NCBI GenBank assembly: GCA_030683995.1
Contig: JAUXPH010000034.1
Location: forward strand, 1-49,183
DNA: 49,183 nucleotides
Direction of reading: 5' to 3'
From: Lutibacter sp.
Lineage (GTDB): Bacteria; Bacteroidota; Bacteroidia; Flavobacteriales; Flavobacteriaceae
Shown piece by piece: positions 1 to 49,183 of the stretch. How positions within the stretch are numbered: position 1 is the stretch's first letter; the number at the start of each line of letters is the position of its first letter. Position numbers and translations under genes: made by a program. The notes beneath the pieces were generated by a model, which saw only the letters and a program-made list of their open reading frames with translations, was not told the DNA's origin and ran no database searches.

Positions 1-149
1 AAGGTATAAACACCTTCCGGAATGCAGGACTTCATTTTCTGGTTTTCAAGCCAGGGAAGCTCTATGGCAAAACCCATAAAGATCCCATGATGAAAGAGGG
101 CACCGTTGGTACCCTCTTTAAAATAGGTTCTATGCAAATGCAGTTCCAC
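1..149 (-). CDS. DUF5675 family protein, N-terminal part (runs off the window)
   Basis: Only the first 49 residues lie in the window. They start at a GTG whose G is shared with the TAG stop of the upstream 251-aa gene, and they match the complete copy at 35027-35422 almost residue for residue: HLHRTYFKEGTNGALF, then ELPWLENQKM and SCIPEGVY. The SCIPEG-Y pattern is typical of the DUF5675 family, which has no proven function and often sits in Bacteroidota mobile islands. The one-base overlap suggests translational coupling. This fragment marks the edge of an island whose remainder lies to the left of the window. Confidence 0.8.
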   Translation of the reverse strand, partial: MELHLHRTYFKEGTNGALFHHGIFMGFAIELPWLENQKMKSCIPEGVYT

Positions 150-904
150 TAGATCGTGTCTACATAAACAACCGCCAAGGCATTGAATGCCCCATTTTTC
201 AACGGATACATTTGTCCGTTCACCTCTTGGTAAAACTCAACGCCCAACACCTGAATCACAGGAAGCGTAGAGTTTGGAGTAAGTGCACTTACAAAATCAA
301 CAATGCCGGTGTTTGCACTGTCATAAGGCAAAATAGCAGTTTCATCATTTTCAAAAGTGGAGGTTTCATTTGCAAAATCCAATTCAGATGCACCAGTCAC
401 CAATTTGAAATGCGTGGTTCCTGCCGGAGCAGCAATCCTTACCGATGGAGAAAAAGAAGGAATGTTCACACTTGCCACACCCGTTACACGATCAAAATCG
501 TTGCTGTAAGCGGCAAATAACGTAGATCCCAATTTCCCATTGGTATTGAAATCAAAGCCGCTGATAAGCCCCATAGATCCATCTTCAATGGTGCGCATTC
601 CGCGCTCATTGATGGCATCCGTTTTCACCACCTTTAAAAGATCGGTGGTCAGTCTGCTCACCACTCTTTTGTCTTTTGCATTCAGCAAAAGAATTCTGAT
701 GGCGCTTCGCACCAATTTTCCGCCCTTTCCGGCCCTGCCGAATTCGGATCCGTTTTCACGCGTTCTTTGAAACGCAGGATCATTTTTCATTCTGGACTTG
801 TCAATGCCGCCTTTTTCACGCGCAAGATGTCCATCCGAAGATTTGTAAAAGGAAATATCCCCGATAGTTCCCTTTAATTTAATAATACCAGTTTGTCTAG
901 CCAT
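149..904 (-). CDS. Conserved Bacteroidota island protein of unknown function, copy 1
   Basis: 251 residues, no signal peptide, no membrane segment. The N-terminus (MARQTGIIKLKGTIGDISFYK) is basic with glycine turns, followed by a charged stretch rich in Arg and Lys to about residue 75 and then a beta-rich, Thr/Ser-rich C-terminal half. I recognise it as a widespread Bacteroidota hypothetical protein that travels with DUF5675 and small membrane proteins, but I know no function. It differs from the copy at 35422-36177 at 11 of 251 positions by eye, ten of them after residue 140. The start is ATG at 902-904. Its stop overlaps the DUF5675 start by one base. The gene is divergent from the small gene at 1061. 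Confidence 0.85.
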   Translation of the reverse strand: MARQTGIIKLKGTIGDISFYKSSDGHLAREKGGIDKSRMKNDPAFQRTRENGSEFGRAGKGGKLVRSAIRILLLNAKDKRVVSRLTTDLLKVVKTDAINERGMRTIEDGSMGLISGFDFNTNGKLGSTLFAAYSNDFDRVTGVASVNIPSFSPSVRIAAPAGTTHFKLVTGASELDFANETSTFENDETAILPYDSANTGIVDFVSALTPNSTLPVIQVLGVEFYQEVNGQMYPLKNGAFNALAVVYVDTI

Positions 905-967
905 AATTGAATAAATTTTTAATTCTCAACAAATGAACTTATCTTTATGAAGAAAATAAAAATCAGG

Positions 968-1055
968 TGGTCATTTTGTCCGATATAGACTTTTTTGTCC
1001 GAATTGGCAATATGGATACTCCATAGATAAGGCATAGATAAAGCATAGATAGAGT
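968..1055. repeat. Short iteron-like arrays between the divergent genes (copy 1)
   Basis: Two degenerate 19-bp units ending in TTTGTCCGA lie at about 968-1004. Four consecutive 11-bp units of the type ATAGATAAGGC follow at 1012-1022, 1023-1033, 1034-1044 and 1045-1055, ending 5 bp before the ATG at 1061. The same two unit types occur in the same order, but expanded, at 36261-36802 before the paralogous gene. An 11-bp period is close to one helical turn, so these could be operators; that is inference. Confidence 0.7.
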
Positions 1056-1060
1056 ATCAA

Positions 1061-1264
1061 ATGAAAATATTTAGAACTTGCATATTCCCAAAAGACGTTC
1101 AGTGTATCACTGGAAGAAGCGAGCGCTCCGGGCGCAGACTTTTACATGAGATCAGAACCCACTTTGGCAAAGATTCCCATCAATTTGTAACTTCAGAGGA
1201 ATTTTCAGAATATTCAGGGATCAACATAAATGTTGTAAATGAATATTTACAAAAAGTATCATAG
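1061..1264 (+). CDS. Small DNA-binding-like protein, copy 1
   Basis: 67 residues. The core reads IFPKDVQCITGRSERSGRRL, then HQFVT--EFSEYSGI----V-EYL. This looks like two short helical blocks reminiscent of an HTH or excisionase-like fold with a basic GRSER-GRRLL stretch. The paralogue at 36803-37003 keeps PKD-Q-ITGRSER-GR-LL-EIR and QFVT--EFSEYTGI at roughly 60 percent identity. Such proteins are common hypothetical genes in Bacteroidota islands; DNA binding is inferred, not established. It directly follows the 11-bp iteron array and is divergent from the 251-aa gene, the usual position for a local regulator. The tRNA 3' fragment at 1424 follows it. Confidence 0.65.
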   Translation: MKIFRTCIFPKDVQCITGRSERSGRRLLHEIRTHFGKDSHQFVTSEEFSEYSGININVVNEYLQKVS

Positions 1265-1358
1265 CATTTGATGGGATTTAGTCGAATTTAATGGTTTAAA
1301 ATTCGTATTTTTACATTTAGACAGAAAGTCAAATTTAAACAAAGTAAATCAAATGGCA

Positions 1359-1380
1359 GGTCAACAAATCGGTCAACAAA
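1359..1380 (+). repeat. Paired GGTCAACAAA direct repeats, possible integrase arm sites
   Basis: GGTCAACAAA occurs at 1359-1368 and 1371-1380, 12 bp apart in the same orientation. The longer form AAATCGGTCAACAAA is at 1366-1380. The same 15-mer is found at the other attachment-like site (37211-37225), with inverted copies at 37240-37254 and 37252-37266. Placement next to a tRNA fragment on both sides suggests recombinase arm-type binding sites. A remnant of a former integrase reading-frame end is the alternative. Confidence 0.45.
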
Positions 1381-1423
1381 AATAACAAGGAGTAGGGGAT
1401 CCCCATTAAACACAGGGTTTGCG

Positions 1424-1450
1424 TCGGGGGTTCGAATCCCTTCCTCTCTG
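1424..1450 (+). other. tRNA 3'-end fragment (T arm and acceptor strand), attachment-site core
   Basis: The sequence reads as a T arm, with GGGGG and CCCTT (including G-U pairs) flanking the canonical TTCGAAT loop. It is followed by CCTCTCTG, which fits an acceptor 3' strand. No matching 5' half (an AGAGAGG-like strand with D and anticodon arms) precedes it, so this is not an intact tRNA. Integrative elements commonly use tRNA 3' ends as attachment sites and leave such fragments. CTCTGCGA recurs at 37346-37353, and TTCCTTCCTCTCTGC at about 37089, on the far side of the element. Confidence 0.6.
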
Positions 1451-1473
1451 CGAATACAATCACAAAAAGTAAC

Positions 1474-1602
1474 AAAACCCTATAAACGCTATGTTTATAG
1501 GGTTTTTTAATTCCCTCAAATACCAAATAAAACCATTAAAAACCAAATAAAAAGGGGGTGATTCGGTGTCAGTTGAAAAAAAATCACAACTGACACCGAA
1601 TT
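1474..1602. repeat. Left copy of the ~129-bp direct repeat (attL-like) with terminator and 15-bp inverted repeat
   Basis: This stretch is repeated at 37367-37495 with few mismatches and no length change (offset 35,893 bp at both ends). It begins with a terminator hairpin, stem AAAACCCTATAAAC at 1474-1487 and GTTTATAGGGTTTT at 1493-1506, of the kind that follows tRNA genes. It ends in a perfect inverted repeat, ATTCGGTGTCAGTTG at 1561-1575 and CAACTGACACCGAAT at 1587-1601. The integrase gene starts 88 bp further on. I read it as one end of an integrated element. Confidence 0.65.
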
Positions 1603-1689
1603 TACGTGAACCCATTAATTTTATTGGCCCTCCGAGAGGTCACTTTATTTTTTTTGTGTATATTTATACTAATATAATTGCTAAAAAAT

Positions 1690-2946
1690 ATGAAAAATTC
1701 ATTCTCTCAATTATTTTACATCAAAAAGGGTAAAATTGACAATAAGCAAAAAACCATTATTTATTTAAGAATCACTGTAAATGGTAGGCGTGCGGAGCTA
1801 AGTATTCAAAGAAAAGTAAGTTTGGAAAAATGGAGCTCTGGCTCGGGCAGAGTTAAAGGTTACTCAAGTGAAGCCCAGGAAATAAATCAGTACATGGATT
1901 TAATCTCAAACAAAATAAATAAAATTCATCAGCGGTTTGTTGACGAAGACAAGCCTTTCACTTCAATCAGTATTCTCGACACTTATTTAGGCAAGAATGA
2001 GAATCAGAAGATGTTATTAAAAATCTTTCAGGAGCATAATGATCAGATTGAAAAATTAATAGGGAAGGATTTTGCTGCAGGAACGGCTTTACGATATTCA
2101 ACAGCAAAAAGCCACGTAGAAGAATTTATAAAGTTTGAATACAAAGTCAATGACATTCCTGTTCAGGATGTGGACCATAAATTTATTGCAGGTTTAGAGT
2201 ACTATTTAAAAACTCAGAGAAATTGTGCGCACAATACCACTATTAAGTACATTACCAATTTTAAAAAGATAGTCCGAATTGCCTATGCAAATGATTGGAT
2301 TAGTAAAGATCCTTTTTTTAATTGGAAAGGAAGATTAAAAACTGTGGATAGGGAATTTTTAACGGAAGAGGAAATTCAAACGATGCTCGAAAAGGAGCTT
2401 CACACACCACGATTAGCACAAGTGAAAGATATTTTTATTTTTAGTTGTTACACAGGTTTGGCATATGCGGATGTAAAGAAACTGACAAAAGACAATATTG
2501 TTATTGGGATAGATGGCAATAAATGGATCAATACTAAAAGAACCAAAACAAATACCTTAAGTAACATTCCAATTTTACCTGCAGCTGTCAATGTTATTGA
2601 GAAGTATGCAAATTATCCTGATGTTTTATATAGTCAAAAGTTGCTCCCGGTGCTAAGCAATCAAAAAATGAATGCCTATTTAAAGGAAATTTCCGATTTG
2701 TGTGGTTTTACAAAAAACCTAACCTTCCACTTGGCGCGCCACACTTTTGCGACTACCGTAACATTAACCAATGGGGTTCCTATAGAATCCGTAAGTAAAA
2801 TGCTTGGTCATAAATCCTTGAAAACCACCCAGCATTATGCCAAAATTTTAGATAGAAAGGTGAGTGTTGATATGAATTTACTAAGAGATAAATTAAATCT
2901 TAAAAGCGCCGAGGAATCTAATGCTGATAAAAACCAATCTGTGTAA
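1690..2946 (+). CDS. Tyrosine site-specific integrase, CTnDOT-like Bacteroidota type
   Basis: 418 residues from ATG 1690; a TTG 12 bp upstream is in frame but less likely. Domain order: N-terminal arm-binding domain (about 1-90), SAM-like core-binding domain (about 95-200), catalytic domain (about 210-400). The catalytic part shows HLARHTFATT (HxxR), LGHKSLKTTQHYAKI (His and the nucleophilic Tyr) and a lysine in KRTKT. Where most integrases have TGLR, this one has CYTGLAYADV, so the first arginine is missing, as is known for the CTnDOT integrase group. It sits next to the attachment-like repeat and points into the element. It presumably cuts and joins the element ends, with RteC and the HTH protein downstream as likely partners. 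Confidence 0.93.
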   Translation: MKNSFSQLFYIKKGKIDNKQKTIIYLRITVNGRRAELSIQRKVSLEKWSSGSGRVKGYSSEAQEINQYMDLISNKINKIHQRFVDEDKPFTSISILDTYLGKNENQKMLLKIFQEHNDQIEKLIGKDFAAGTALRYSTAKSHVEEFIKFEYKVNDIPVQDVDHKFIAGLEYYLKTQRNCAHNTTIKYITNFKKIVRIAYANDWISKDPFFNWKGRLKTVDREFLTEEEIQTMLEKELHTPRLAQVKDIFIFSCYTGLAYADVKKLTKDNIVIGIDGNKWINTKRTKTNTLSNIPILPAAVNVIEKYANYPDVLYSQKLLPVLSNQKMNAYLKEISDLCGFTKNLTFHLARHTFATTVTLTNGVPIESVSKMLGHKSLKTTQHYAKILDRKVSVDMNLLRDKLNLKSAEESNADKNQSV

Positions 2947-3155
2947 ATAAGGGCTAATAAATTCATTTATTGCGCTTTAAAATTTCAAAATAATATTTTA
3001 TTAGGATTCAATTAATTTTGTGCTACTTTGGTTCTAAATTAATTGCGCTATCTAAATCAACTTTCCAACTAGAAACAAACTTCTTATGGAAGTTTGCTGC
3101 GTAATTTTTTGTGAAAAAGAAAATTATAAACGCTAAAAATTACTTTGAAAAATTA

Positions 3156-4001
3156 ATGAAAAAACGCTATGCCAAAATTATTGGCGACTTAGAAAAAGAC
3201 TTGAAAAAAGTTGATTTAACAAATCCGGATGCAATTAGCAAAGCAGAGCAAAGCATCAAATTTATCGACGCCAGCATCAACGAATTAAGAAAATTTGTAA
3301 CGGCCAATCCGTTTAATTCCAAACAGGATGAAATCGATTTTTTTAAACAAATGAAACCGGAAATAGTTTCAAAGCTCATCTTATTTGTTTCTATTTACGA
3401 CACTGAAAGCAAACGGCCGAAAGGTGGTGCCAAAGAACAAAAGAAATATTTTGAAACCGAGATTAAAAAGTTCCAGGATTATTATAACGAAAATCATGTA
3501 TTCTATCGGTATTTTAAAGGTGGTGAAATACATTCCGACAAACTATATTTTCTTAGAAAAAACAAAACAATCAGAATTCATATAGATTGTTTTGGATCCT
3601 ATATGGATGATGGCTTCGCCGCCAATCTCGATACCACTTTTGCAAAGTTTATTGGGTATAAATTGGCCATTCAATATTTTCAGAAGGAAATTGATAAGCT
3701 CTCTTTAAATCCAAATGAAAATCAGATGCAGATCAATGGACACAGATCAAATTTAACCTGGACAGGAACAAAGGTAGAAGCAACAGAAATGGTATACGCA
3801 TTGTACGCCTGTGGTGTTTTTAATCACGGAAAAGCGGGCATTAAAGAGATTGCTGACAAATTTCAAGTATCATTCAACATCGATTTAGGCGATTATTACC
3901 ACAGTTTCTCAGAGATAAAAAAGAGAAAAAATATAATTCCGAGATTTTTAAACTTTGCGATAGTCAAATTTCTCGCGTATATAAAGGATTCTGAAAAATA
4001 A
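3156..4001 (+). CDS. rteC: RteC family protein
   Basis: 281 residues from ATG 3156; a GTG at 3111 would add 15 residues, and the family's usual length favours the shorter form. Family hallmarks are visible: PEIVSKLI-F near residue 90, F-DYYNEN--FYRYF-GG--HSDK-YF-R, then LTWTGTK-EATEMVYALYACG and NHGKAGIKEIAD. RteC in CTnDOT is a DNA-binding activator of the excision operon. Its place between integrase and excisionase-like gene fits that role. No partner two-component genes rteA/rteB lie beside it. The assignment rests on recognised family pattern, not on measured similarity. Confidence 0.85.
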   Translation: MKKRYAKIIGDLEKDLKKVDLTNPDAISKAEQSIKFIDASINELRKFVTANPFNSKQDEIDFFKQMKPEIVSKLILFVSIYDTESKRPKGGAKEQKKYFETEIKKFQDYYNENHVFYRYFKGGEIHSDKLYFLRKNKTIRIHIDCFGSYMDDGFAANLDTTFAKFIGYKLAIQYFQKEIDKLSLNPNENQMQINGHRSNLTWTGTKVEATEMVYALYACGVFNHGKAGIKEIADKFQVSFNIDLGDYYHSFSEIKKRKNIIPRFLNFAIVKFLAYIKDSEK

Positions 4002-4230
4002 ACACCCAACTTGGGAGTTTTATCCAAATATTTAATTCTGTGATTATTTGATGTTATTTGGAATTCTAAACAGATTTCAAAACACCAAATAGCCACAAAT
4101 GAAACCAATAAATATTTTAAAAAAAACTTCGTTAACTTGTGATTTTTAATCGTTTATCTTTTACATATTTGCTTTAAGAAAAAGAAACAAATACAAACGT
4201 TCTTAATTATTAACTCAAAAATTGGAAAAG

Positions 4231-4506
4231 ATGGTAACAAAAATTATTACTCCGGCAGATTTGAATGATTTCAAATATGAATTACTGGACAACATTAAAA
4301 AGTTGATCGATGATAAGGCAGAAAGAAAACCAATAAAGTGGTTAAAATCGCCCGAAGTCAAAAAATTGTTGGGCATTTCAACAGGAACACTGCAAAACCT
4401 GAGAATTAACGGAACACTTCCTTACACAAAAATGGGAGGCGTTATTTATTACGATTACGAGAAGATTATGCAAGCGATGGAAGACAATTGTGTAAATAAT
4501 AAATAA
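4231..4506 (+). CDS. HTH excisionase-like protein
   Basis: 91 residues from ATG 4231 (a TTG at 4222 is in frame). The C-terminal half, residues about 38-85, is a MerR/excisionase-type winged helix: KWLKSPEVKKLLGISTGTLQ, then LRINGTLPYTKMGGVIYYD. Proteins of this type in Bacteroidota islands act as excisionases or as small regulators of excision. The N-terminal 35 residues are helical and charged and may mediate dimerisation. It follows RteC, with 229 bp between, and is closed by a strong terminator at 4516-4547, so it seems to be expressed as its own unit or as the end of an excision module. Confidence 0.85.
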   Translation: MVTKIITPADLNDFKYELLDNIKKLIDDKAERKPIKWLKSPEVKKLLGISTGTLQNLRINGTLPYTKMGGVIYYDYEKIMQAMEDNCVNNK

Positions 4507-4515
4507 CCATCCCAA

Positions 4516-4547
4516 AAACCCCTTAAACCTGCTGGTTTAAGGGGTTT
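4516..4547 (+). terminator. Rho-independent terminator after the excisionase-like gene
   Basis: Perfect 14-bp stem AAACCCCTTAAACC / GGTTTAAGGGGTTT with a TGCT loop, ten bases after the stop codon. Confidence 0.85.
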
Positions 4548-4641
4548 AAAATTACCAATAATTTATTTTTTGCTGATTTCACACTAGCATATTGCTTTGT
4601 GAATAATCAGTTCTATAAACAACACCATAAATTTAAAAACA

Positions 4642-5301
4642 ATGAATTACATCAAACACCTTAATGCCGTTTTCCTGCAATTCTCGAAGGACAACCGATT
4701 GAATCCTTCACACATCAGCTTGTATATCGGATTGTTCCAGATTTGGAATTATAGCCGTTTTCCCGAAGAATTTTATATCAATCGGGAGGAAGTAATGCAA
4801 TTCTCTAAAATTGGCTCAAAATCAACCTATCATCGTTGTATCAGGGAATTGGATTCCTGGAAATACCTGATGTACAAACCATCATATAATCCGTTCAAAG
4901 GAAGCCGGGTGTTGTTGTTTCAATTTGAGACAAGTGATAATCAGGCGGCGGACTTTCCCATACCAAAATCAGGACAAGCGTTGGTATCTGTAACAAACAT
5001 TAATAAACAAATAATAAACTTTTATAAACTTGGGCAAGCCGAGAAAAAAAATGAAATTTTATCTTTTTTCAAAAAAGAAAACTGGCCCCAAATTGAAGCC
5101 GAAAAATTCTTCAACCACTACCAGGGAATTGGTTGGAAAATTGGCGGAAAAATAAAAATTGTCGATTGGCAGGCAACAGCCCAAAACTGGATGTTAAAAT
5201 TCAAAGAAATTCAAACAGAAAAAAACGCTTTTTTGCCACCAGTCCAAAATAGGGACAACTTGCATACCACTCGTAATAAAAACTACAATGAACCATTATA
5301 G
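4642..5301 (+). CDS. Winged-helix protein of mobile elements, probable replication or regulatory protein
   Basis: 219 residues from ATG 4642. Residues about 1-95 look like a winged helix: SLYIGLFQIWN, YINREEVMQFSKIGSKSTYH, CIRELDSWKYL. The C-terminal part, residues about 125-195, holds AEKFFNHYQGIGWKIGGKI and DWQATAQNWM, a pattern like the DnaD-type helicase-loading tail. Similar genes in Bacteroidota islands are annotated as transcriptional regulators and occur just before a DnaC-like ATPase, as here. The pair may form a replication-initiation or helicase-loading module. The tail after residue 195 is polar and probably disordered. The specific role is inference. Confidence 0.7.
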   Translation: MNYIKHLNAVFLQFSKDNRLNPSHISLYIGLFQIWNYSRFPEEFYINREEVMQFSKIGSKSTYHRCIRELDSWKYLMYKPSYNPFKGSRVLLFQFETSDNQAADFPIPKSGQALVSVTNINKQIINFYKLGQAEKKNEILSFFKKENWPQIEAEKFFNHYQGIGWKIGGKIKIVDWQATAQNWMLKFKEIQTEKNAFLPPVQNRDNLHTTRNKNYNEPL

Positions 5302-5337
5302 CAAAAATTTAACCCGCCATAGGATTTGAAGGCGAGC

Positions 5338-5422
5338 GTCAAATGTTTGAAGAATCCGCGAAAAGAAATGCTGTTTGAGCGCAGCGAGTTCATTTCTTTT
5401 AGGATTCAAAAACAAATTTGAC
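5338..5422. repeat. Long imperfect hairpin between the winged-helix and ATPase genes
   Basis: Nested complementary arms: GTCAAAT 5338-5344 with ATTTGAC 5416-5422, GAATCC 5352-5357 with GGATTC 5402-5407, and AAAAGAAATG 5361-5370 with CATTTCTTTT 5391-5400. The apical 20 bases contain GAGCGCAGCGAG. The base composition is richer in G and C than the flanking genes. No protein start fits it. It could be a structured RNA leader for the downstream ATPase gene or a DNA structure used in transfer; the sequence alone does not decide. Confidence 0.6.
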
Positions 5423-5527
5423 CTGCGAAAACCCAAGGATTGACTTTTTTGGTTCGTTTTAGTGTCAAGACAAAAATGAACAAACATGAAAAAAACGTAA
5501 AATCATTTATTTAACATCAAAAATGCT

Positions 5528-6211
5528 ATGAACCCAACACCACACATTAAAATCGAAGGCACCTCAAAATTTCAAATCGGAGAACTAAAAAACAACATCG
5601 TTCACTACGATTTTGAAAAAATAATAGCCTACCTCAACATCAAAGGCCATTTGATTTTCGATAAAAATTTCAAATTATACAAAGAAGACGAACCTTTGCT
5701 TTTTAAACTATGCTGTTACTTCATTCAAGACCACCAAACCTGTGCAAATATGGGAATCGACACCAACAAAGGATTGTTGCTTTCCGGTCCTATCGGCTGC
5801 GGTAAAACATCCCTAATGAAATTGTTGCCATACTTAGCACCGCACAAAACAAACTATGAAATTATTCCAACACGCAACATTGTATTTAATTTCAATGCAT
5901 CCGGATTTGAAGTATTAGAAAAATACAACGACACCAAAAACTACTGTTTTGATGATTTAGGCGTTGAACCAACAGGTTGCCATTATACCAAAGAATGCAA
6001 CGTCATGGGAGAAATACTGCTTTCGCGCTATGATATCTTTAAAGATGGAAGAGAGCCTGTCCTGAGCCTGCCGAAGGGGAAAACGCACATCACCACCAAC
6101 CTCAACGCCGAAGAACTTGAAGCACGTTATGGAGGCCGCGTTAGGAGCCGGTTACGTGAAATGTTTAACCTTATTAGTTTTGATAAAGCTTCTGTTGACA
6201 AGAGAAAGTAA
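5528..6211 (+). CDS. DnaC-like P-loop ATPase with an in-frame palindromic-repeat insertion
   Basis: 227 residues. Walker A GPIGCGKTS at about residues 90-98, Walker B YCFDDLGVE at about 140-148, then THITTNLNAEELEARYGGRV and RSRLREMFNLI, a pattern of DnaC/IstB-type helicase loaders and the P-loop ATPases of Bacteroidota islands. Between IFKDG and KTHITTN the protein has an unusual REPVLSLPKG stretch, encoded by bases 6057-6077, which look like a dispersed CCTTCG-GCTCAGG repeat inserted in frame. A duplicated copy of the gene's last codons follows at 6255. Likely substrate: loading a replicative helicase at the element's origin (inference). Confidence 0.8.
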   Translation: MNPTPHIKIEGTSKFQIGELKNNIVHYDFEKIIAYLNIKGHLIFDKNFKLYKEDEPLLFKLCCYFIQDHQTCANMGIDTNKGLLLSGPIGCGKTSLMKLLPYLAPHKTNYEIIPTRNIVFNFNASGFEVLEKYNDTKNYCFDDLGVEPTGCHYTKECNVMGEILLSRYDIFKDGREPVLSLPKGKTHITTNLNAEELEARYGGRVRSRLREMFNLISFDKASVDKRK

Positions 6212-6254
6212 GGTTAAATATTCACGAATACAAAAACCAATAAAAGAGGGGTGA

Positions 6255-6309
6255 GTAAATGTTTAATCTTGTAAGTTTTGATCAAGCTTCTGCTGATAAG
6301 AGAAAGTAA
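6255..6309 (+). pseudogene. Duplicated 3' end of the ATPase gene
   Basis: The bases encode MFNLVSFDQASADKRK and a TAA stop, against MFNLISFDKASVDKRK at the end of the gene at 5528-6211. The copies differ at several bases, so this is an old or independently acquired end. It is most simply the leftover of recombination between two related ATPase genes. Confidence 0.7.
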
Positions 6310-7020
6310 AAAAACCCACCATAGATAGACTATAATGGGAAAATTGCTATGAAAAAGAAGGTCTTGATAGACCTGAGTGTCAAATATAATGCATTTAATT
6401 TAAAAAATGCATATAAAAATCATTCCTTTTAAACCTATAAATCAAATCCTGTCAATTTTAACAAAAACCAGCGTTTCTATTTAATACCTCGTTTGACAAA
6501 GAAAAGCTATAATTTGTCAAAAAGTATTCCTATGAAAAAGATTACCAATCTAATAAAAAAGGCTACAACTTTAAGTCATCTATCATTTTATTTAAAAGAG
6601 TAAAAGTTTAGCACAATTAACAGAACATTATAAGTTTAAAGAAAATCAAATGATTAAAAATATATAATCACCCAATTTCGATTTAAAGTGATTACCTGAT
6701 TAAGCGTCTGAGAAAACGTTTTCATTTATTAGTTAACTTATTCATTTTTATCTCTTTTCATCATTTCATACCAAATTTATTTAAATGAATTCTGTTATCA
6801 TTCAAAAATACAAATAACCTTTCGTAAATTTACGTTAATGAAAAGGATGATTATTCATAATAAAACCTTCTTAGATTTACTTATAGGAAGTTTTACTTTT
6901 TGTTGCCGATATGCCGTTAAAATCTTTCTATTTTTATGTAACAATTCATTATTTCATTTCTTTTTAATTTTATGGAATAATTGTTATTTCAGGATCCCCT
7001 AGAATAGTTCCTAGCTAAAC
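6310..7020. other. Gene-free stretch between the mobile-element genes and the cytochrome locus
   Basis: Very AT-rich. It holds a perfect 12-bp palindrome GAAAACGTTTTC at 6712-6723, the shape of a LacI-family operator, with no evident target promoter. A 53-codon open frame at 6838-6999 has no recognisable features and is not called. No RNA gene is recognised. Confidence 0.5.
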
Positions 7021-7063
7021 TGATTTATATCACATATTTTTTCAATTATATCAAATACATTTG
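7021..7063 (+). promoter_or_regulatory. Crp/Fnr-type promoter for the first NHL gene
   Basis: Palindrome TGATTTATATCA at 7021-7032 and -7 element TACATTTG at 7056-7063. The start of the palindrome is 35 bp before the start of the -7 element, which places its centre near -41.5 from the expected start site, the classic class II activator position. The gene's ATG (7085) follows about 15 bp after the expected transcription start. Confidence 0.75.
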
Positions 7064-7084
7064 TATCATTATTTTTTAATCTAT

Positions 7085-8098
7085 ATGCTAAAAAGAAAAA
7101 AAATAAAATTCATCATAAATGTTATCATATTACTAATAACTATAAATAGTATTGGTCAAAAAACTAAAAATGATTTACAGGAATTCCCTAATGAAAAATA
7201 TACAATTAAATGGGTTGATCAATTCCCTAAAAGCGTTGATGTTAAACGAACTAAAAAAGGATGGTTTTCACGGTTTCTCTTTGGTGAGAAAAATAATCCG
7301 GAGATAACCAAACCCATTGCCATTTTAGCTTTAAACCCTTCAGAATTTTCAATATTGGATCAAGGAAGCGGAACGCTGTTTGAAATAAAAGATAATGAAA
7401 AAAAAATATCAAAAGCCTTCAAAAAGAGTAAAATCAATTTTCCATCACTGGTAAGTTATTGTAAAATACCAACAAACGAGTTACTGATTACCGATTCTCG
7501 TTTAAATGCTGTTTATAAATTAAATGAAGCGGAAAAAAAACTTACTGTTTTAAACACAAATCTTCAATTACAACAACCTACTGGTATTGCCTATTCTGAG
7601 GTTTCCAAAGAAATTTGGATAGTGGAAACAGCGGCGCATAGAATTTCTATTTTAAACGAAAAAGGAGAATTGATTAAAACCATTGGAAGAAGAGGTGACG
7701 CCTCCGGTGAATTCAATTTCCCAACTTCAATTTGGATAGATAAAATTGGAAACGCATATGTTATTGATGCTCTAAATTTTAGAGTTCAAATCTTTAATAA
7801 AGAGGGTGAAGTTATTTCCATATTTGGTGAAGCAGGAAATGCAACTGGCTATTTTGCAAGACCGAAAGGGATTGCCACAGATTCTAAAGGAAACATATAT
7901 ATTTCTGATGCATTATACCATACCGTTCAAGTTTTTGATATTACGGGAAATTTTTTATATCAATTTGGGGAACAAGGAAGAGATAAAGGACAATTTTGGA
8001 TGCCTGCCGGTATTTACATTGATGATAATGATTTTATTTATGTTGCAGATATGTACAATGCGAGGGTTCAAATATTTCAACGTATTAATAAGGAGTAA
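7085..8098 (+). CDS. Exported NHL-repeat beta-propeller protein
   Basis: 337 residues from ATG 7085; a TTG at 7061 is in frame but lies at the -7 element and cannot be the start. The N-terminus has basic residues, then a hydrophobic stretch ending SIGQ, a signal peptide. From about residue 165 on there are NHL-type repeats, each with a GEF-FP/GYFARPKGI-type turn, then a strand such as GNIYISDA---TVQVFD and FGE-G. A six-bladed propeller is expected. Propellers of this sort accompany extracellular multiheme cytochromes in Geobacter-type clusters, possibly as assembly or scaffold proteins; the exact role is not known. It is probably co-transcribed with the 12-heme cytochrome at 8222 from the promoter at 7021. 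Confidence 0.82.
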   Translation: MLKRKKIKFIINVIILLITINSIGQKTKNDLQEFPNEKYTIKWVDQFPKSVDVKRTKKGWFSRFLFGEKNNPEITKPIAILALNPSEFSILDQGSGTLFEIKDNEKKISKAFKKSKINFPSLVSYCKIPTNELLITDSRLNAVYKLNEAEKKLTVLNTNLQLQQPTGIAYSEVSKEIWIVETAAHRISILNEKGELIKTIGRRGDASGEFNFPTSIWIDKIGNAYVIDALNFRVQIFNKEGEVISIFGEAGNATGYFARPKGIATDSKGNIYISDALYHTVQVFDITGNFLYQFGEQGRDKGQFWMPAGIYIDDNDFIYVADMYNARVQIFQRINKE

Positions 8099-8101
8099 AA
8101 A

Positions 8102-8187
8102 ATGAAACGAGCCTTACAAATTTTGACACACAAAGGAATGATTAATGGCGAACCTACCGGCAGGCAGGCAGGCAGGCAGGCAGGCAG
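8102..8187 (+). repeat. Dispersed intergenic repeat followed by a GGCA tetranucleotide tract
   Basis: 8102-8152 resembles 39631-39682 (starting ATGAAACGAGCC and ending AATGGCGAAC), which lies in the same position before arsM. It is followed by seven GGCA units at 8159-8186. The stretch is open as a 33-codon frame, MKRALQIL..., but the mutated copy at 39631 has an early stop, so I do not call a gene. It lies between the NHL gene and the 12-heme cytochrome start at 8222. Confidence 0.65.
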
Positions 8188-8221
8188 AATCTGTTACCGC
8201 TAAAAAATAGAATTTGAACAG

Positions 8222-9919
8222 ATGAAAAATATCACAACCCTAATTTCAATTATTTTAGTAAGTTTCCCCACGTTGGTAAACTCACAATCTATTGTGACCA
8301 CAAAGCACAATTTATCGGTGAGCGGTTTGGGAGCTATTAAGGCCACTACAGAAAATGAAATATGCATTTTTTGCCATACCCCGCATAACAGCACTCCTAA
8401 AGCACCGTTATGGAATAGAAATGTAAACGGAGGAACCTATACTTTGTACAATAGCTCTACCTTAAACGCGCTGCCTGGGCAACCGGATGGCAGTTCTATT
8501 TTATGTTTATCATGTCATGATGGCACCATTGCTTTAGGCGATGTTGTGAGCAGGGCAACCCCCATAACCATGTCTAGCTTAAAAATAACAGGAAAATCAA
8601 ATCTTACCACTGATTTATCTAACGACCACCCTATTTCTTTCGCTTACAATGCAGCTTTGGCAGCTTCAGACGGACAGTTAAAAACGCCTCCGCTATCTGT
8701 TGTTTCTTTAGATAAAAATTCAAAAATGCAGTGTACTTCTTGTCACGACCCCCATAAAGAAACAAATCCAAAATTTTTGGTTGCTTCCACACAGTTTTCT
8801 GCATTGTGTTTACAGTGCCATAACAAAACATATTGGGGAAGCAGCACGCATAAAACCTCCACGAAAACTTGGAACAATGCTGGCACAAGCCCTTGGGCAC
8901 ATGTTACCGCACCTTATGCCAACGTTACACAAAATGCATGCGCAAACTGCCATGACCCACACAACGCCAATGGCAAAGCCCGTTTATTAAAGTATTTACC
9001 TGAAGAAAATAACTGTTTAGATTGCCATAATGGAAATGTTGCGACTTCAACAAAAAATATACAAGCACAGTTTGCAAAAACGTACAAACATAATGTTGCT
9101 GGTTATACAGGTACCCATGACCCTATTGAAGCAAATGCTGTAACCACAAAACATGTTGAATGTGCAGACTGCCATAACCCGCATGCATCCAATGCTACTA
9201 CGGCAGTGGCACCATTTGTAAATGGAACCAGTATTGGGGTAAAAGGCATTAACCAAGCCGGTAATGCGGTGGCTGTTGCCACCAATGCTTATGAAATTTG
9301 TTATAAATGCCATGCAGGCAATTCATGGGCGCCAGCACCGGCTTTGCCAAGACAAATTGTTCAAAACAATGTACGCTTAGAATTTGCAACTACGAACCCT
9401 TCTTATCACCCAGTTGTAGGTGCCAGAAATGATGCTGAAATTACCCCAAATTTAGTGTCACCCAATACCGCAAGTACCATTATGTATTGTACGGCCTGCC
9501 ATGCAAGTAACAATAGTGCAGACCCTAAGGGGCCGCATGGTTCTACAAACCAATATTTGTTAAAACTCAACTATTCTACAGCCTATACTGGCACTACTGG
9601 AATAACTGAATCTGCCACAGCTTATGCGCTTTGTTACAGTTGCCATAATAGAACCAATATTATAGGGGGCTCCAATACTTTTAGAGAACATAATAAGCAT
9701 ATTGTTGGGGAGAGGGCTCCTTGCAGCATTTGCCATGACCCTCATGGGGTTAGCAGTACGCAAGGGTCTCTATCTAGAAATGGTCGATTGATTAATTTTA
9801 GGACAGATAAAGTAACACCAGATTCAGGCGGTAGATTGTATTGGCAAGATGATGGAGCAAGAAGAGGAAGATGTTATTTAACGTGCCATGGAAAAAACCA
9901 TAGCCCATTAACATATTAA
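8222..9919 (+). CDS. Twelve-heme c-type cytochrome, exported
   Basis: 565 residues with an N-terminal signal peptide (hydrophobic to about residue 20, ending NSQ). There are eleven CXXCH motifs (CIFCH near residue 48, then CLSCH, CTSCH, CLQCH, CANCH, CLDCH, CADCH, CYKCH, CTACH, CYSCH, CSICH) and a twelfth of CX3CH type, CYLTCH at 551-556. Many are followed by DPH or NPH, as in doubled-CXXCH families. The first ~210 residues match the whole tetraheme protein at 10129 (CHTPHN, APLWN, QPDGSS-LCLSCHDG, DLSNDHP-SF-Y, MQC-SCHD-H, ALCL-CHNK), so this protein is that module with an eight-heme extension. Likely an extracellular or outer-surface electron carrier. Confidence 0.92.
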   Translation: MKNITTLISIILVSFPTLVNSQSIVTTKHNLSVSGLGAIKATTENEICIFCHTPHNSTPKAPLWNRNVNGGTYTLYNSSTLNALPGQPDGSSILCLSCHDGTIALGDVVSRATPITMSSLKITGKSNLTTDLSNDHPISFAYNAALAASDGQLKTPPLSVVSLDKNSKMQCTSCHDPHKETNPKFLVASTQFSALCLQCHNKTYWGSSTHKTSTKTWNNAGTSPWAHVTAPYANVTQNACANCHDPHNANGKARLLKYLPEENNCLDCHNGNVATSTKNIQAQFAKTYKHNVAGYTGTHDPIEANAVTTKHVECADCHNPHASNATTAVAPFVNGTSIGVKGINQAGNAVAVATNAYEICYKCHAGNSWAPAPALPRQIVQNNVRLEFATTNPSYHPVVGARNDAEITPNLVSPNTASTIMYCTACHASNNSADPKGPHGSTNQYLLKLNYSTAYTGTTGITESATAYALCYSCHNRTNIIGGSNTFREHNKHIVGERAPCSICHDPHGVSSTQGSLSRNGRLINFRTDKVTPDSGGRLYWQDDGARRGRCYLTCHGKNHSPLTY

Positions 9920-10039
9920 TTGTCAAAATATATTTTAAACCAATCTACCTCCAAATACACCCTTTTTAATGCGGTTTGCATTAAATATGCTACCATTTGC
10001 AAAAAAAAATGAAAAAAAAGTAATAAATGTTACATAACC

Positions 10040-10082
10040 TGATTTAAATCATCCTTTTAGGGCTTTTTCACCCTTAAATTTG
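10040..10082 (+). promoter_or_regulatory. Crp/Fnr-type promoter for the tetraheme cytochrome
   Basis: Palindrome TGATTTAAATCA at 10040-10051, -7 element TAAATTTG at 10075-10082, again exactly 35 bp apart start to start. The leader before the ATG at 10129 is about 40 bases. Confidence 0.75.
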
Positions 10083-10128
10083 TACAAGAATTAAAAATTA
10101 TAACATTTTTTTAACATAAAACAACAAC

Positions 10129-10752
10129 ATGAAAACACAAAAATTAATTACACTAATCGCTGTAGCATTTATCACAGTGGTATCTTTCGGTCAAACTATT
10201 GTTGGTTCTGCGCATGATTTTAAGGCTGCATCTTGGAATGCTTCAGGTGAAATTTGCAAAACATGTCACACACCTCACAACGCTGTTACAGGTATAAGCG
10301 CTCCACTATGGAATCACCAAGTAACAACACAAACTTTTACTTTATACACAACTGCAGTTTCTCCTACTTTTAATGGAACTACAGCACAACCTGATGGCTC
10401 TTCAAAATTATGTTTAAGCTGCCATGACGGTGTTACAAAAGTTGATAATTTTAATGGAGTTACTACTGGTACTACTTCAATTACAGGTGCGGCTAATATA
10501 GGAACAGATTTATCTAATGACCACCCAGTATCATTTTTGTATGACGCTGCTTTAGCAACTGCTGATGGCGGTTTATTTAATCCAGCTGTAGCACTTTCAG
10601 GGAAAGGCAGTACAATTACTGCAGATTTATTACTTGCCAATAAAATGCAATGTTCTTCATGTCACGATGTGCATAATGGCTCGGGTGTTAATAATTTATT
10701 GGTAAAAACAAATGCTGCAAGTGCACTTTGTTTAACTTGCCATAACAAATAA
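10129..10752 (+). CDS. Tetraheme c-type cytochrome, OmcE-like candidate filament subunit
   Basis: 207 residues: signal peptide to about residue 21 (VVSFGQ), then four hemes, CKTCH, CLSCH, CSSCH and CLTCH. The last heme motif is followed only by NK and the stop. Conserved blocks are GSAHDF, EICKTCHTPHN, APLWNH, QPDGSSKLCLSCHDG, DLSNDHPVSF and MQCSSCHD-H. From family knowledge, this size, heme number and block order resemble the tetraheme OmcE group whose members polymerise into extracellular heme filaments; that this protein does so is inference. It has its own promoter and a strong terminator, so it can be made at a different level from its neighbours, as a filament subunit would need. It could instead be a monomeric periplasmic carrier. 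Confidence 0.88.
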   Translation: MKTQKLITLIAVAFITVVSFGQTIVGSAHDFKAASWNASGEICKTCHTPHNAVTGISAPLWNHQVTTQTFTLYTTAVSPTFNGTTAQPDGSSKLCLSCHDGVTKVDNFNGVTTGTTSITGAANIGTDLSNDHPVSFLYDAALATADGGLFNPAVALSGKGSTITADLLLANKMQCSSCHDVHNGSGVNNLLVKTNAASALCLTCHNK

Positions 10753-10766
10753 GATTTTAAGCACAT

Positions 10767-10795
10767 AAAAAAAGGGGCAATTTGCCCCTTTTTTT
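10767..10795 (+). terminator. Terminator after the tetraheme cytochrome
   Basis: Stem GGGGCA 10774-10779 / TGCCCC 10783-10788 extended by seven A-T pairs, followed by a run of T, 14 bases after the stop. It isolates the tetraheme gene as a single-gene transcript. Confidence 0.85.
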
Positions 10796-10897
10796 ACGCT
10801 TTTTTTAGTAACCTAATTTTTAGTGTCTATTTTTAAACCCTCTGTTTTTAAATAGAATAACAGCTTTATTGGCTTCTAACTTATTGGTCTTAAAAGG

Positions 10898-10940
10898 TGA
10901 TTTTAATCATCTCTTTTTGTTTGGGTTTTAGCTACTTTTA
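10898..10940 (+). promoter_or_regulatory. Crp/Fnr-type promoter for the lipoprotein-cytochrome-barrel operon
   Basis: Palindrome TGATTTTAATCA at 10898-10909 and -7 element TACTTTTA at 10933-10940, start-to-start distance 35 bp. It drives the gene at 10984 and probably those through 16117. Confidence 0.72.
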
Positions 10941-10983
10941 CACTTTAAATTAACATACTAACCATTCGAAAAATCAAATTTAT

Positions 10984-12081
10984 ATGACTTTCAAATCCTA
11001 CTTCAAGTATTCGCTGTTTACACTTTTTTTAACATTGATACTTTCCTGCTCTCCTAAATTAAATAAAATTTCTTCAGTAAAAAGTGTTTTATACCCAGCA
11101 GCGCCAGACACTGCCCGCATTCAATATTTAACCAGTATTAGTAGTTCTTTCGATATTTCAAAAAAACAAACTGCTTTAGAAAAAACGGTAATTGGAGAGA
11201 AAAATGCACTACCTATTTACAAACCTTATGGTGTGTTTATGCGTAACGGAAAAATGTATGTGTTTGATATTGCATTGGGTGGCGGGCTTGAAATTTTGGA
11301 TTTTGCAAAAAATGAATTTAATTATTTTGCTCCAAAAGGAACATTTAAGTTAGATAAACCTATTAATGGATATGTAGACGAAAATAATATGCTTTATATC
11401 GCAGATTTAGGTTTGCAAAAAATTGCGGTTATTGATCCAGAAGGAACTTATGTAAATTCTTTTGGCAAAGAGGAAAACGAAAAACCTTCATCTGTTACTC
11501 TACAAGGAAACAAAATATTTGTTGCTGATTTAGGAACCAACCGCATTAATGTGTATGATAAAGCAACCTATAAATTTGAATACTATTTCCCACAAGCATT
11601 ATCTGGAGACAAAGATTATTTATACTCACCCGCCAATATAACTGCATTAAATGATAAGATTTATGTGAGCGATATGGGAAGCGGTGATGTTAAAATATTT
11701 ACGTTAAAAGGAAAATACCTGCAAACCATTGGGCAATACGGAAAAAATATTGGAGATTTTGTACGCCCAAAAGGCATTGCCGTTGATAAAGAGGGAAATA
11801 TATATGTGGTGGATGCCAGTTTTGAAAACATACAAGTTTTTAACAAAGAAGGGCAACTGTTGCTATTTTTTGGAGGCCATTATGTAGATAAAGGTGATAT
11901 GTGGTTGCCAACTTCTGTAAACATAAATTATGAAGATATCAAGTATTTTGAAAAATATGTAAACCCAAACTATGATTTAAAATATTTAATAATAGTAGCC
12001 AATCAATACGGACCAGACAAAATTAGCGTTTATGGTCGCGTGGAACCAAAAGTTAAAACTTCAACCCCTAAAAAGAAATAA
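10984..12081 (+). CDS. NHL-repeat beta-propeller lipoprotein
   Basis: 365 residues with a lipoprotein signal, hydrophobic stretch and LILSC lipobox, cysteine at about residue 22. The rest is repeated propeller strands: GVFMRNGKMYVFD, NMLYIADLG--KIAVID, NKIFVADLGTNRINVYD, DKIYVSDMGSGDVKIF and RPKGIAVDKEGNIYVVD. The C-terminus is basic (PKKK). It is related in fold to the propeller at 7085, but membrane-anchored. First gene of the set 10984-16117, which also encodes a nine-heme lipoprotein, a beta-barrel and an eleven-heme protein. It may hold or orient cytochromes at the outer membrane; this is inference from context. Confidence 0.82.
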   Translation: MTFKSYFKYSLFTLFLTLILSCSPKLNKISSVKSVLYPAAPDTARIQYLTSISSSFDISKKQTALEKTVIGEKNALPIYKPYGVFMRNGKMYVFDIALGGGLEILDFAKNEFNYFAPKGTFKLDKPINGYVDENNMLYIADLGLQKIAVIDPEGTYVNSFGKEENEKPSSVTLQGNKIFVADLGTNRINVYDKATYKFEYYFPQALSGDKDYLYSPANITALNDKIYVSDMGSGDVKIFTLKGKYLQTIGQYGKNIGDFVRPKGIAVDKEGNIYVVDASFENIQVFNKEGQLLLFFGGHYVDKGDMWLPTSVNINYEDIKYFEKYVNPNYDLKYLIIVANQYGPDKISVYGRVEPKVKTSTPKKK

Positions 12082-12162
12082 ACTGGCATAAACGATAAAG
12101 TAAACATGATTTAAGTTTTATTAAAAATAACACCAATTAATACAACTTAGATTCCAATAAAA

Positions 12163-13020
12163 ATGAAAGGAAATACATCAAAATACTTCAACTACTTTTT
12201 ATTTATAATAGTTATTTCTTTTTTTTGGACTTGTTCACCAAAATTAAGCTATGAGGTGAAATCTTTTTTATTTGATGGGGTTCCAAATCCATATAAAGTT
12301 GAAGTAACGGTTATTCAAGATTCCCTTACAAAAGCTAAAGAATTAAACACTGCTAATGCTGTAACATCAACCGCAGCCAGGAACGATTTGAATATTCACG
12401 CTCCTTACCAAGAGCGCAAATGCACAGATTGTCATACCCGTGATCGCATGGGAAAACCAAAATTACCAATGCCTGAATTATGCAATCAGTGCCACGAAGA
12501 TTTTACCAAAAAATACACAAATATTCACGGCCCTATTGCCACAGGAAATTGCACGGAATGCCATAACCCACACCAATCTAAATTTAAAAAATTATTGAAA
12601 TTTGAAGGACAGGATCTTTGTTTAAACTGCCACACTTCAGCTCAAGTAACTGAAAACAAAATTCATAAAGATATCAATACTACCAGTTGCACTGAATGTC
12701 ACAACCCACATGGAGGTTCTAATAAATTTAATTTAGAAAAAGGAAGTTGTTATAAATGCCATGATAATTTAGAGAAAAAACTGCCTTTTTTACATGGTCC
12801 TATAGCAAGTAATAACTGTTCACAATGTCATGATTCGCATACATCGCCTTCTGAAAAATTATTGCTGGATGTTGGCCAAAAACTATGTTACAATTGCCAT
12901 AACCCCAAAGAAGTGAAATCGCAAAAACACCATCAAACCATGAAAGGTGAAAGTTGCACCAAATGCCATAATCCACATGGTGGAACAACTGCTAATTTTC
13001 TTAAAATTAGTTCCAAATGA
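12163..13020 (+). CDS. Nine-heme c-type cytochrome, probable lipoprotein
   Basis: 285 residues. The N-terminal hydrophobic segment ends FFWTC, an unusual but plausible lipobox followed by SPKLSYEVKSF. After a heme-free spacer of about 60 residues come nine CXXCH motifs: CTDCH, CNQCH, CTECH, CLNCH, CTECH, CYKCH, CSQCH, CYNCH and CTKCH. Distal-ligand histidines in HGPIA and CHNPHGG patterns recur about every 30-45 residues, the doubled-CXXCH arrangement. The stop overlaps the ATG of the beta-barrel gene by four bases (ATGA), so the two are likely translated together and may form a complex. Together with the barrel and the eleven-heme protein it resembles a porin-cytochrome conduit. Confidence 0.9.
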   Translation: MKGNTSKYFNYFLFIIVISFFWTCSPKLSYEVKSFLFDGVPNPYKVEVTVIQDSLTKAKELNTANAVTSTAARNDLNIHAPYQERKCTDCHTRDRMGKPKLPMPELCNQCHEDFTKKYTNIHGPIATGNCTECHNPHQSKFKKLLKFEGQDLCLNCHTSAQVTENKIHKDINTTSCTECHNPHGGSNKFNLEKGSCYKCHDNLEKKLPFLHGPIASNNCSQCHDSHTSPSEKLLLDVGQKLCYNCHNPKEVKSQKHHQTMKGESCTKCHNPHGGTTANFLKISSK

Positions 13021-14999
13021 AAAAAATAAATTTATTTTATATGCTATTTATATTTTCAGCCTATGGTTTTTCACAAAACAGCTTAGTTGAACCTGCATTT
13101 TGGAAACTTACGTCATTAAATGGAGAGTTATATTTAAATGGAGAATATTGGGAACAACAAACCGTAAGAAATAATTATACAGAAGAATTAAATAGCACAC
13201 TTTTTTCAGGCGGGTTATTTTTAAATTCTAAGAGTTATTTTTACCATCCAAATTTTCTTGAAGTAACCCTTGATGCCGGTTATAGCCCCGAAACAGGACA
13301 ACGCTTGTCTTTAGTGGCTCCAGACCAAGCTGAAACAAATACGCTAAAAAAGTTATATACACAGTTTTCATTTTTTCAACATGCTGCATTAAACTTAAAA
13401 GTGTTTGCTAATATTAATGAAGGGTATAGCAATAGAGAGAATTTAACCAATTTAAAAACTAATTTTCAGAATTTTGGAGGAACTTTAGCATATAGCAATA
13501 AATTTCTTCCAGTGTCGGTCACCTACAATAAAGGAAGCTCGGAATTACAGGAATTGCAAACAGGCAGAAGCTATAAAACTGAAAATAATTCTATAGAAGG
13601 CAGGGCTTTTAAATCTTTTGGCAGGAATGATACACATCAATTTATTTTTTCACAGAATAAGTATGTATATGATGATCAGTTTATGGCTTTAAATCAAATT
13701 CAATCAGGAACTTTAATTGAAAATAAAATTACTTCTTTAAGTTTAAACGATAACATTTATTTTGACACCAAAAAAAACTATAATTTTAATTCTTTGGTTT
13801 CACAAGAAAATCAAATTGGCAATAATTTAGATTACAAAAGGCTTCAAGTAATTGAAAATTTATTTTTTAAATTGCCCTATAAATTTAATTTTTCATCCAA
13901 CTATAATTTCTTTGACATTAAACAAAATACAATAGCTTCAAAACAACAAAACGCAAGTGCCTCCTTGACGCACCTTCTTTACGAAAGTTTATATACAAGT
14001 GTTAATTATGAGTACAATACCATTAATAGCACACAATTTAAGGAAACGAATAAAAGAACAGGTTTTGAAGCAAGATATGTTAAAAAAATACCTTTAAAAG
14101 GCCTTTTAACACTGCAATATAAACTGAATACCAATGAACAAGACAGAACTAGCGAAGATTTAGTATTAACGATTTTAAATGAAGCGTACACCATAACTGA
14201 TGGACAGATTGTTCTATTAAAAAACCAAAGTGTTAATGTGCTAAGTGTGCTGGTAAAAGATGTAACCGGAACTATTATTTATCAAGAAAATTTAGATTAC
14301 ATTTTAATTGTAAGAAATGATTTTTTAGAAATTCAGCGAATTCCCGGGGGACAAATTGCAAATAATTCCACTGTTTTTATTGATTATGGGGCTACCCAAC
14401 CAAGTTCCTATAAATATAATGCCGTTACCACCAATTATGGCGCAAACATCGCTTTCTTCAACAATAAAATTGAGTTTTTTTATAGTAAAGGAAAACAAGA
14501 TTTTTTAGACCCAGTTAATGTGGATTTTTTTACCTTAGATTATTATACCCAAAATGTTTACGGAGGTCGATTTAACCTCGGGTTTCTTAGCGGTGAAATT
14601 GAGCAGGATAATTTTAACAGCACCATTATTCCTTATAGATTAACAAGATATAATTTGGTTTTGCAAGGAAATATTGGCGAGCGTTTTTTATATAATTTAA
14701 ATGGCACCGTTAGAGATTATCAAATGATTATTGAAGAAGGAAATAAACAAAAATATATAAGTCTTTCAGGAAATATTGCTTGCAATATTAGCAGAATTAC
14801 CAACCTTAGCCTTCAAGGTAGCTATTTGAAACAAAACGGTGATGGAATTGATCTGAATTTAATTACCTCCAGAATTCAACTTAATACCCGTTATCGTCAA
14901 ATTTTTATCACTGCAGGGTTAGAGGTCTATAAAAACGAGTTTTATAATGAAAACCTAGATTTTAAGAAATTTAATATTCGCATTTCAAGAAAATTTTAA
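13017..14999 (+). CDS. Outer-membrane beta-barrel, candidate porin of a cytochrome conduit
   Basis: 660 residues. Signal peptide to about residue 19 (YGFSQ), then many alternating-hydrophobic strands with aromatic girdles (FKLPYKFNFSSNYNFF, ISLSGNIACNIS) and a C-terminal Phe (ISRKF), typical of outer-membrane barrels. Around residues 385-465 there is a non-barrel insert with EIQRIPGGQIANNSTVFIDY, resembling a small beta domain seen in other large barrels. There are no CXXCH motifs. The four-base overlap with the nine-heme gene before it and the eleven-heme gene after it fit a barrel that passes electrons across the outer membrane by enclosing cytochromes, as MtrB-type and Geobacter porin-cytochrome systems do. 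Sequence similarity to those is not evident to me, so the role is inferred from context. Confidence 0.8.
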   Translation: MKKINLFYMLFIFSAYGFSQNSLVEPAFWKLTSLNGELYLNGEYWEQQTVRNNYTEELNSTLFSGGLFLNSKSYFYHPNFLEVTLDAGYSPETGQRLSLVAPDQAETNTLKKLYTQFSFFQHAALNLKVFANINEGYSNRENLTNLKTNFQNFGGTLAYSNKFLPVSVTYNKGSSELQELQTGRSYKTENNSIEGRAFKSFGRNDTHQFIFSQNKYVYDDQFMALNQIQSGTLIENKITSLSLNDNIYFDTKKNYNFNSLVSQENQIGNNLDYKRLQVIENLFFKLPYKFNFSSNYNFFDIKQNTIASKQQNASASLTHLLYESLYTSVNYEYNTINSTQFKETNKRTGFEARYVKKIPLKGLLTLQYKLNTNEQDRTSEDLVLTILNEAYTITDGQIVLLKNQSVNVLSVLVKDVTGTIIYQENLDYILIVRNDFLEIQRIPGGQIANNSTVFIDYGATQPSSYKYNAVTTNYGANIAFFNNKIEFFYSKGKQDFLDPVNVDFFTLDYYTQNVYGGRFNLGFLSGEIEQDNFNSTIIPYRLTRYNLVLQGNIGERFLYNLNGTVRDYQMIIEEGNKQKYISLSGNIACNISRITNLSLQGSYLKQNGDGIDLNLITSRIQLNTRYRQIFITAGLEVYKNEFYNENLDFKKFNIRISRKF

Positions 15000-15031
15000 T
15001 ATAAAGAAAATAAATCATAAAATAAGAAAAA

Positions 15032-16117
15032 ATGGAAACAGCCAAAAACAAACAAACTAAAAATTTTGGATTAACTTTTAATAAATTTTCGCTAATTCTT
15101 CTCATAGCATGTGTTTTAATTCCCAATATGGCAGTATTTGGTCAAAGTGATGGTAATGATAACGCTTGTGTTGAATGCCATAAACGTACGGTGCAAAAAG
15201 ACATATTACATGGGCCAACCGCCACCAGTTGCACAAGCTGCCATGAGTCAAATGGTAAAAAACATCCATTGGCAGATGTGGTTGGTTTTACCCTTTTTGC
15301 GGAGGGTGCCGAGTTGTGCTATTCTTGTCATACCGTATTTAAAGAGGAACAAAATTTGAAATTTGTGCACAAGCCTGTAAAAAACGGCGAATGTTCAGAA
15401 TGTCATGAAGTGCATAGCTCCAATAATAAGAACTTGGTGTTTGCCAAATCGCCGGAATTGTGTTTTTTTTGCCACAGCAATTTTGACAAAGACCGTGAAA
15501 AAGCGAAAAGCATACATACGGCTTCCTATGCTGGAGATGCCTGTACACAATGCCATAAGCCACATGCCTCTGCTGAGAAAAAATTATTGGCAGACAACAG
15601 CAAGCAGTTGTGTTTAAACTGTCACAATAAAAAGATAGAAAAAAAGGACGGTGCCATTATTGCCAATATTGAAAAGCATTTGACGGAGAGTTCATATATG
15701 CACAAAGCCTTAAGCAGCAGTTGTACTTCGTGCCATAATCCACATTATTCATCAAGAAACTTATTATTAACTGATAACTTGCCTATAGGCATTTATGCAA
15801 AAGGAGTAGAAGAAAACTTTGCTTTGTGTTTTGGATGCCATGATACAGATTTATTGAATTTGGAAAAAACGGATTCATATACCCAATTTAGAGAAGCCGA
15901 CCAGAATTTGCATTTTTTACATGTGAATAAAGAAAAAGGGAGAAATTGCACCTCTTGTCACGATGTTCATGCAGCCAATAACACCAAATTAATTGCAAAA
16001 ACCGTTAAATTCGGCAGGTGGGATATGCCTTTGAATTTTATTGAAAATGAAAATGGAGGTACTTGCGCAACAGGTTGCCATAAAGAAAGAAGCTATTCAA
16101 GAGGAGCGGTTAAGTAA
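15032..16117 (+). CDS. Eleven-heme c-type cytochrome, exported
   Basis: 361 residues. There is a cytoplasmic N-tail of about 18 residues, then a hydrophobic segment ending VFGQ, so a long signal peptide. Ten CXXCH motifs (CVECH, CTSCH, CYSCH, CSECH, CFFCH, CTQCH, CLNCH, CTSCH, CFGCH, CTSCH) are followed by a terminal CX3CH, CATGCH at 345-350. Histidines recur as HGPTA, HKPV, HEVHSS, HNPHYSS and HDVHAAN, giving bis-His ligation in the doubled-CXXCH style. Lacking a lipobox, it may be the periplasmic partner of the barrel, with the nine-heme lipoprotein as the outer part or the reverse. It ends the operon; a terminator follows at 16210. Confidence 0.9.
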   Translation: METAKNKQTKNFGLTFNKFSLILLIACVLIPNMAVFGQSDGNDNACVECHKRTVQKDILHGPTATSCTSCHESNGKKHPLADVVGFTLFAEGAELCYSCHTVFKEEQNLKFVHKPVKNGECSECHEVHSSNNKNLVFAKSPELCFFCHSNFDKDREKAKSIHTASYAGDACTQCHKPHASAEKKLLADNSKQLCLNCHNKKIEKKDGAIIANIEKHLTESSYMHKALSSSCTSCHNPHYSSRNLLLTDNLPIGIYAKGVEENFALCFGCHDTDLLNLEKTDSYTQFREADQNLHFLHVNKEKGRNCTSCHDVHAANNTKLIAKTVKFGRWDMPLNFIENENGGTCATGCHKERSYSRGAVK

Positions 16118-16209
16118 ATCAAATGTAGAAAATCTAAAAGCGCATAGCTTTTGTGAAAGAAACTGATACGCTAAATTTTTTGTTTGTTTTTAAATGATAG
16201 CTTCAGAAG

Positions 16210-16234
16210 AAAACCGCTAATTAGCGGTTTTTTT
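16210..16234 (+). terminator. Terminator closing the conduit operon
   Basis: Perfect inverted repeat AAAACCGCTAA / TTAGCGGTTTT at 16210-16231 followed by T residues, about 90 bases after the stop of the eleven-heme gene. Confidence 0.8.
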
Positions 16235-16488
16235 ATGTTTAAAGAAGGAACCTTTATTATTAAATGGTAGCCACTTAATTTCTAATTGGAACGATTAAAG
16301 AATGAAGTGAATTTGTCATATTTTTCCGCTCATCACTTAAAACAACTATTTTTTTGATAATTTTTCATAATTGGTTAGACCAAAAGTCATAAATCTGTAT
16401 CAAATTGATTATTTTTTACCACTTTCTATCTATTAATAGCGTTCTTTTTAAAATTTATGATATTCAAAAAGTCCAATGAATAGTCAAT

Positions 16489-16600
16489 AAAATTAAACAA
16501 ATGGTAATAAAAATTAAACAAATGGTAATATTTTTTAAATTTTAATAGGAAGTTAAATTATTTATACTTATATTTGACAAATAAAGTATGATTTATATCA
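16489..16600 (+). promoter_or_regulatory. Tandem 21-bp repeat and Crp/Fnr-like palindrome upstream of 16723
   Basis: A unit containing ATTAAACAAATGGTAATA occurs twice in tandem at about 16489-16530. A -7 element TATATTTG lies at 16569-16576. The palindrome TGATTTATATCA at 16589-16600 is extended to nine-base arms, AAGTATGAT and ATCATACTT. Here the palindrome follows the -7 element instead of preceding it, so if the same protein binds it would repress. No good -7 element lies 35 bp downstream of the palindrome. The remaining gene-free bases from 16240 on hold nothing else recognised. Confidence 0.55.
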
Positions 16601-16722
16601 TACTTATAATTATAATTTATACTTATAAGTAAAATATTCTTCAGCAAAACCCTAATTATTAACCTCTATTAATTATTTAGTGTGCCGTATTGCGTTAAAT
16701 GATTAAGATTAATTTTACTATT

Positions 16723-17094
16723 ATGAAAACACTATTACTTATTTGTGTATTGCTAGGTACTTTTGCCTCATTTTCCCAAGAATCAATTGCTGTTCATAAT
16801 GCAAAAATAGCTGATGCTAAAATGTATTCTTTCATTCCGCCCGTAAAACTCCTTAACAAGGAAATTTGGAATCGAGTTGCTGACACACGTTTTGAGTGTG
16901 ATTTTTTAAGACTTGCTGTTGAATATCAAAATAATGAGTTTGTTCTTTTTGAGATGGATGGCAACAAACTTGAATTAAGCAGAGCTTCAGAATATAAAAC
17001 AATTGGAAATGAGATTGCCAAAAATACTTTTAGGGTTTCTCCTAATTACGCTGGCGGGGCTAAAACAAATAGTGTAGTAACAAGTTCTTTTTAA
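16723..17094 (+). CDS. Small exported protein of unknown function
   Basis: 123 residues from ATG 16723; an in-frame ATG at 16699 would place eight residues before the signal peptide and is less likely. The N-terminus MKTLLLICVLLGTFASFSQ is a clear signal peptide with cleavage after SFSQ. The mature part of about 104 residues has a single cysteine, several Phe/Tyr and no repeats or heme motif. I do not recognise the family. It lies between the eleven-heme operon and the convergent OB-fold genes, and the Crp/Fnr-like palindrome upstream suggests it belongs to the same response. Periplasmic or outer-membrane location is expected. Confidence 0.65.
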   Translation: MKTLLLICVLLGTFASFSQESIAVHNAKIADAKMYSFIPPVKLLNKEIWNRVADTRFECDFLRLAVEYQNNEFVLFEMDGNKLELSRASEYKTIGNEIAKNTFRVSPNYAGGAKTNSVVTSSF

Positions 17095-17137
17095 TCTTCC
17101 TATTAAAATTAACAGCTATATTAAATATATTTATATA

Positions 17138-17174
17138 AAAAATACCGTTGGCTATAAACGCTAACGGTATTTTT
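17138..17174. terminator. Bidirectional terminator between convergent genes
   Basis: Stem AAAAATACCGTT / AACGGTATTTTT with a 13-base loop, A-rich on one side and T-rich on the other. It can stop transcription from both 16723-17094 and the minus-strand genes ending at 17194. Confidence 0.8.
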
Positions 17175-17193
17175 GATAATTAAATGGTGACAA

Positions 17194-17811
17194 TTATGGC
17201 AATATAACTATAACAGCGTCTTCCATAATAACTTTATAAAAATAACCTGATCCAAAATTTTTATTTACAGAAATTACACCTTCAAAAATAACCACATCAC
17301 CCTCCGTTACATTTTCCTGGCAAGTAATAGTAAGGTCATTGTCACCTTCAAAGCTAGTTCCATCTTCTAAATGTAACCAATTTTCCCCCATAATTACACC
17401 ACTATATTTGGTAATTTTACCTTTTACTTTTATTTTTTTCCCTGAGTATTGCTTTTTGTTTTTATACAATTCCTCAATACTTATAAAATCATCTAAAGAT
17501 TTCACCTTGGTCATAAATCCCAAAAAAAGCATAGAATCAAATTTTCTTCCAAGCTCTTTGCTTTCAAAATTCATCACTTCTCGATCTCTTTTATAATAGC
17601 AACTATCTCCTGTTTTGGCTTCAATAGTTGGAACCGCAATCCATTTTTTCACACCATCTTCTAACACATTAAGGTAGGTGTAAGAACTTACCTGAATGAC
17701 TTCTTGCACAATGACTTTTTTAAGCCCGTTTTCTGGATGTGGATTTTGAGCAACAATTACCATACTAGAAAGTAAGATGCTCATTACAAGTACTGTTTTT
17801 ATTGTTTTCAT
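17194..17811 (-). CDS. Exported OB-fold-like protein, third of three paralogues (NrfJ-like)
   Basis: 205 residues, signal peptide to about residue 21 (VIVAQ). Two related halves are visible: an N-terminal strand block, KVIVQEVIQVSSYTYLNVLEDG-KKWIAVP, and a C-terminal OB-type block, KIKVKGKITKYSGVIMGENW, then HLEDGTSFEGDNDLTI and GSGYFYKVIMEDA. No Cys pair or heme motif. The same blocks occur in the two genes upstream. In Wolinella a small protein NrfJ is encoded beside the CcsBA-type NrfI; this family may be related, but I cannot verify it. Last gene of a three-gene minus-strand set transcribed from the shared promoter at 19387. Confidence 0.65.
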   Translation of the reverse strand: MKTIKTVLVMSILLSSMVIVAQNPHPENGLKKVIVQEVIQVSSYTYLNVLEDGVKKWIAVPTIEAKTGDSCYYKRDREVMNFESKELGRKFDSMLFLGFMTKVKSLDDFISIEELYKNKKQYSGKKIKVKGKITKYSGVIMGENWLHLEDGTSFEGDNDLTITCQENVTEGDVVIFEGVISVNKNFGSGYFYKVIMEDAVIVILP

Positions 17812-17905
17812 GTTTATATATTATTTTTCAATGACAACAAGGAACTAGCTAGTAATCAATTTCTTAGTTAAAAATATTCATCAGCATATCTCATCAAAAA
17901 TACTA

Positions 17906-18619
17906 TTATTTTACATTCGTTGCATCTTCCATAATAACTTTATAAAAATAACCTGCACCAAAATCTTTATCAAGGGCAATCACACCTTCAAAAACTATTA
18001 TGTCGCCAACCAATACATTTTCCTGACAGGTAACCATCAAATCATAGGCACCTTCAAAGCTGGTTCCATCTTGAAAATGCACCCAGTTTTTACCCATAAT
18101 TCCACTACTAAACTTGGTTACTTCTCCTTTAATCTTAATTCTTTTTTCAGCGTAATTTTGTTTGTTTTCAAACAATTCTCCTATACGAGTTCCCCCCTCT
18201 ACACCTTCAATTTTCAATTCTAATTTATCCAGCGTAGGCTGTTTGGTGTTGGTTTCTGCAACTTCAGCATTTGGGTCTACCATTCCTTTTTCCGGATCAA
18301 TGATATCTGCACTTGTTATGGAACCTAAGAAAATGACAGTATCAAAAGTTCTATTCAATTCTGCGCTGTTAAAATCGGGCATTTCCATACCACCTTTATA
18401 ATAGTAGGTTTCTCCAAGTTTTGCATCCATAGTAGGAACTGCCAACCATTTTACAGAATCATCTTCTTCTAAAACATATAGATAAGTATAGGAACTAACT
18501 TGAAGCACTTCTTTTACAATTACTTTTTTTAATCCGGTTTCTGCATGTGGATTTTGAGCTATCCCCATAAATCCAATAAGAAATAAACCAATAATGAATA
18601 TTTTTTTTGATGAGTTCAT
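17906..18619 (-). CDS. Exported OB-fold-like protein, second of three paralogues (NrfJ-like)
   Basis: 237 residues, signal peptide ending GIAQ. It repeats the paralogue pattern VIVKEVLQVSSYTYLYVLEE and, later, IKIKGEVTKFSSGIMGKNW, HFQDGTSFEGAYDL, DFGAGYFYKVIMEDA. Between the halves is an acidic linker (about residues 105-145) absent from the gene downstream. A possible role is in handling apocytochromes or heme during maturation, since the gene is divergent from ccsBA and shares its operator; this is inference from position only. Only about 19 bases separate it from the gene upstream, so co-transcription is likely. Confidence 0.65.
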   Translation of the reverse strand: MNSSKKIFIIGLFLIGFMGIAQNPHAETGLKKVIVKEVLQVSSYTYLYVLEEDDSVKWLAVPTMDAKLGETYYYKGGMEMPDFNSAELNRTFDTVIFLGSITSADIIDPEKGMVDPNAEVAETNTKQPTLDKLELKIEGVEGGTRIGELFENKQNYAEKRIKIKGEVTKFSSGIMGKNWVHFQDGTSFEGAYDLMVTCQENVLVGDIIVFEGVIALDKDFGAGYFYKVIMEDATNVK

Positions 18620-18638
18620 TTATTTTATAATTAACTAG

Positions 18639-19352
18639 TTATTTAATAAGTTCCGCATTTTCAATTATAATAGCATATAAATACCCTGCACCAAAGTCTT
18701 TATTCAACGCAACTTTTCCTTTTACAGTAACAACATCACCTATTTTTACTATAGCAGCTGTTGTTACAGTTAAGTCAAATTCGCCATTAAAATCGGTTCC
18801 ATCTTGCATGTGAAACCAGTTGACACCCATAATAGCTGGATTGTATTTAGTCACTTCTCCTTTTAAAGTAACTACCTTATTGTTGTATTTTTCTTTATTT
18901 TTAAATAATTCAGCAATACTTATACCATTGGGTAAAGTTTCAACAGCTATTTCCTTTTTTTCTATGGTTGGTTTTGTAGCTTCCATATTTGTATTTTGAG
19001 GATGTGGATTTTCTGTTAAAGGAATAGTCGCTTCTTCTGCATTTTCACTAAATCTTTCCACAAAATAGACTGTTTCAAAAGTTTTGTTTAAATCTTTACT
19101 TTCAAAATTTTTCATTTCCATGGTTTTTCCATAATAGTAGGTTTTGCCAATTTCAACAGGAGTGGTTGGCGCGGCAATCCAATTTTCCTTGCCATCTTCC
19201 AAAACACGGATATAGGTATATTCATTCACCTGCAGTACTTCTTGTGCAATTGCTTTATGAATATCTGATTTTTTTTTAGGATCAGATTTTTTTGAAGAAT
19301 CACATGAAACCAATACGGTAAATAGCACAAAATAGCTTAAAAATAATTTCAT
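18639..19352 (-). CDS. OB-fold-like lipoprotein, first of three paralogues (NrfJ-like)
   Basis: 237 residues with a lipoprotein signal, FTVLVSC, cysteine at residue 17, followed by a Lys/Ser/Asp-rich linker. The same two-block architecture: AIAQEVLQVNEYTYIRVLED, then VTLKGEVTKYNPAIMGVNW, HMQDGTDFNGEFDLTV, KDFGAGYLYAIIIENA. It is membrane-anchored while its two paralogues look soluble, a division of labour worth noting. It starts 140 bp from the ccsBA start in the opposite direction, and its -7 element TATATTTG (19394 down to 19387, minus strand) is set 35 bp from the shared palindrome. Confidence 0.68.
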   Translation of the reverse strand: MKLFLSYFVLFTVLVSCDSSKKSDPKKKSDIHKAIAQEVLQVNEYTYIRVLEDGKENWIAAPTTPVEIGKTYYYGKTMEMKNFESKDLNKTFETVYFVERFSENAEEATIPLTENPHPQNTNMEATKPTIEKKEIAVETLPNGISIAELFKNKEKYNNKVVTLKGEVTKYNPAIMGVNWFHMQDGTDFNGEFDLTVTTAAIVKIGDVVTVKGKVALNKDFGAGYLYAIIIENAELIK

Positions 19353-19386
19353 TTTAAAATTGTTTAGTATAAATAATTTAATGAGA

Positions 19387-19460
19387 CAAATATATAAGAA
19401 TTTTCACATCGGTATGCTGACAATTGTCACTTTTAGTTTTGCTTTATTATGTTACTTTTG
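19387..19460. promoter_or_regulatory. Symmetric divergent Crp/Fnr-type promoter for ccsBA and the OB-fold genes
   Basis: A perfect palindrome TGACAATTGTCA lies at 19418-19429. On the plus strand a -7 element TACTTTTG is at 19453-19460. On the minus strand TATATTTG is at 19394-19387. Each is exactly 35 bp from the first T of the palindrome on its own strand. One dimer could therefore activate both directions from the -41.5 position. This also shows that ccsBA cannot start at the in-frame ATG 19360, which is upstream of its promoter. Confidence 0.78.
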
Positions 19461-19491
19461 CTACATATTAAAAAATGAATTTACTAATATT

Positions 19492-22400
19492 ATGAAAAAA
19501 TTATTAAACATACTTTACTCACCAAGAACAACGCTCGGTCTTTTGGTGATATTCGCCATTGCAATGGGCGCGGCCACTTTTATTGAAAATTCGTATGACA
19601 TCATAACTGCCAAAATATTGGTTTATAACGCAATATGGTTTGAAGTTTTAATGGTCTTAATGATCATAAATTTTTATGGAAGCGTTAAGCGATACAATTT
19701 ATTTACATGGAAAAGAATGTCAGGATTTATTTTTCACACTTCCTTTATTGTGATGATTATTGGCGCAGGCGTAACCCGTTATTTTGGATTTGAAGGGAGA
19801 ATGTCAATTAGGGAAGGAAGTTCATCCGATTTTATTTTTAGCGATCAAACTTATTTAAATGTAAGGGTAAATGACGGCACTAAGGAATTTGTGGTTGACA
19901 AAAAGTTATCCTTAGGAATGATTACCGACAATTCATTTAATGTGGAAGTTGAAACTCCAAGTAAAGGAACCATTGAAATAAAGTATAAAGATTATTTGAA
20001 AAATGTACAAGAAACCTATACGGAAGGAAAGGAAGGTGGCTTTACCATGTTGTCATTAATGGTTAATGATGAAGGTGGCCATAAACATGAAGTTCAGCTA
20101 AAAGATGGTGAAATTACCATGTTGCACAATGCTGCTGTATCATTTAATAACAATCAACGTCCAGACGCTCTAAAAATAACAGGGAATGCCGATCAGTTAT
20201 ATATTAGCTATCCTGCCAACATTATAACTGCTGAAATGCCCGATATGACAGCCGGCCTAATCTTAAAAGACAGTTTAGCTGATTTCAGCCGTATGCGTTT
20301 ATACCAACCGGAAGGATCTGGAATTGCGATGTCTTTGACGAAAGTAACTAAAAATACTGTTGTAAAATATGTAGAAAGCACATTGGATCAAAATGGTCCT
20401 GGTGCATTGATTCTTGATGTTACACACAATGGAAAATCTCAAGAAGTAACGATTCTAGGAGGGCCAGGATATATTGAAAACTTTATGGAAATACCTTTAG
20501 ATGGAATAAATATGAAACTAGCCTATGGCGTAAAAAAAATCCCTTTGCCATTTTCCTTACAGCTTAACAAATTTGAACTTGATCGCTATGCAGGCTCTAT
20601 GAGCCCGTCATCTTACGCAAGTGAAGTGACTTTAATAGATAACCGAAAAGGCATTATAAAAGACCATCGAATTTTTATGAACAATGTATTGGATTATGAT
20701 GGCTATCGCTTTTTTCAATCGTCTTATGACCAAGATGAAAAAGGAACAGTGCTGTCTGTAAATCATGATTATTGGGGAACCTTGATTACTTATTTGGGTT
20801 ATGCATTAATGATTATAGGATTTGTTTGGACCCTGTTTAACAAAAATTCCAGATATTGGGATTTAATGGGTAAAATAAGACTGCTTCGCGAGCAAAGAAA
20901 ATCCTTAACAATATTGGTTTTAATGCTTATAAGCACAACAAGTGTATTTGCACAGCTGCAAGAGCCGCATAATCATGGAGAGCAAGTAAATCCTTGGGCT
21001 GTGAGCGCTGAACATGCCGATAAATTTGGGGAAGTGATCGTTCAATCGTATGAAGGCAGATTTTCGCCAGTACATACATTGGCGGTTGACGTGATGCATA
21101 AAATTTCAAGAAAGGATAAATTTGAAATTCCCGGAAGAGGTAAAATGACCTCCATTCAGGTATTTTTGGATTTGCCTTTGAATGCAGAATTTTGGAAAAA
21201 CCAAAAAATGATTTATGTAAGCGAAAAATCGGTAACTGATATTATTGGCGTTACAGGAAAATTAGCATCGTTTAATCAGTTTTTTGATGAAAAAGGACAA
21301 TATAGATTACAATCATTTGCTGAAATAGCTTTTAGAAAACCAGATGCTGAACGCAATAAATTTGACAAGGAAATTATCAAAGTGAATGAGCGCTTGGAAG
21401 TATTTATGATGACCTTTCAAGGGAATATGCTAGATATTTTTCCTGTACAAAATTCAGAAAATAACAAATGGGTTAGCTGGGACGATGAATTGGCAAAACA
21501 GGAATTAACTGGAAGCCTGAGCGTTATCAATGATGATTTGCAATTGCCGGTTTTGAATTACAGCAGTATTATGCGTGCTTATTTTATGGAACTTATCAAC
21601 GCTACCAAAACCAATAATTATAGCAGGGCAGATAAATTATTGGGTTATATTAAATCGATTCAGCGACAAAGTTCATCCTCAGAAATAATTCCTACGGAAG
21701 CAAAAATTAAAAGTGAAATTAGTTACAACAAATCGAATATATTTATCAACCTGAAAAACATTTATGGGTTGTTAAGCGTATTGCTTTTATTTCTTGCTTT
21801 TGTTGACAATCTTCGAACCAAAAAAAGCAAAATATTGACTTGGTCCTTAAATACTTGCATTTCAATATTGGCGGTAGGTTTTATATACCACACTTACGGA
21901 ATGGGAATGCGCTGGTACTTGTCTGGACACGCACCTTGGAGCAATGGTTACGAAGCCTTAATTTTGGTTTCTTGGGCAAGTTTATTGGCCGGGTTCAGCT
22001 TTATGCGCTATTCAAAAATTACTTTGGCAGCAACATCTTTACTTGCGTTTTTTACTTTAATGACGGCTAGTCACAGTAGTTATGATCCGCAACTGACCAA
22101 CCTTCAACCTGTATTGAAATCGTTTTGGCTAATTATCCATGTGGCTACCTTAACCATCAGTTATGGGTTTTTAGGACTTGGATTTGTTTTAGGATTTTTT
22201 AATATGGGAATTTACCTATTTAAAACCCCTAAAAATGCAAAGCGTCTTTCTTTAATTACCAGGGAATTAACCTATATCAACGAAATGAATTTAACCATAG
22301 GATTGTTCTTGGCAACAGTTGGTACATTTCTTGGCGGTGTTTGGGCCAATGAATCTTGGGGCCGCTATTGGGGCTGGGATGCGAAAGAAACCTGGGCTTT

Positions 22401-22692
22401 GGTTATTACCATTGTGTATACCATTATTTTACACTTAAGATTGGCACCGAAAATTAAAGGAGAATTTATTTTTAATGTGGCTTCTATTTTCGGATTTGGA
22501 TCGGTATTAATGACATTTATTGGCGTAAATTATTACTTTACCAAAGGAATGCACTCTTATGGAAGTGGAGAAACTCCAGTTTTTCCAATGTGGGCATGGA
22601 TCACTATTTTTGCTGTTATAGGCTTGGTTGTGATTGCCGGTCTAAAAGAAAGAAGCAATAAAAAATACAACGCAACAAACAATGCAGAATAA
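19492..22692 (+). CDS. ccsBA: Fused cytochrome c synthase CcsBA (ResB-CcsA)
   Basis: 1066 residues from ATG 19492; in-frame upstream ATGs are rejected because the promoter lies at 19418-19460. The N-terminal half is ResB/CcsB-like: YSPRTTLGLLVIFAIAMGAATF, several membrane segments to about residue 120, then a large periplasmic domain and another segment near 440. The C-terminal half is CcsA with six or more membrane segments, the tryptophan-rich heme-binding WWD region ESWGRYWGWDAKETW near 954-968, and flanking histidines in HAPW (813) and HSYGSGE near the end. It transports heme and attaches it to CXXCH motifs. With some 37 heme sites encoded around it, it probably serves this locus. A terminator follows. 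Confidence 0.95.
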   Translation: MKKLLNILYSPRTTLGLLVIFAIAMGAATFIENSYDIITAKILVYNAIWFEVLMVLMIINFYGSVKRYNLFTWKRMSGFIFHTSFIVMIIGAGVTRYFGFEGRMSIREGSSSDFIFSDQTYLNVRVNDGTKEFVVDKKLSLGMITDNSFNVEVETPSKGTIEIKYKDYLKNVQETYTEGKEGGFTMLSLMVNDEGGHKHEVQLKDGEITMLHNAAVSFNNNQRPDALKITGNADQLYISYPANIITAEMPDMTAGLILKDSLADFSRMRLYQPEGSGIAMSLTKVTKNTVVKYVESTLDQNGPGALILDVTHNGKSQEVTILGGPGYIENFMEIPLDGINMKLAYGVKKIPLPFSLQLNKFELDRYAGSMSPSSYASEVTLIDNRKGIIKDHRIFMNNVLDYDGYRFFQSSYDQDEKGTVLSVNHDYWGTLITYLGYALMIIGFVWTLFNKNSRYWDLMGKIRLLREQRKSLTILVLMLISTTSVFAQLQEPHNHGEQVNPWAVSAEHADKFGEVIVQSYEGRFSPVHTLAVDVMHKISRKDKFEIPGRGKMTSIQVFLDLPLNAEFWKNQKMIYVSEKSVTDIIGVTGKLASFNQFFDEKGQYRLQSFAEIAFRKPDAERNKFDKEIIKVNERLEVFMMTFQGNMLDIFPVQNSENNKWVSWDDELAKQELTGSLSVINDDLQLPVLNYSSIMRAYFMELINATKTNNYSRADKLLGYIKSIQRQSSSSEIIPTEAKIKSEISYNKSNIFINLKNIYGLLSVLLLFLAFVDNLRTKKSKILTWSLNTCISILAVGFIYHTYGMGMRWYLSGHAPWSNGYEALILVSWASLLAGFSFMRYSKITLAATSLLAFFTLMTASHSSYDPQLTNLQPVLKSFWLIIHVATLTISYGFLGLGFVLGFFNMGIYLFKTPKNAKRLSLITRELTYINEMNLTIGLFLATVGTFLGGVWANESWGRYWGWDAKETWALVITIVYTIILHLRLAPKIKGEFIFNVASIFGFGSVLMTFIGVNYYFTKGMHSYGSGETPVFPMWAWITIFAVIGLVVIAGLKERSNKKYNATNNAE

Positions 22693-22721
22693 ATAGTTGA
22701 CAAAACTTTTTTATAAACAGT

Positions 22722-22756
22722 AAAAACCTTGTTCAAGTTGCTTGAACAAGGTTTTT
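22722..22756 (+). terminator. Terminator after ccsBA
   Basis: Perfect 16-bp stem AAAAACCTTGTTCAAG / CTTGAACAAGGTTTTT with a TTG loop, 29 bases after the stop. Confidence 0.88.
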
Positions 22757-22862
22757 GTTCTAGTTTATCATCCAAATCTACGCTTTAAAAATTTCCGTAG
22801 CAATCCGTTTTTTAGTTGTTATTGTAAGTGAAAGTACTCAGTCTGTTTTTTTGGAGTCGTAA

Positions 22863-22994
22863 TTTGAATTTCAATTTATAGAACCGTTTTTTACAGGAAG
22901 TGCTTTAGTTCTACACTTTGACAAGGTTGATAGTGTAGTTAAAAATATTCAAGTCAGTTTACAAAATGTTCGTAATAAATCCTATGATTATTAA
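22863..22994 (+). pseudogene. Possible remnant of a glyoxalase/VOC-type protein
   Basis: An open stretch between stops encodes FIEPFFTGSALVLHF, then DKVDSVVKNIQ, which recalls the PFFTGSL-L--DNVD-LW motif of VOC-superfamily proteins. It has no start codon and no metal ligands further on. The rest of the gene-free 22757-23486 stretch is AT-rich with nothing I can assign. Weak call. Confidence 0.25.
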
Positions 22995-23486
22995 TTAAAT
23001 GAAGAATGTATGCTGCATTTAATGTTCTAACGCAACAAAATGTTGCTAATTTTTAAATATAATAAGACACACATTTAATAAGTAAATCCAATTATCTACA
23101 GCATATCTGTAAACTATTGGATTTATCACTTTATATTATTATAATATAGCAGGCCGGACGTCGTTGGAGAATCTATACTGTATAAAAAAGACAAGACCCC
23201 TGTCTATTTGTCAATATTAAAAACGCTTATATTTTTACTTCCTTGGTTGGCAACCAATACTAATGCAGAAATTAATATACCCATTGGGTGTAATGGAAAG
23301 ATGTTTGTAAAAAGTTCATTGAATTTTTATATTTTTGAAATGATAAAAATCATACATTCTGTATATTGAGATTGGTACATTTGTTCATATTTAAATATTG
23401 AATATTTTGGAAAACACTAAGTTTTATTTTTTAATAACTTTTTGTCATAGAGAGTACTTAGGGAATATAATGAATGCCTTCGAATA

Positions 23487-26400
23487 ATGATGCAACAAAA
23501 AAGTATTAATAAAACCCTAAAATTTATTGAACAAAAAAGATATACAGCATGTGATGTTGAATTTTTTAAAAGCGTTTCTGAATTTTTAGCTAAATTACTT
23601 CAAATTAACAATGTTTTAATTAGCAAATACAATATTAATACACCAAAATATACTGAAACAATTGCTCATTATGGCATCAATGGTTTTGTACCAAACAGTA
23701 CTTATGAAATTGAGGACTCACCTTTTGAAAGTTGTATTTATAATAATCTCTGTGTATTTCCTGAGAACATACTTCACACTTTTGCTGGAGATAAATTATT
23801 AACGCAATTAAATGCTGAAAGTTTTATTGGCATATCATTATGGGGATCTTTAGGCGAACCAATTGGGTTAATATCATTAATAGATTCTAAACCAATAATT
23901 GATATAAAAACCATTGAATACATTTTACGAATAATATCGATAAAAGTATCGAAAATTTTAGAAAAGAATCTTCATGATAATATACTTAACTTAAAAACTC
24001 AAGACTTAAAATTAGTAAAAGGTAGAGCCGAAGAAATCGAATCTAAATTTAAAAAATTATCTAATCTAACATTTGAAGGAATCTTAATACATGAGAATGG
24101 TTTAGTCATTGATGTTAATTTATCATTTTTAAAAATGTTTGGGTATAACCAAGAAGAAATAGTAGGGAAAAATATTACAAAATTAATATATCCTCCGAGA
24201 TTTCATGAAAATATTTATAAAAACAGAGCGAATAAATATACCCGACCATATGAAATAGAAGGAATTAGAAAAAACGGAACTGTTTTTCCTTTAGAGGTTG
24301 AAGCTAGAAATATAGTTTCAGAAAATAATAAATCTATTAGAGCTACAGCATTTAGGGACATTTCAATTCGTAAAAAAACCGAAGCCGAAAATAAAAAGTT
24401 ATTAGATGCTGTAGAACAAAGTGCCAATACAATTATAATTATAGACTTAAATGGTAATATAGAATATGTAAATCCAAAATTTACTGAGCTTACTGGTTTT
24501 ACATCTGAGGAAGTAATAGGTGAAAACTATATTATATTAGGTTTAAAACCAAAAACCAAAAAAAATTATTTACAATTATTATTTACAATTGCATCTGGTA
24601 AAATTTGGAAAGGACAAATTGACAATTTTACAAAAAACGGACGATTATATTGGGCACAAATAACAATAACTCCGTTAAAAAATATCGAAGGAGAAATTAT
24701 AAGTTATCTCGGAATATTGGAAGATATTACAGAAAAGAAAAATGACGAAAAGAAGCTTACAGTAGCCCATGATACTATAAAAAAAAATGAAGCGTATTTA
24801 AAAAATATTTTAAAAACCACCAACGAAGGTTTTTGGACTGTTAATACGGAAGCCATAATACTTGAATTAAATCCTGAAATGTGTAAAATTTTAGGGCGTA
24901 CTGAAAATGAAATTATAGGAGCATCTATTTTTGAATTTGTAGATGAAGAAAACGCAAAAATTTTTAAAGCGCAACTAATAAAGAGACAATCAGGTTTGTC
25001 CACAACATATGAAATTGAGTTAAAAAACAGGAATGGTAAAAAAGTGCCATGCTTATTTAAAACGTCTCCTATTTACAACAAAAAAAATGTAAGACTAGGT
25101 TCATTTGCAATGGTAACTGATATATCGGCATTGAAAAAATCGTATATAATATCAGAAAATCAAAATCAAGAATTAAGAAAATTGAGCCATGAATTGGCAG
25201 ATAAAAACACCTTGCTTTTAGAAAGTAAAAACCGATTTCTTAACCTTTTTGAACAAAGTCCAGTTTCTTTGTGGGAAATAGATTTTTCAAAAGTAGAATT
25301 ATTATTAAACAAAAAGAAATTAGAAACAAATAATCTAAAAGATTACTTAGATAAAAACCCTGATTTTGTAGTTCAATGTATTTCTAAATTAAAAATATTA
25401 AATGTAAATGATTTTACGTTAAAGTTATTGGGTATTGATAATAAAGAAGATCTCCTTGTTAATTTTTATAAAAGTTTTACTAAAAAATTTCTTGAGACGT
25501 TTAAAAAAGAACTTTTAGCAATAGTTTCTGGTAAAAAAGAGTTTACAAGTGAAACAGAACTAGTTAATGGTAACGGTGAAATAATTACAACAATTGTTAA
25601 ACTTAATATAATTGAGGGTAAAAAAATTGCTATTTTTTCAATAATTAATATTTCTGAAATAAAAAAAGCACAGCAGGAGCTTATAAAAGCAAAAGAAAAA
25701 GCTGAGGAGAGCAATAAGTTAAAAACAGAATTCATCCAAAATATGTCGCATGAAATAAGAACACCCATGAACGGCATTATAGGATTTTCAGAATTGTTGG
25801 ACAACCCTGATTTGTCTATCGAAAAAAGGAAACGTTTTATTGAAATAATTCAAAACAGCACCAACCAGTTATTGCATATTATTGATGATATTATGGAAAT
25901 TTCCGTGCTGGAAACCAAACAAATTAAGGCTGAAGAGAATCCGGTTTGCCTCAATGATTTATTATATGAATTGTTCAATATCTTCAACATAAAAGCAACG
26001 AATAAGAATACCAAATTAGTTTTAAAAAATGAACTTTCAGATCAAGAAAGTACGATACTTACCGATAAAAACAAGCTGAATAAAGTTTTAGGCAATTTAC
26101 TTGAAAACGCCTTAAAATTTACAGCTGAAGGGACTGTAGAATTTGGGTATCAACTAAAAAAGGACAGTGAGCTTGCCAAACTGGAGATTTTTGTAAAAGA
26201 CAGCGGTATTGGCATAAAACCAGAAAGCCAAATGCTCATTTTTGAACGATTTTCACAAGCTGAAAAAGAACTTTCCAAAAATGTTGGCGGATTAGGTCTC
26301 GGTCTTTCCATTGCAAAAGAAAATACCGAGTTGTTGGGCGGGAAAATTTCTGTGGTATCAGAACTCGGTGAAGGTGCCGTTTTTTTTGTTACCATACCTT

Positions 26401-26852
26401 ACAAACCTGTAAACTTGACGCCAAAAATTGAAAAAGAAAAAATCTTAGAAAAAAAGGAGAATTGCACCATTTTAATTGCAGAAGATGAAGAAGTAAATTT
26501 TATTTTTTTAGAAATATTGCTGGAGGATAAACTTAAACTTCCCTGTAATATAATTCACGCCAAAGATGGTCTGGAAGCAGTCGAGTTATGTAAAAACAAC
26601 CTAGAAATTGAATTGGTTCTAATGGATATAAAAATGCCTAAAATGGATGGGCACGAAGCAACGAGGAAAATAAAAGAATTTCGTCCCAACTTACCTATAA
26701 TTGCGCAAACAGCCTATTCAACACCTGAAGAAAAAGAAAAAGCATTTTTGGCTGGTTGTGATGATTTTATATCAAAACCAATAAACAAGGACGATTTAGA
26801 TTCCAAATTAAAAAACTATTTTCGGCAGCCTGAAAAAATCGCAGCATATTAA
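23487..26852 (+). CDS. Hybrid histidine kinase: GAF, four PAS, HisKA, HATPase, receiver
   Basis: 1121 residues, no membrane segments, so a soluble sensor. Order: GAF-like domain (about 1-165), PAS (194-300), PAS (305-425), PAS (440-560), a further PAS-like region (585-735), HisKA with [12 protein letters not shown] (His755), ATPase with [15 protein letters not shown] and [11 protein letters not shown] (about 855-970), receiver (about 990-1115) with LVLMDIKMP (Asp1047) and ISKP. No DNA-binding domain. No cytosolic heme or Cys motif is obvious in the sensor domains, so the signal is unknown. It lies between ccsBA and the M28 peptidase. The orphan receiver at 30089 resembles its receiver and is a candidate partner. 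The long gap upstream shows no Crp/Fnr site. Confidence 0.92.
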
Positions 26853-26857
26853 AATAA

Positions 26858-26927
26858 CGTGAGTTCGATATAAAAAACGATCTCTTATTTTCCAAATATT
26901 TTATTCTTTTTTTATATCGAACTCACG
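26858..26927. repeat. Long-armed inverted repeat after the histidine kinase
   Basis: Arm CGTGAGTTCGATATAAAAAA at 26858-26877 and its complement ending TCGAACTCACG at 26908-26927, with a loop of about 30 bases. It starts five bases after the stop codon. It may serve as a terminator, but the 20-bp arms with a GTGAGTTCGATAT core also look like a dispersed mobile inverted repeat. The gene-free bases up to 27120 hold nothing else I recognise. Confidence 0.7.
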
Positions 26928-27120
26928 CTAAATTATTAAATGTTTTTGTAAGGACATGATACGTAATATGAATTATTATGCAATAAGTACCTATAATTAC
27001 ATAAAAAATCTATGACTTTTATCAGAAAAGCTTAATAAGTAACAAATTTAGTAGTGCCTACAACATTCTTAAACAGGTGATTTTTTATATTATAATAATT
27101 AAAACCAACATGATAGTTAT

Positions 27121-28374
27121 CTAAAAGGTAAGTTTTTTTTCTATTAATTTACCATCTCGTTCTATAGTAATAGTAATCGTCTGCCCTTTTTCAAACTTAC
27201 CAAGCGCCTGCATATAACTCATCATGTCGATAATTTCTAAATCACCCAATTTTTTTACAATGTCTCCCTTGATTAATCCGGCATTAAATGCCGGCTTCCC
27301 TTCGTTAACACCATCAATTCTCATTCCTGCCTCATTGTACAAATAATCGGGAATCACCCCAAGGGTTACTTTAAAAGAAGGTGTTTCTGCGGATTCATCT
27401 TTTGTTTTAGAAAATAAAGGAGCTGGCTTATCATTCATAATGGTTAACAATTCTTCAATATAATCAACAATCAAATCAAGCCCTGCATAATTAATCAATT
27501 CAGCATCATCACTCGGCTTGTGATAATTTTCATGCTGTCCGGTAAAAAAGTGAAGTACAGGTAAATCTTGAAGATAAAATGAAGTATGGTCAGAAGGTCC
27601 AACTCCTGATTCGTGTTTTTTAATTTTAAATTCAGGAACCTTGATAGTATCTATTACGCTGTCCCAAACAGGCGCTGTACCTGATCCATGAATGGCGATT
27701 CGTTTTTCTTCATCCAATCTGCCAACCATGTCCATATTTATCATAAAAGCCACTTTATTAAGATTGATGGTAGGGTTTTTTGAAAAATAGTTAGATCCCC
27801 AAAGCCCTTCTTCTTCACCTGAAAATGCTAAAAATAAATAATTATAGGTTTTTAATTTTTTTGCTTTCACCCGTTCAGCAATGGCCAACATCGCAGCAAC
27901 GCCGCTCGCATTGTCATCGGCGCCATTATGGATTTGCTTTTCTTTGCCGGCATACAACGAACCTCCCATTTCTCCATAACCCAAGTGATCGTAATGCGCG
28001 CCAATAATAACTGTTTTTTCAGCCTTATTATTTAAAAAACCTACAATATTATGACCAATGATGGTAGCAGTATCTTTGATCATACTATGAGGGTTTATCT
28101 TTGGTTTTACTTCAAAAGCCTGCAAATACGAATCCGTATAGCCAATTCCTGAAAGGTTAAGTTCTTTAAACCGATGAGAAATGTATTCAGAAGCTAATTT
28201 TTCACCTTTTGACCCAATTAACCGTCCTTCCAATTCGTCAGAGGCAAGATAAGCAATATCCGCTTTCATAGTTGGGATTTGATCTTTTGTGAATTTTTTA
28301 GTAGTGTTGCAAGAGATTTGCAAAAGTAAAAAAATAGCTAAAAAAGTTCGCACATTAAAATTAAGATATTTCAT
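27121..28374 (-). CDS. M28 family metallopeptidase lipoprotein with PDZ domain
   Basis: 417 residues. Lipoprotein signal with LLQISC (Cys about residue 22). The peptidase domain (about 35-320) has the di-zinc ligands in AHYDHLG, GADDNASG, SGEEEGLWGS, NMDMVGR and HENYHKPSDD. A PDZ domain fills the C-terminus (about 335-417), with GMRIDGVNEGKPAFNAGL and KGDIVKKLGDL. Such proteins are aminopeptidases of the cell envelope in Bacteroidota. The gene is divergent from the monoheme cytochrome at 28599. A link to the electron-transfer genes is not evident, and it may simply be a neighbour. No Crp/Fnr-spaced promoter is seen on its strand. Confidence 0.9.
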   Translation of the reverse strand: MKYLNFNVRTFLAIFLLLQISCNTTKKFTKDQIPTMKADIAYLASDELEGRLIGSKGEKLASEYISHRFKELNLSGIGYTDSYLQAFEVKPKINPHSMIKDTATIIGHNIVGFLNNKAEKTVIIGAHYDHLGYGEMGGSLYAGKEKQIHNGADDNASGVAAMLAIAERVKAKKLKTYNYLFLAFSGEEEGLWGSNYFSKNPTINLNKVAFMINMDMVGRLDEEKRIAIHGSGTAPVWDSVIDTIKVPEFKIKKHESGVGPSDHTSFYLQDLPVLHFFTGQHENYHKPSDDAELINYAGLDLIVDYIEELLTIMNDKPAPLFSKTKDESAETPSFKVTLGVIPDYLYNEAGMRIDGVNEGKPAFNAGLIKGDIVKKLGDLEIIDMMSYMQALGKFEKGQTITITIERDGKLIEKKLTF

Positions 28375-28516
28375 ATGACATTTTAAGATGTTGATTAGTA
28401 CATTTTTTTTTAATCAAGGAATAAAGATACTTTTTTATTTAAAAAAACAACTATATAACCAGTATAGAAAACTAAAAAAATTAATTTTAATTTTCCATAA
28501 AAAAATATAGATAGAA

Positions 28517-28559
28517 TGACTTTTATCAGTTTTTTATTGTGTAGTAAAAGTTACATTTA
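28517..28559 (+). promoter_or_regulatory. Crp/Fnr-type promoter for the monoheme cytochrome c
   Basis: Half-conserved palindrome TGACTTTTATCA at 28517-28528 and -7 element TACATTTA at 28552-28559, again 35 bp start to start. It ties this gene to the multiheme locus. Confidence 0.68.
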
Positions 28560-28598
28560 TCAAAAATAATTAACCTTTTTTAATTTAAGATTAACAAC

Positions 28599-28997
28599 AT
28601 GAAAGTATTTAAATTTTTAACAATTGTAGGAGTTATTTCATTAGCTCTAGTTTCATTCTCTACTTTAGTTCAAGAAGAATGGAAAGTACCTGCTAAATAT
28701 GAGACTATGAAAAACCCTATTGATGCCAATAAAGATGCAGCTATAGGAAAATCATTATTTACCAAACATTGCAAATCTTGCCACGGGGCAGAAGGATATG
28801 GAGATGGTCCAAAAGCCAGTGAAATGAAAGGAGATTTAGGCGACTTTTCTTCTAAAGATTTCCAAGCGCAAAGTGATGGTGCTTTATTTTACAAAACATC
28901 TATTGGTAGAAATGATATGCCTGAATATACAAAAAAAATACCAAATGATGAAGATCGATGGCTAATTGTAAATTATATAAGAACCTTGGCTGAATAA
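28599..28997 (+). CDS. Monoheme c-type cytochrome, exported
   Basis: 132 residues. Signal peptide of about 25 residues (ALVSFSTLVQ), then a class I cytochrome c fold with HCKSCHGAEGYGDGP (heme site near residue 60) and a distal Met in NDMPEYTKKI near 110, closing with DRWLIVNYIRTL. It resembles small cytochrome c proteins that act as soluble periplasmic shuttles, for example in c-type oxidase or multiheme systems. With a Met ligand its potential should be higher than that of bis-His multiheme proteins, so it may link the locus to a respiratory complex. A terminator follows directly. Confidence 0.9.
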   Translation: MKVFKFLTIVGVISLALVSFSTLVQEEWKVPAKYETMKNPIDANKDAAIGKSLFTKHCKSCHGAEGYGDGPKASEMKGDLGDFSSKDFQAQSDGALFYKTSIGRNDMPEYTKKIPNDEDRWLIVNYIRTLAE

Positions 28998-29031
28998 AGT
29001 AAGTCAGATATTATTTAACACTTTTAAATCT

Positions 29032-29063
29032 AAAAAAACCGAATGAAATATTCGGTTTTTTTG
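29032..29063 (+). terminator. Terminator after the monoheme cytochrome
   Basis: Stem AACCGAAT / ATTCGGTT extended by A-T pairs, five-base loop, then T residues, about 40 bases after the stop. Confidence 0.85.
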
Positions 29064-29101
29064 TGTCTTTTTTTTAATAAGGATGGTGATGATGTACCTT
29101 T

Positions 29102-29242
29102 TTAGAAGTCGTCATCTCCCAAATTTCCAGCAGTATTCCATTCCGTTTCACTCCACTCCATACAGCTTCCAATTCCGTAATAAAAGCTGCCTAAAAAGTC
29201 AGCATTTATTTTTGCCTTTGCCCTCTTTTGCTCTGTTTCCAT
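29102..29242 (-). CDS. Possible 46-residue protein
   Basis: An ATG-to-TAA frame on the minus strand encodes a short, charged N-terminus (METEQKRAKAKINADF), an aromatic middle (GSFYYGIGSCMEWSETEW) and an acidic end (NLGDDDF). Composition is protein-like and differs from random AT-rich frames, but I recognise no family. It starts near the GC-richer non-coding block and may be a mobile-element relic. Confidence 0.4.
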   Translation of the reverse strand: METEQKRAKAKINADFLGSFYYGIGSCMEWSETEWNTAGNLGDDDF

Positions 29243-29279
29243 AAGAATGGTCTCAACTAAACAGAATGTTTAGCAGGTA

Positions 29280-30060
29280 ATAAGGTGTTCGCAATCCGCT
29301 TCATTTTGTTCCATAAAATACAATTAAAAATGCTCGTACCTCACATTTGTACTTGCCGTTCGTTGCGCTACAATTTGTGCTCCAGCAGGTGCTCATTGCA
29401 GCGCACTCACTTATTTTACTTCACACATTACACGGCTTACTCACGCACAGCTACTTTTTTACCCAAACCCTTTAAGGTTTTGCTACGCAAGATTTTTATT
29501 TGGGTAAAACCGCTGTTTCATAATTTGGCTCGCCTGCTGCTCGCTCGGGCTAAAAAAGGGTGTCACAGTTTTTGAAAGCGCCATTTTGCATATGAAATAA
29601 CCGCCCTGTCCTCACGAAAGTGAGGATCTTATGAAATTTACAGAATCCTTCTTAATTCGGATCCATTGTATATGAAAGCGGTTATCCCATATTGCAAACG
29701 CTCGCAAGAGCAAAGTATTCCGTTCATTGTTCCTCGTTTTGGCGCTCCGCAAATTGTACTTTAAATCATAATTTTTAAACCAAATAACCAACAACAAATT
29801 ACAAGCATCCAATAACTAAAGCGGAGCACACACCACTCGTCACGCTTCTCTGCATAAATTGCCCTTGCCTATCCGACGCCTCAAAAACACCGCCACCCTT
29901 GCGTGTACCACGTAGGCGTGGGACGCACTTATGCCGTTGGCAACGTGCTCTTCCCACACCACCCTCGCTCATCTTCGCTGGCGGCTCGCGCAAAAATGCT
30001 CCTCATTTTTTGCTGCGCTGTGTTTAGAATTAAAAAGGATAATTTACTTATTTTATAGAT
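29280..30060. other. GC-richer gene-free block, probable mobile-element remnant
   Basis: About 780 bases clearly richer in G and C than anything around, most strongly at 29815-30020. Open frames here have shadow-like compositions full of Arg, Gly and Pro, and I call none. Small inverted motifs occur, for example TCCTCAC/GTGAGGA at about 29610-29627 and CCACG/CGTGG at about 29908-29920. I recall similar sequence in Bacteroidota mobile elements, but cannot name its function. Confidence 0.5.
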
Positions 30061-30088
30061 AAATCGCTGTAAAATATAATATTGCAGG

Positions 30089-30460
30089 CTACAATATTAT
30101 AATATTTTTAGTCCACTTTTTTAGCAATTCCGTCAAGTCATTTTGGCTATAAGGTTTTGAAATATAATCATTACATCCAACGGCTATTGCTTTTTCCCTG
30201 TCACCCAAGTACGCACAGGCGGTTTGTGCGATAATAATGTCTTTGTTAAATTCCCTAATTTTTTTTGTAGCTTCATAACCATTTAATTCGGGCATTTTAA
30301 TATCCATTAAAACGAAATCAATGTCGGGATTCTCTTTACATAAACGAACAGCGTCCATTCCGTTTGTTGCAATTAAAGGAAATTTACAATAAACCTCAAT
30401 CATTATTTCAAGCAACTGCTTTGAATCATAGTCGTCTTCAACTATTAATATTTTTTTCAT
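30089..30460 (-). CDS. Stand-alone response-regulator receiver
   Basis: 123 residues from the ATG at 30460 (an ATG nine bases upstream is in frame). A complete receiver: KKILIVEDDYDS with the acidic pair, phosphorylation Asp in [23 protein letters not shown] for the Thr switch, and YISKPYSQNDL with the conserved Lys. No output domain. It shares LMDIKMP, GYEAT-KI-EF, IIAQTA and ISKP with the receiver of the hybrid kinase at 23487, so a phosphorelay partner or a duplicated domain is plausible. It lies among accessory genes and has no close neighbour on its strand. Confidence 0.88.
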   Translation of the reverse strand: MKKILIVEDDYDSKQLLEIMIEVYCKFPLIATNGMDAVRLCKENPDIDFVLMDIKMPELNGYEATKKIREFNKDIIIAQTACAYLGDREKAIAVGCNDYISKPYSQNDLTELLKKWTKNIIIL

Positions 30461-30820
30461 AGAGTGCAATTTTAGTTAAAGGTATTAAAATCAATCTTAT
30501 AATTGTCAATTTAAATCAAAAAAATATTCTAAGTAATGCTTTCTAAGTAACATCAGGAATAAAAAAAATAAAAAAAGCAAGTAAAATTATTTGGCTTCCA
30601 TCACCCGATCCTATTGGCTATAAAGTTCAAGCCCTGCGGGTTTTTAAAAAAATCTCCACCCCATTATAAAACAATCCTAAATATCATTTTAGCAGGGTAG
30701 TATTTTTTCAAAAAAACTTGACAGCCAGCCCACGCCAACACTTAAACTACTTTCTTTTTTTTCTTTTTCTTTTAAAATTGATGTGCAAGCACCGCGATGC
30801 ATAACTTTAATTGCGTTACT
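30461..30820. other. Gene-free stretch before the DUF6943 gene
   Basis: 360 bases with poly-purine and poly-pyrimidine runs. No palindrome, promoter pair or RNA gene that I recognise. Confidence 0.4.
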
Positions 30821-31225
30821 ATGTCAACTTTTGAAATCAAGACCCACCAGGCCGGAAGGACCTATTCCGGACCGCACTTTTTTATTTTATGTAAAGGACT
30901 GAACAGTGGCAGACCAATGCCGGAACCTTGCCCGAATTGCTTTGTGATCACAACAAATTCCGAGGATGTCCGGGAATCGCTATTCTACTTGTGTCAGGCC
31001 CTTAAAATTGGGAAGTATTTCAGCTATTATTTAAAGGGAAGCGTTATCCCGTTTATCTGCATTATGGATGCAAGAACAGTCATTAAAAACGCCTTGCAAA
31101 ATAAGGAGCAACAGGCCTGGGACAATAAAATTTTAAAGCTGCAAAAAATTGAAGCTTTTGAAGCAAACTTAAAACTGCAGCTTAAAACAATTTCAGAATT
31201 AAAAATGGCCTTGTTGAGGTTTTAA
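30821..31225 (+). CDS. DUF6943 family protein
   Basis: 134 residues from ATG 30821; an in-frame ATG at 30797 would add eight residues unlike the family start. The core pattern is FEIKTHQAGRTYSGPHFFIL, then CKGLNSGRP, EPCPNCFVI and a block ending SVIPFICIMD. This is the pattern I associate with DUF6943, found on Bacteroidota mobile islands with no known function. CPNC and the cysteine of CKGLNSG could bind metal. The C-terminal 45 residues are a charged helix. It is 11 bases before the DUF2493 gene, so the two are probably one transcript. Confidence 0.72.
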   Translation: MSTFEIKTHQAGRTYSGPHFFILCKGLNSGRPMPEPCPNCFVITTNSEDVRESLFYLCQALKIGKYFSYYLKGSVIPFICIMDARTVIKNALQNKEQQAWDNKILKLQKIEAFEANLKLQLKTISELKMALLRF

Positions 31226-31236
31226 ATAAATAAAAA

Positions 31237-31587
31237 ATGATAAAAGTAATCATTGCCGGAGGCAGAAATTTTGACGATTTCAACAAACTTTGCCAGGTTT
31301 GTGACGAGTTCCTGCAAAATCGTAATAACATTGAGATTGTGAGCGGCGCCTACAAAGGTGCCGACCTTCTGGGAGAAAGGTATGCAGCTGAACGAAACCA
31401 CCCAATAAAACAATTCCCCGCCGATTGGCGCCGGTACGGTAAAAGTGCCGGACTCAAACGAAATGCTGAAATGGCAGCTTATGCCGATGCACTCATTGCT
31501 TTTTGGGATGGTGAAAGTAAAGGCACAAAACTTATGATTGAACTGGCAACACAAGCTGGTTTGAAAGTGCAAATTTTATATTTTTAA
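31237..31587 (+). CDS. DUF2493 (SLOG-like) protein
   Basis: 116 residues. A Rossmann-like fold begins at once with KVIIAGGRNFDDF, then IEIVSGAYKGADLLGERYA and NAEMAAYADALIAFWDGESKGT, the DUF2493/SLOG pattern with Gly-rich nucleotide-binding turns. SLOG families are proposed to bind or process nucleotide-derived ligands and are frequent in phage and mobile-element defence settings. With a TIR protein 265 bases downstream this is suggestive, but DUF2493 is also common by itself on islands. No signal peptide, so cytosolic. Confidence 0.82.
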   Translation: MIKVIIAGGRNFDDFNKLCQVCDEFLQNRNNIEIVSGAYKGADLLGERYAAERNHPIKQFPADWRRYGKSAGLKRNAEMAAYADALIAFWDGESKGTKLMIELATQAGLKVQILYF

Positions 31588-31852
31588 ATGTGCTGAATCT
31601 GTTTCAGGATTTCTTGATTAATCACAAAATCATTTAATATCAATAACAAATATAAATTGATGCACTTTGTTGAAACTTAACTTTATTTAGCTTAGTTTAG
31701 TTGGACGAAAAATTGCTGACAATTCATAATAAATTTAAAATACAATTTTCTATTATACGGTAATTTGAATTGATAATCATTTAGATTTAAATGAATATAT
31801 AAAGCTAGCAGCAATCATAAAGAATGTGTCAAAAAAGATAATAAGACAAAAA

Positions 31853-34414
31853 ATGTTAAAACTATTTATAAGCTATTCACATAAGGACGAGACTTTAGTT
31901 TCAAATTTCATTTGCCATATATCACCACTAAATAATAATGGAATAATAAAGGAGTGGTACGATAGAAAAATTGAAACAGGAGAAGAGTTTCAAAAGGACA
32001 TAGACAACAACCTCGAAAATGCTGATATTATTTGTTTGATGATTTCAAGCAACTTCCTTTCCTCACCTGCTTGTATTAAGGAGAAAGATGTTGCACTTGA
32101 ATTAAGAAATAGAAAAGGAATTAGAGTTATTCCGTTAATTTTAAGCCCCTGTGCCTGGACTATTCATAAAGAACTTAGTGACCGATTGGCAATCCCTACA
32201 GATGGAAAACCTATAACATCTTTTGTTGATCAAAACGAAGGATGGTTAGATGCGATAAATTGGATAATGAAGGTTTGTAATTCAGTAAGCTCTATAAAGA
32301 GTCTAAAACTCAAAGATGAGTTTGAATCATTCCTAAATAGTGCGGACATATTAACAAAATCGCATAAGAACAAAGAAGTTTTAAACCTCGAAGATATATT
32401 CGTATACCCCAAATTAAAGTGTTATGACGGTGAAGAAGTCTCGCATAAATATGATGCAGAAAAGCTCAAAACAGAAATACTCAAATTCGAAAAATTAATT
32501 ATTTCAGGAGAAAATCAGGCAGGTAAAACAACCTTATGTAAAATACTATTTTTAATATATAGGGACTTAAATTATATACCGATTTATTTGGAAGACGAAA
32601 ATAAATTTTTAGGTAATCCAAACAGTAAACTTGAAAAAGCATTTTTAGAACAATATGATTCAGATAACTTTGAAATGTTCGACATAAAAAAAGTTGTCCC
32701 AATAGTTGATAACTTTCACTTAGCTAAATATCAAGAAAAATATATTGAACAATATGATACTTTTAAGTTGCAAGTCTTAATAGTAGATGATATTTTTGGT
32801 TTAAACATCAGAAATCAGTCTTTAATCAAAGAATACAACAAATTTAAAATTAGAGAATTCACTGCTCTTGAACGAAATACATTAATCAGAAAGTGGATTC
32901 AAATAAAGGAAGACTCTCAAATCCAAATTAACCCAAATCACTTACAACAAAGTATTGATGAAAAGACAGAAATAATTGAAAATTCACTAGGTATTATTTT
33001 CGGGAAAGGTATAATGCCGTCGTATCCTTTCTTTATTTTATCACTTTTAGCTGCCCAAGACACACAGAAACCCTTAGATACAGAAATAACATCACAAGGT
33101 CATTGCTATCAGGCATTGATTTATCTTTATCTTAGACGAGAAGGAGTGAAAAATGACCAAATAGATATTTACTCAAATTTCCTAACTGAGTTAGCCTATT
33201 GGATTTATGAAAAACAAGGAGTAAGTTTAAATAACACGGAATTTGAAACTTTTCTCGAATATTATAAAGCGAACTACAATTTACCGATGTCTATTACTGA
33301 CTTAGTGAAAACTCTAGCAAATGTCAATATTTGCAAGTTTGATAGTTTAAATCAATTCAATTTCTGTTACACATATATTTATTATTTCTTTGTTGCTAAA
33401 TATTTATCTGAACACATAGAGCTTAAAAAGGAAACTATCAATAAAATCCTTTCTAATCTTCATAAGGACGAAAATGCCTATATAACAGTTTTTATTGCCC
33501 ATCATACTAAGTCAAACTATCTCCTTGATGAACTAATGTTAAATGCTGAAATTTTATTTGAAAAATATAAGCCAGCCACTCTTGATACAGAAGAACTTTC
33601 ATTCTTTGATAAGCACGAAGACAAAATAATTCAGGCTATTTTACCATCATTCAAACATAATTCGGACTCTGAACGAAAAAAGATTTTGCTTGAAAAATCA
33701 GAAATTGAAGACTCTAAAAGTGAAGTATGCCAGAAGCAACCAAAAGCAGATAATGACGAAATTGCCCTTGATTTAGTTACGAATTTAAGATTAAGTATTA
33801 AGACTGTTGAAGTAATGGGTCTAATAATTAAAAACAGGGCAGGATCGCTAGACTTAAACCGTCTTGAATACATTTTTGAACAAGGTTTAAAAGTTCACCT
33901 CCGAATTCTTTCATCATTTATTGAAATAATTAAAGATGAAAAGGCAGAGCAAGATATAGTAGAACTATTAACAGAACGAATTAATCAAATCATAGAAGAA
34001 AAAGAAGACGATAAAGAATTAAGCATAGAAAAAATCGAAAAACTAGTAAGATCCATATATTGGAATTTGAACTTTGGCGTATTACACGGATTTATAACAA
34101 AAGCAATTCATTCTTTAGGATCAATTAATCTATTAAATATTTCACAAGCTATAAGCGACAAGGAAAAAACACCCGCAGCTTTTATAGTTAATCAAGGAAT
34201 AAAAATGTGGTATGCTAAAAACTTAAGAGTAGATGAAATTGCAAATAAAATTGAAGAGAAAAACTTTTCAAAAACAGCAGAAAATCTAATGAAATTTAAG
34301 GTAGTTGAACATTGCAGACTACATAACATAGACTTTAAAGACTTACAACAAATCGAGAACAAGCTAAATATACCTACGAAAAAAATGCTAGTAGAAAGAG
34401 CTAAAAATAAATAA
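31853..34414 (+). CDS. TIR domain-NTPase protein, candidate anti-phage defence gene
   Basis: 853 residues from ATG 31853 (a GTG at 31826 is in frame). Residues 1-140 are a TIR domain: LFISYSHKDE, WYDRKIETGEEF, ADIICLMISSNFLSS, then CIKEKDVALE (Glu77 the likely NADase catalytic residue) and RVIPLILSPCAW plus GKPIT. Then a P-loop with SGENQAGKTT near 218-227 and a Walker B-like VVPIVDNFH near 283, so a STAND/NACHT-like ATPase. The long C-terminal part from about 400 is all helical and could be the sensor. Known TIR-NTPases degrade NAD when triggered by phage; that this one does so is inference. No obvious partner gene except the SLOG-like one. Confidence 0.85.
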   Translation: MLKLFISYSHKDETLVSNFICHISPLNNNGIIKEWYDRKIETGEEFQKDIDNNLENADIICLMISSNFLSSPACIKEKDVALELRNRKGIRVIPLILSPCAWTIHKELSDRLAIPTDGKPITSFVDQNEGWLDAINWIMKVCNSVSSIKSLKLKDEFESFLNSADILTKSHKNKEVLNLEDIFVYPKLKCYDGEEVSHKYDAEKLKTEILKFEKLIISGENQAGKTTLCKILFLIYRDLNYIPIYLEDENKFLGNPNSKLEKAFLEQYDSDNFEMFDIKKVVPIVDNFHLAKYQEKYIEQYDTFKLQVLIVDDIFGLNIRNQSLIKEYNKFKIREFTALERNTLIRKWIQIKEDSQIQINPNHLQQSIDEKTEIIENSLGIIFGKGIMPSYPFFILSLLAAQDTQKPLDTEITSQGHCYQALIYLYLRREGVKNDQIDIYSNFLTELAYWIYEKQGVSLNNTEFETFLEYYKANYNLPMSITDLVKTLANVNICKFDSLNQFNFCYTYIYYFFVAKYLSEHIELKKETINKILSNLHKDENAYITVFIAHHTKSNYLLDELMLNAEILFEKYKPATLDTEELSFFDKHEDKIIQAILPSFKHNSDSERKKILLEKSEIEDSKSEVCQKQPKADNDEIALDLVTNLRLSIKTVEVMGLIIKNRAGSLDLNRLEYIFEQGLKVHLRILSSFIEIIKDEKAEQDIVELLTERINQIIEEKEDDKELSIEKIEKLVRSIYWNLNFGVLHGFITKAIHSLGSINLLNISQAISDKEKTPAAFIVNQGIKMWYAKNLRVDEIANKIEEKNFSKTAENLMKFKVVEHCRLHNIDFKDLQQIENKLNIPTKKMLVERAKNK

Positions 34415-34560
34415 TGCCAGCGGCCGACAAATGGCTAAAATAAATGCTAAATCCATAAAACAGAATGTTTCTAAAACTTAAAAAACTTAAATTTAAACAT
34501 TGGAAAATAGCATTTTCAAAACTCAACTAGCATATTATAACTCGTTTCAAAATATCAACC

Positions 34561-34612
34561 AAAAAATGCCTGGCTATTAACTGAACTTGCCGAAGTGAGC
34601 TAGGCATTTTTT
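34561..34612 (-). terminator. Terminator for the minus-strand cassette
   Basis: Arms AAAAAATGCCTGGCT at 34561-34575 and AGC-TAGGCATTTTTT at 34598-34612 pair with one mismatch or bulge. Read on the minus strand the hairpin follows the stop of the gene at 34611 and ends in T residues. Confidence 0.65.
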
Positions 34613-34799
34613 ATTTCTTTTTAGAAGCATCTGAATCCGAAAACAATTTCCTCAAAATATAGGAAACAAAAAAACTGACCACAGCGCCAATCACAGACAT
34701 AATTGCTGTGAACAGCAAATCATTCATACCGATATTCAAAGCGGTGGACAACAATGTCCCTCCAATAACTCCCGACCTTATTTGAATATCATTGAGCAT
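34611..34799 (-). CDS. Small membrane protein, holin-like
   Basis: 62 residues from the ATG at 34799; a GTG three bases earlier is in frame. It has a hydrophobic segment from about residue 12 (GVIGGTLLSTALNIG) and a second one (LLFTAIMSVIGAVVSFFVSYILR), then a charged tail DSDASKKK. Two short membrane helices with a charged C-terminus are holin-like in shape; no family match is recognised. The ATG shares one base with the TGA of the upstream gene, indicating coupling. It is the last gene of the cassette. Confidence 0.6.
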   Translation of the reverse strand: MLNDIQIRSGVIGGTLLSTALNIGMNDLLFTAIMSVIGAVVSFFVSYILRKLFSDSDASKKK

Positions 34800-35023
34800 C
34801 ACTTTTCAGTTTCATTTTCATTGTCCGACACCACGGCCTGACTTATAGTAGTCACCACAGTTCCGGCAACGGCCAGATAACTGGCGATGGTGATCACCAG
34901 CGCAGGTAGTGAAATGGGAGCCGCTAAAATAGCGCCTCCGGTGGCGGCCAAAGCAATGCCAATATTTCTAAGTTTTCTAAAAAATGTTGGCGTGGGTTTT
35001 TTATATCGATCTATAATTTTCAT
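34799..35023 (-). CDS. Small conserved membrane protein of the cassette
   Basis: 74 residues. The basic start, MKIIDRYKKPTPTFFRKLRN, is followed by two hydrophobic segments (IGIALAATGGAILAAPISLP and LVITIASYLAVAGTVVTTI) and an acidic tail. I recognise this K-PTP-F-RK-RNIG--LA--GGAI-AAP pattern as a common Bacteroidota hypothetical protein next to DUF5675. Function unknown. An Ala/Gly-rich hairpin of two membrane helices could form a pore or a phage-type spanin or holin partner, but nothing proves this. It lies three bases after the DUF5675 gene. Confidence 0.65.
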   Translation of the reverse strand: MKIIDRYKKPTPTFFRKLRNIGIALAATGGAILAAPISLPALVITIASYLAVAGTVVTTISQAVVSDNENETEK

Positions 35024-35026
35024 TGT

Positions 35027-35422
35027 TTAAGATTTTATGGTTATTGTGACAATTTCTTTTCGGTCAAATGCCTGATAGCATAAGGACACTAATTTTTGCA
35101 GCAATGGTTTTGAGGCTGTTCCTTTTCCGATGCCCGACAAAAAAGTGACCGGAGCAATGCAGCCTAACAATTCTGTTTTTGCATCATTCGCCGGATGTAT
35201 CAGAATCAGGCTTCTTCCCGGAACATTTTCCAAGATCAAATGATGGTTAAATTTTTCAGAAAAACGTGCTTTTAAGGTATAAACACCTTCAGGAATGCAG
35301 GAGGTCATTTTCTGGTTTTCAAGCCAGGGAAGCTCAATGGCAAAGCCCAAAAACTTGTTATTATAAAAGAGGGCACCGTTGGTACCCTCTTTAAAATAGG
35401 TTCTATGCAAATGCAGTTCCAC
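35027..35422 (-). CDS. DUF5675 family protein, complete copy
   Basis: 131 residues from a GTG at 35420-35422. Hallmarks: HRTYFKEGTNGALF, AIELPWLENQK, SCIPEGVYTL, HLILENVPGRSLILIHPAND and a C-terminal block ending IVTITIKS. Conserved His and Asp residues in ILIHPAND suggest a catalytic or metal site, and the fold may be related to peptidoglycan-acting L,D-transpeptidase-like proteins, but DUF5675 activity has not been demonstrated as far as I know. It overlaps the 251-aa gene by one base (TAGTG). The left-hand partial copy at 1-149 differs mainly around residues 20-25. Confidence 0.82.
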   Translation of the reverse strand: MELHLHRTYFKEGTNGALFYNNKFLGFAIELPWLENQKMTSCIPEGVYTLKARFSEKFNHHLILENVPGRSLILIHPANDAKTELLGCIAPVTFLSGIGKGTASKPLLQKLVSLCYQAFDRKEIVTITIKS

Positions 35423-36177
35423 TAGATAGTGTCTACATAAACAACAGCCAATGCATTGTAAGCACCGTTTTTCAACGGATACATTTGCCCGTTCACTTCC
35501 TGATAAAACTCAACACCCAACACCTGGATCACAGGTAGCACAGAGTTTGGAGTTAGTGCTGAAACAAAATCAACAATGCCGGTGTCTGCACTGTCATAAG
35601 GCAAAATAGCAGTTTCATCACTTTCAAAAGTGGAGGTTTCACCTGCAAAATCCAATTCTGCAGCACCAGTTACCAATTTGAAATGCGTGGTTCCTGCCGG
35701 AGCAGCAATCCTTACCGAAGGCGAAAATGATGGAATGTTCACAGTCGCTTCACCGCTTGCACGATCGAAATCGTTGCTGTAAGCAGCAAACAATGTAGAT
35801 CCCAATTTCCCATTGGTATTGAAATCAAAGCCACTGATAAGCCCCATAGAGCCATCTTCAATGGTGCGCATTCCGCGCTCATTGACAGCATCCGTTTTCA
35901 CGACCTTCAAAAGATCGGTGGTCAGTCTGCTCACCACTCTTTTGTCTTTTGCATTCAGCAAAAGAATCCTGATGGCGCTTCGCACCAATTTTCCGCCTTT
36001 TCCGGCTCTGCCAAATTCGGATCCGTTTTCACGCGTTCTTTGAAACGCAGGATCGTTTTTCATTCTGGATTTGTCAATGCCGCCTTTTTCGCGGGCAAGG
36101 TGTCCATCCGAAGATTTGTAAAAGGAAATATCCCCGATAGTTCCTTTCAATTTAATAATACCAGTTTGTCTAGCCAT
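35422..36177 (-). CDS. Conserved Bacteroidota island protein of unknown function, copy 2
   Basis: 251 residues, the same length as the copy at 149-904. The first 96 residues are identical between copies; 11 positions differ, ten of them after residue 140, several being Asn in one copy and Gly, Ser or Asp in the other. Basic N-terminal third, beta-rich C-terminal two thirds, no membrane segment, no Cys. It heads the four-gene cassette with DUF5675 and two membrane proteins, linked by one-base overlaps. A structural or particle-like role is conceivable from the basic/beta layout, but there is no direct evidence. Confidence 0.85.
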   Translation of the reverse strand: MARQTGIIKLKGTIGDISFYKSSDGHLAREKGGIDKSRMKNDPAFQRTRENGSEFGRAGKGGKLVRSAIRILLLNAKDKRVVSRLTTDLLKVVKTDAVNERGMRTIEDGSMGLISGFDFNTNGKLGSTLFAAYSNDFDRASGEATVNIPSFSPSVRIAAPAGTTHFKLVTGAAELDFAGETSTFESDETAILPYDSADTGIVDFVSALTPNSVLPVIQVLGVEFYQEVNGQMYPLKNGAYNALAVVYVDTI

Positions 36178-36188
36178 AATCGCATAAG

Positions 36189-36674
36189 TTTTAAATTCTC
36201 AGCAAATCACCGATGATTTATCACAACATAAAAAAACGAATGTCCATCTGTGCCGTTTTAGGTCATTTATACCGAAAAGTGTCATTTATACCGTTATGAC
36301 TATTTATGACCGAAATGACTGTTTATGACTGAAATGAACACTTTTTACCGAAATGACTGTTTATGACCGAAATGATCACTTTTTACCGAAATAACTATTT
36401 TTGACCAGAATGATTGTTTCTGACCGATATAACTGTTTCTGACCGGAAGGATCACTTTTTACCAAAATGACTATTTTTACCGAAATAACAATTTATGACC
36501 GAAATGAATGTTTATGACCGGAATGAAAGTTTTTTACCGAAATAACTATTTTTGACTGAAATGATCACTTTTTACCGAATTGGTCATTTTATCGTGAAAA
36601 AGATCTTTTATTAAACAGATTTGATTAAATTTTTAATTCTGAACAAATCATCGTAGATTTATCATAGCATAAAA
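36189..36674. repeat. Degenerate 19-bp tandem array flanked by 45-bp direct repeats
   Basis: From about 36261 to 36600 a unit of the form TGACTGTTTATGACCGAAA recurs about 18 times with substitutions but a steady 19-bp period, one unit being 18 bp. The array is bounded by two similar 45-bp stretches, 36189-36233 and 36630-36674, both with AAATTCT-or-AATTCT, CAAATCA and GATTTATCA. The other island copy has only two such units at 968-1004. The period is not a multiple of three and no gene crosses it. Confidence 0.85.
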
Positions 36675-36736
36675 TTCTTGTTCATTGTGTTCCATACACT
36701 CGTAATTTGTGTATAGCTATTTTAGGACGAGTCAAA

Positions 36737-36802
36737 ATGGATACAGTATGGATAAGGTATGGATACAGTATGGATAAGGTATGGATAAGGCATAGATAGA
36801 GT
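36737..36802 (+). repeat. Six perfect-period 11-bp repeats abutting a start codon
   Basis: ATGGATACAGT, ATGGATAAGGT, ATGGATACAGT, ATGGATAAGGT, ATGGATAAGGC, ATAGATAGAGT at 36737-36802 without gaps; the ATG of the small gene is at 36803. The final unit ATAGATAGAGT is identical to the final unit in copy 1 (1045-1055). Period near one DNA turn. Confidence 0.88.
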
Positions 36803-37003
36803 ATGAAAAGGCAGAAAAGAACTTGTATATATCCAAAAGATATTCAGGTCATTACCGGAAGAAGTGAACGGTATGGTCGTAAGTTATTAAGAGAGATAAG
36901 ATTGTTTTTAGATAAAAAGCCTCGGCAGTTTGTTACAATACATGAATTCTCGGAATATACTGGTATTGAGCTTAATATCATAAATGAATACATTTTAGAT
37001 TAA
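36803..37003 (+). CDS. Small DNA-binding-like protein, copy 2
   Basis: 66 residues, paralogue of the protein at 1061-1264. Conserved: TCIYPKDIQVITGRSERYGR, then LLREIR, RQFVT-HEFSEYTGI and I-NEYI. Basic patch GRSERYGRKLLREIR. Its ATG directly follows the 11-bp array, so the array probably overlaps its promoter or 5' leader. Autoregulation through the array is a natural idea but not shown. The stop is followed within a base by a copy of the attachment-related sequence starting AATAAAAAGGGGGCGATTCG. Confidence 0.65.
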   Translation: MKRQKRTCIYPKDIQVITGRSERYGRKLLREIRLFLDKKPRQFVTIHEFSEYTGIELNIINEYILD

Positions 37004-37266
37004 ATAAAAAGGGGGCGATTCGGTGTCAGTTATAAATGGGTACCTCTGTAGCCCCAGTAAAATAAGGGAAGTTTGGAATAGTTCTAGTTCCTTCCTCTCT
37101 GCCAGAACACTAACAAAATCGAGCAAAATCGACAAAATCCTAGGTTTTGCTCAGGTTTTAATTTTAGAGACCGACAAATTATATGATAAAATATCATATA
37201 TTAGGTTCACAAATCGGTCAACAAATTTAAAACAACAGTTTTGTTGACCGATTTGTTGACCGAATT
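37003..37266. repeat. Extra attachment-site remnants inside the right end
   Basis: 37003-37031 repeats the end of the attachment direct repeat (also at 1546-1574 and 37439-37467). TTCCTTCCTCTCTGC at about 37089-37103 repeats the tRNA acceptor fragment. The 15-mer AAATCGGTCAACAAA is at 37211-37225, with inverted copies at 37240-37254 and 37252-37266. These suggest that more than one integration event happened at this site. Confidence 0.6.
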
Positions 37267-37345
37267 ATCGCGAAAGCCCCTGTAAACACTAGGATTTTGC
37301 ACCTAGGAAACTACTTTAATTTTGCCTTAATTTAAACTATTAATT

Positions 37346-37495
37346 CTCTGCGAGAGAAACGACCAAAAAACCCTATAAACGCTATGTTTATAGGGTTTTT
37401 TAATTCCCTCAAATACCATTTAAAACCATATATAACCAAATAAAAAGGGAGCGATTCGGTGTCAGTTGAAAAAAAATCACAACTGACCCCTAATT
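37346..37495. repeat. Right copy of the direct repeat (attR-like)
   Basis: CTCTGCGA (37346-37353) matches the tRNA end at 1446-1453. 37367-37495 repeats 1474-1602 without length change, with the terminator stem AAAACCCTATAAAC at 37367-37380 and ATTCGGTGTCAGTTG at 37454-37468. The second arm of the final inverted repeat is decayed here (CAACTGACCCCTAAT), while it is perfect in the left copy. The arsenic locus begins beyond. Confidence 0.65.
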
Positions 37496-37606
37496 TCTGT
37501 GTTGTTTAAAATGGATGAAAATTTGTTCCAGAATTTGAATTTCTTTTCAATTGAAATATTTTTAAAAGACACTTAAAAAATAGAATAAGTAATCCTATTT
37601 TTCTTT

Positions 37607-37630
37607 TTTGTTCGTACATTTGCGAACAAA
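37607..37630 (+). promoter_or_regulatory. ArsR-type operator wrapped around the -7 element, arsR1
   Basis: Arms TTTGTTCG (37607-37614) and CGAACAAA (37623-37630) are perfect complements. The eight bases between them are TACATTTG, a consensus -7 element. Binding would block the promoter directly. Confidence 0.78.
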
Positions 37631-37646
37631 ATTAAATAATAAACAG

Positions 37647-37952
37647 ATGAAAACCATTTCAAAGTCAGATTATTTTACCGCAGAGCAAGAACAAACTGCA
37701 CGATTTGCGAAAGCATTGGGGCATCCTGTGAGAATTGCCATTTTGCAATTGCTAAATTCCCAATCTTGTTGTTTTCACGGCGATATGGCCGAAGAACTTC
37801 CCATCGCAAAATCTACGCTTTCTCAACATTTAAACGAACTTAAAAATGCGGGCCTTATTCAAGGTGATGTTACGCCGCCATCAACTAAATATTGCGTCAA
37901 TAAAGACAATTGGGAATTGGCAAAAAAACTTTTAAATAATGTGCTGAAATAA
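37647..37952 (+). CDS. arsR: ArsR family metalloregulator 1
   Basis: 101 residues from ATG 37647; upstream in-frame TTG 37608 lies inside the operator and is rejected. Winged helix: QTARFAKALGHPVRIAIL, then SQSCCFHGDMAEELPIAKST, LSQHLNELKNAGLIQGDV. The Cys pair in SCCF, at the start of the recognition-helix region, is a plausible As(III) or Sb(III) site; a third Cys is in KYCVNK. It should repress from the operator at 37607 and from the similar one at 37969, releasing both when arsenite binds. First gene of the arsenic locus, directly beyond the attachment-like repeat. Confidence 0.9.
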   Translation: MKTISKSDYFTAEQEQTARFAKALGHPVRIAILQLLNSQSCCFHGDMAEELPIAKSTLSQHLNELKNAGLIQGDVTPPSTKYCVNKDNWELAKKLLNNVLK

Positions 37953-37968
37953 TTTTTTTAAATTTATG

Positions 37969-37984
37969 TTCGTAGTTTTGCGAA
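37969..37984 (+). promoter_or_regulatory. ArsR-type operator around the -7 element, permease promoter
   Basis: TTCG (37969-37972), TAGTTTTG (37973-37980), CGAA (37981-37984): the same geometry as at 37607, with shorter perfect arms. The permease ATG is at 38027. Confidence 0.65.
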
Positions 37985-38026
37985 TTACGAATAAATATTA
38001 ATAAATTTGCATAAAATATAAATAGG

Positions 38027-39004
38027 ATGTTTGATTGGATACAACATTTAGCTGATTGGCTTATTTATTCGGTTTTTGGGATTGGTGCCGAAACCCATTT
38101 GGGTACAGCACTTAATTTCTTCGTATATGATACCCTGAAGATCTTAATTTTACTTTTCGTTATTGTTTTCTTGATGGGAATTGTCAACACTTATTTCCCG
38201 ATTGAAAGATTAAAAGATTACCTAAATCGTAAAAAACTTTACGGTTTAGAGTACTTTTTTTCTTCAATTTTTGGCGCTATTACACCATTTTGCTCTTGTT
38301 CATCTGTTCCATTATTCATTGGGTTTGTGCAGGGCGGAATCCCTTTAGGAGTTACTTTTTCGTTTTTAATCACATCTCCATTGGTAAATGAAGTTGCTAT
38401 CGCAATGTTTTTGGGAATGTTCGGGTTAAAAGCCACGTTGATTTATGCCGGCTCTGGTATTTTATTGGGAACTTTAGGCGGCTGGATTTTAGGAAAATTT
38501 AATTTAGAACCGCTTTTGTCTGATTGGGTGAAGCAAATTATGGCCAAATCGCAGGCTTCTTCTGATGCATATGAAGAAGAAAAAAGAACCTTTAAACAAC
38601 GGCTTCCGGAAATCACCAGAAGCGCCTGGGATATTGTAAAAGGTGTGTTGATTTATGTAATTATCGGGATTGCCATTGGTGCAGCGATGCACGGTTATGT
38701 TCCCGAAAATTTCTTCGCAAAATATTTGGGCAGCGGCGCTTGGTGGACAGTTCCTTTGGCGGTTATAGTAGCCGTTCCTATGTATGCAAATGCTGCAGGT
38801 ATCGTGCCGGTGATTCAAGTGTTTGTGGCAAAAGGCGTTCCCATCGGAACCGCCATTGCTTTTATGATGGCCACGGTGGGACTTTCAATTCCGGAAGCTA
38901 CGCTGCTGAAAAAAGTGATGACCTGGAAGTTAATTGCCATTTTCTTTTCAGTAATAACGGTATTTATCATCCTTTCAGGTTATTTATTTAATATTTTATT
39001 GTGA
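38027..39004 (+). CDS. ArsP-like permease
   Basis: 325 residues, about eight membrane segments in two groups around a charged cytosolic loop (about 170-190). The family signature PFCSCSSVPLFIGF near residue 88 holds the Cys residues of the ArsP/DUF318 permease group, and a second repeat-like element, VPMYANAAGIVPVIQ, occurs near 250. In ArsP proteins this group exports trivalent methylated or aromatic arsenicals. ArsM downstream would make methylated substrate, so a methylarsenite exporter is the most likely function; other members of the permease family have different or unknown substrates. Regulated by the operator at 37969. Confidence 0.8.
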   Translation: MFDWIQHLADWLIYSVFGIGAETHLGTALNFFVYDTLKILILLFVIVFLMGIVNTYFPIERLKDYLNRKKLYGLEYFFSSIFGAITPFCSCSSVPLFIGFVQGGIPLGVTFSFLITSPLVNEVAIAMFLGMFGLKATLIYAGSGILLGTLGGWILGKFNLEPLLSDWVKQIMAKSQASSDAYEEEKRTFKQRLPEITRSAWDIVKGVLIYVIIGIAIGAAMHGYVPENFFAKYLGSGAWWTVPLAVIVAVPMYANAAGIVPVIQVFVAKGVPIGTAIAFMMATVGLSIPEATLLKKVMTWKLIAIFFSVITVFIILSGYLFNILL

Positions 39005-39265
39005 TAAATTCTCAAAAGAGTATAGCGTAGGAATAATTTGAATTATAGAAATTGTAACTACTTTATGAAGTTGATTAAAAAGGCTTAGTCGATGCAAAAT
39101 ATCGAAAATCAATGATTAATTGTTTTGCGCATTTTTAAATATATCGTAATATTGCAATGTGATGATGTAAGTTTTATATGAATGTTCCATTTTTTCCAAG
39201 AAATATGCTGTTAGCGACATTTCTTAATTTTTACATCAAAAAACAAATCTTAAAACGAATTTAAT
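39005..39265. other. Gene-free stretch between the permease and arsR2
   Basis: 260 bases. No clear copy of the TTCG/CGAA operator; TAATATTG at about 39148 is a possible -7 element with only partly symmetric flanks. Confidence 0.35.
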
Positions 39266-39604
39266 ATGGGCGTAACAAAAACCGAATTATTTAGTGAAAC
39301 GCAAAACCAACTGGCAGCAGTGGCGAAAGTTTTTGCACATCCTGCCCGTGTGGCAATTATTGAATATTTACTCAAGTCCGACACCTGTTTTAACGGACAT
39401 TTAGTCGAGGAATTGGGTTTGGCGCAAGCAACTATAAGCCAACATTTGATGGAATTAAAATCGAGCGGCATTATTCAAGGCACTGTTGAAGGTGTTTCGG
39501 TAAGCTACTGCATCAATCCTGAACGTTGGGATGAAATTAAAGGGTTGTTCAGTAAATTATTTGAAAGCTTTCAAGCCCCTAATTGTTGCAATGATTGCAA
39601 ATAA
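39266..39604 (+). CDS. ArsR family regulator 2
   Basis: 112 residues. Winged helix AKVFAHPARVAIIEYL, then DTCFNGHLVEELGLAQATIS and QHLMELKSSGIIQGTV. It has a single Cys where ArsR1 has the pair (DTCF), but the C-terminus ends NCCNDCK, a second cluster that could take part in metal binding. It is thus a different sensor type from ArsR1 and ArsR3. It precedes arsM by 113 bases holding a dispersed repeat, so it may control arsM or itself. The target is not visible in the sequence. Confidence 0.85.
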   Translation: MGVTKTELFSETQNQLAAVAKVFAHPARVAIIEYLLKSDTCFNGHLVEELGLAQATISQHLMELKSSGIIQGTVEGVSVSYCINPERWDEIKGLFSKLFESFQAPNCCNDCK

Positions 39605-39630
39605 TATTAATTTTTTTAAAATTTTAAATG

Positions 39631-39682
39631 ATGAAACGAGCCATAAAAAATTTTGATACAGAGTAGAATGATAATGGCGAAC
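39631..39682 (+). repeat. Dispersed intergenic repeat before arsM
   Basis: Similar to 8102-8152 over its whole length, both beginning ATGAAACGAGCC and ending AATGGCGAAC, roughly four of five bases equal. This copy has an in-frame stop, so it is not a conserved peptide. Confidence 0.65.
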
Positions 39683-39717
39683 AGCATTTGTACCAATAAA
39701 AAATAAAAGATAAACAA

Positions 39718-40605
39718 ATGACAACTTCTGAAGAATTAAAGAAAATCGTGCAGGAAAAATACAGCGAAATAGCTTTACAAAATGCAGACGGCGCTTCATG
39801 CTGCGGCAGCGGCGGTTGCGGCACACCCGAAGCTTACAGTTTAATGAACGAAGATTATTCACAAATAGAAGGTTACAATGCCGAAGCCGATTTAAGCTTG
39901 GGTTGCGGACTTCCAACGTTATTTGCCAAAATCCAGCAAGGAGATACCGTAATTGATTTGGGATCGGGTGCCGGAAACGATTGTTTTGTGGCACGACACG
40001 AAACGGGAGAAACCGGAAAAGTTATCGGAATCGATTTTACGGAATCGATGATCAATAAAGCGCGTACAAATGCCGAAAAATTAGGCTATAACAATGTTGA
40101 ATTTCGACAAGGAGATATTGAAAATATTCCAGTTTCAGGCCAAGTTGCCGATGTAATTGTGAGCAATTGCGTCCTTAATTTGGTGCCCGATAAAGCAAAA
40201 GTGATTGCCGAAATTTATCGTGTTTTAAAGCCTGGTGGCCATTTTAGCATTTCCGACATTGTTTTGGTAGGTGAATTGCCCGAAAAACTGAAACAAGATG
40301 CAGAAATGTACGCCGGTTGCGTGGCAGGAGCCATCCAAAAAGAAGTGTATTTAAACCATATTAAAGCAAGCGGTTTTGAGAATGTTATCATCCAAAAAGA
40401 AAAGCCAATTGTTATTCCTGATACCATTTTAGACAACTATTTATCGGATTCAGAAAAAGAAAACTTTAAAAATGGCGCCAACGGAATTTTTAGCATTACC
40501 GTATTTGCGCAAAAACCAGGCATAAAACTTAGGAAAGAAGCAAACGAAACTCATAAAACCCAAAGTGACTGCTGTGGTTCAAACGCTAAATCAAGTTGCT
40601 GCTAA
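39718..40605 (+). CDS. arsM: Arsenite S-adenosylmethionine methyltransferase
   Basis: 295 residues. SAM-binding motif VIDLGSGAGNDC with following acidic DFTES, and the ArsM cysteines in LGCGLP, SNCVLNL and YAGCVAGA, the three that bind As(III) in this family. The N-terminus has CCGSGGCG and the C-terminus DCCGSN---SCC, Cys-rich tails that may donate arsenic. It methylates As(III) to mono-, di- and trimethyl forms in the cytosol. Its ArsP-like neighbour could export the trivalent product. It is followed after 30 bases by the phosphatase-type arsenate reductase, so the genes are likely one transcript. Confidence 0.93.
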   Translation: MTTSEELKKIVQEKYSEIALQNADGASCCGSGGCGTPEAYSLMNEDYSQIEGYNAEADLSLGCGLPTLFAKIQQGDTVIDLGSGAGNDCFVARHETGETGKVIGIDFTESMINKARTNAEKLGYNNVEFRQGDIENIPVSGQVADVIVSNCVLNLVPDKAKVIAEIYRVLKPGGHFSISDIVLVGELPEKLKQDAEMYAGCVAGAIQKEVYLNHIKASGFENVIIQKEKPIVIPDTILDNYLSDSEKENFKNGANGIFSITVFAQKPGIKLRKEANETHKTQSDCCGSNAKSSCC

Positions 40606-40635
40606 ATAATTTATGAATTTTAAAATTAACTAAAA

Positions 40636-41277
40636 ATGACTCAAACTAAAAACACCGTATTTCAAAAAATAGCGGAAACCATTCAAACGCTCGATTTAAA
40701 TGCTGTTTCTGAAGAACGAAAAAGCGTTTTGCAGCCTTTAATTGATTACATCCAACTCAAGGTTTCAGAAAATAACTATGCAAACCTCAATTTCATTTGC
40801 ACCCACAATTCGCGAAGAAGCCATTTATCGCAAGTTTGGGCACAGGCTGCTGCACATTTTTACAACATAAAAAATGTTCATTGCTATTCGGGAGGCACAG
40901 AAGCCACAGCGCTTTTCCCGATGGCTGCAAAAACATTGGAAAACGCGGGTTTTGAAATCCTAACATTATCAGAAGGAAAAAATTCGGTTTATGCCATTAA
41001 ATTTGCTGAAAATTCACATCCAGTTATTGGTTTTTCTAAAACTTATGATGATGTTTTTAATCCGCAAAGTGAATTTGCAGCAATCATGACTTGTTCCCAA
41101 GCTGATGCCGGCTGTCCGTTTATTCCGGGAGCAGAAAAGCGAATTCCTGTAAAATATGACGATCCAAAAGCTTTTGACAACACATCCCAACAGGCTGAAA
41201 AATATCAAGAACGAAGCAACCAAATCGCCACTGAAATGCTGTTTGTTTTTTCAAAAGTAAGTCAATTAACCAATTGA
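40636..41277 (+). CDS. Low-molecular-weight phosphatase-type arsenate reductase
   Basis: 213 residues. The phosphatase loop is FICTHNSRRSHLSQ, i.e. C-X5-R with the nucleophilic Cys near residue 56. A second Cys pair appears in MTCSQADAGCPF, comparable to the resolving cysteines of thioredoxin-coupled ArsC, and the fold ends with the acidic DDPKAFD. Reduces arsenate to arsenite using a disulfide cascade; the small thioredoxin-like protein at 42931 might re-reduce it. The N-terminal 48 residues are an extra helical domain beyond the minimal fold. Plain protein-tyrosine phosphatase activity is an alternative, made unlikely by the context. Confidence 0.85.
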   Translation: MTQTKNTVFQKIAETIQTLDLNAVSEERKSVLQPLIDYIQLKVSENNYANLNFICTHNSRRSHLSQVWAQAAAHFYNIKNVHCYSGGTEATALFPMAAKTLENAGFEILTLSEGKNSVYAIKFAENSHPVIGFSKTYDDVFNPQSEFAAIMTCSQADAGCPFIPGAEKRIPVKYDDPKAFDNTSQQAEKYQERSNQIATEMLFVFSKVSQLTN

Positions 41278-41362
41278 TGAATAGAGATGAAATAATTTGA
41301 TTATATGATTTCAGAACTTAACGATTAAACAAATACACAGTTAAACAATTCAACATAAAAAA

Positions 41363-42406
41363 ATGAAAAAACTAAGCTTTCTAGACAGTTATTTAACCTT
41401 ATGGATATTTATTGCGATGGCAATTGGTGTGGCAATAGGTTATTTTGTGCCATCATTTCCAACATTAATCGATTCATTCAGTAGCGGAACCACCAATATA
41501 CCAATTGCGATTGGCTTGATTGTGATGATGTATCCGCCTTTGGCAAAAGTGAATTACGCCTTGCTGCCAAAAGTATTTACAAACGTAAAAATACTTACCA
41601 TTTCTTTGGTATTAAACTGGATTATTGGTCCTGTTTTAATGTTCATCTTGGCCATTACTTTTTTGCAGGATTACCCGGAATATATGGTGGGTTTAATATT
41701 AATAGGCTTGGCACGTTGTATTGCGATGGTGTTGGTTTGGAACGATTTGGCAGAAGGCAGCAGTGAATACGGCGCGGGTTTGGTGGCTTTAAACAGCATT
41801 TTTCAAGTATTTGCCTATAGTTTATATGCGTGGCTTTTTATCACCGTGCTTCCGCCATATTTTGGTTTTGAAGGTGCGATTGTTGATATTTCCATCGCAA
41901 CCATTGCTGAAAGTGTGGCCATTTATTTGGGACTTCCGTTTGTTATGGGAATTTTAAGTAGGTTAATTTTGGTGAAATTAAAAGGAGAAGATTGGTACAA
42001 CAATAAATTCATACCAACCATTTCGCCACTTACCTTAATTGCTTTGCTTTTTACCATTGTGCTGATGTTTTCCTTAAAAGGCGAATTAATTGTTGAAATA
42101 CCTATGGATGTATTGATTATTGCCGTGCCGTTATTAATATACTTTGCGATTATGTTTCTTATTGGATTTTTTGTTACCAGAGCGATGGGTTCCACCTACG
42201 ATAAAACGGCAGCGGTGGCATTTACGGCGGCAGGAAACAATTTTGAATTGGCGATTGCGGTAGCGATTGCGGTGTTTGGTTTGAACTCCGGACAAGCATT
42301 TGCGGGTGTTGTTGGTCCTTTGGTTGAAGTGCCAGCATTGATACTTTTGGTGCGTGTTTCCTTTTGGCTGAAGAAAAAGTATTTCAGCGAGAAAAAATTT
42401 GCTTAG
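41363..42406 (+). CDS. acr3: ACR3-type arsenite efflux transporter
   Basis: 347 residues, about ten membrane segments. The family mark [16 protein letters not shown] near residue 111 contains the essential Cys; also typical are [18 protein letters not shown] and [14 protein letters not shown]. It exports As(III) using the proton gradient. It follows the arsenate reductase by 86 bases. The substrate is inorganic arsenite, so this and the ArsP-like permease cover inorganic and methylated forms separately. Its N-terminus is short and cytosolic, without a signal peptide. Confidence 0.94.
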
Positions 42407-42434
42407 AATGATATCTGTCATATTTAATCCTTTT

Positions 42435-42460
42435 TTCCAATCGTACTTTTACGATTGGAA
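42435..42460 (+). promoter_or_regulatory. ArsR-type operator around the -7 element, arsR3
   Basis: Arms TTCCAATCG (42435-42443) and CGATTGGAA (42452-42460) are perfect complements around TACTTTTA (42444-42451), a -7 element. The arsR3 ATG is the very next base (42461), so the transcript would be leaderless or nearly so. Confidence 0.76.
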
Positions 42461-42766
42461 ATGAAAAAAGAAACCGAAAATAGTATCCATAAAAATGATT
42501 CCAAACAATTGGCTCGTTTTGCCAAAGCTTTGGGGCATCCAACGCGGATTGCGATTTTAAAGCATTTAGAAAGTCAATCTTGCTGTTTTACGGGCGATTT
42601 GGTAGAAATATTCCCTTTGGCGCAATCGACCATTTCGCAACATTTAAAAGAATTAAAAAATGCGGGGCTGATTCAGGGTGAAGTAAATCCGCCGAAAATA
42701 AAATACTGCATCAATAAAGAAAACTGGAAAACAGCAAAAGGATTGTTTCAAGGTTTTTTTGAATGA
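42461..42766 (+). CDS. arsR: ArsR family metalloregulator 3
   Basis: 101 residues. Closely resembles ArsR1: QLARFAKALGHPTRIAILKH, then SQSCCFTGDLVEIFPLAQST, ISQHLKELKNAGLIQGEV, KYCINKENW. The same Cys pair SCCF is present. It starts immediately after its operator, whose arms (CCAATCG) differ from those at 37607 and 37969 (TTCG), so the paralogues may have diverged in DNA specificity. It heads the ArsE/F/G part of the locus. Confidence 0.9.
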   Translation: MKKETENSIHKNDSKQLARFAKALGHPTRIAILKHLESQSCCFTGDLVEIFPLAQSTISQHLKELKNAGLIQGEVNPPKIKYCINKENWKTAKGLFQGFFE

Positions 42767-42783
42767 TGTTTTTAGTACAAACT

Positions 42784-42868
42784 GCGTTAGGGATTGCCCT
42801 TCGACTCCGCTCAGGGTAAAAAAAGATTGAAACGAAAAGCCCGACCCGCCAGTTGGCGGGGAACGCCC
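42784..42868. repeat. Nested dispersed palindromic repeats
   Basis: CCCTTCGACTCCGCTCAGGG (42797-42816) sits between two ATTG tetranucleotides (42793-42796 and 42826-42829). CCCGCC/GGCGGG with an AGTT loop follows at 42845-42860. The outer sequence runs from GCGTTAGGG to GAACGCCC. It looks like small repeats inserted into each other. The inner one belongs to the same CCTTCG-GCTCAGG type as the insert in the ATPase gene at 6057. Confidence 0.6.
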
Positions 42869-42930
42869 ACCAAAATAGTTATATTTTAACCCATAAATTA
42901 CTAATTCAATAAAATATTAAAACATAAAAA

Positions 42931-43230
42931 ATGAGCATAAACATAAAAATTCTGGGAACTGGTTGTCCGAAATGCAAACAAACGACTGCTGTGGTACAAG
43001 ACGCAGTCACTGAAAATAAGATTGATGCCACGATTGAAAAAGTGGAAGATATTATGGAAATTATGAAATACAACGTGATGTCGACGCCAGCCGTGGTGAT
43101 AAATGGTGAACTTAAAATTAGGGGAAGGGTGCCTTCAAAGGCTGAAATTACAGCACTTTTATTGGACAGTTCAGTGAAAAATGAATCAGACTCTTCCAAT
43201 TGCGGTTGTTCGGACATTGGTTGTTGCTAA
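42931..43230 (+). CDS. Small thioredoxin-like protein, ArsE-like
   Basis: 99 residues with a thioredoxin-type fold in miniature: IKILGTGCPKCKQTTAVVQD, then MSTPAVVINGELKIRGRVP with the cis-Pro. The CPKC active site is at about residues 13-16. A Cys-rich tail, NCGCSDIGCC, could bind arsenic or donate it. From family knowledge, arsE, arsF and arsG occur together and were linked to handling of aromatic arsenicals; this gene stands just before ArsF- and ArsG-like genes and so is likely the ArsE equivalent. No signal peptide, so cytosolic. Confidence 0.82.
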   Translation: MSINIKILGTGCPKCKQTTAVVQDAVTENKIDATIEKVEDIMEIMKYNVMSTPAVVINGELKIRGRVPSKAEITALLLDSSVKNESDSSNCGCSDIGCC

Positions 43231-43279
43231 ATAATTATGGCAATCTAAAAATATTTATTAAAAATTTAAATTATTGAAA

Positions 43280-43717
43280 ATGAAACAGTTTAGTATTTTA
43301 TCGGCACTTATTATAAGTCTATTTTTATTTTCCTGCACGGGAAACTCGCAAAACAAAACTGCTGTAAAACAAGCAAAAGGAAACAGCATTGAGGTTATTG
43401 ATTTTCACTCAACAAACAGGTGTATGACGTGTAAAGCCATTGAGGCAAACACAAAATATACGTTGGATACTTATTTTGCCGATGAATTGAAAAGCGGAAA
43501 AATAGTTTTAAAGATTGTGAATGTAGATAAAAAAGAAAATGAGCAATTTGCAGAAAAATTTGAAGCTACGGGAACAGCGCTTTTTTTGAACGTGATTAAA
43601 GACGGCAAAGAAAGCCACGTTGATTTAACCAATTTGGCATTTATGAAAGGCACCGATCAAAAAGCATTTTCTTTACAATTGAAAGAAACAATAGCCACGC
43701 AGCTTAAAAGTTTGTAA
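43280..43717 (+). CDS. ArsF-like thioredoxin-fold lipoprotein
   Basis: 146 residues from ATG 43280 (TTG 43274 is in frame). Lipoprotein signal with LFLFSC, Cys about 20. The mature part has a CMTCK redox motif near 53 in NRCMTCKAIEANTKY, then KIVLKIVNVDKKENEQFAEK and ATGTALFLNVI. This is the ArsF-type pattern, annotated in databases as a nitrophenyl compound nitroreductase subunit, although direct evidence for this protein is lacking. It ends one base before the ArsG-like start, so the two are translationally linked and probably form an electron relay across the membrane. Confidence 0.82.
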   Translation: MKQFSILSALIISLFLFSCTGNSQNKTAVKQAKGNSIEVIDFHSTNRCMTCKAIEANTKYTLDTYFADELKSGKIVLKIVNVDKKENEQFAEKFEATGTALFLNVIKDGKESHVDLTNLAFMKGTDQKAFSLQLKETIATQLKSL

Positions 43718-44425
43718 ATGGAATTTTTGCAATCGCTGCTGGAGAATAACAATATTCCCATATTGTCGGCATTTGTGTTAGGGCTTATGACTGCCATTAG
43801 TCCTTGTCCGCTTGCGACAAACATAACCGCTACCGCCTATATTTCTAAAAACATTTCAAGTAAACGAAAGGTTTTTTTAAGCGGCATTTTATATTCTTTT
43901 GGCAGGGCATTTACGTATACAACCATTGGTTTAATATTATTTTTTGGCGCCAGCAAATTTCATATTGCACGGTTTTTTAACCAAAACGGCGAAAAATATT
44001 TAGGTCCGCTGCTGATTATTATTGGGTTAATTATGCTGAATGTGATTCGGCTTAATTTCTTCGGAAAGTCAAATTTTTCAGAAAAACTGTCCGAAAAATT
44101 TAAGGATAAAGGCTTGTTGGGTTCCTTTTTGATAGGCGCTGTTTTTGCTTTGGCATTTTGCCCGTACAGCGGCGCTTTGTATTTTGGAATGCTTATTCCA
44201 ATGACCATTTCAAGTGTTGACGGATTGTATTTGCCCATCATTTTTGCCTTCGGAACAGGATTGCCGGTACTGATATTTACGTATCTACTTGCTTTTGCGG
44301 CAAGCAGTGTTGGATCATTTTATAATAAAATCACCAAAATTGAAAAAGCAATGCGCACTGTTGCAGGTGTTGTTTTTATACTGACCGGTATTTATTATGT
44401 CCTTATTTTTATGGAGGTTTTTTAA
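43718..44425 (+). CDS. ArsG-like membrane protein of the CcdA/DsbD type
   Basis: 235 residues, six membrane segments in two inverted halves. Redox Cys residues occur in ISPCPLATN (helix 1) and AFCPYSGALYFG (helix 4), as in CcdA/DsbD, which pass reducing equivalents across the membrane. In the arsEFG set it is described as a permease for trivalent aromatic arsenicals; with a thioredoxin on each side (42931 cytosolic, 43280 on the envelope side) a transmembrane electron route looks as likely as transport. Last gene of the arsenic locus. Confidence 0.82.
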   Translation: MEFLQSLLENNNIPILSAFVLGLMTAISPCPLATNITATAYISKNISSKRKVFLSGILYSFGRAFTYTTIGLILFFGASKFHIARFFNQNGEKYLGPLLIIIGLIMLNVIRLNFFGKSNFSEKLSEKFKDKGLLGSFLIGAVFALAFCPYSGALYFGMLIPMTISSVDGLYLPIIFAFGTGLPVLIFTYLLAFAASSVGSFYNKITKIEKAMRTVAGVVFILTGIYYVLIFMEVF

Positions 44426-44561
44426 TTTTCCAAACAGTATTTTTTGAGGGGTTAGCTTTCTGGGATTATACGGCGTTTATACAATTACGCTAATTTTTTG
44501 GCTGTTTGTATCTTAGCCTTTGTACTTTTGTACTCCTAAAACTTTCAAAATTATCAATTAT

Positions 44562-45272
44562 ATGAAACCTTTTCAATTCAAGCAATTTAACATTCTGCAA
44601 GATAAAACAGCCATGAAAGTTGGTACGGACGGTGTTTTATTGGGTGCTTGGGCAAATTTGGATTTTTACCCCAACAGTATTTTAGATATTGGTGCCGGAA
44701 CGGGTTTAATTGCCTTAATGATGGCGCAGCGATGCGATGCTGAAACTATTGATGCCATTGAATTGAATGATGCCGCTTATGAACAAACGGTTGAAAATTT
44801 TGAAGCCAGCGATTGGGGCGATCGATTGTTTTGTTACCACGCTTCATTAGACGAATTCACCGATGAAATTGACGAAAAATATGATTTCATCATTTCAAAT
44901 CCGCCATTTTATACGTCAACCTATAAAGAACTTCCTGAAGATCGTGCGATGGCGCGCCATGCCGAAAGTTTAACCTATGTTGATTTATTAAATTCAACTG
45001 CTAAATTATTGTCGGAAAGTGGCAATTGTGCATTTATCATTCCTTTTGAGGAAGAAGAAAATTTCCTTAAAATTGCGGAAGAAAACCAATTGTATCCAAA
45101 CAGAATCACAAGAGTTAAAGGTGCTGTAAACACTGCAGTAAAAAGAAGTCTGCTTCAATTTTCTTTTGTGCAAACAGCAATAACTTTCGGTGAATTAACT
45201 TTGGAATTATCGCGCCACAATTACACGGAAGATTATAAAAGCCTAGTACAGGATTTTTATTTGAAATTGTAA
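44562..45272 (+). CDS. tRNA1(Val) (adenine(37)-N6)-methyltransferase
   Basis: 236 residues from ATG 44562; an upstream in-frame ATG at 44520 precedes the -7 element TACTTTTG (44523-44530) and is rejected. Motifs: VGTDGVLLGAWA, SILDIGAGTGLIALMMAQR (SAM binding) and FIISNPPFY (the NPPF catalytic motif of N6-adenine methyltransferases). Usual length for the TrmN6/YfiC family. Modifies A37 of tRNA-Val. A housekeeping gene, which marks the return to ordinary chromosome. Confidence 0.88.
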   Translation: MKPFQFKQFNILQDKTAMKVGTDGVLLGAWANLDFYPNSILDIGAGTGLIALMMAQRCDAETIDAIELNDAAYEQTVENFEASDWGDRLFCYHASLDEFTDEIDEKYDFIISNPPFYTSTYKELPEDRAMARHAESLTYVDLLNSTAKLLSESGNCAFIIPFEEEENFLKIAEENQLYPNRITRVKGAVNTAVKRSLLQFSFVQTAITFGELTLELSRHNYTEDYKSLVQDFYLKL

Positions 45273-45418
45273 TATTAAGTCAACTTTGAAAAGCTCATAA
45301 TATCAAAAAACAAATTTCCCATTCCTGAATATGGTTTAATTTTCGGCAAATTCGCCCTTTAGGGTAGGGGTAAAATTTGCTGAAAATTGAATAATGCGCT
45401 TGTTAGCATCAACGCTGA

Positions 45419-46789
45419 TTACCCCGTTACGCGTTCCGGATTATAACCCAAATAAGGCACTGTTTTTTCGTGAAAAATGATGCCGTTTTCTTCCAGTTCT
45501 TTCAAAATAGGTTCATAAACTTCTTTCAAAATTGGCATTTGAACGCCGGGTGTTTTAATTTCTCCGTTTAAAATTTTCAATGTGGCAATGGCAACCGGCA
45601 ACCCAACGGTTTTTGCCATGGCGGTATACGTTTGGTTGTCGCCAATGCAAACCATACTGCTTTCAATTTGGTGTTTTTTGCCATTTAATTCGTAACCGAA
45701 AAGATGCTGCATCACAATCATATCTTTGTCGTTTTCTTTCAAGGTCCAGCTGTCTCTCAATATTTTTTCCAGAATTTGTGCAGGTGTAGCATTTTTAAGT
45801 CCAACCATTTTTGTGGAACTAAAAATATCCAATTCGGTCAATTTGTCCCAAACAACATCGTCCTGATCAATTTTTAAGTAATAGCGCAATTTTAATTCAA
45901 CGGAATCAAAAGGATTGTAGGCCAAAAATGAGTTTGTGAACGCACGGTAAGTCATATTTTCAGAATTTTCAATGGTATAGCTGTCGTCAGTCATTCCCAA
46001 TTGAACAAAAACATTCCAGGCTCTGGAAAAACCAACCCGCCTAATGGTTCCTCTGTATAAAGTTAAAATATTGTCTAAACCATAAACACTTCTGTATTTT
46101 AAGGAATCTCTGTTGGCATACGCTTCAAATTTGCCGTAACCGTCGATATTTAAAATTTCGGTACGTCTAAATAATTTTTGATAGGGAATGTATTTATAAG
46201 TTCCTTCCTGTATAAATTTTGCGGCACCTCCTTGTCCGGCCAACACCACATTTCTCGGATTCCAGGTAAATTTATAATTCCACAAATTATCATCGCTTTC
46301 AGGCGCCACCAATCCTCCGCAAAACGATTCAAACAGCAACATTTTACCGCCTTTTTCCCGAATGCGGTCTATCACCTGCATAGCGCTCATATGATCAACG
46401 CCGGGATCCAAACCGATTTCATTCATAAAAACCAGATTTTTTTCGACAGCTTCTTTATGAAGTGCACTCATTTCATTTGAAATATAAGAAGCTGTAACCA
46501 TACTTTTTCCAAATTCCAAACAGTCTTTTGCCACATTGATATGCAAATGTGCAGGAAGCATTGACACAACGATATTGACATTTTTAATAGCCTCTTTTCT
46601 TTCGACTTCATTTAAAATATCAAGAGATCTCGCGGTTCCATTTTGATGGTTGTTAACTTTGCTTTTGGCAAGTTCCAAAGAAACATCGGCAACGGTGATG
46701 TGAAGATTTTCGCTAAAAGATTTGTTTAGTAAATAGGTAATTAATGAAGAAGATGATTGGCCTGAACCAATAACCAGAATATTTCTCAT
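45419..46789 (-). CDS. Saccharopine dehydrogenase family protein
   Basis: 456 residues from the ATG at 46789; the frame continues 14 residues upstream without family resemblance. Rossmann start MRNILVIGSGQSSSSLITYL, then MLPAHLHINVAKDCLEFGK, the family mark NEIGLDPGVDHMSA and a C-terminal block with ALA-like TVGLPVAIATLKI. Length and layout match saccharopine reductase/dehydrogenase (glutamate-forming) enzymes, which act in lysine-related metabolism. Bacterial substrates are not settled for the Bacteroidota members. No operon partner nearby on its strand except the small DUF2007 gene upstream. Confidence 0.86.
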   Translation of the reverse strand: MRNILVIGSGQSSSSLITYLLNKSFSENLHITVADVSLELAKSKVNNHQNGTARSLDILNEVERKEAIKNVNIVVSMLPAHLHINVAKDCLEFGKSMVTASYISNEMSALHKEAVEKNLVFMNEIGLDPGVDHMSAMQVIDRIREKGGKMLLFESFCGGLVAPESDDNLWNYKFTWNPRNVVLAGQGGAAKFIQEGTYKYIPYQKLFRRTEILNIDGYGKFEAYANRDSLKYRSVYGLDNILTLYRGTIRRVGFSRAWNVFVQLGMTDDSYTIENSENMTYRAFTNSFLAYNPFDSVELKLRYYLKIDQDDVVWDKLTELDIFSSTKMVGLKNATPAQILEKILRDSWTLKENDKDMIVMQHLFGYELNGKKHQIESSMVCIGDNQTYTAMAKTVGLPVAIATLKILNGEIKTPGVQMPILKEVYEPILKELEENGIIFHEKTVPYLGYNPERVTG

Positions 46790-46861
46790 TCTCGTATTTT
46801 TATAGATTCTTATAAGAATACGAAAATACAAATTTTATGGCAAGTTTCGATCGTTTTACTA

Positions 46862-47095
46862 TTAAATACTGTGGTCATCAATTGATAATAAAATCTCTTT
46901 TGCCTTTTCAAAATCGGCACTGTTCACTTTTAGCCTATAGCCTTCAACAAATGCAGTTCCTATAATGGAATTTAAATTTTCATCAAAAACAAAACTGTGA
47001 ATTCCATAACTGGACAATAAGGTTTGGGCGATATGCAATTCATGGATTAAACTCGAGTTTAAAACAGTTACTAGGGAGTCTGTATTGCTATTCAT
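46862..47095 (-). CDS. DUF2007 family protein
   Basis: 77 residues. The pattern LVTVLNSSLIHELHIAQTLL, SYGIHSFVFDENLNSI, VEGYRLKVNSADFEKAKEIL matches the DUF2007 domain (putative signal-transducing protein, a small alpha-beta fold). Function unknown. It lies 72 bases before the saccharopine dehydrogenase-like gene on the same strand and may share its transcript. Confidence 0.82.
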   Translation of the reverse strand: MNSNTDSLVTVLNSSLIHELHIAQTLLSSYGIHSFVFDENLNSIIGTAFVEGYRLKVNSADFEKAKEILLSIDDHSI

Positions 47096-47181
47096 GATTC
47101 TTAAATTTTACCTAAATATACAAAATATGCTTTTGAAACCGCGATAAATTTTATCTTTACGCATAAAAATTTATGGGATCA

Positions 47182-47550
47182 ATGAACAAATACTTGGGAA
47201 TTACCGCTTTGTTGGGTGCGTTAACTATAGTGCTGGGTGCTTTTGGCGCGCATTCGCTAGAAGAAACTTTAAGTGAAAATGCATTAAAAAGTTTTGAAAC
47301 AGCGGTGCGTTATCAAATGTACCATATTATTGTTTTGCTGTTTGTCAATGCTTATTCAGAATTTTCCTTAAAAACCAAAAACATGGTGAGTTATTTGTTT
47401 TTTGCGGGGATTTTGTTTTTTTCAGGATCCATATATGCCATAACTTTAGGCGTAAATCCAAAAAATATTTGGTTTATAACCCCATTGGGTGGTTTGTTTT
47501 TTATTTTAGGATGGTTAAAAATGGGAATTTCCTATTTTAAGAAAGCATAA
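47182..47550 (+). CDS. DUF423 family membrane protein
   Basis: 122 residues from the second in-frame ATG; the first, at 47173, would add three residues. Four membrane segments; DUF423 marks are LGALTIVLGAFGAHSLEETL, FETAVRYQMYHIIVLL and a later GSIYAI, with GGLFFILGWL. Function unknown. The -7 element TATCTTTA at 47152-47159 lies just upstream. Confidence 0.88.
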   Translation: MNKYLGITALLGALTIVLGAFGAHSLEETLSENALKSFETAVRYQMYHIIVLLFVNAYSEFSLKTKNMVSYLFFAGILFFSGSIYAITLGVNPKNIWFITPLGGLFFILGWLKMGISYFKKA

Positions 47551-47674
47551 ATGGCCGATTTGATAAATAATGTATAATCTTTCAATTTTTTTTTGTTGCC
47601 CTAAACAAATAAATCTACTTTTGCCAAATATTTTTTAAAGATAAAACAGGAAAAAAAGATTTTTTTTATCAAAA

Positions 47675-47765
47675 TACGAAATCGTTTTCGTAATAAATGA
47701 ATCCGCTTAAAAAATAGTTAAAACACAGAATATAAGTAATTTACGAAAATGAAAACGTTATCGTA
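47675..47765 (+). promoter_or_regulatory. Paired TACGA/TCGTA palindromes upstream of pckA
   Basis: TACGAAA-TCGT-TTTCGTA at 47675-47692 has 7-bp arms. A second, wider pair is TACGA at 47742-47746 and TCGTA at 47761-47765, enclosing GAAAACGTTATC, which resembles the 12-bp palindrome at 6712-6723. Possible LacI-type or other repressor sites for gluconeogenesis control; inference. No clear -7 element was found between them and the pckA start. Confidence 0.45.
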
Positions 47766-47876
47766 GATAGTCTATTTTTACTGATAAATATCATAATAGT
47801 AGCCTTTAGTTAGTCCGAAATTTGTAGTGTAAATGAAATGAGATTACCAATAAAAAACATAATTAATACAGAAAAT

Positions 47877-49183
47877 ATGAAAAACATTAAAGTTATTCAG
47901 GAGTTACACAATTTAGGAATTACAGGTTATCACGAGGTTTCGTACAATCCTTCTTATGAAGAATTATTCAAAGCCGAAGTTTCTCACCAACGTGTTGGAT
48001 TTGAAAAAGGAGCATTAACAGATAGTGGTACAGTGGCCGTAAAAACAGGTGTTTTTACCGGACGTTCACCAAAAGACAGATTTATTGTAAAAGATGATGT
48101 CACTAAAGACACCATTTATTGGGATGATAAAGTGAATTTTCCAACCACTTTGGAAGTTTATAACGATTTGAAAGCTTTGGTGCTAGAGCAACTTTCCACG
48201 TCAAAAAAATTATATGTGGTTGATGCGTTTTGTGGCACAAACCCAGACACACGATTGAAAGTTCGTTTTGTGATGGAAGTTGCGTGGCAAGCTCATTTTG
48301 TCACCAATATGTTTATCAGACCTTCCATTTACGAATTGGAAAACTTTGGCGAACCAGATTTTATTGTGATGAACGGTTCTAAAACCGTAAATCCGAAATG
48401 GAAAGAACATAAATTGAATTCAGAGAATTTTGTGGTGTTTAATCTTACCGAAAAAGTGCAATTGATTGGCGGTAGCTGGTATGGTGGTGAAATGAAAAAA
48501 GGAATGTTTTCTATTATGAACTATTACTTGCCACTTCGCGGAATTGCTTCTATGCACTGTTCTGCCAACGTTGGTGAAAAAGGTGATGTTGCTGTTTTCT
48601 TCGGATTGTCAGGAACAGGAAAAACAACGCTTTCTGCCGATCCAAAACGTTATTTAATTGGTGATGATGAGCACGGCTGGGATCACAATGGCGTATTTAA
48701 TTTTGAGGGCGGATGCTACGCCAAAGTAATTGATTTGAGCGAAAAAAACGAACCCGATATTTGGAGAGCCATTAAAAGAGACGCTTTATTGGAAAATGTT
48801 GCCGTTAACGAATATGGTGAAGTAGATTTTTACGACCATACAATTACGGAAAACTCAAGGGTTTCTTATCCAATTTATCATATAAACAAAATTGTGTTGC
48901 CGTCTAAAGCCGGCCATGCAAGTAACATTATTTATCTTTCTGCCGATGCTTTTGGGGTATTGCCTCCAGTTTCTATTTTGGATGATGCGCAGGCACAATA
49001 TCACTTCTTATGTGGATTTACTTCTAAATTGGCAGGTACAGAAAGAGGAATTACAGAGCCGCAACCATCTTTTTCTCCGGCTTTTGGTGAAGCGTTTTTA
49101 ACATTGCATCCAACAATGTACTCTAAAACATTGGTTTCAAAAATGAAAGAACACAATGCCAAAGCTTACCTTGTGAATACAGG
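47877..49183 (+). CDS. pckA: ATP-dependent phosphoenolpyruvate carboxykinase, N-terminal part
   Basis: About 435 codons are present; the gene runs off the window. Family marks: [13 protein letters not shown] near residue 60, the P-loop [16 protein letters not shown] near 240-255, GDDEHGWD with the metal-binding Asp, and [10 protein letters not shown], typical of the ATP-using enzyme. It converts oxaloacetate to phosphoenolpyruvate in gluconeogenesis. Start is ATG 47877. The in-frame stretch reads through without stop to the end, so nothing suggests damage. Confidence 0.95.

What the first reader, a model, noticed from the sequence alone, without database searches (positions are those of the whole stretch)
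7085..16117. Candidate extracellular electron-transfer route: OmcE-like tetraheme filament subunit plus an outer-membrane conduit in a Bacteroidota
Seen directly: cytochromes with 12, 4, 9 and 11 heme motifs, a barrel overlapping the nine-heme gene by four bases, two NHL propellers, and fused CcsBA nearby. The 207-residue tetraheme protein shares blocks (CHTPHN, APLWN, QPDGSS, LCLSCHDG, NDHPVSF) with the first third of the 12-heme protein and, from family knowledge, with the OmcE group of filament-forming cytochromes. Inference: the tetraheme protein polymerises into a heme nanowire fed through the barrel. Such a set in a Flavobacteriia would extend known nanowire distribution.
Basis: partly seen in the sequence, partly recalled or inferred. 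Interest (0 to 1): 0.88.

Follow-up and report, generated by a model that had tools for sequence, protein, structure and literature searches.

The report
OmcE-type cytochrome filament cassette with adaptor
This stretch of a Bacteroidota genome carries a seven-gene set that probably builds an electricity-conducting protein thread on the cell surface, and one of its genes looks like a natural joint between that thread and the outer membrane, a part that is not yet understood.

Summary

The 12-heme protein is an OmcE protomer fused to an eight-heme domain. It recurs in 39 of 45 long neighbourhoods of the tetraheme gene and in 11 phyla. In the order of a Geopsychrobacter MAG it is often split into two adjacent genes (25 of 31 separate C-part ORFs). 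I read it as the adaptor that starts or caps an OmcE-type filament and wires it to a porin-cytochrome conduit. The cassette is patchy in its genus and lies beside an integrase/RteC element, so horizontal acquisition is likely. Known: OmcE filaments and their wide distribution. Probably new: the fused adaptor and its cassette, though three key papers were not held.

The parts
7085..8098 (+). NHL1: exported NHL beta-propeller, partner gene of the 12-heme protein
   Evidence: PF01436 2e-22; an NHL gene lies just upstream of 46 of 47 c565 genes with enough flank
8222..9919 (+). c565: 12-heme cytochrome = OmcE-type protomer (residues 1-202) + eight-heme C-domain (203-565); proposed filament adaptor
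   Evidence: phmmer to OmcE 7tfs 1.3e-34 over residues 10-202; Foldseek only significant hit 7tfs; often two adjacent genes in the order of the L062 genome
10129..10752 (+). c207: tetraheme OmcE-family cytochrome, proposed filament subunit
10984..12081 (+). NHL2: NHL beta-propeller with a lipoprotein-like signal (LSC, read by eye), partner gene of the tetraheme
   Evidence: PF01436 3.8e-10; an NHL gene within 2 kb after c207 in 63 of 67 loci with enough flank
12163..13020 (+). c285: nine-heme cytochrome with a lipoprotein-like signal (read by eye), conduit cytochrome (5 hemes in many relatives)
   Evidence: PF09699 2e-46; partial match to MtrA 6r2q_A 3.1e-13; C24 invariant in 4 of 4 orthologues
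13017..14999 (+). Predicted outer-membrane beta-barrel; its start overlaps the end of c285 by 4 bases
   Evidence: AlphaFold2 mean pLDDT 90.9, about 28-30 long strands; Foldseek outer-membrane barrels, MtrB 6r2q_B fifth at 7.7e-8
15032..16117 (+). c361: 11-heme exported cytochrome, proposed periplasmic conduit cytochrome (5 to 23 CXXCH in relatives so labelled)
   Evidence: PF09699 2.1e-46; partial match to MtrA 6r2q_A 1.1e-10
19360..22692 (+). Fused ResB-CcsA (cytochrome c maturation), accessory
   Evidence: PF01578 1.6e-31, PF05140 1.7e-20; also beside the cassette in G007 and G011

Best explanation
A horizontally acquired extracellular electron-transfer cassette. The barrel (13017-14999) with the periplasmic 11-heme cytochrome and the nine-heme lipoprotein forms a porin-cytochrome conduit across the outer membrane. 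The exported tetraheme c207 polymerises head to tail into an OmcE-type heme filament, one distal histidine ligating a heme of the neighbouring subunit. The 12-heme protein carries one OmcE protomer whose last-heme end continues into an eight-heme domain, so it can sit only at one end of a filament: as the base joining conduit and filament (more likely), or as a terminal cap. The NHL propellers are probably surface assembly or tethering factors, one per OmcE-type partner. Shown: homology, ligand conservation, gene order, fused and split forms, predicted barrel fold. Inferred: polymerisation, localisation, contacts and direction of electron flow.
Against: No c207-subfamily member has a solved structure in the PDB lists seen. 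In a quick tree OmcE and 9yuq fall on the c565N side of the split, not inside the c207 clade. Desulfopila sp. IMCC35008 has the tetraheme but no c565 match at 1e-15, so the adaptor is not obligatory. In the c565 model residues 22-83 and 101-130 have pLDDT below 50. MtrB similarity is weak (TM 0.40) and other outer-membrane receptors rank above it. No quinol oxidoreductase was found among the seven proteins.
Confidence: 0.55

Rival explanations
1. The cassette is an electron conduit without filaments: c207 and c565 are soluble or surface-bound OmcE-fold shuttles that reduce humics, metals or partner proteins.
For: No filament shown for the c207 clade; OmcE and 9yuq lie outside it. Similar heme arrangements occur in non-filamentous cytochromes (PMC12954529, passages).
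Against: The two solved relatives are OmcE, a filament, and 9yuq with 16 chains; both have the same four distal His, and in OmcE one heme is ligated by a histidine of the adjacent subunit (PMC9473688, passages).
Confidence: 0.25
2. The 12-heme protein is not an adaptor but a second, minor wire subunit or a terminal reductase that exchanges electrons with the filament tip.
For: Its N-domain scores OmcE higher than c207 does. Its eight-heme C-domain has no PDB relative (best E 0.13), so its role is open.
Against: A protomer with 363 extra residues behind its last heme could hardly stack repeatedly in an OmcE-like chain (inference). In split genomes the C-part stays a neighbour of the N-part.
Confidence: 0.2

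Closest known systems
Geobacter sulfurreducens OmcE filament (PDB 7TFS)
   Same: Tetraheme, full-length similarity, four aligned distal histidines
   Different: Different subfamily in a quick tree; Bacteroidota-type host; a 12-heme partner and conduit genes in one cassette
PDB 9YUQ 'putative multiheme cytochrome c' (16 chains; entry title not seen)
   Same: Full-length similarity 1.7e-27; exactly four non-motif His, all kept in c207; gene behind an NHL gene in G505
   Different: c207 lies outside its clade
MtrAB / porin-cytochrome conduits (PDB 6R2Q)
   Same: Multiheme gene coupled to a large barrel gene; partial c285/c361-MtrA similarity, barrel hit to MtrB
   Different: 99.3 and 87.3 bits against a 192.2-bit cut-off of the DmsE-type decaheme model; TM 0.40 for the barrel
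Eight-gene OmcS maturation block GSU2500-GSU2493 (Shen 2025, not held; cited in PMC12977616, passages)
   Same: A conserved accessory block beside a wire-forming cytochrome
   Different: Serves OmcS; its gene content was not compared here
Novel PCC types in Bacteroidetes, and PCC3/PCC4 (PMC6344600, PMC5566968, passages)
   Same: Porin plus multiheme genes outside the Mtr and Omb families
   Different: No OmcE-type subunit or fusion in the passages seen; sequences not compared

Membership tests
OmcE-type filament cytochrome (c207) | Full-length sequence similarity to OmcE | tested here: met
OmcE-type filament cytochrome (c207) | Four c hemes, each with a distal His, at the shared positions | tested here: met
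   H29, H50, H132, H182 align with the four non-motif His common to OmcE and 9yuq
OmcE-type filament cytochrome (c207) | Inter-subunit His ligation and polymerisation | not testable with these tools
   No multimer or heme modelling; no experiment
OmcE-type filament cytochrome (c207) | Falls in the clade of the solved OmcE-type proteins | tested here: not met
   Quick FastTree puts OmcE and 9yuq on the c565N side of the c207/c565N split, support 0.992; long branches
OmcE fold (c565 N-domain) | Predicted fold matches OmcE | tested here: inconclusive
   Foldseek 7tfs 7e-6, 202 alignment columns, TM 0.54 by target, but residues 22-83 and 101-130 have pLDDT < 50
Mtr-type porin-cytochrome complex | Barrel homologous to MtrB | tested here: inconclusive
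   No Pfam or credible PDB sequence hit; 6r2q_B rank 5 by E-value, TM 0.40
MtrA/DmsE decaheme family | Reaches the curated score of TIGR03508 | tested here: not met
   c285 99.3 and c361 87.3 bits, cut-off 192.2

The most novel reading that the evidence does not exclude
The OmcE-octaheme protein is the junction of cytochrome nanowires: it nucleates or anchors an OmcE-type filament on the outer-membrane conduit, and with two NHL assembly factors, barrel and conduit cytochromes it forms a self-contained, transferable nanowire island that occurs in at least 11 phyla.
Probability: 0.38. Interest if true: 0.87.

Novelty: new variant of a known kind. Interest (0 to 1): 0.64.

Why it matters
How cytochrome wires are secreted and anchored is still called speculative (for OmcS; PMC12307469, passages). 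A conserved gene that is part wire subunit and part separate cytochrome, found fused in 11 phyla and often split in the order of a Geopsychrobacter MAG, gives that question a specific testable protein. It also offers a genomic marker (NHL-fusion plus tetraheme-NHL-multiheme-barrel) for possible wire-based respiration in bacteria not known for it.

Tried and rejected
Chance similarity from heme motifs: rejected by the masked control, in which c285, c361 and c565C give no signal. WD-40 proteins in the PDB lists were rejected as repeat artefacts; the one such alignment shown (7bie) is many short matches around residues 18-57. 'Every genome with the tetraheme has the adaptor' was rejected: loci L047, L064, L067, L068, L084 and L089 lack c565 within the flank; L068's genome has it about 14 kb away, Desulfopila sp. 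IMCC35008 (L064) has none at 1e-15. Filing c285/c361 as MtrA/DmsE: rejected, below cut-off. A single vertical origin in the family: not favoured by the c565 tree. c207 alone was not folded (both jobs went to c565 and the barrel). VIA-align was not available. The papers on the OmcE structure, ubiquitous nanowires and the OmcS machinery are not held and were not read.

The script counted 25 of 29; two weaker separate C-part rows of G569 had been left out, neither with a listed N-part nearby, so it is 25 of 31.

Full report
Observation. The barrel gene starts at 13017 and the nine-heme gene ends at 13020, a four-base overlap. Histidines suffice for bis-His ligation: 29, 9, 19 and 23 for 12, 4, 9 and 11 hemes.

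OmcE membership. phmmer of the 207-residue protein against the PDB gives 9yuq (218 aa, 1.7e-27) and OmcE 7tfs (3.7e-25) over almost the full length; a four-row profile gives 2.4e-35 and 1.4e-33. The other rows (WD-40 proteins and weak hits) were judged artefacts or chance. The 12-heme protein gives only these two at E up to 0.1, 7tfs at 1.3e-34 over residues 10-202. As control, c285 and c361 do not match OmcE at E up to 0.1. With every CXXCH masked, Z against 300 shuffles (OmcE, 9yuq) is 23.7 and 22.6 for c207, 34.5 and 19.2 for c565 residues 21-202, and -1.0 to 0.9 for c565C, c285 and c361.

Ligands. 9yuq 4-218 has four motif histidines and exactly four others (KH, TPH, NDH, DVH; read). OmcE has the same four plus one more. 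The four are in c207 (H29, H50, H132, H182) and in c565 (H29, H55, H136, H178). Across 75 c207 rows, picked by length, score and exactly four CXXCH (the four window-side rows added), three are invariant and H50 is at least 90% conserved; across 52 c565 rows, picked by length (540-680 aa), score and 10-12 CXXCH, the four are invariant. In OmcE one heme is ligated by a histidine of the adjacent subunit (PMC9473688, passages). I could not read which; it should be among these four if every heme of 9yuq and OmcE is bis-His, so the ligand is probably kept. Polymerisation itself is inference.

The fusion. c565 is an OmcE protomer (to residue 202) followed by 363 residues with seven CXXCH and one CX3CH. 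The C-part alone has no PDB relative (best E 0.13). The model of c565 (mean pLDDT 74.9; residues 22-83 and 101-130 below 50) has one significant Foldseek hit of five listed, 7tfs (7e-6, TM 0.54 by target). In 78 genomes of the order of the L062 genome (a Geopsychrobacter MAG), 45 match the c565 profile. From the rows listed (the list was cut), 31 are C-part matches in ORFs under 500 aa; 25 have an N-part match 56-483 bases upstream on the same strand (which counted 29 and left out two weaker G569 rows). Six have none listed (G489, G507, G538, G549, and both G569 rows). Eight further C-part rows lie in ORFs over 500 aa; for one of them (G541) the sequence shows stops between the parts, so those ORF lengths are not a safe test of fusion. 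In four fetched loci (L137-L140) an NHL gene, a four-heme gene and a seven-CXXCH gene follow each other. Two loci picked because the match looked fused are fused: L145 carries all seven kinds of gene; L146 six, with no tetraheme in the stretch (matches lie beyond its end in the same contig). Fused in some lineages and neighbouring genes in others argues for physical cooperation.

Geometry (inference). An OmcE protomer ends with its fourth heme motif. In c565 the chain runs on from there into more hemes, so this end cannot accept another protomer in the usual way, while the other end is free. c565 can thus sit only at one end of a filament, base or tip. Because the same cassette carries the conduit, base is my first choice.

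Cassette. Titles name Bacteroidota, Chlorobiota, Calditrichota, Ignavibacteria, Nitrospirota, Planctomycetota, Marinimicrobia, Hydrogenedentota, Deltaproteobacteria/Desulfobacterota, Gammaproteobacteria, Verrucomicrobia and others; most are MAGs, so single placements may be binning errors. Where flank allowed: an NHL gene within 2 kb after c207 in 63 of 67; barrel within 5 kb downstream in 51 of 58; c565 in 39 of 45; an NHL gene just before c565 in 46 of 47. One locus (L092) had no c207 ORF with three or more motifs and was left out of the first three. These loci are the best matches, so the rates hold for this subfamily, not for all OmcE relatives. treekit labels on the 52-row c565 tree name 11 phyla.

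Solved relative. The same genome carries the split NHL / N-part / C-part locus (L137). So a genome whose tetraheme protein is solved with 16 chains in one entry has a counterpart of both modules. The entry title was not seen; that it is a filament is inference.

Conduit. The barrel has no Pfam family and no credible PDB sequence relative. From a 61-row alignment AlphaFold2 gives mean pLDDT 90.9 with about 28-30 long strands and a small insert near residues 394-450. Foldseek finds outer-membrane barrels; the first four are the receptors Cir and PirA, MtrB (6r2q_B) is fifth by E-value with the highest query TM of the 50 rows listed, 0.40, too low to claim homology. c285 and c361 match MtrA partially but stay far below the DmsE-type cut-off. 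A porin-cytochrome conduit is the best reading, not an Mtr member.

Horizontal transfer. Of 100 genomes searched, own included, 5 match c207: own, G007, G011, G040 and weakly G026. Of 37 same-genus genomes, several of them incomplete, only G007 and G011 hold the cassette. In the phylum sample 5 of 395 genomes match at 1e-15, own included. In the c565 tree the window, G007 and G011 sit in a supported eight-row group (100/99) with Bacteroidota MAGs, while G040 (same family) and Aestuariivivens marinum form another pair (100/99), so the family was probably entered at least twice. In G040 the parts lie on two contigs. A tyrosine recombinase and RteC lie at 1678-4001, just upstream. All 14 doubled-CXXCH matches of the genome lie inside the cassette. 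One NrfH/NapC-type and several NrfD-type genes exist elsewhere, so the quinol partner is open.

Literature. OmcE homologues are reported across bacteria and archaea (PMC12307469, passages). Novel porin-cytochrome clusters in Bacteroidetes were reported (PMC6344600, passages). The 2025 review calls secretion and anchoring of OmcS wires speculative. Ten searches and the passages opened showed no account of the fused protein or this cassette, but three key papers are not held, so a prior description there cannot be excluded.

Verdict. OmcE-family membership: near certain. Filament: likely, not shown. Adaptor role of c565: the most interesting inference, well placed for test.

Noticed in passing
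window 1678-6211: Tyrosine recombinase, RteC and a weakly helicase/AAA-like protein: looks like part of a conjugative-transposon-type element directly upstream of the cassette.
   Followed up: partly
window 17194-19352 (-): Three similar proteins of 205-237 aa with no Pfam family above cut-off; relatives lie beside the cassette in G007 and G011, and near the c565 gene in G040.
   Followed up: partly
window 31826-34414: 862-aa protein with a TIR domain and weak STAND-type NTPase matches, resembling anti-phage defence proteins.
   Followed up: no
L013:6029-6481 (genome G011): A second tetraheme copy that appears interrupted (one TGA in the match, N-terminal part not matched).
   Followed up: no
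L013:14890-15902 (genome G011): NHL1 reads as two adjoining ORFs, so it may be broken or carry a sequencing error.
   Followed up: no
L016:8629-9084 (genome G026): Short 151-aa four-heme protein with weak similarity to c207 in a different neighbourhood.
   Followed up: no
c285 homologues in L017-L093: The conduit cytochrome before the barrel has nine motifs in the Flavobacteriaceae, Cyclobacteriaceae, some other Bacteroidota and one Chlorobiota locus, but five in most other loci.
   Followed up: no
window 28599-28997: Small cytochrome c (PF00034) outside the cassette.
   Followed up: no
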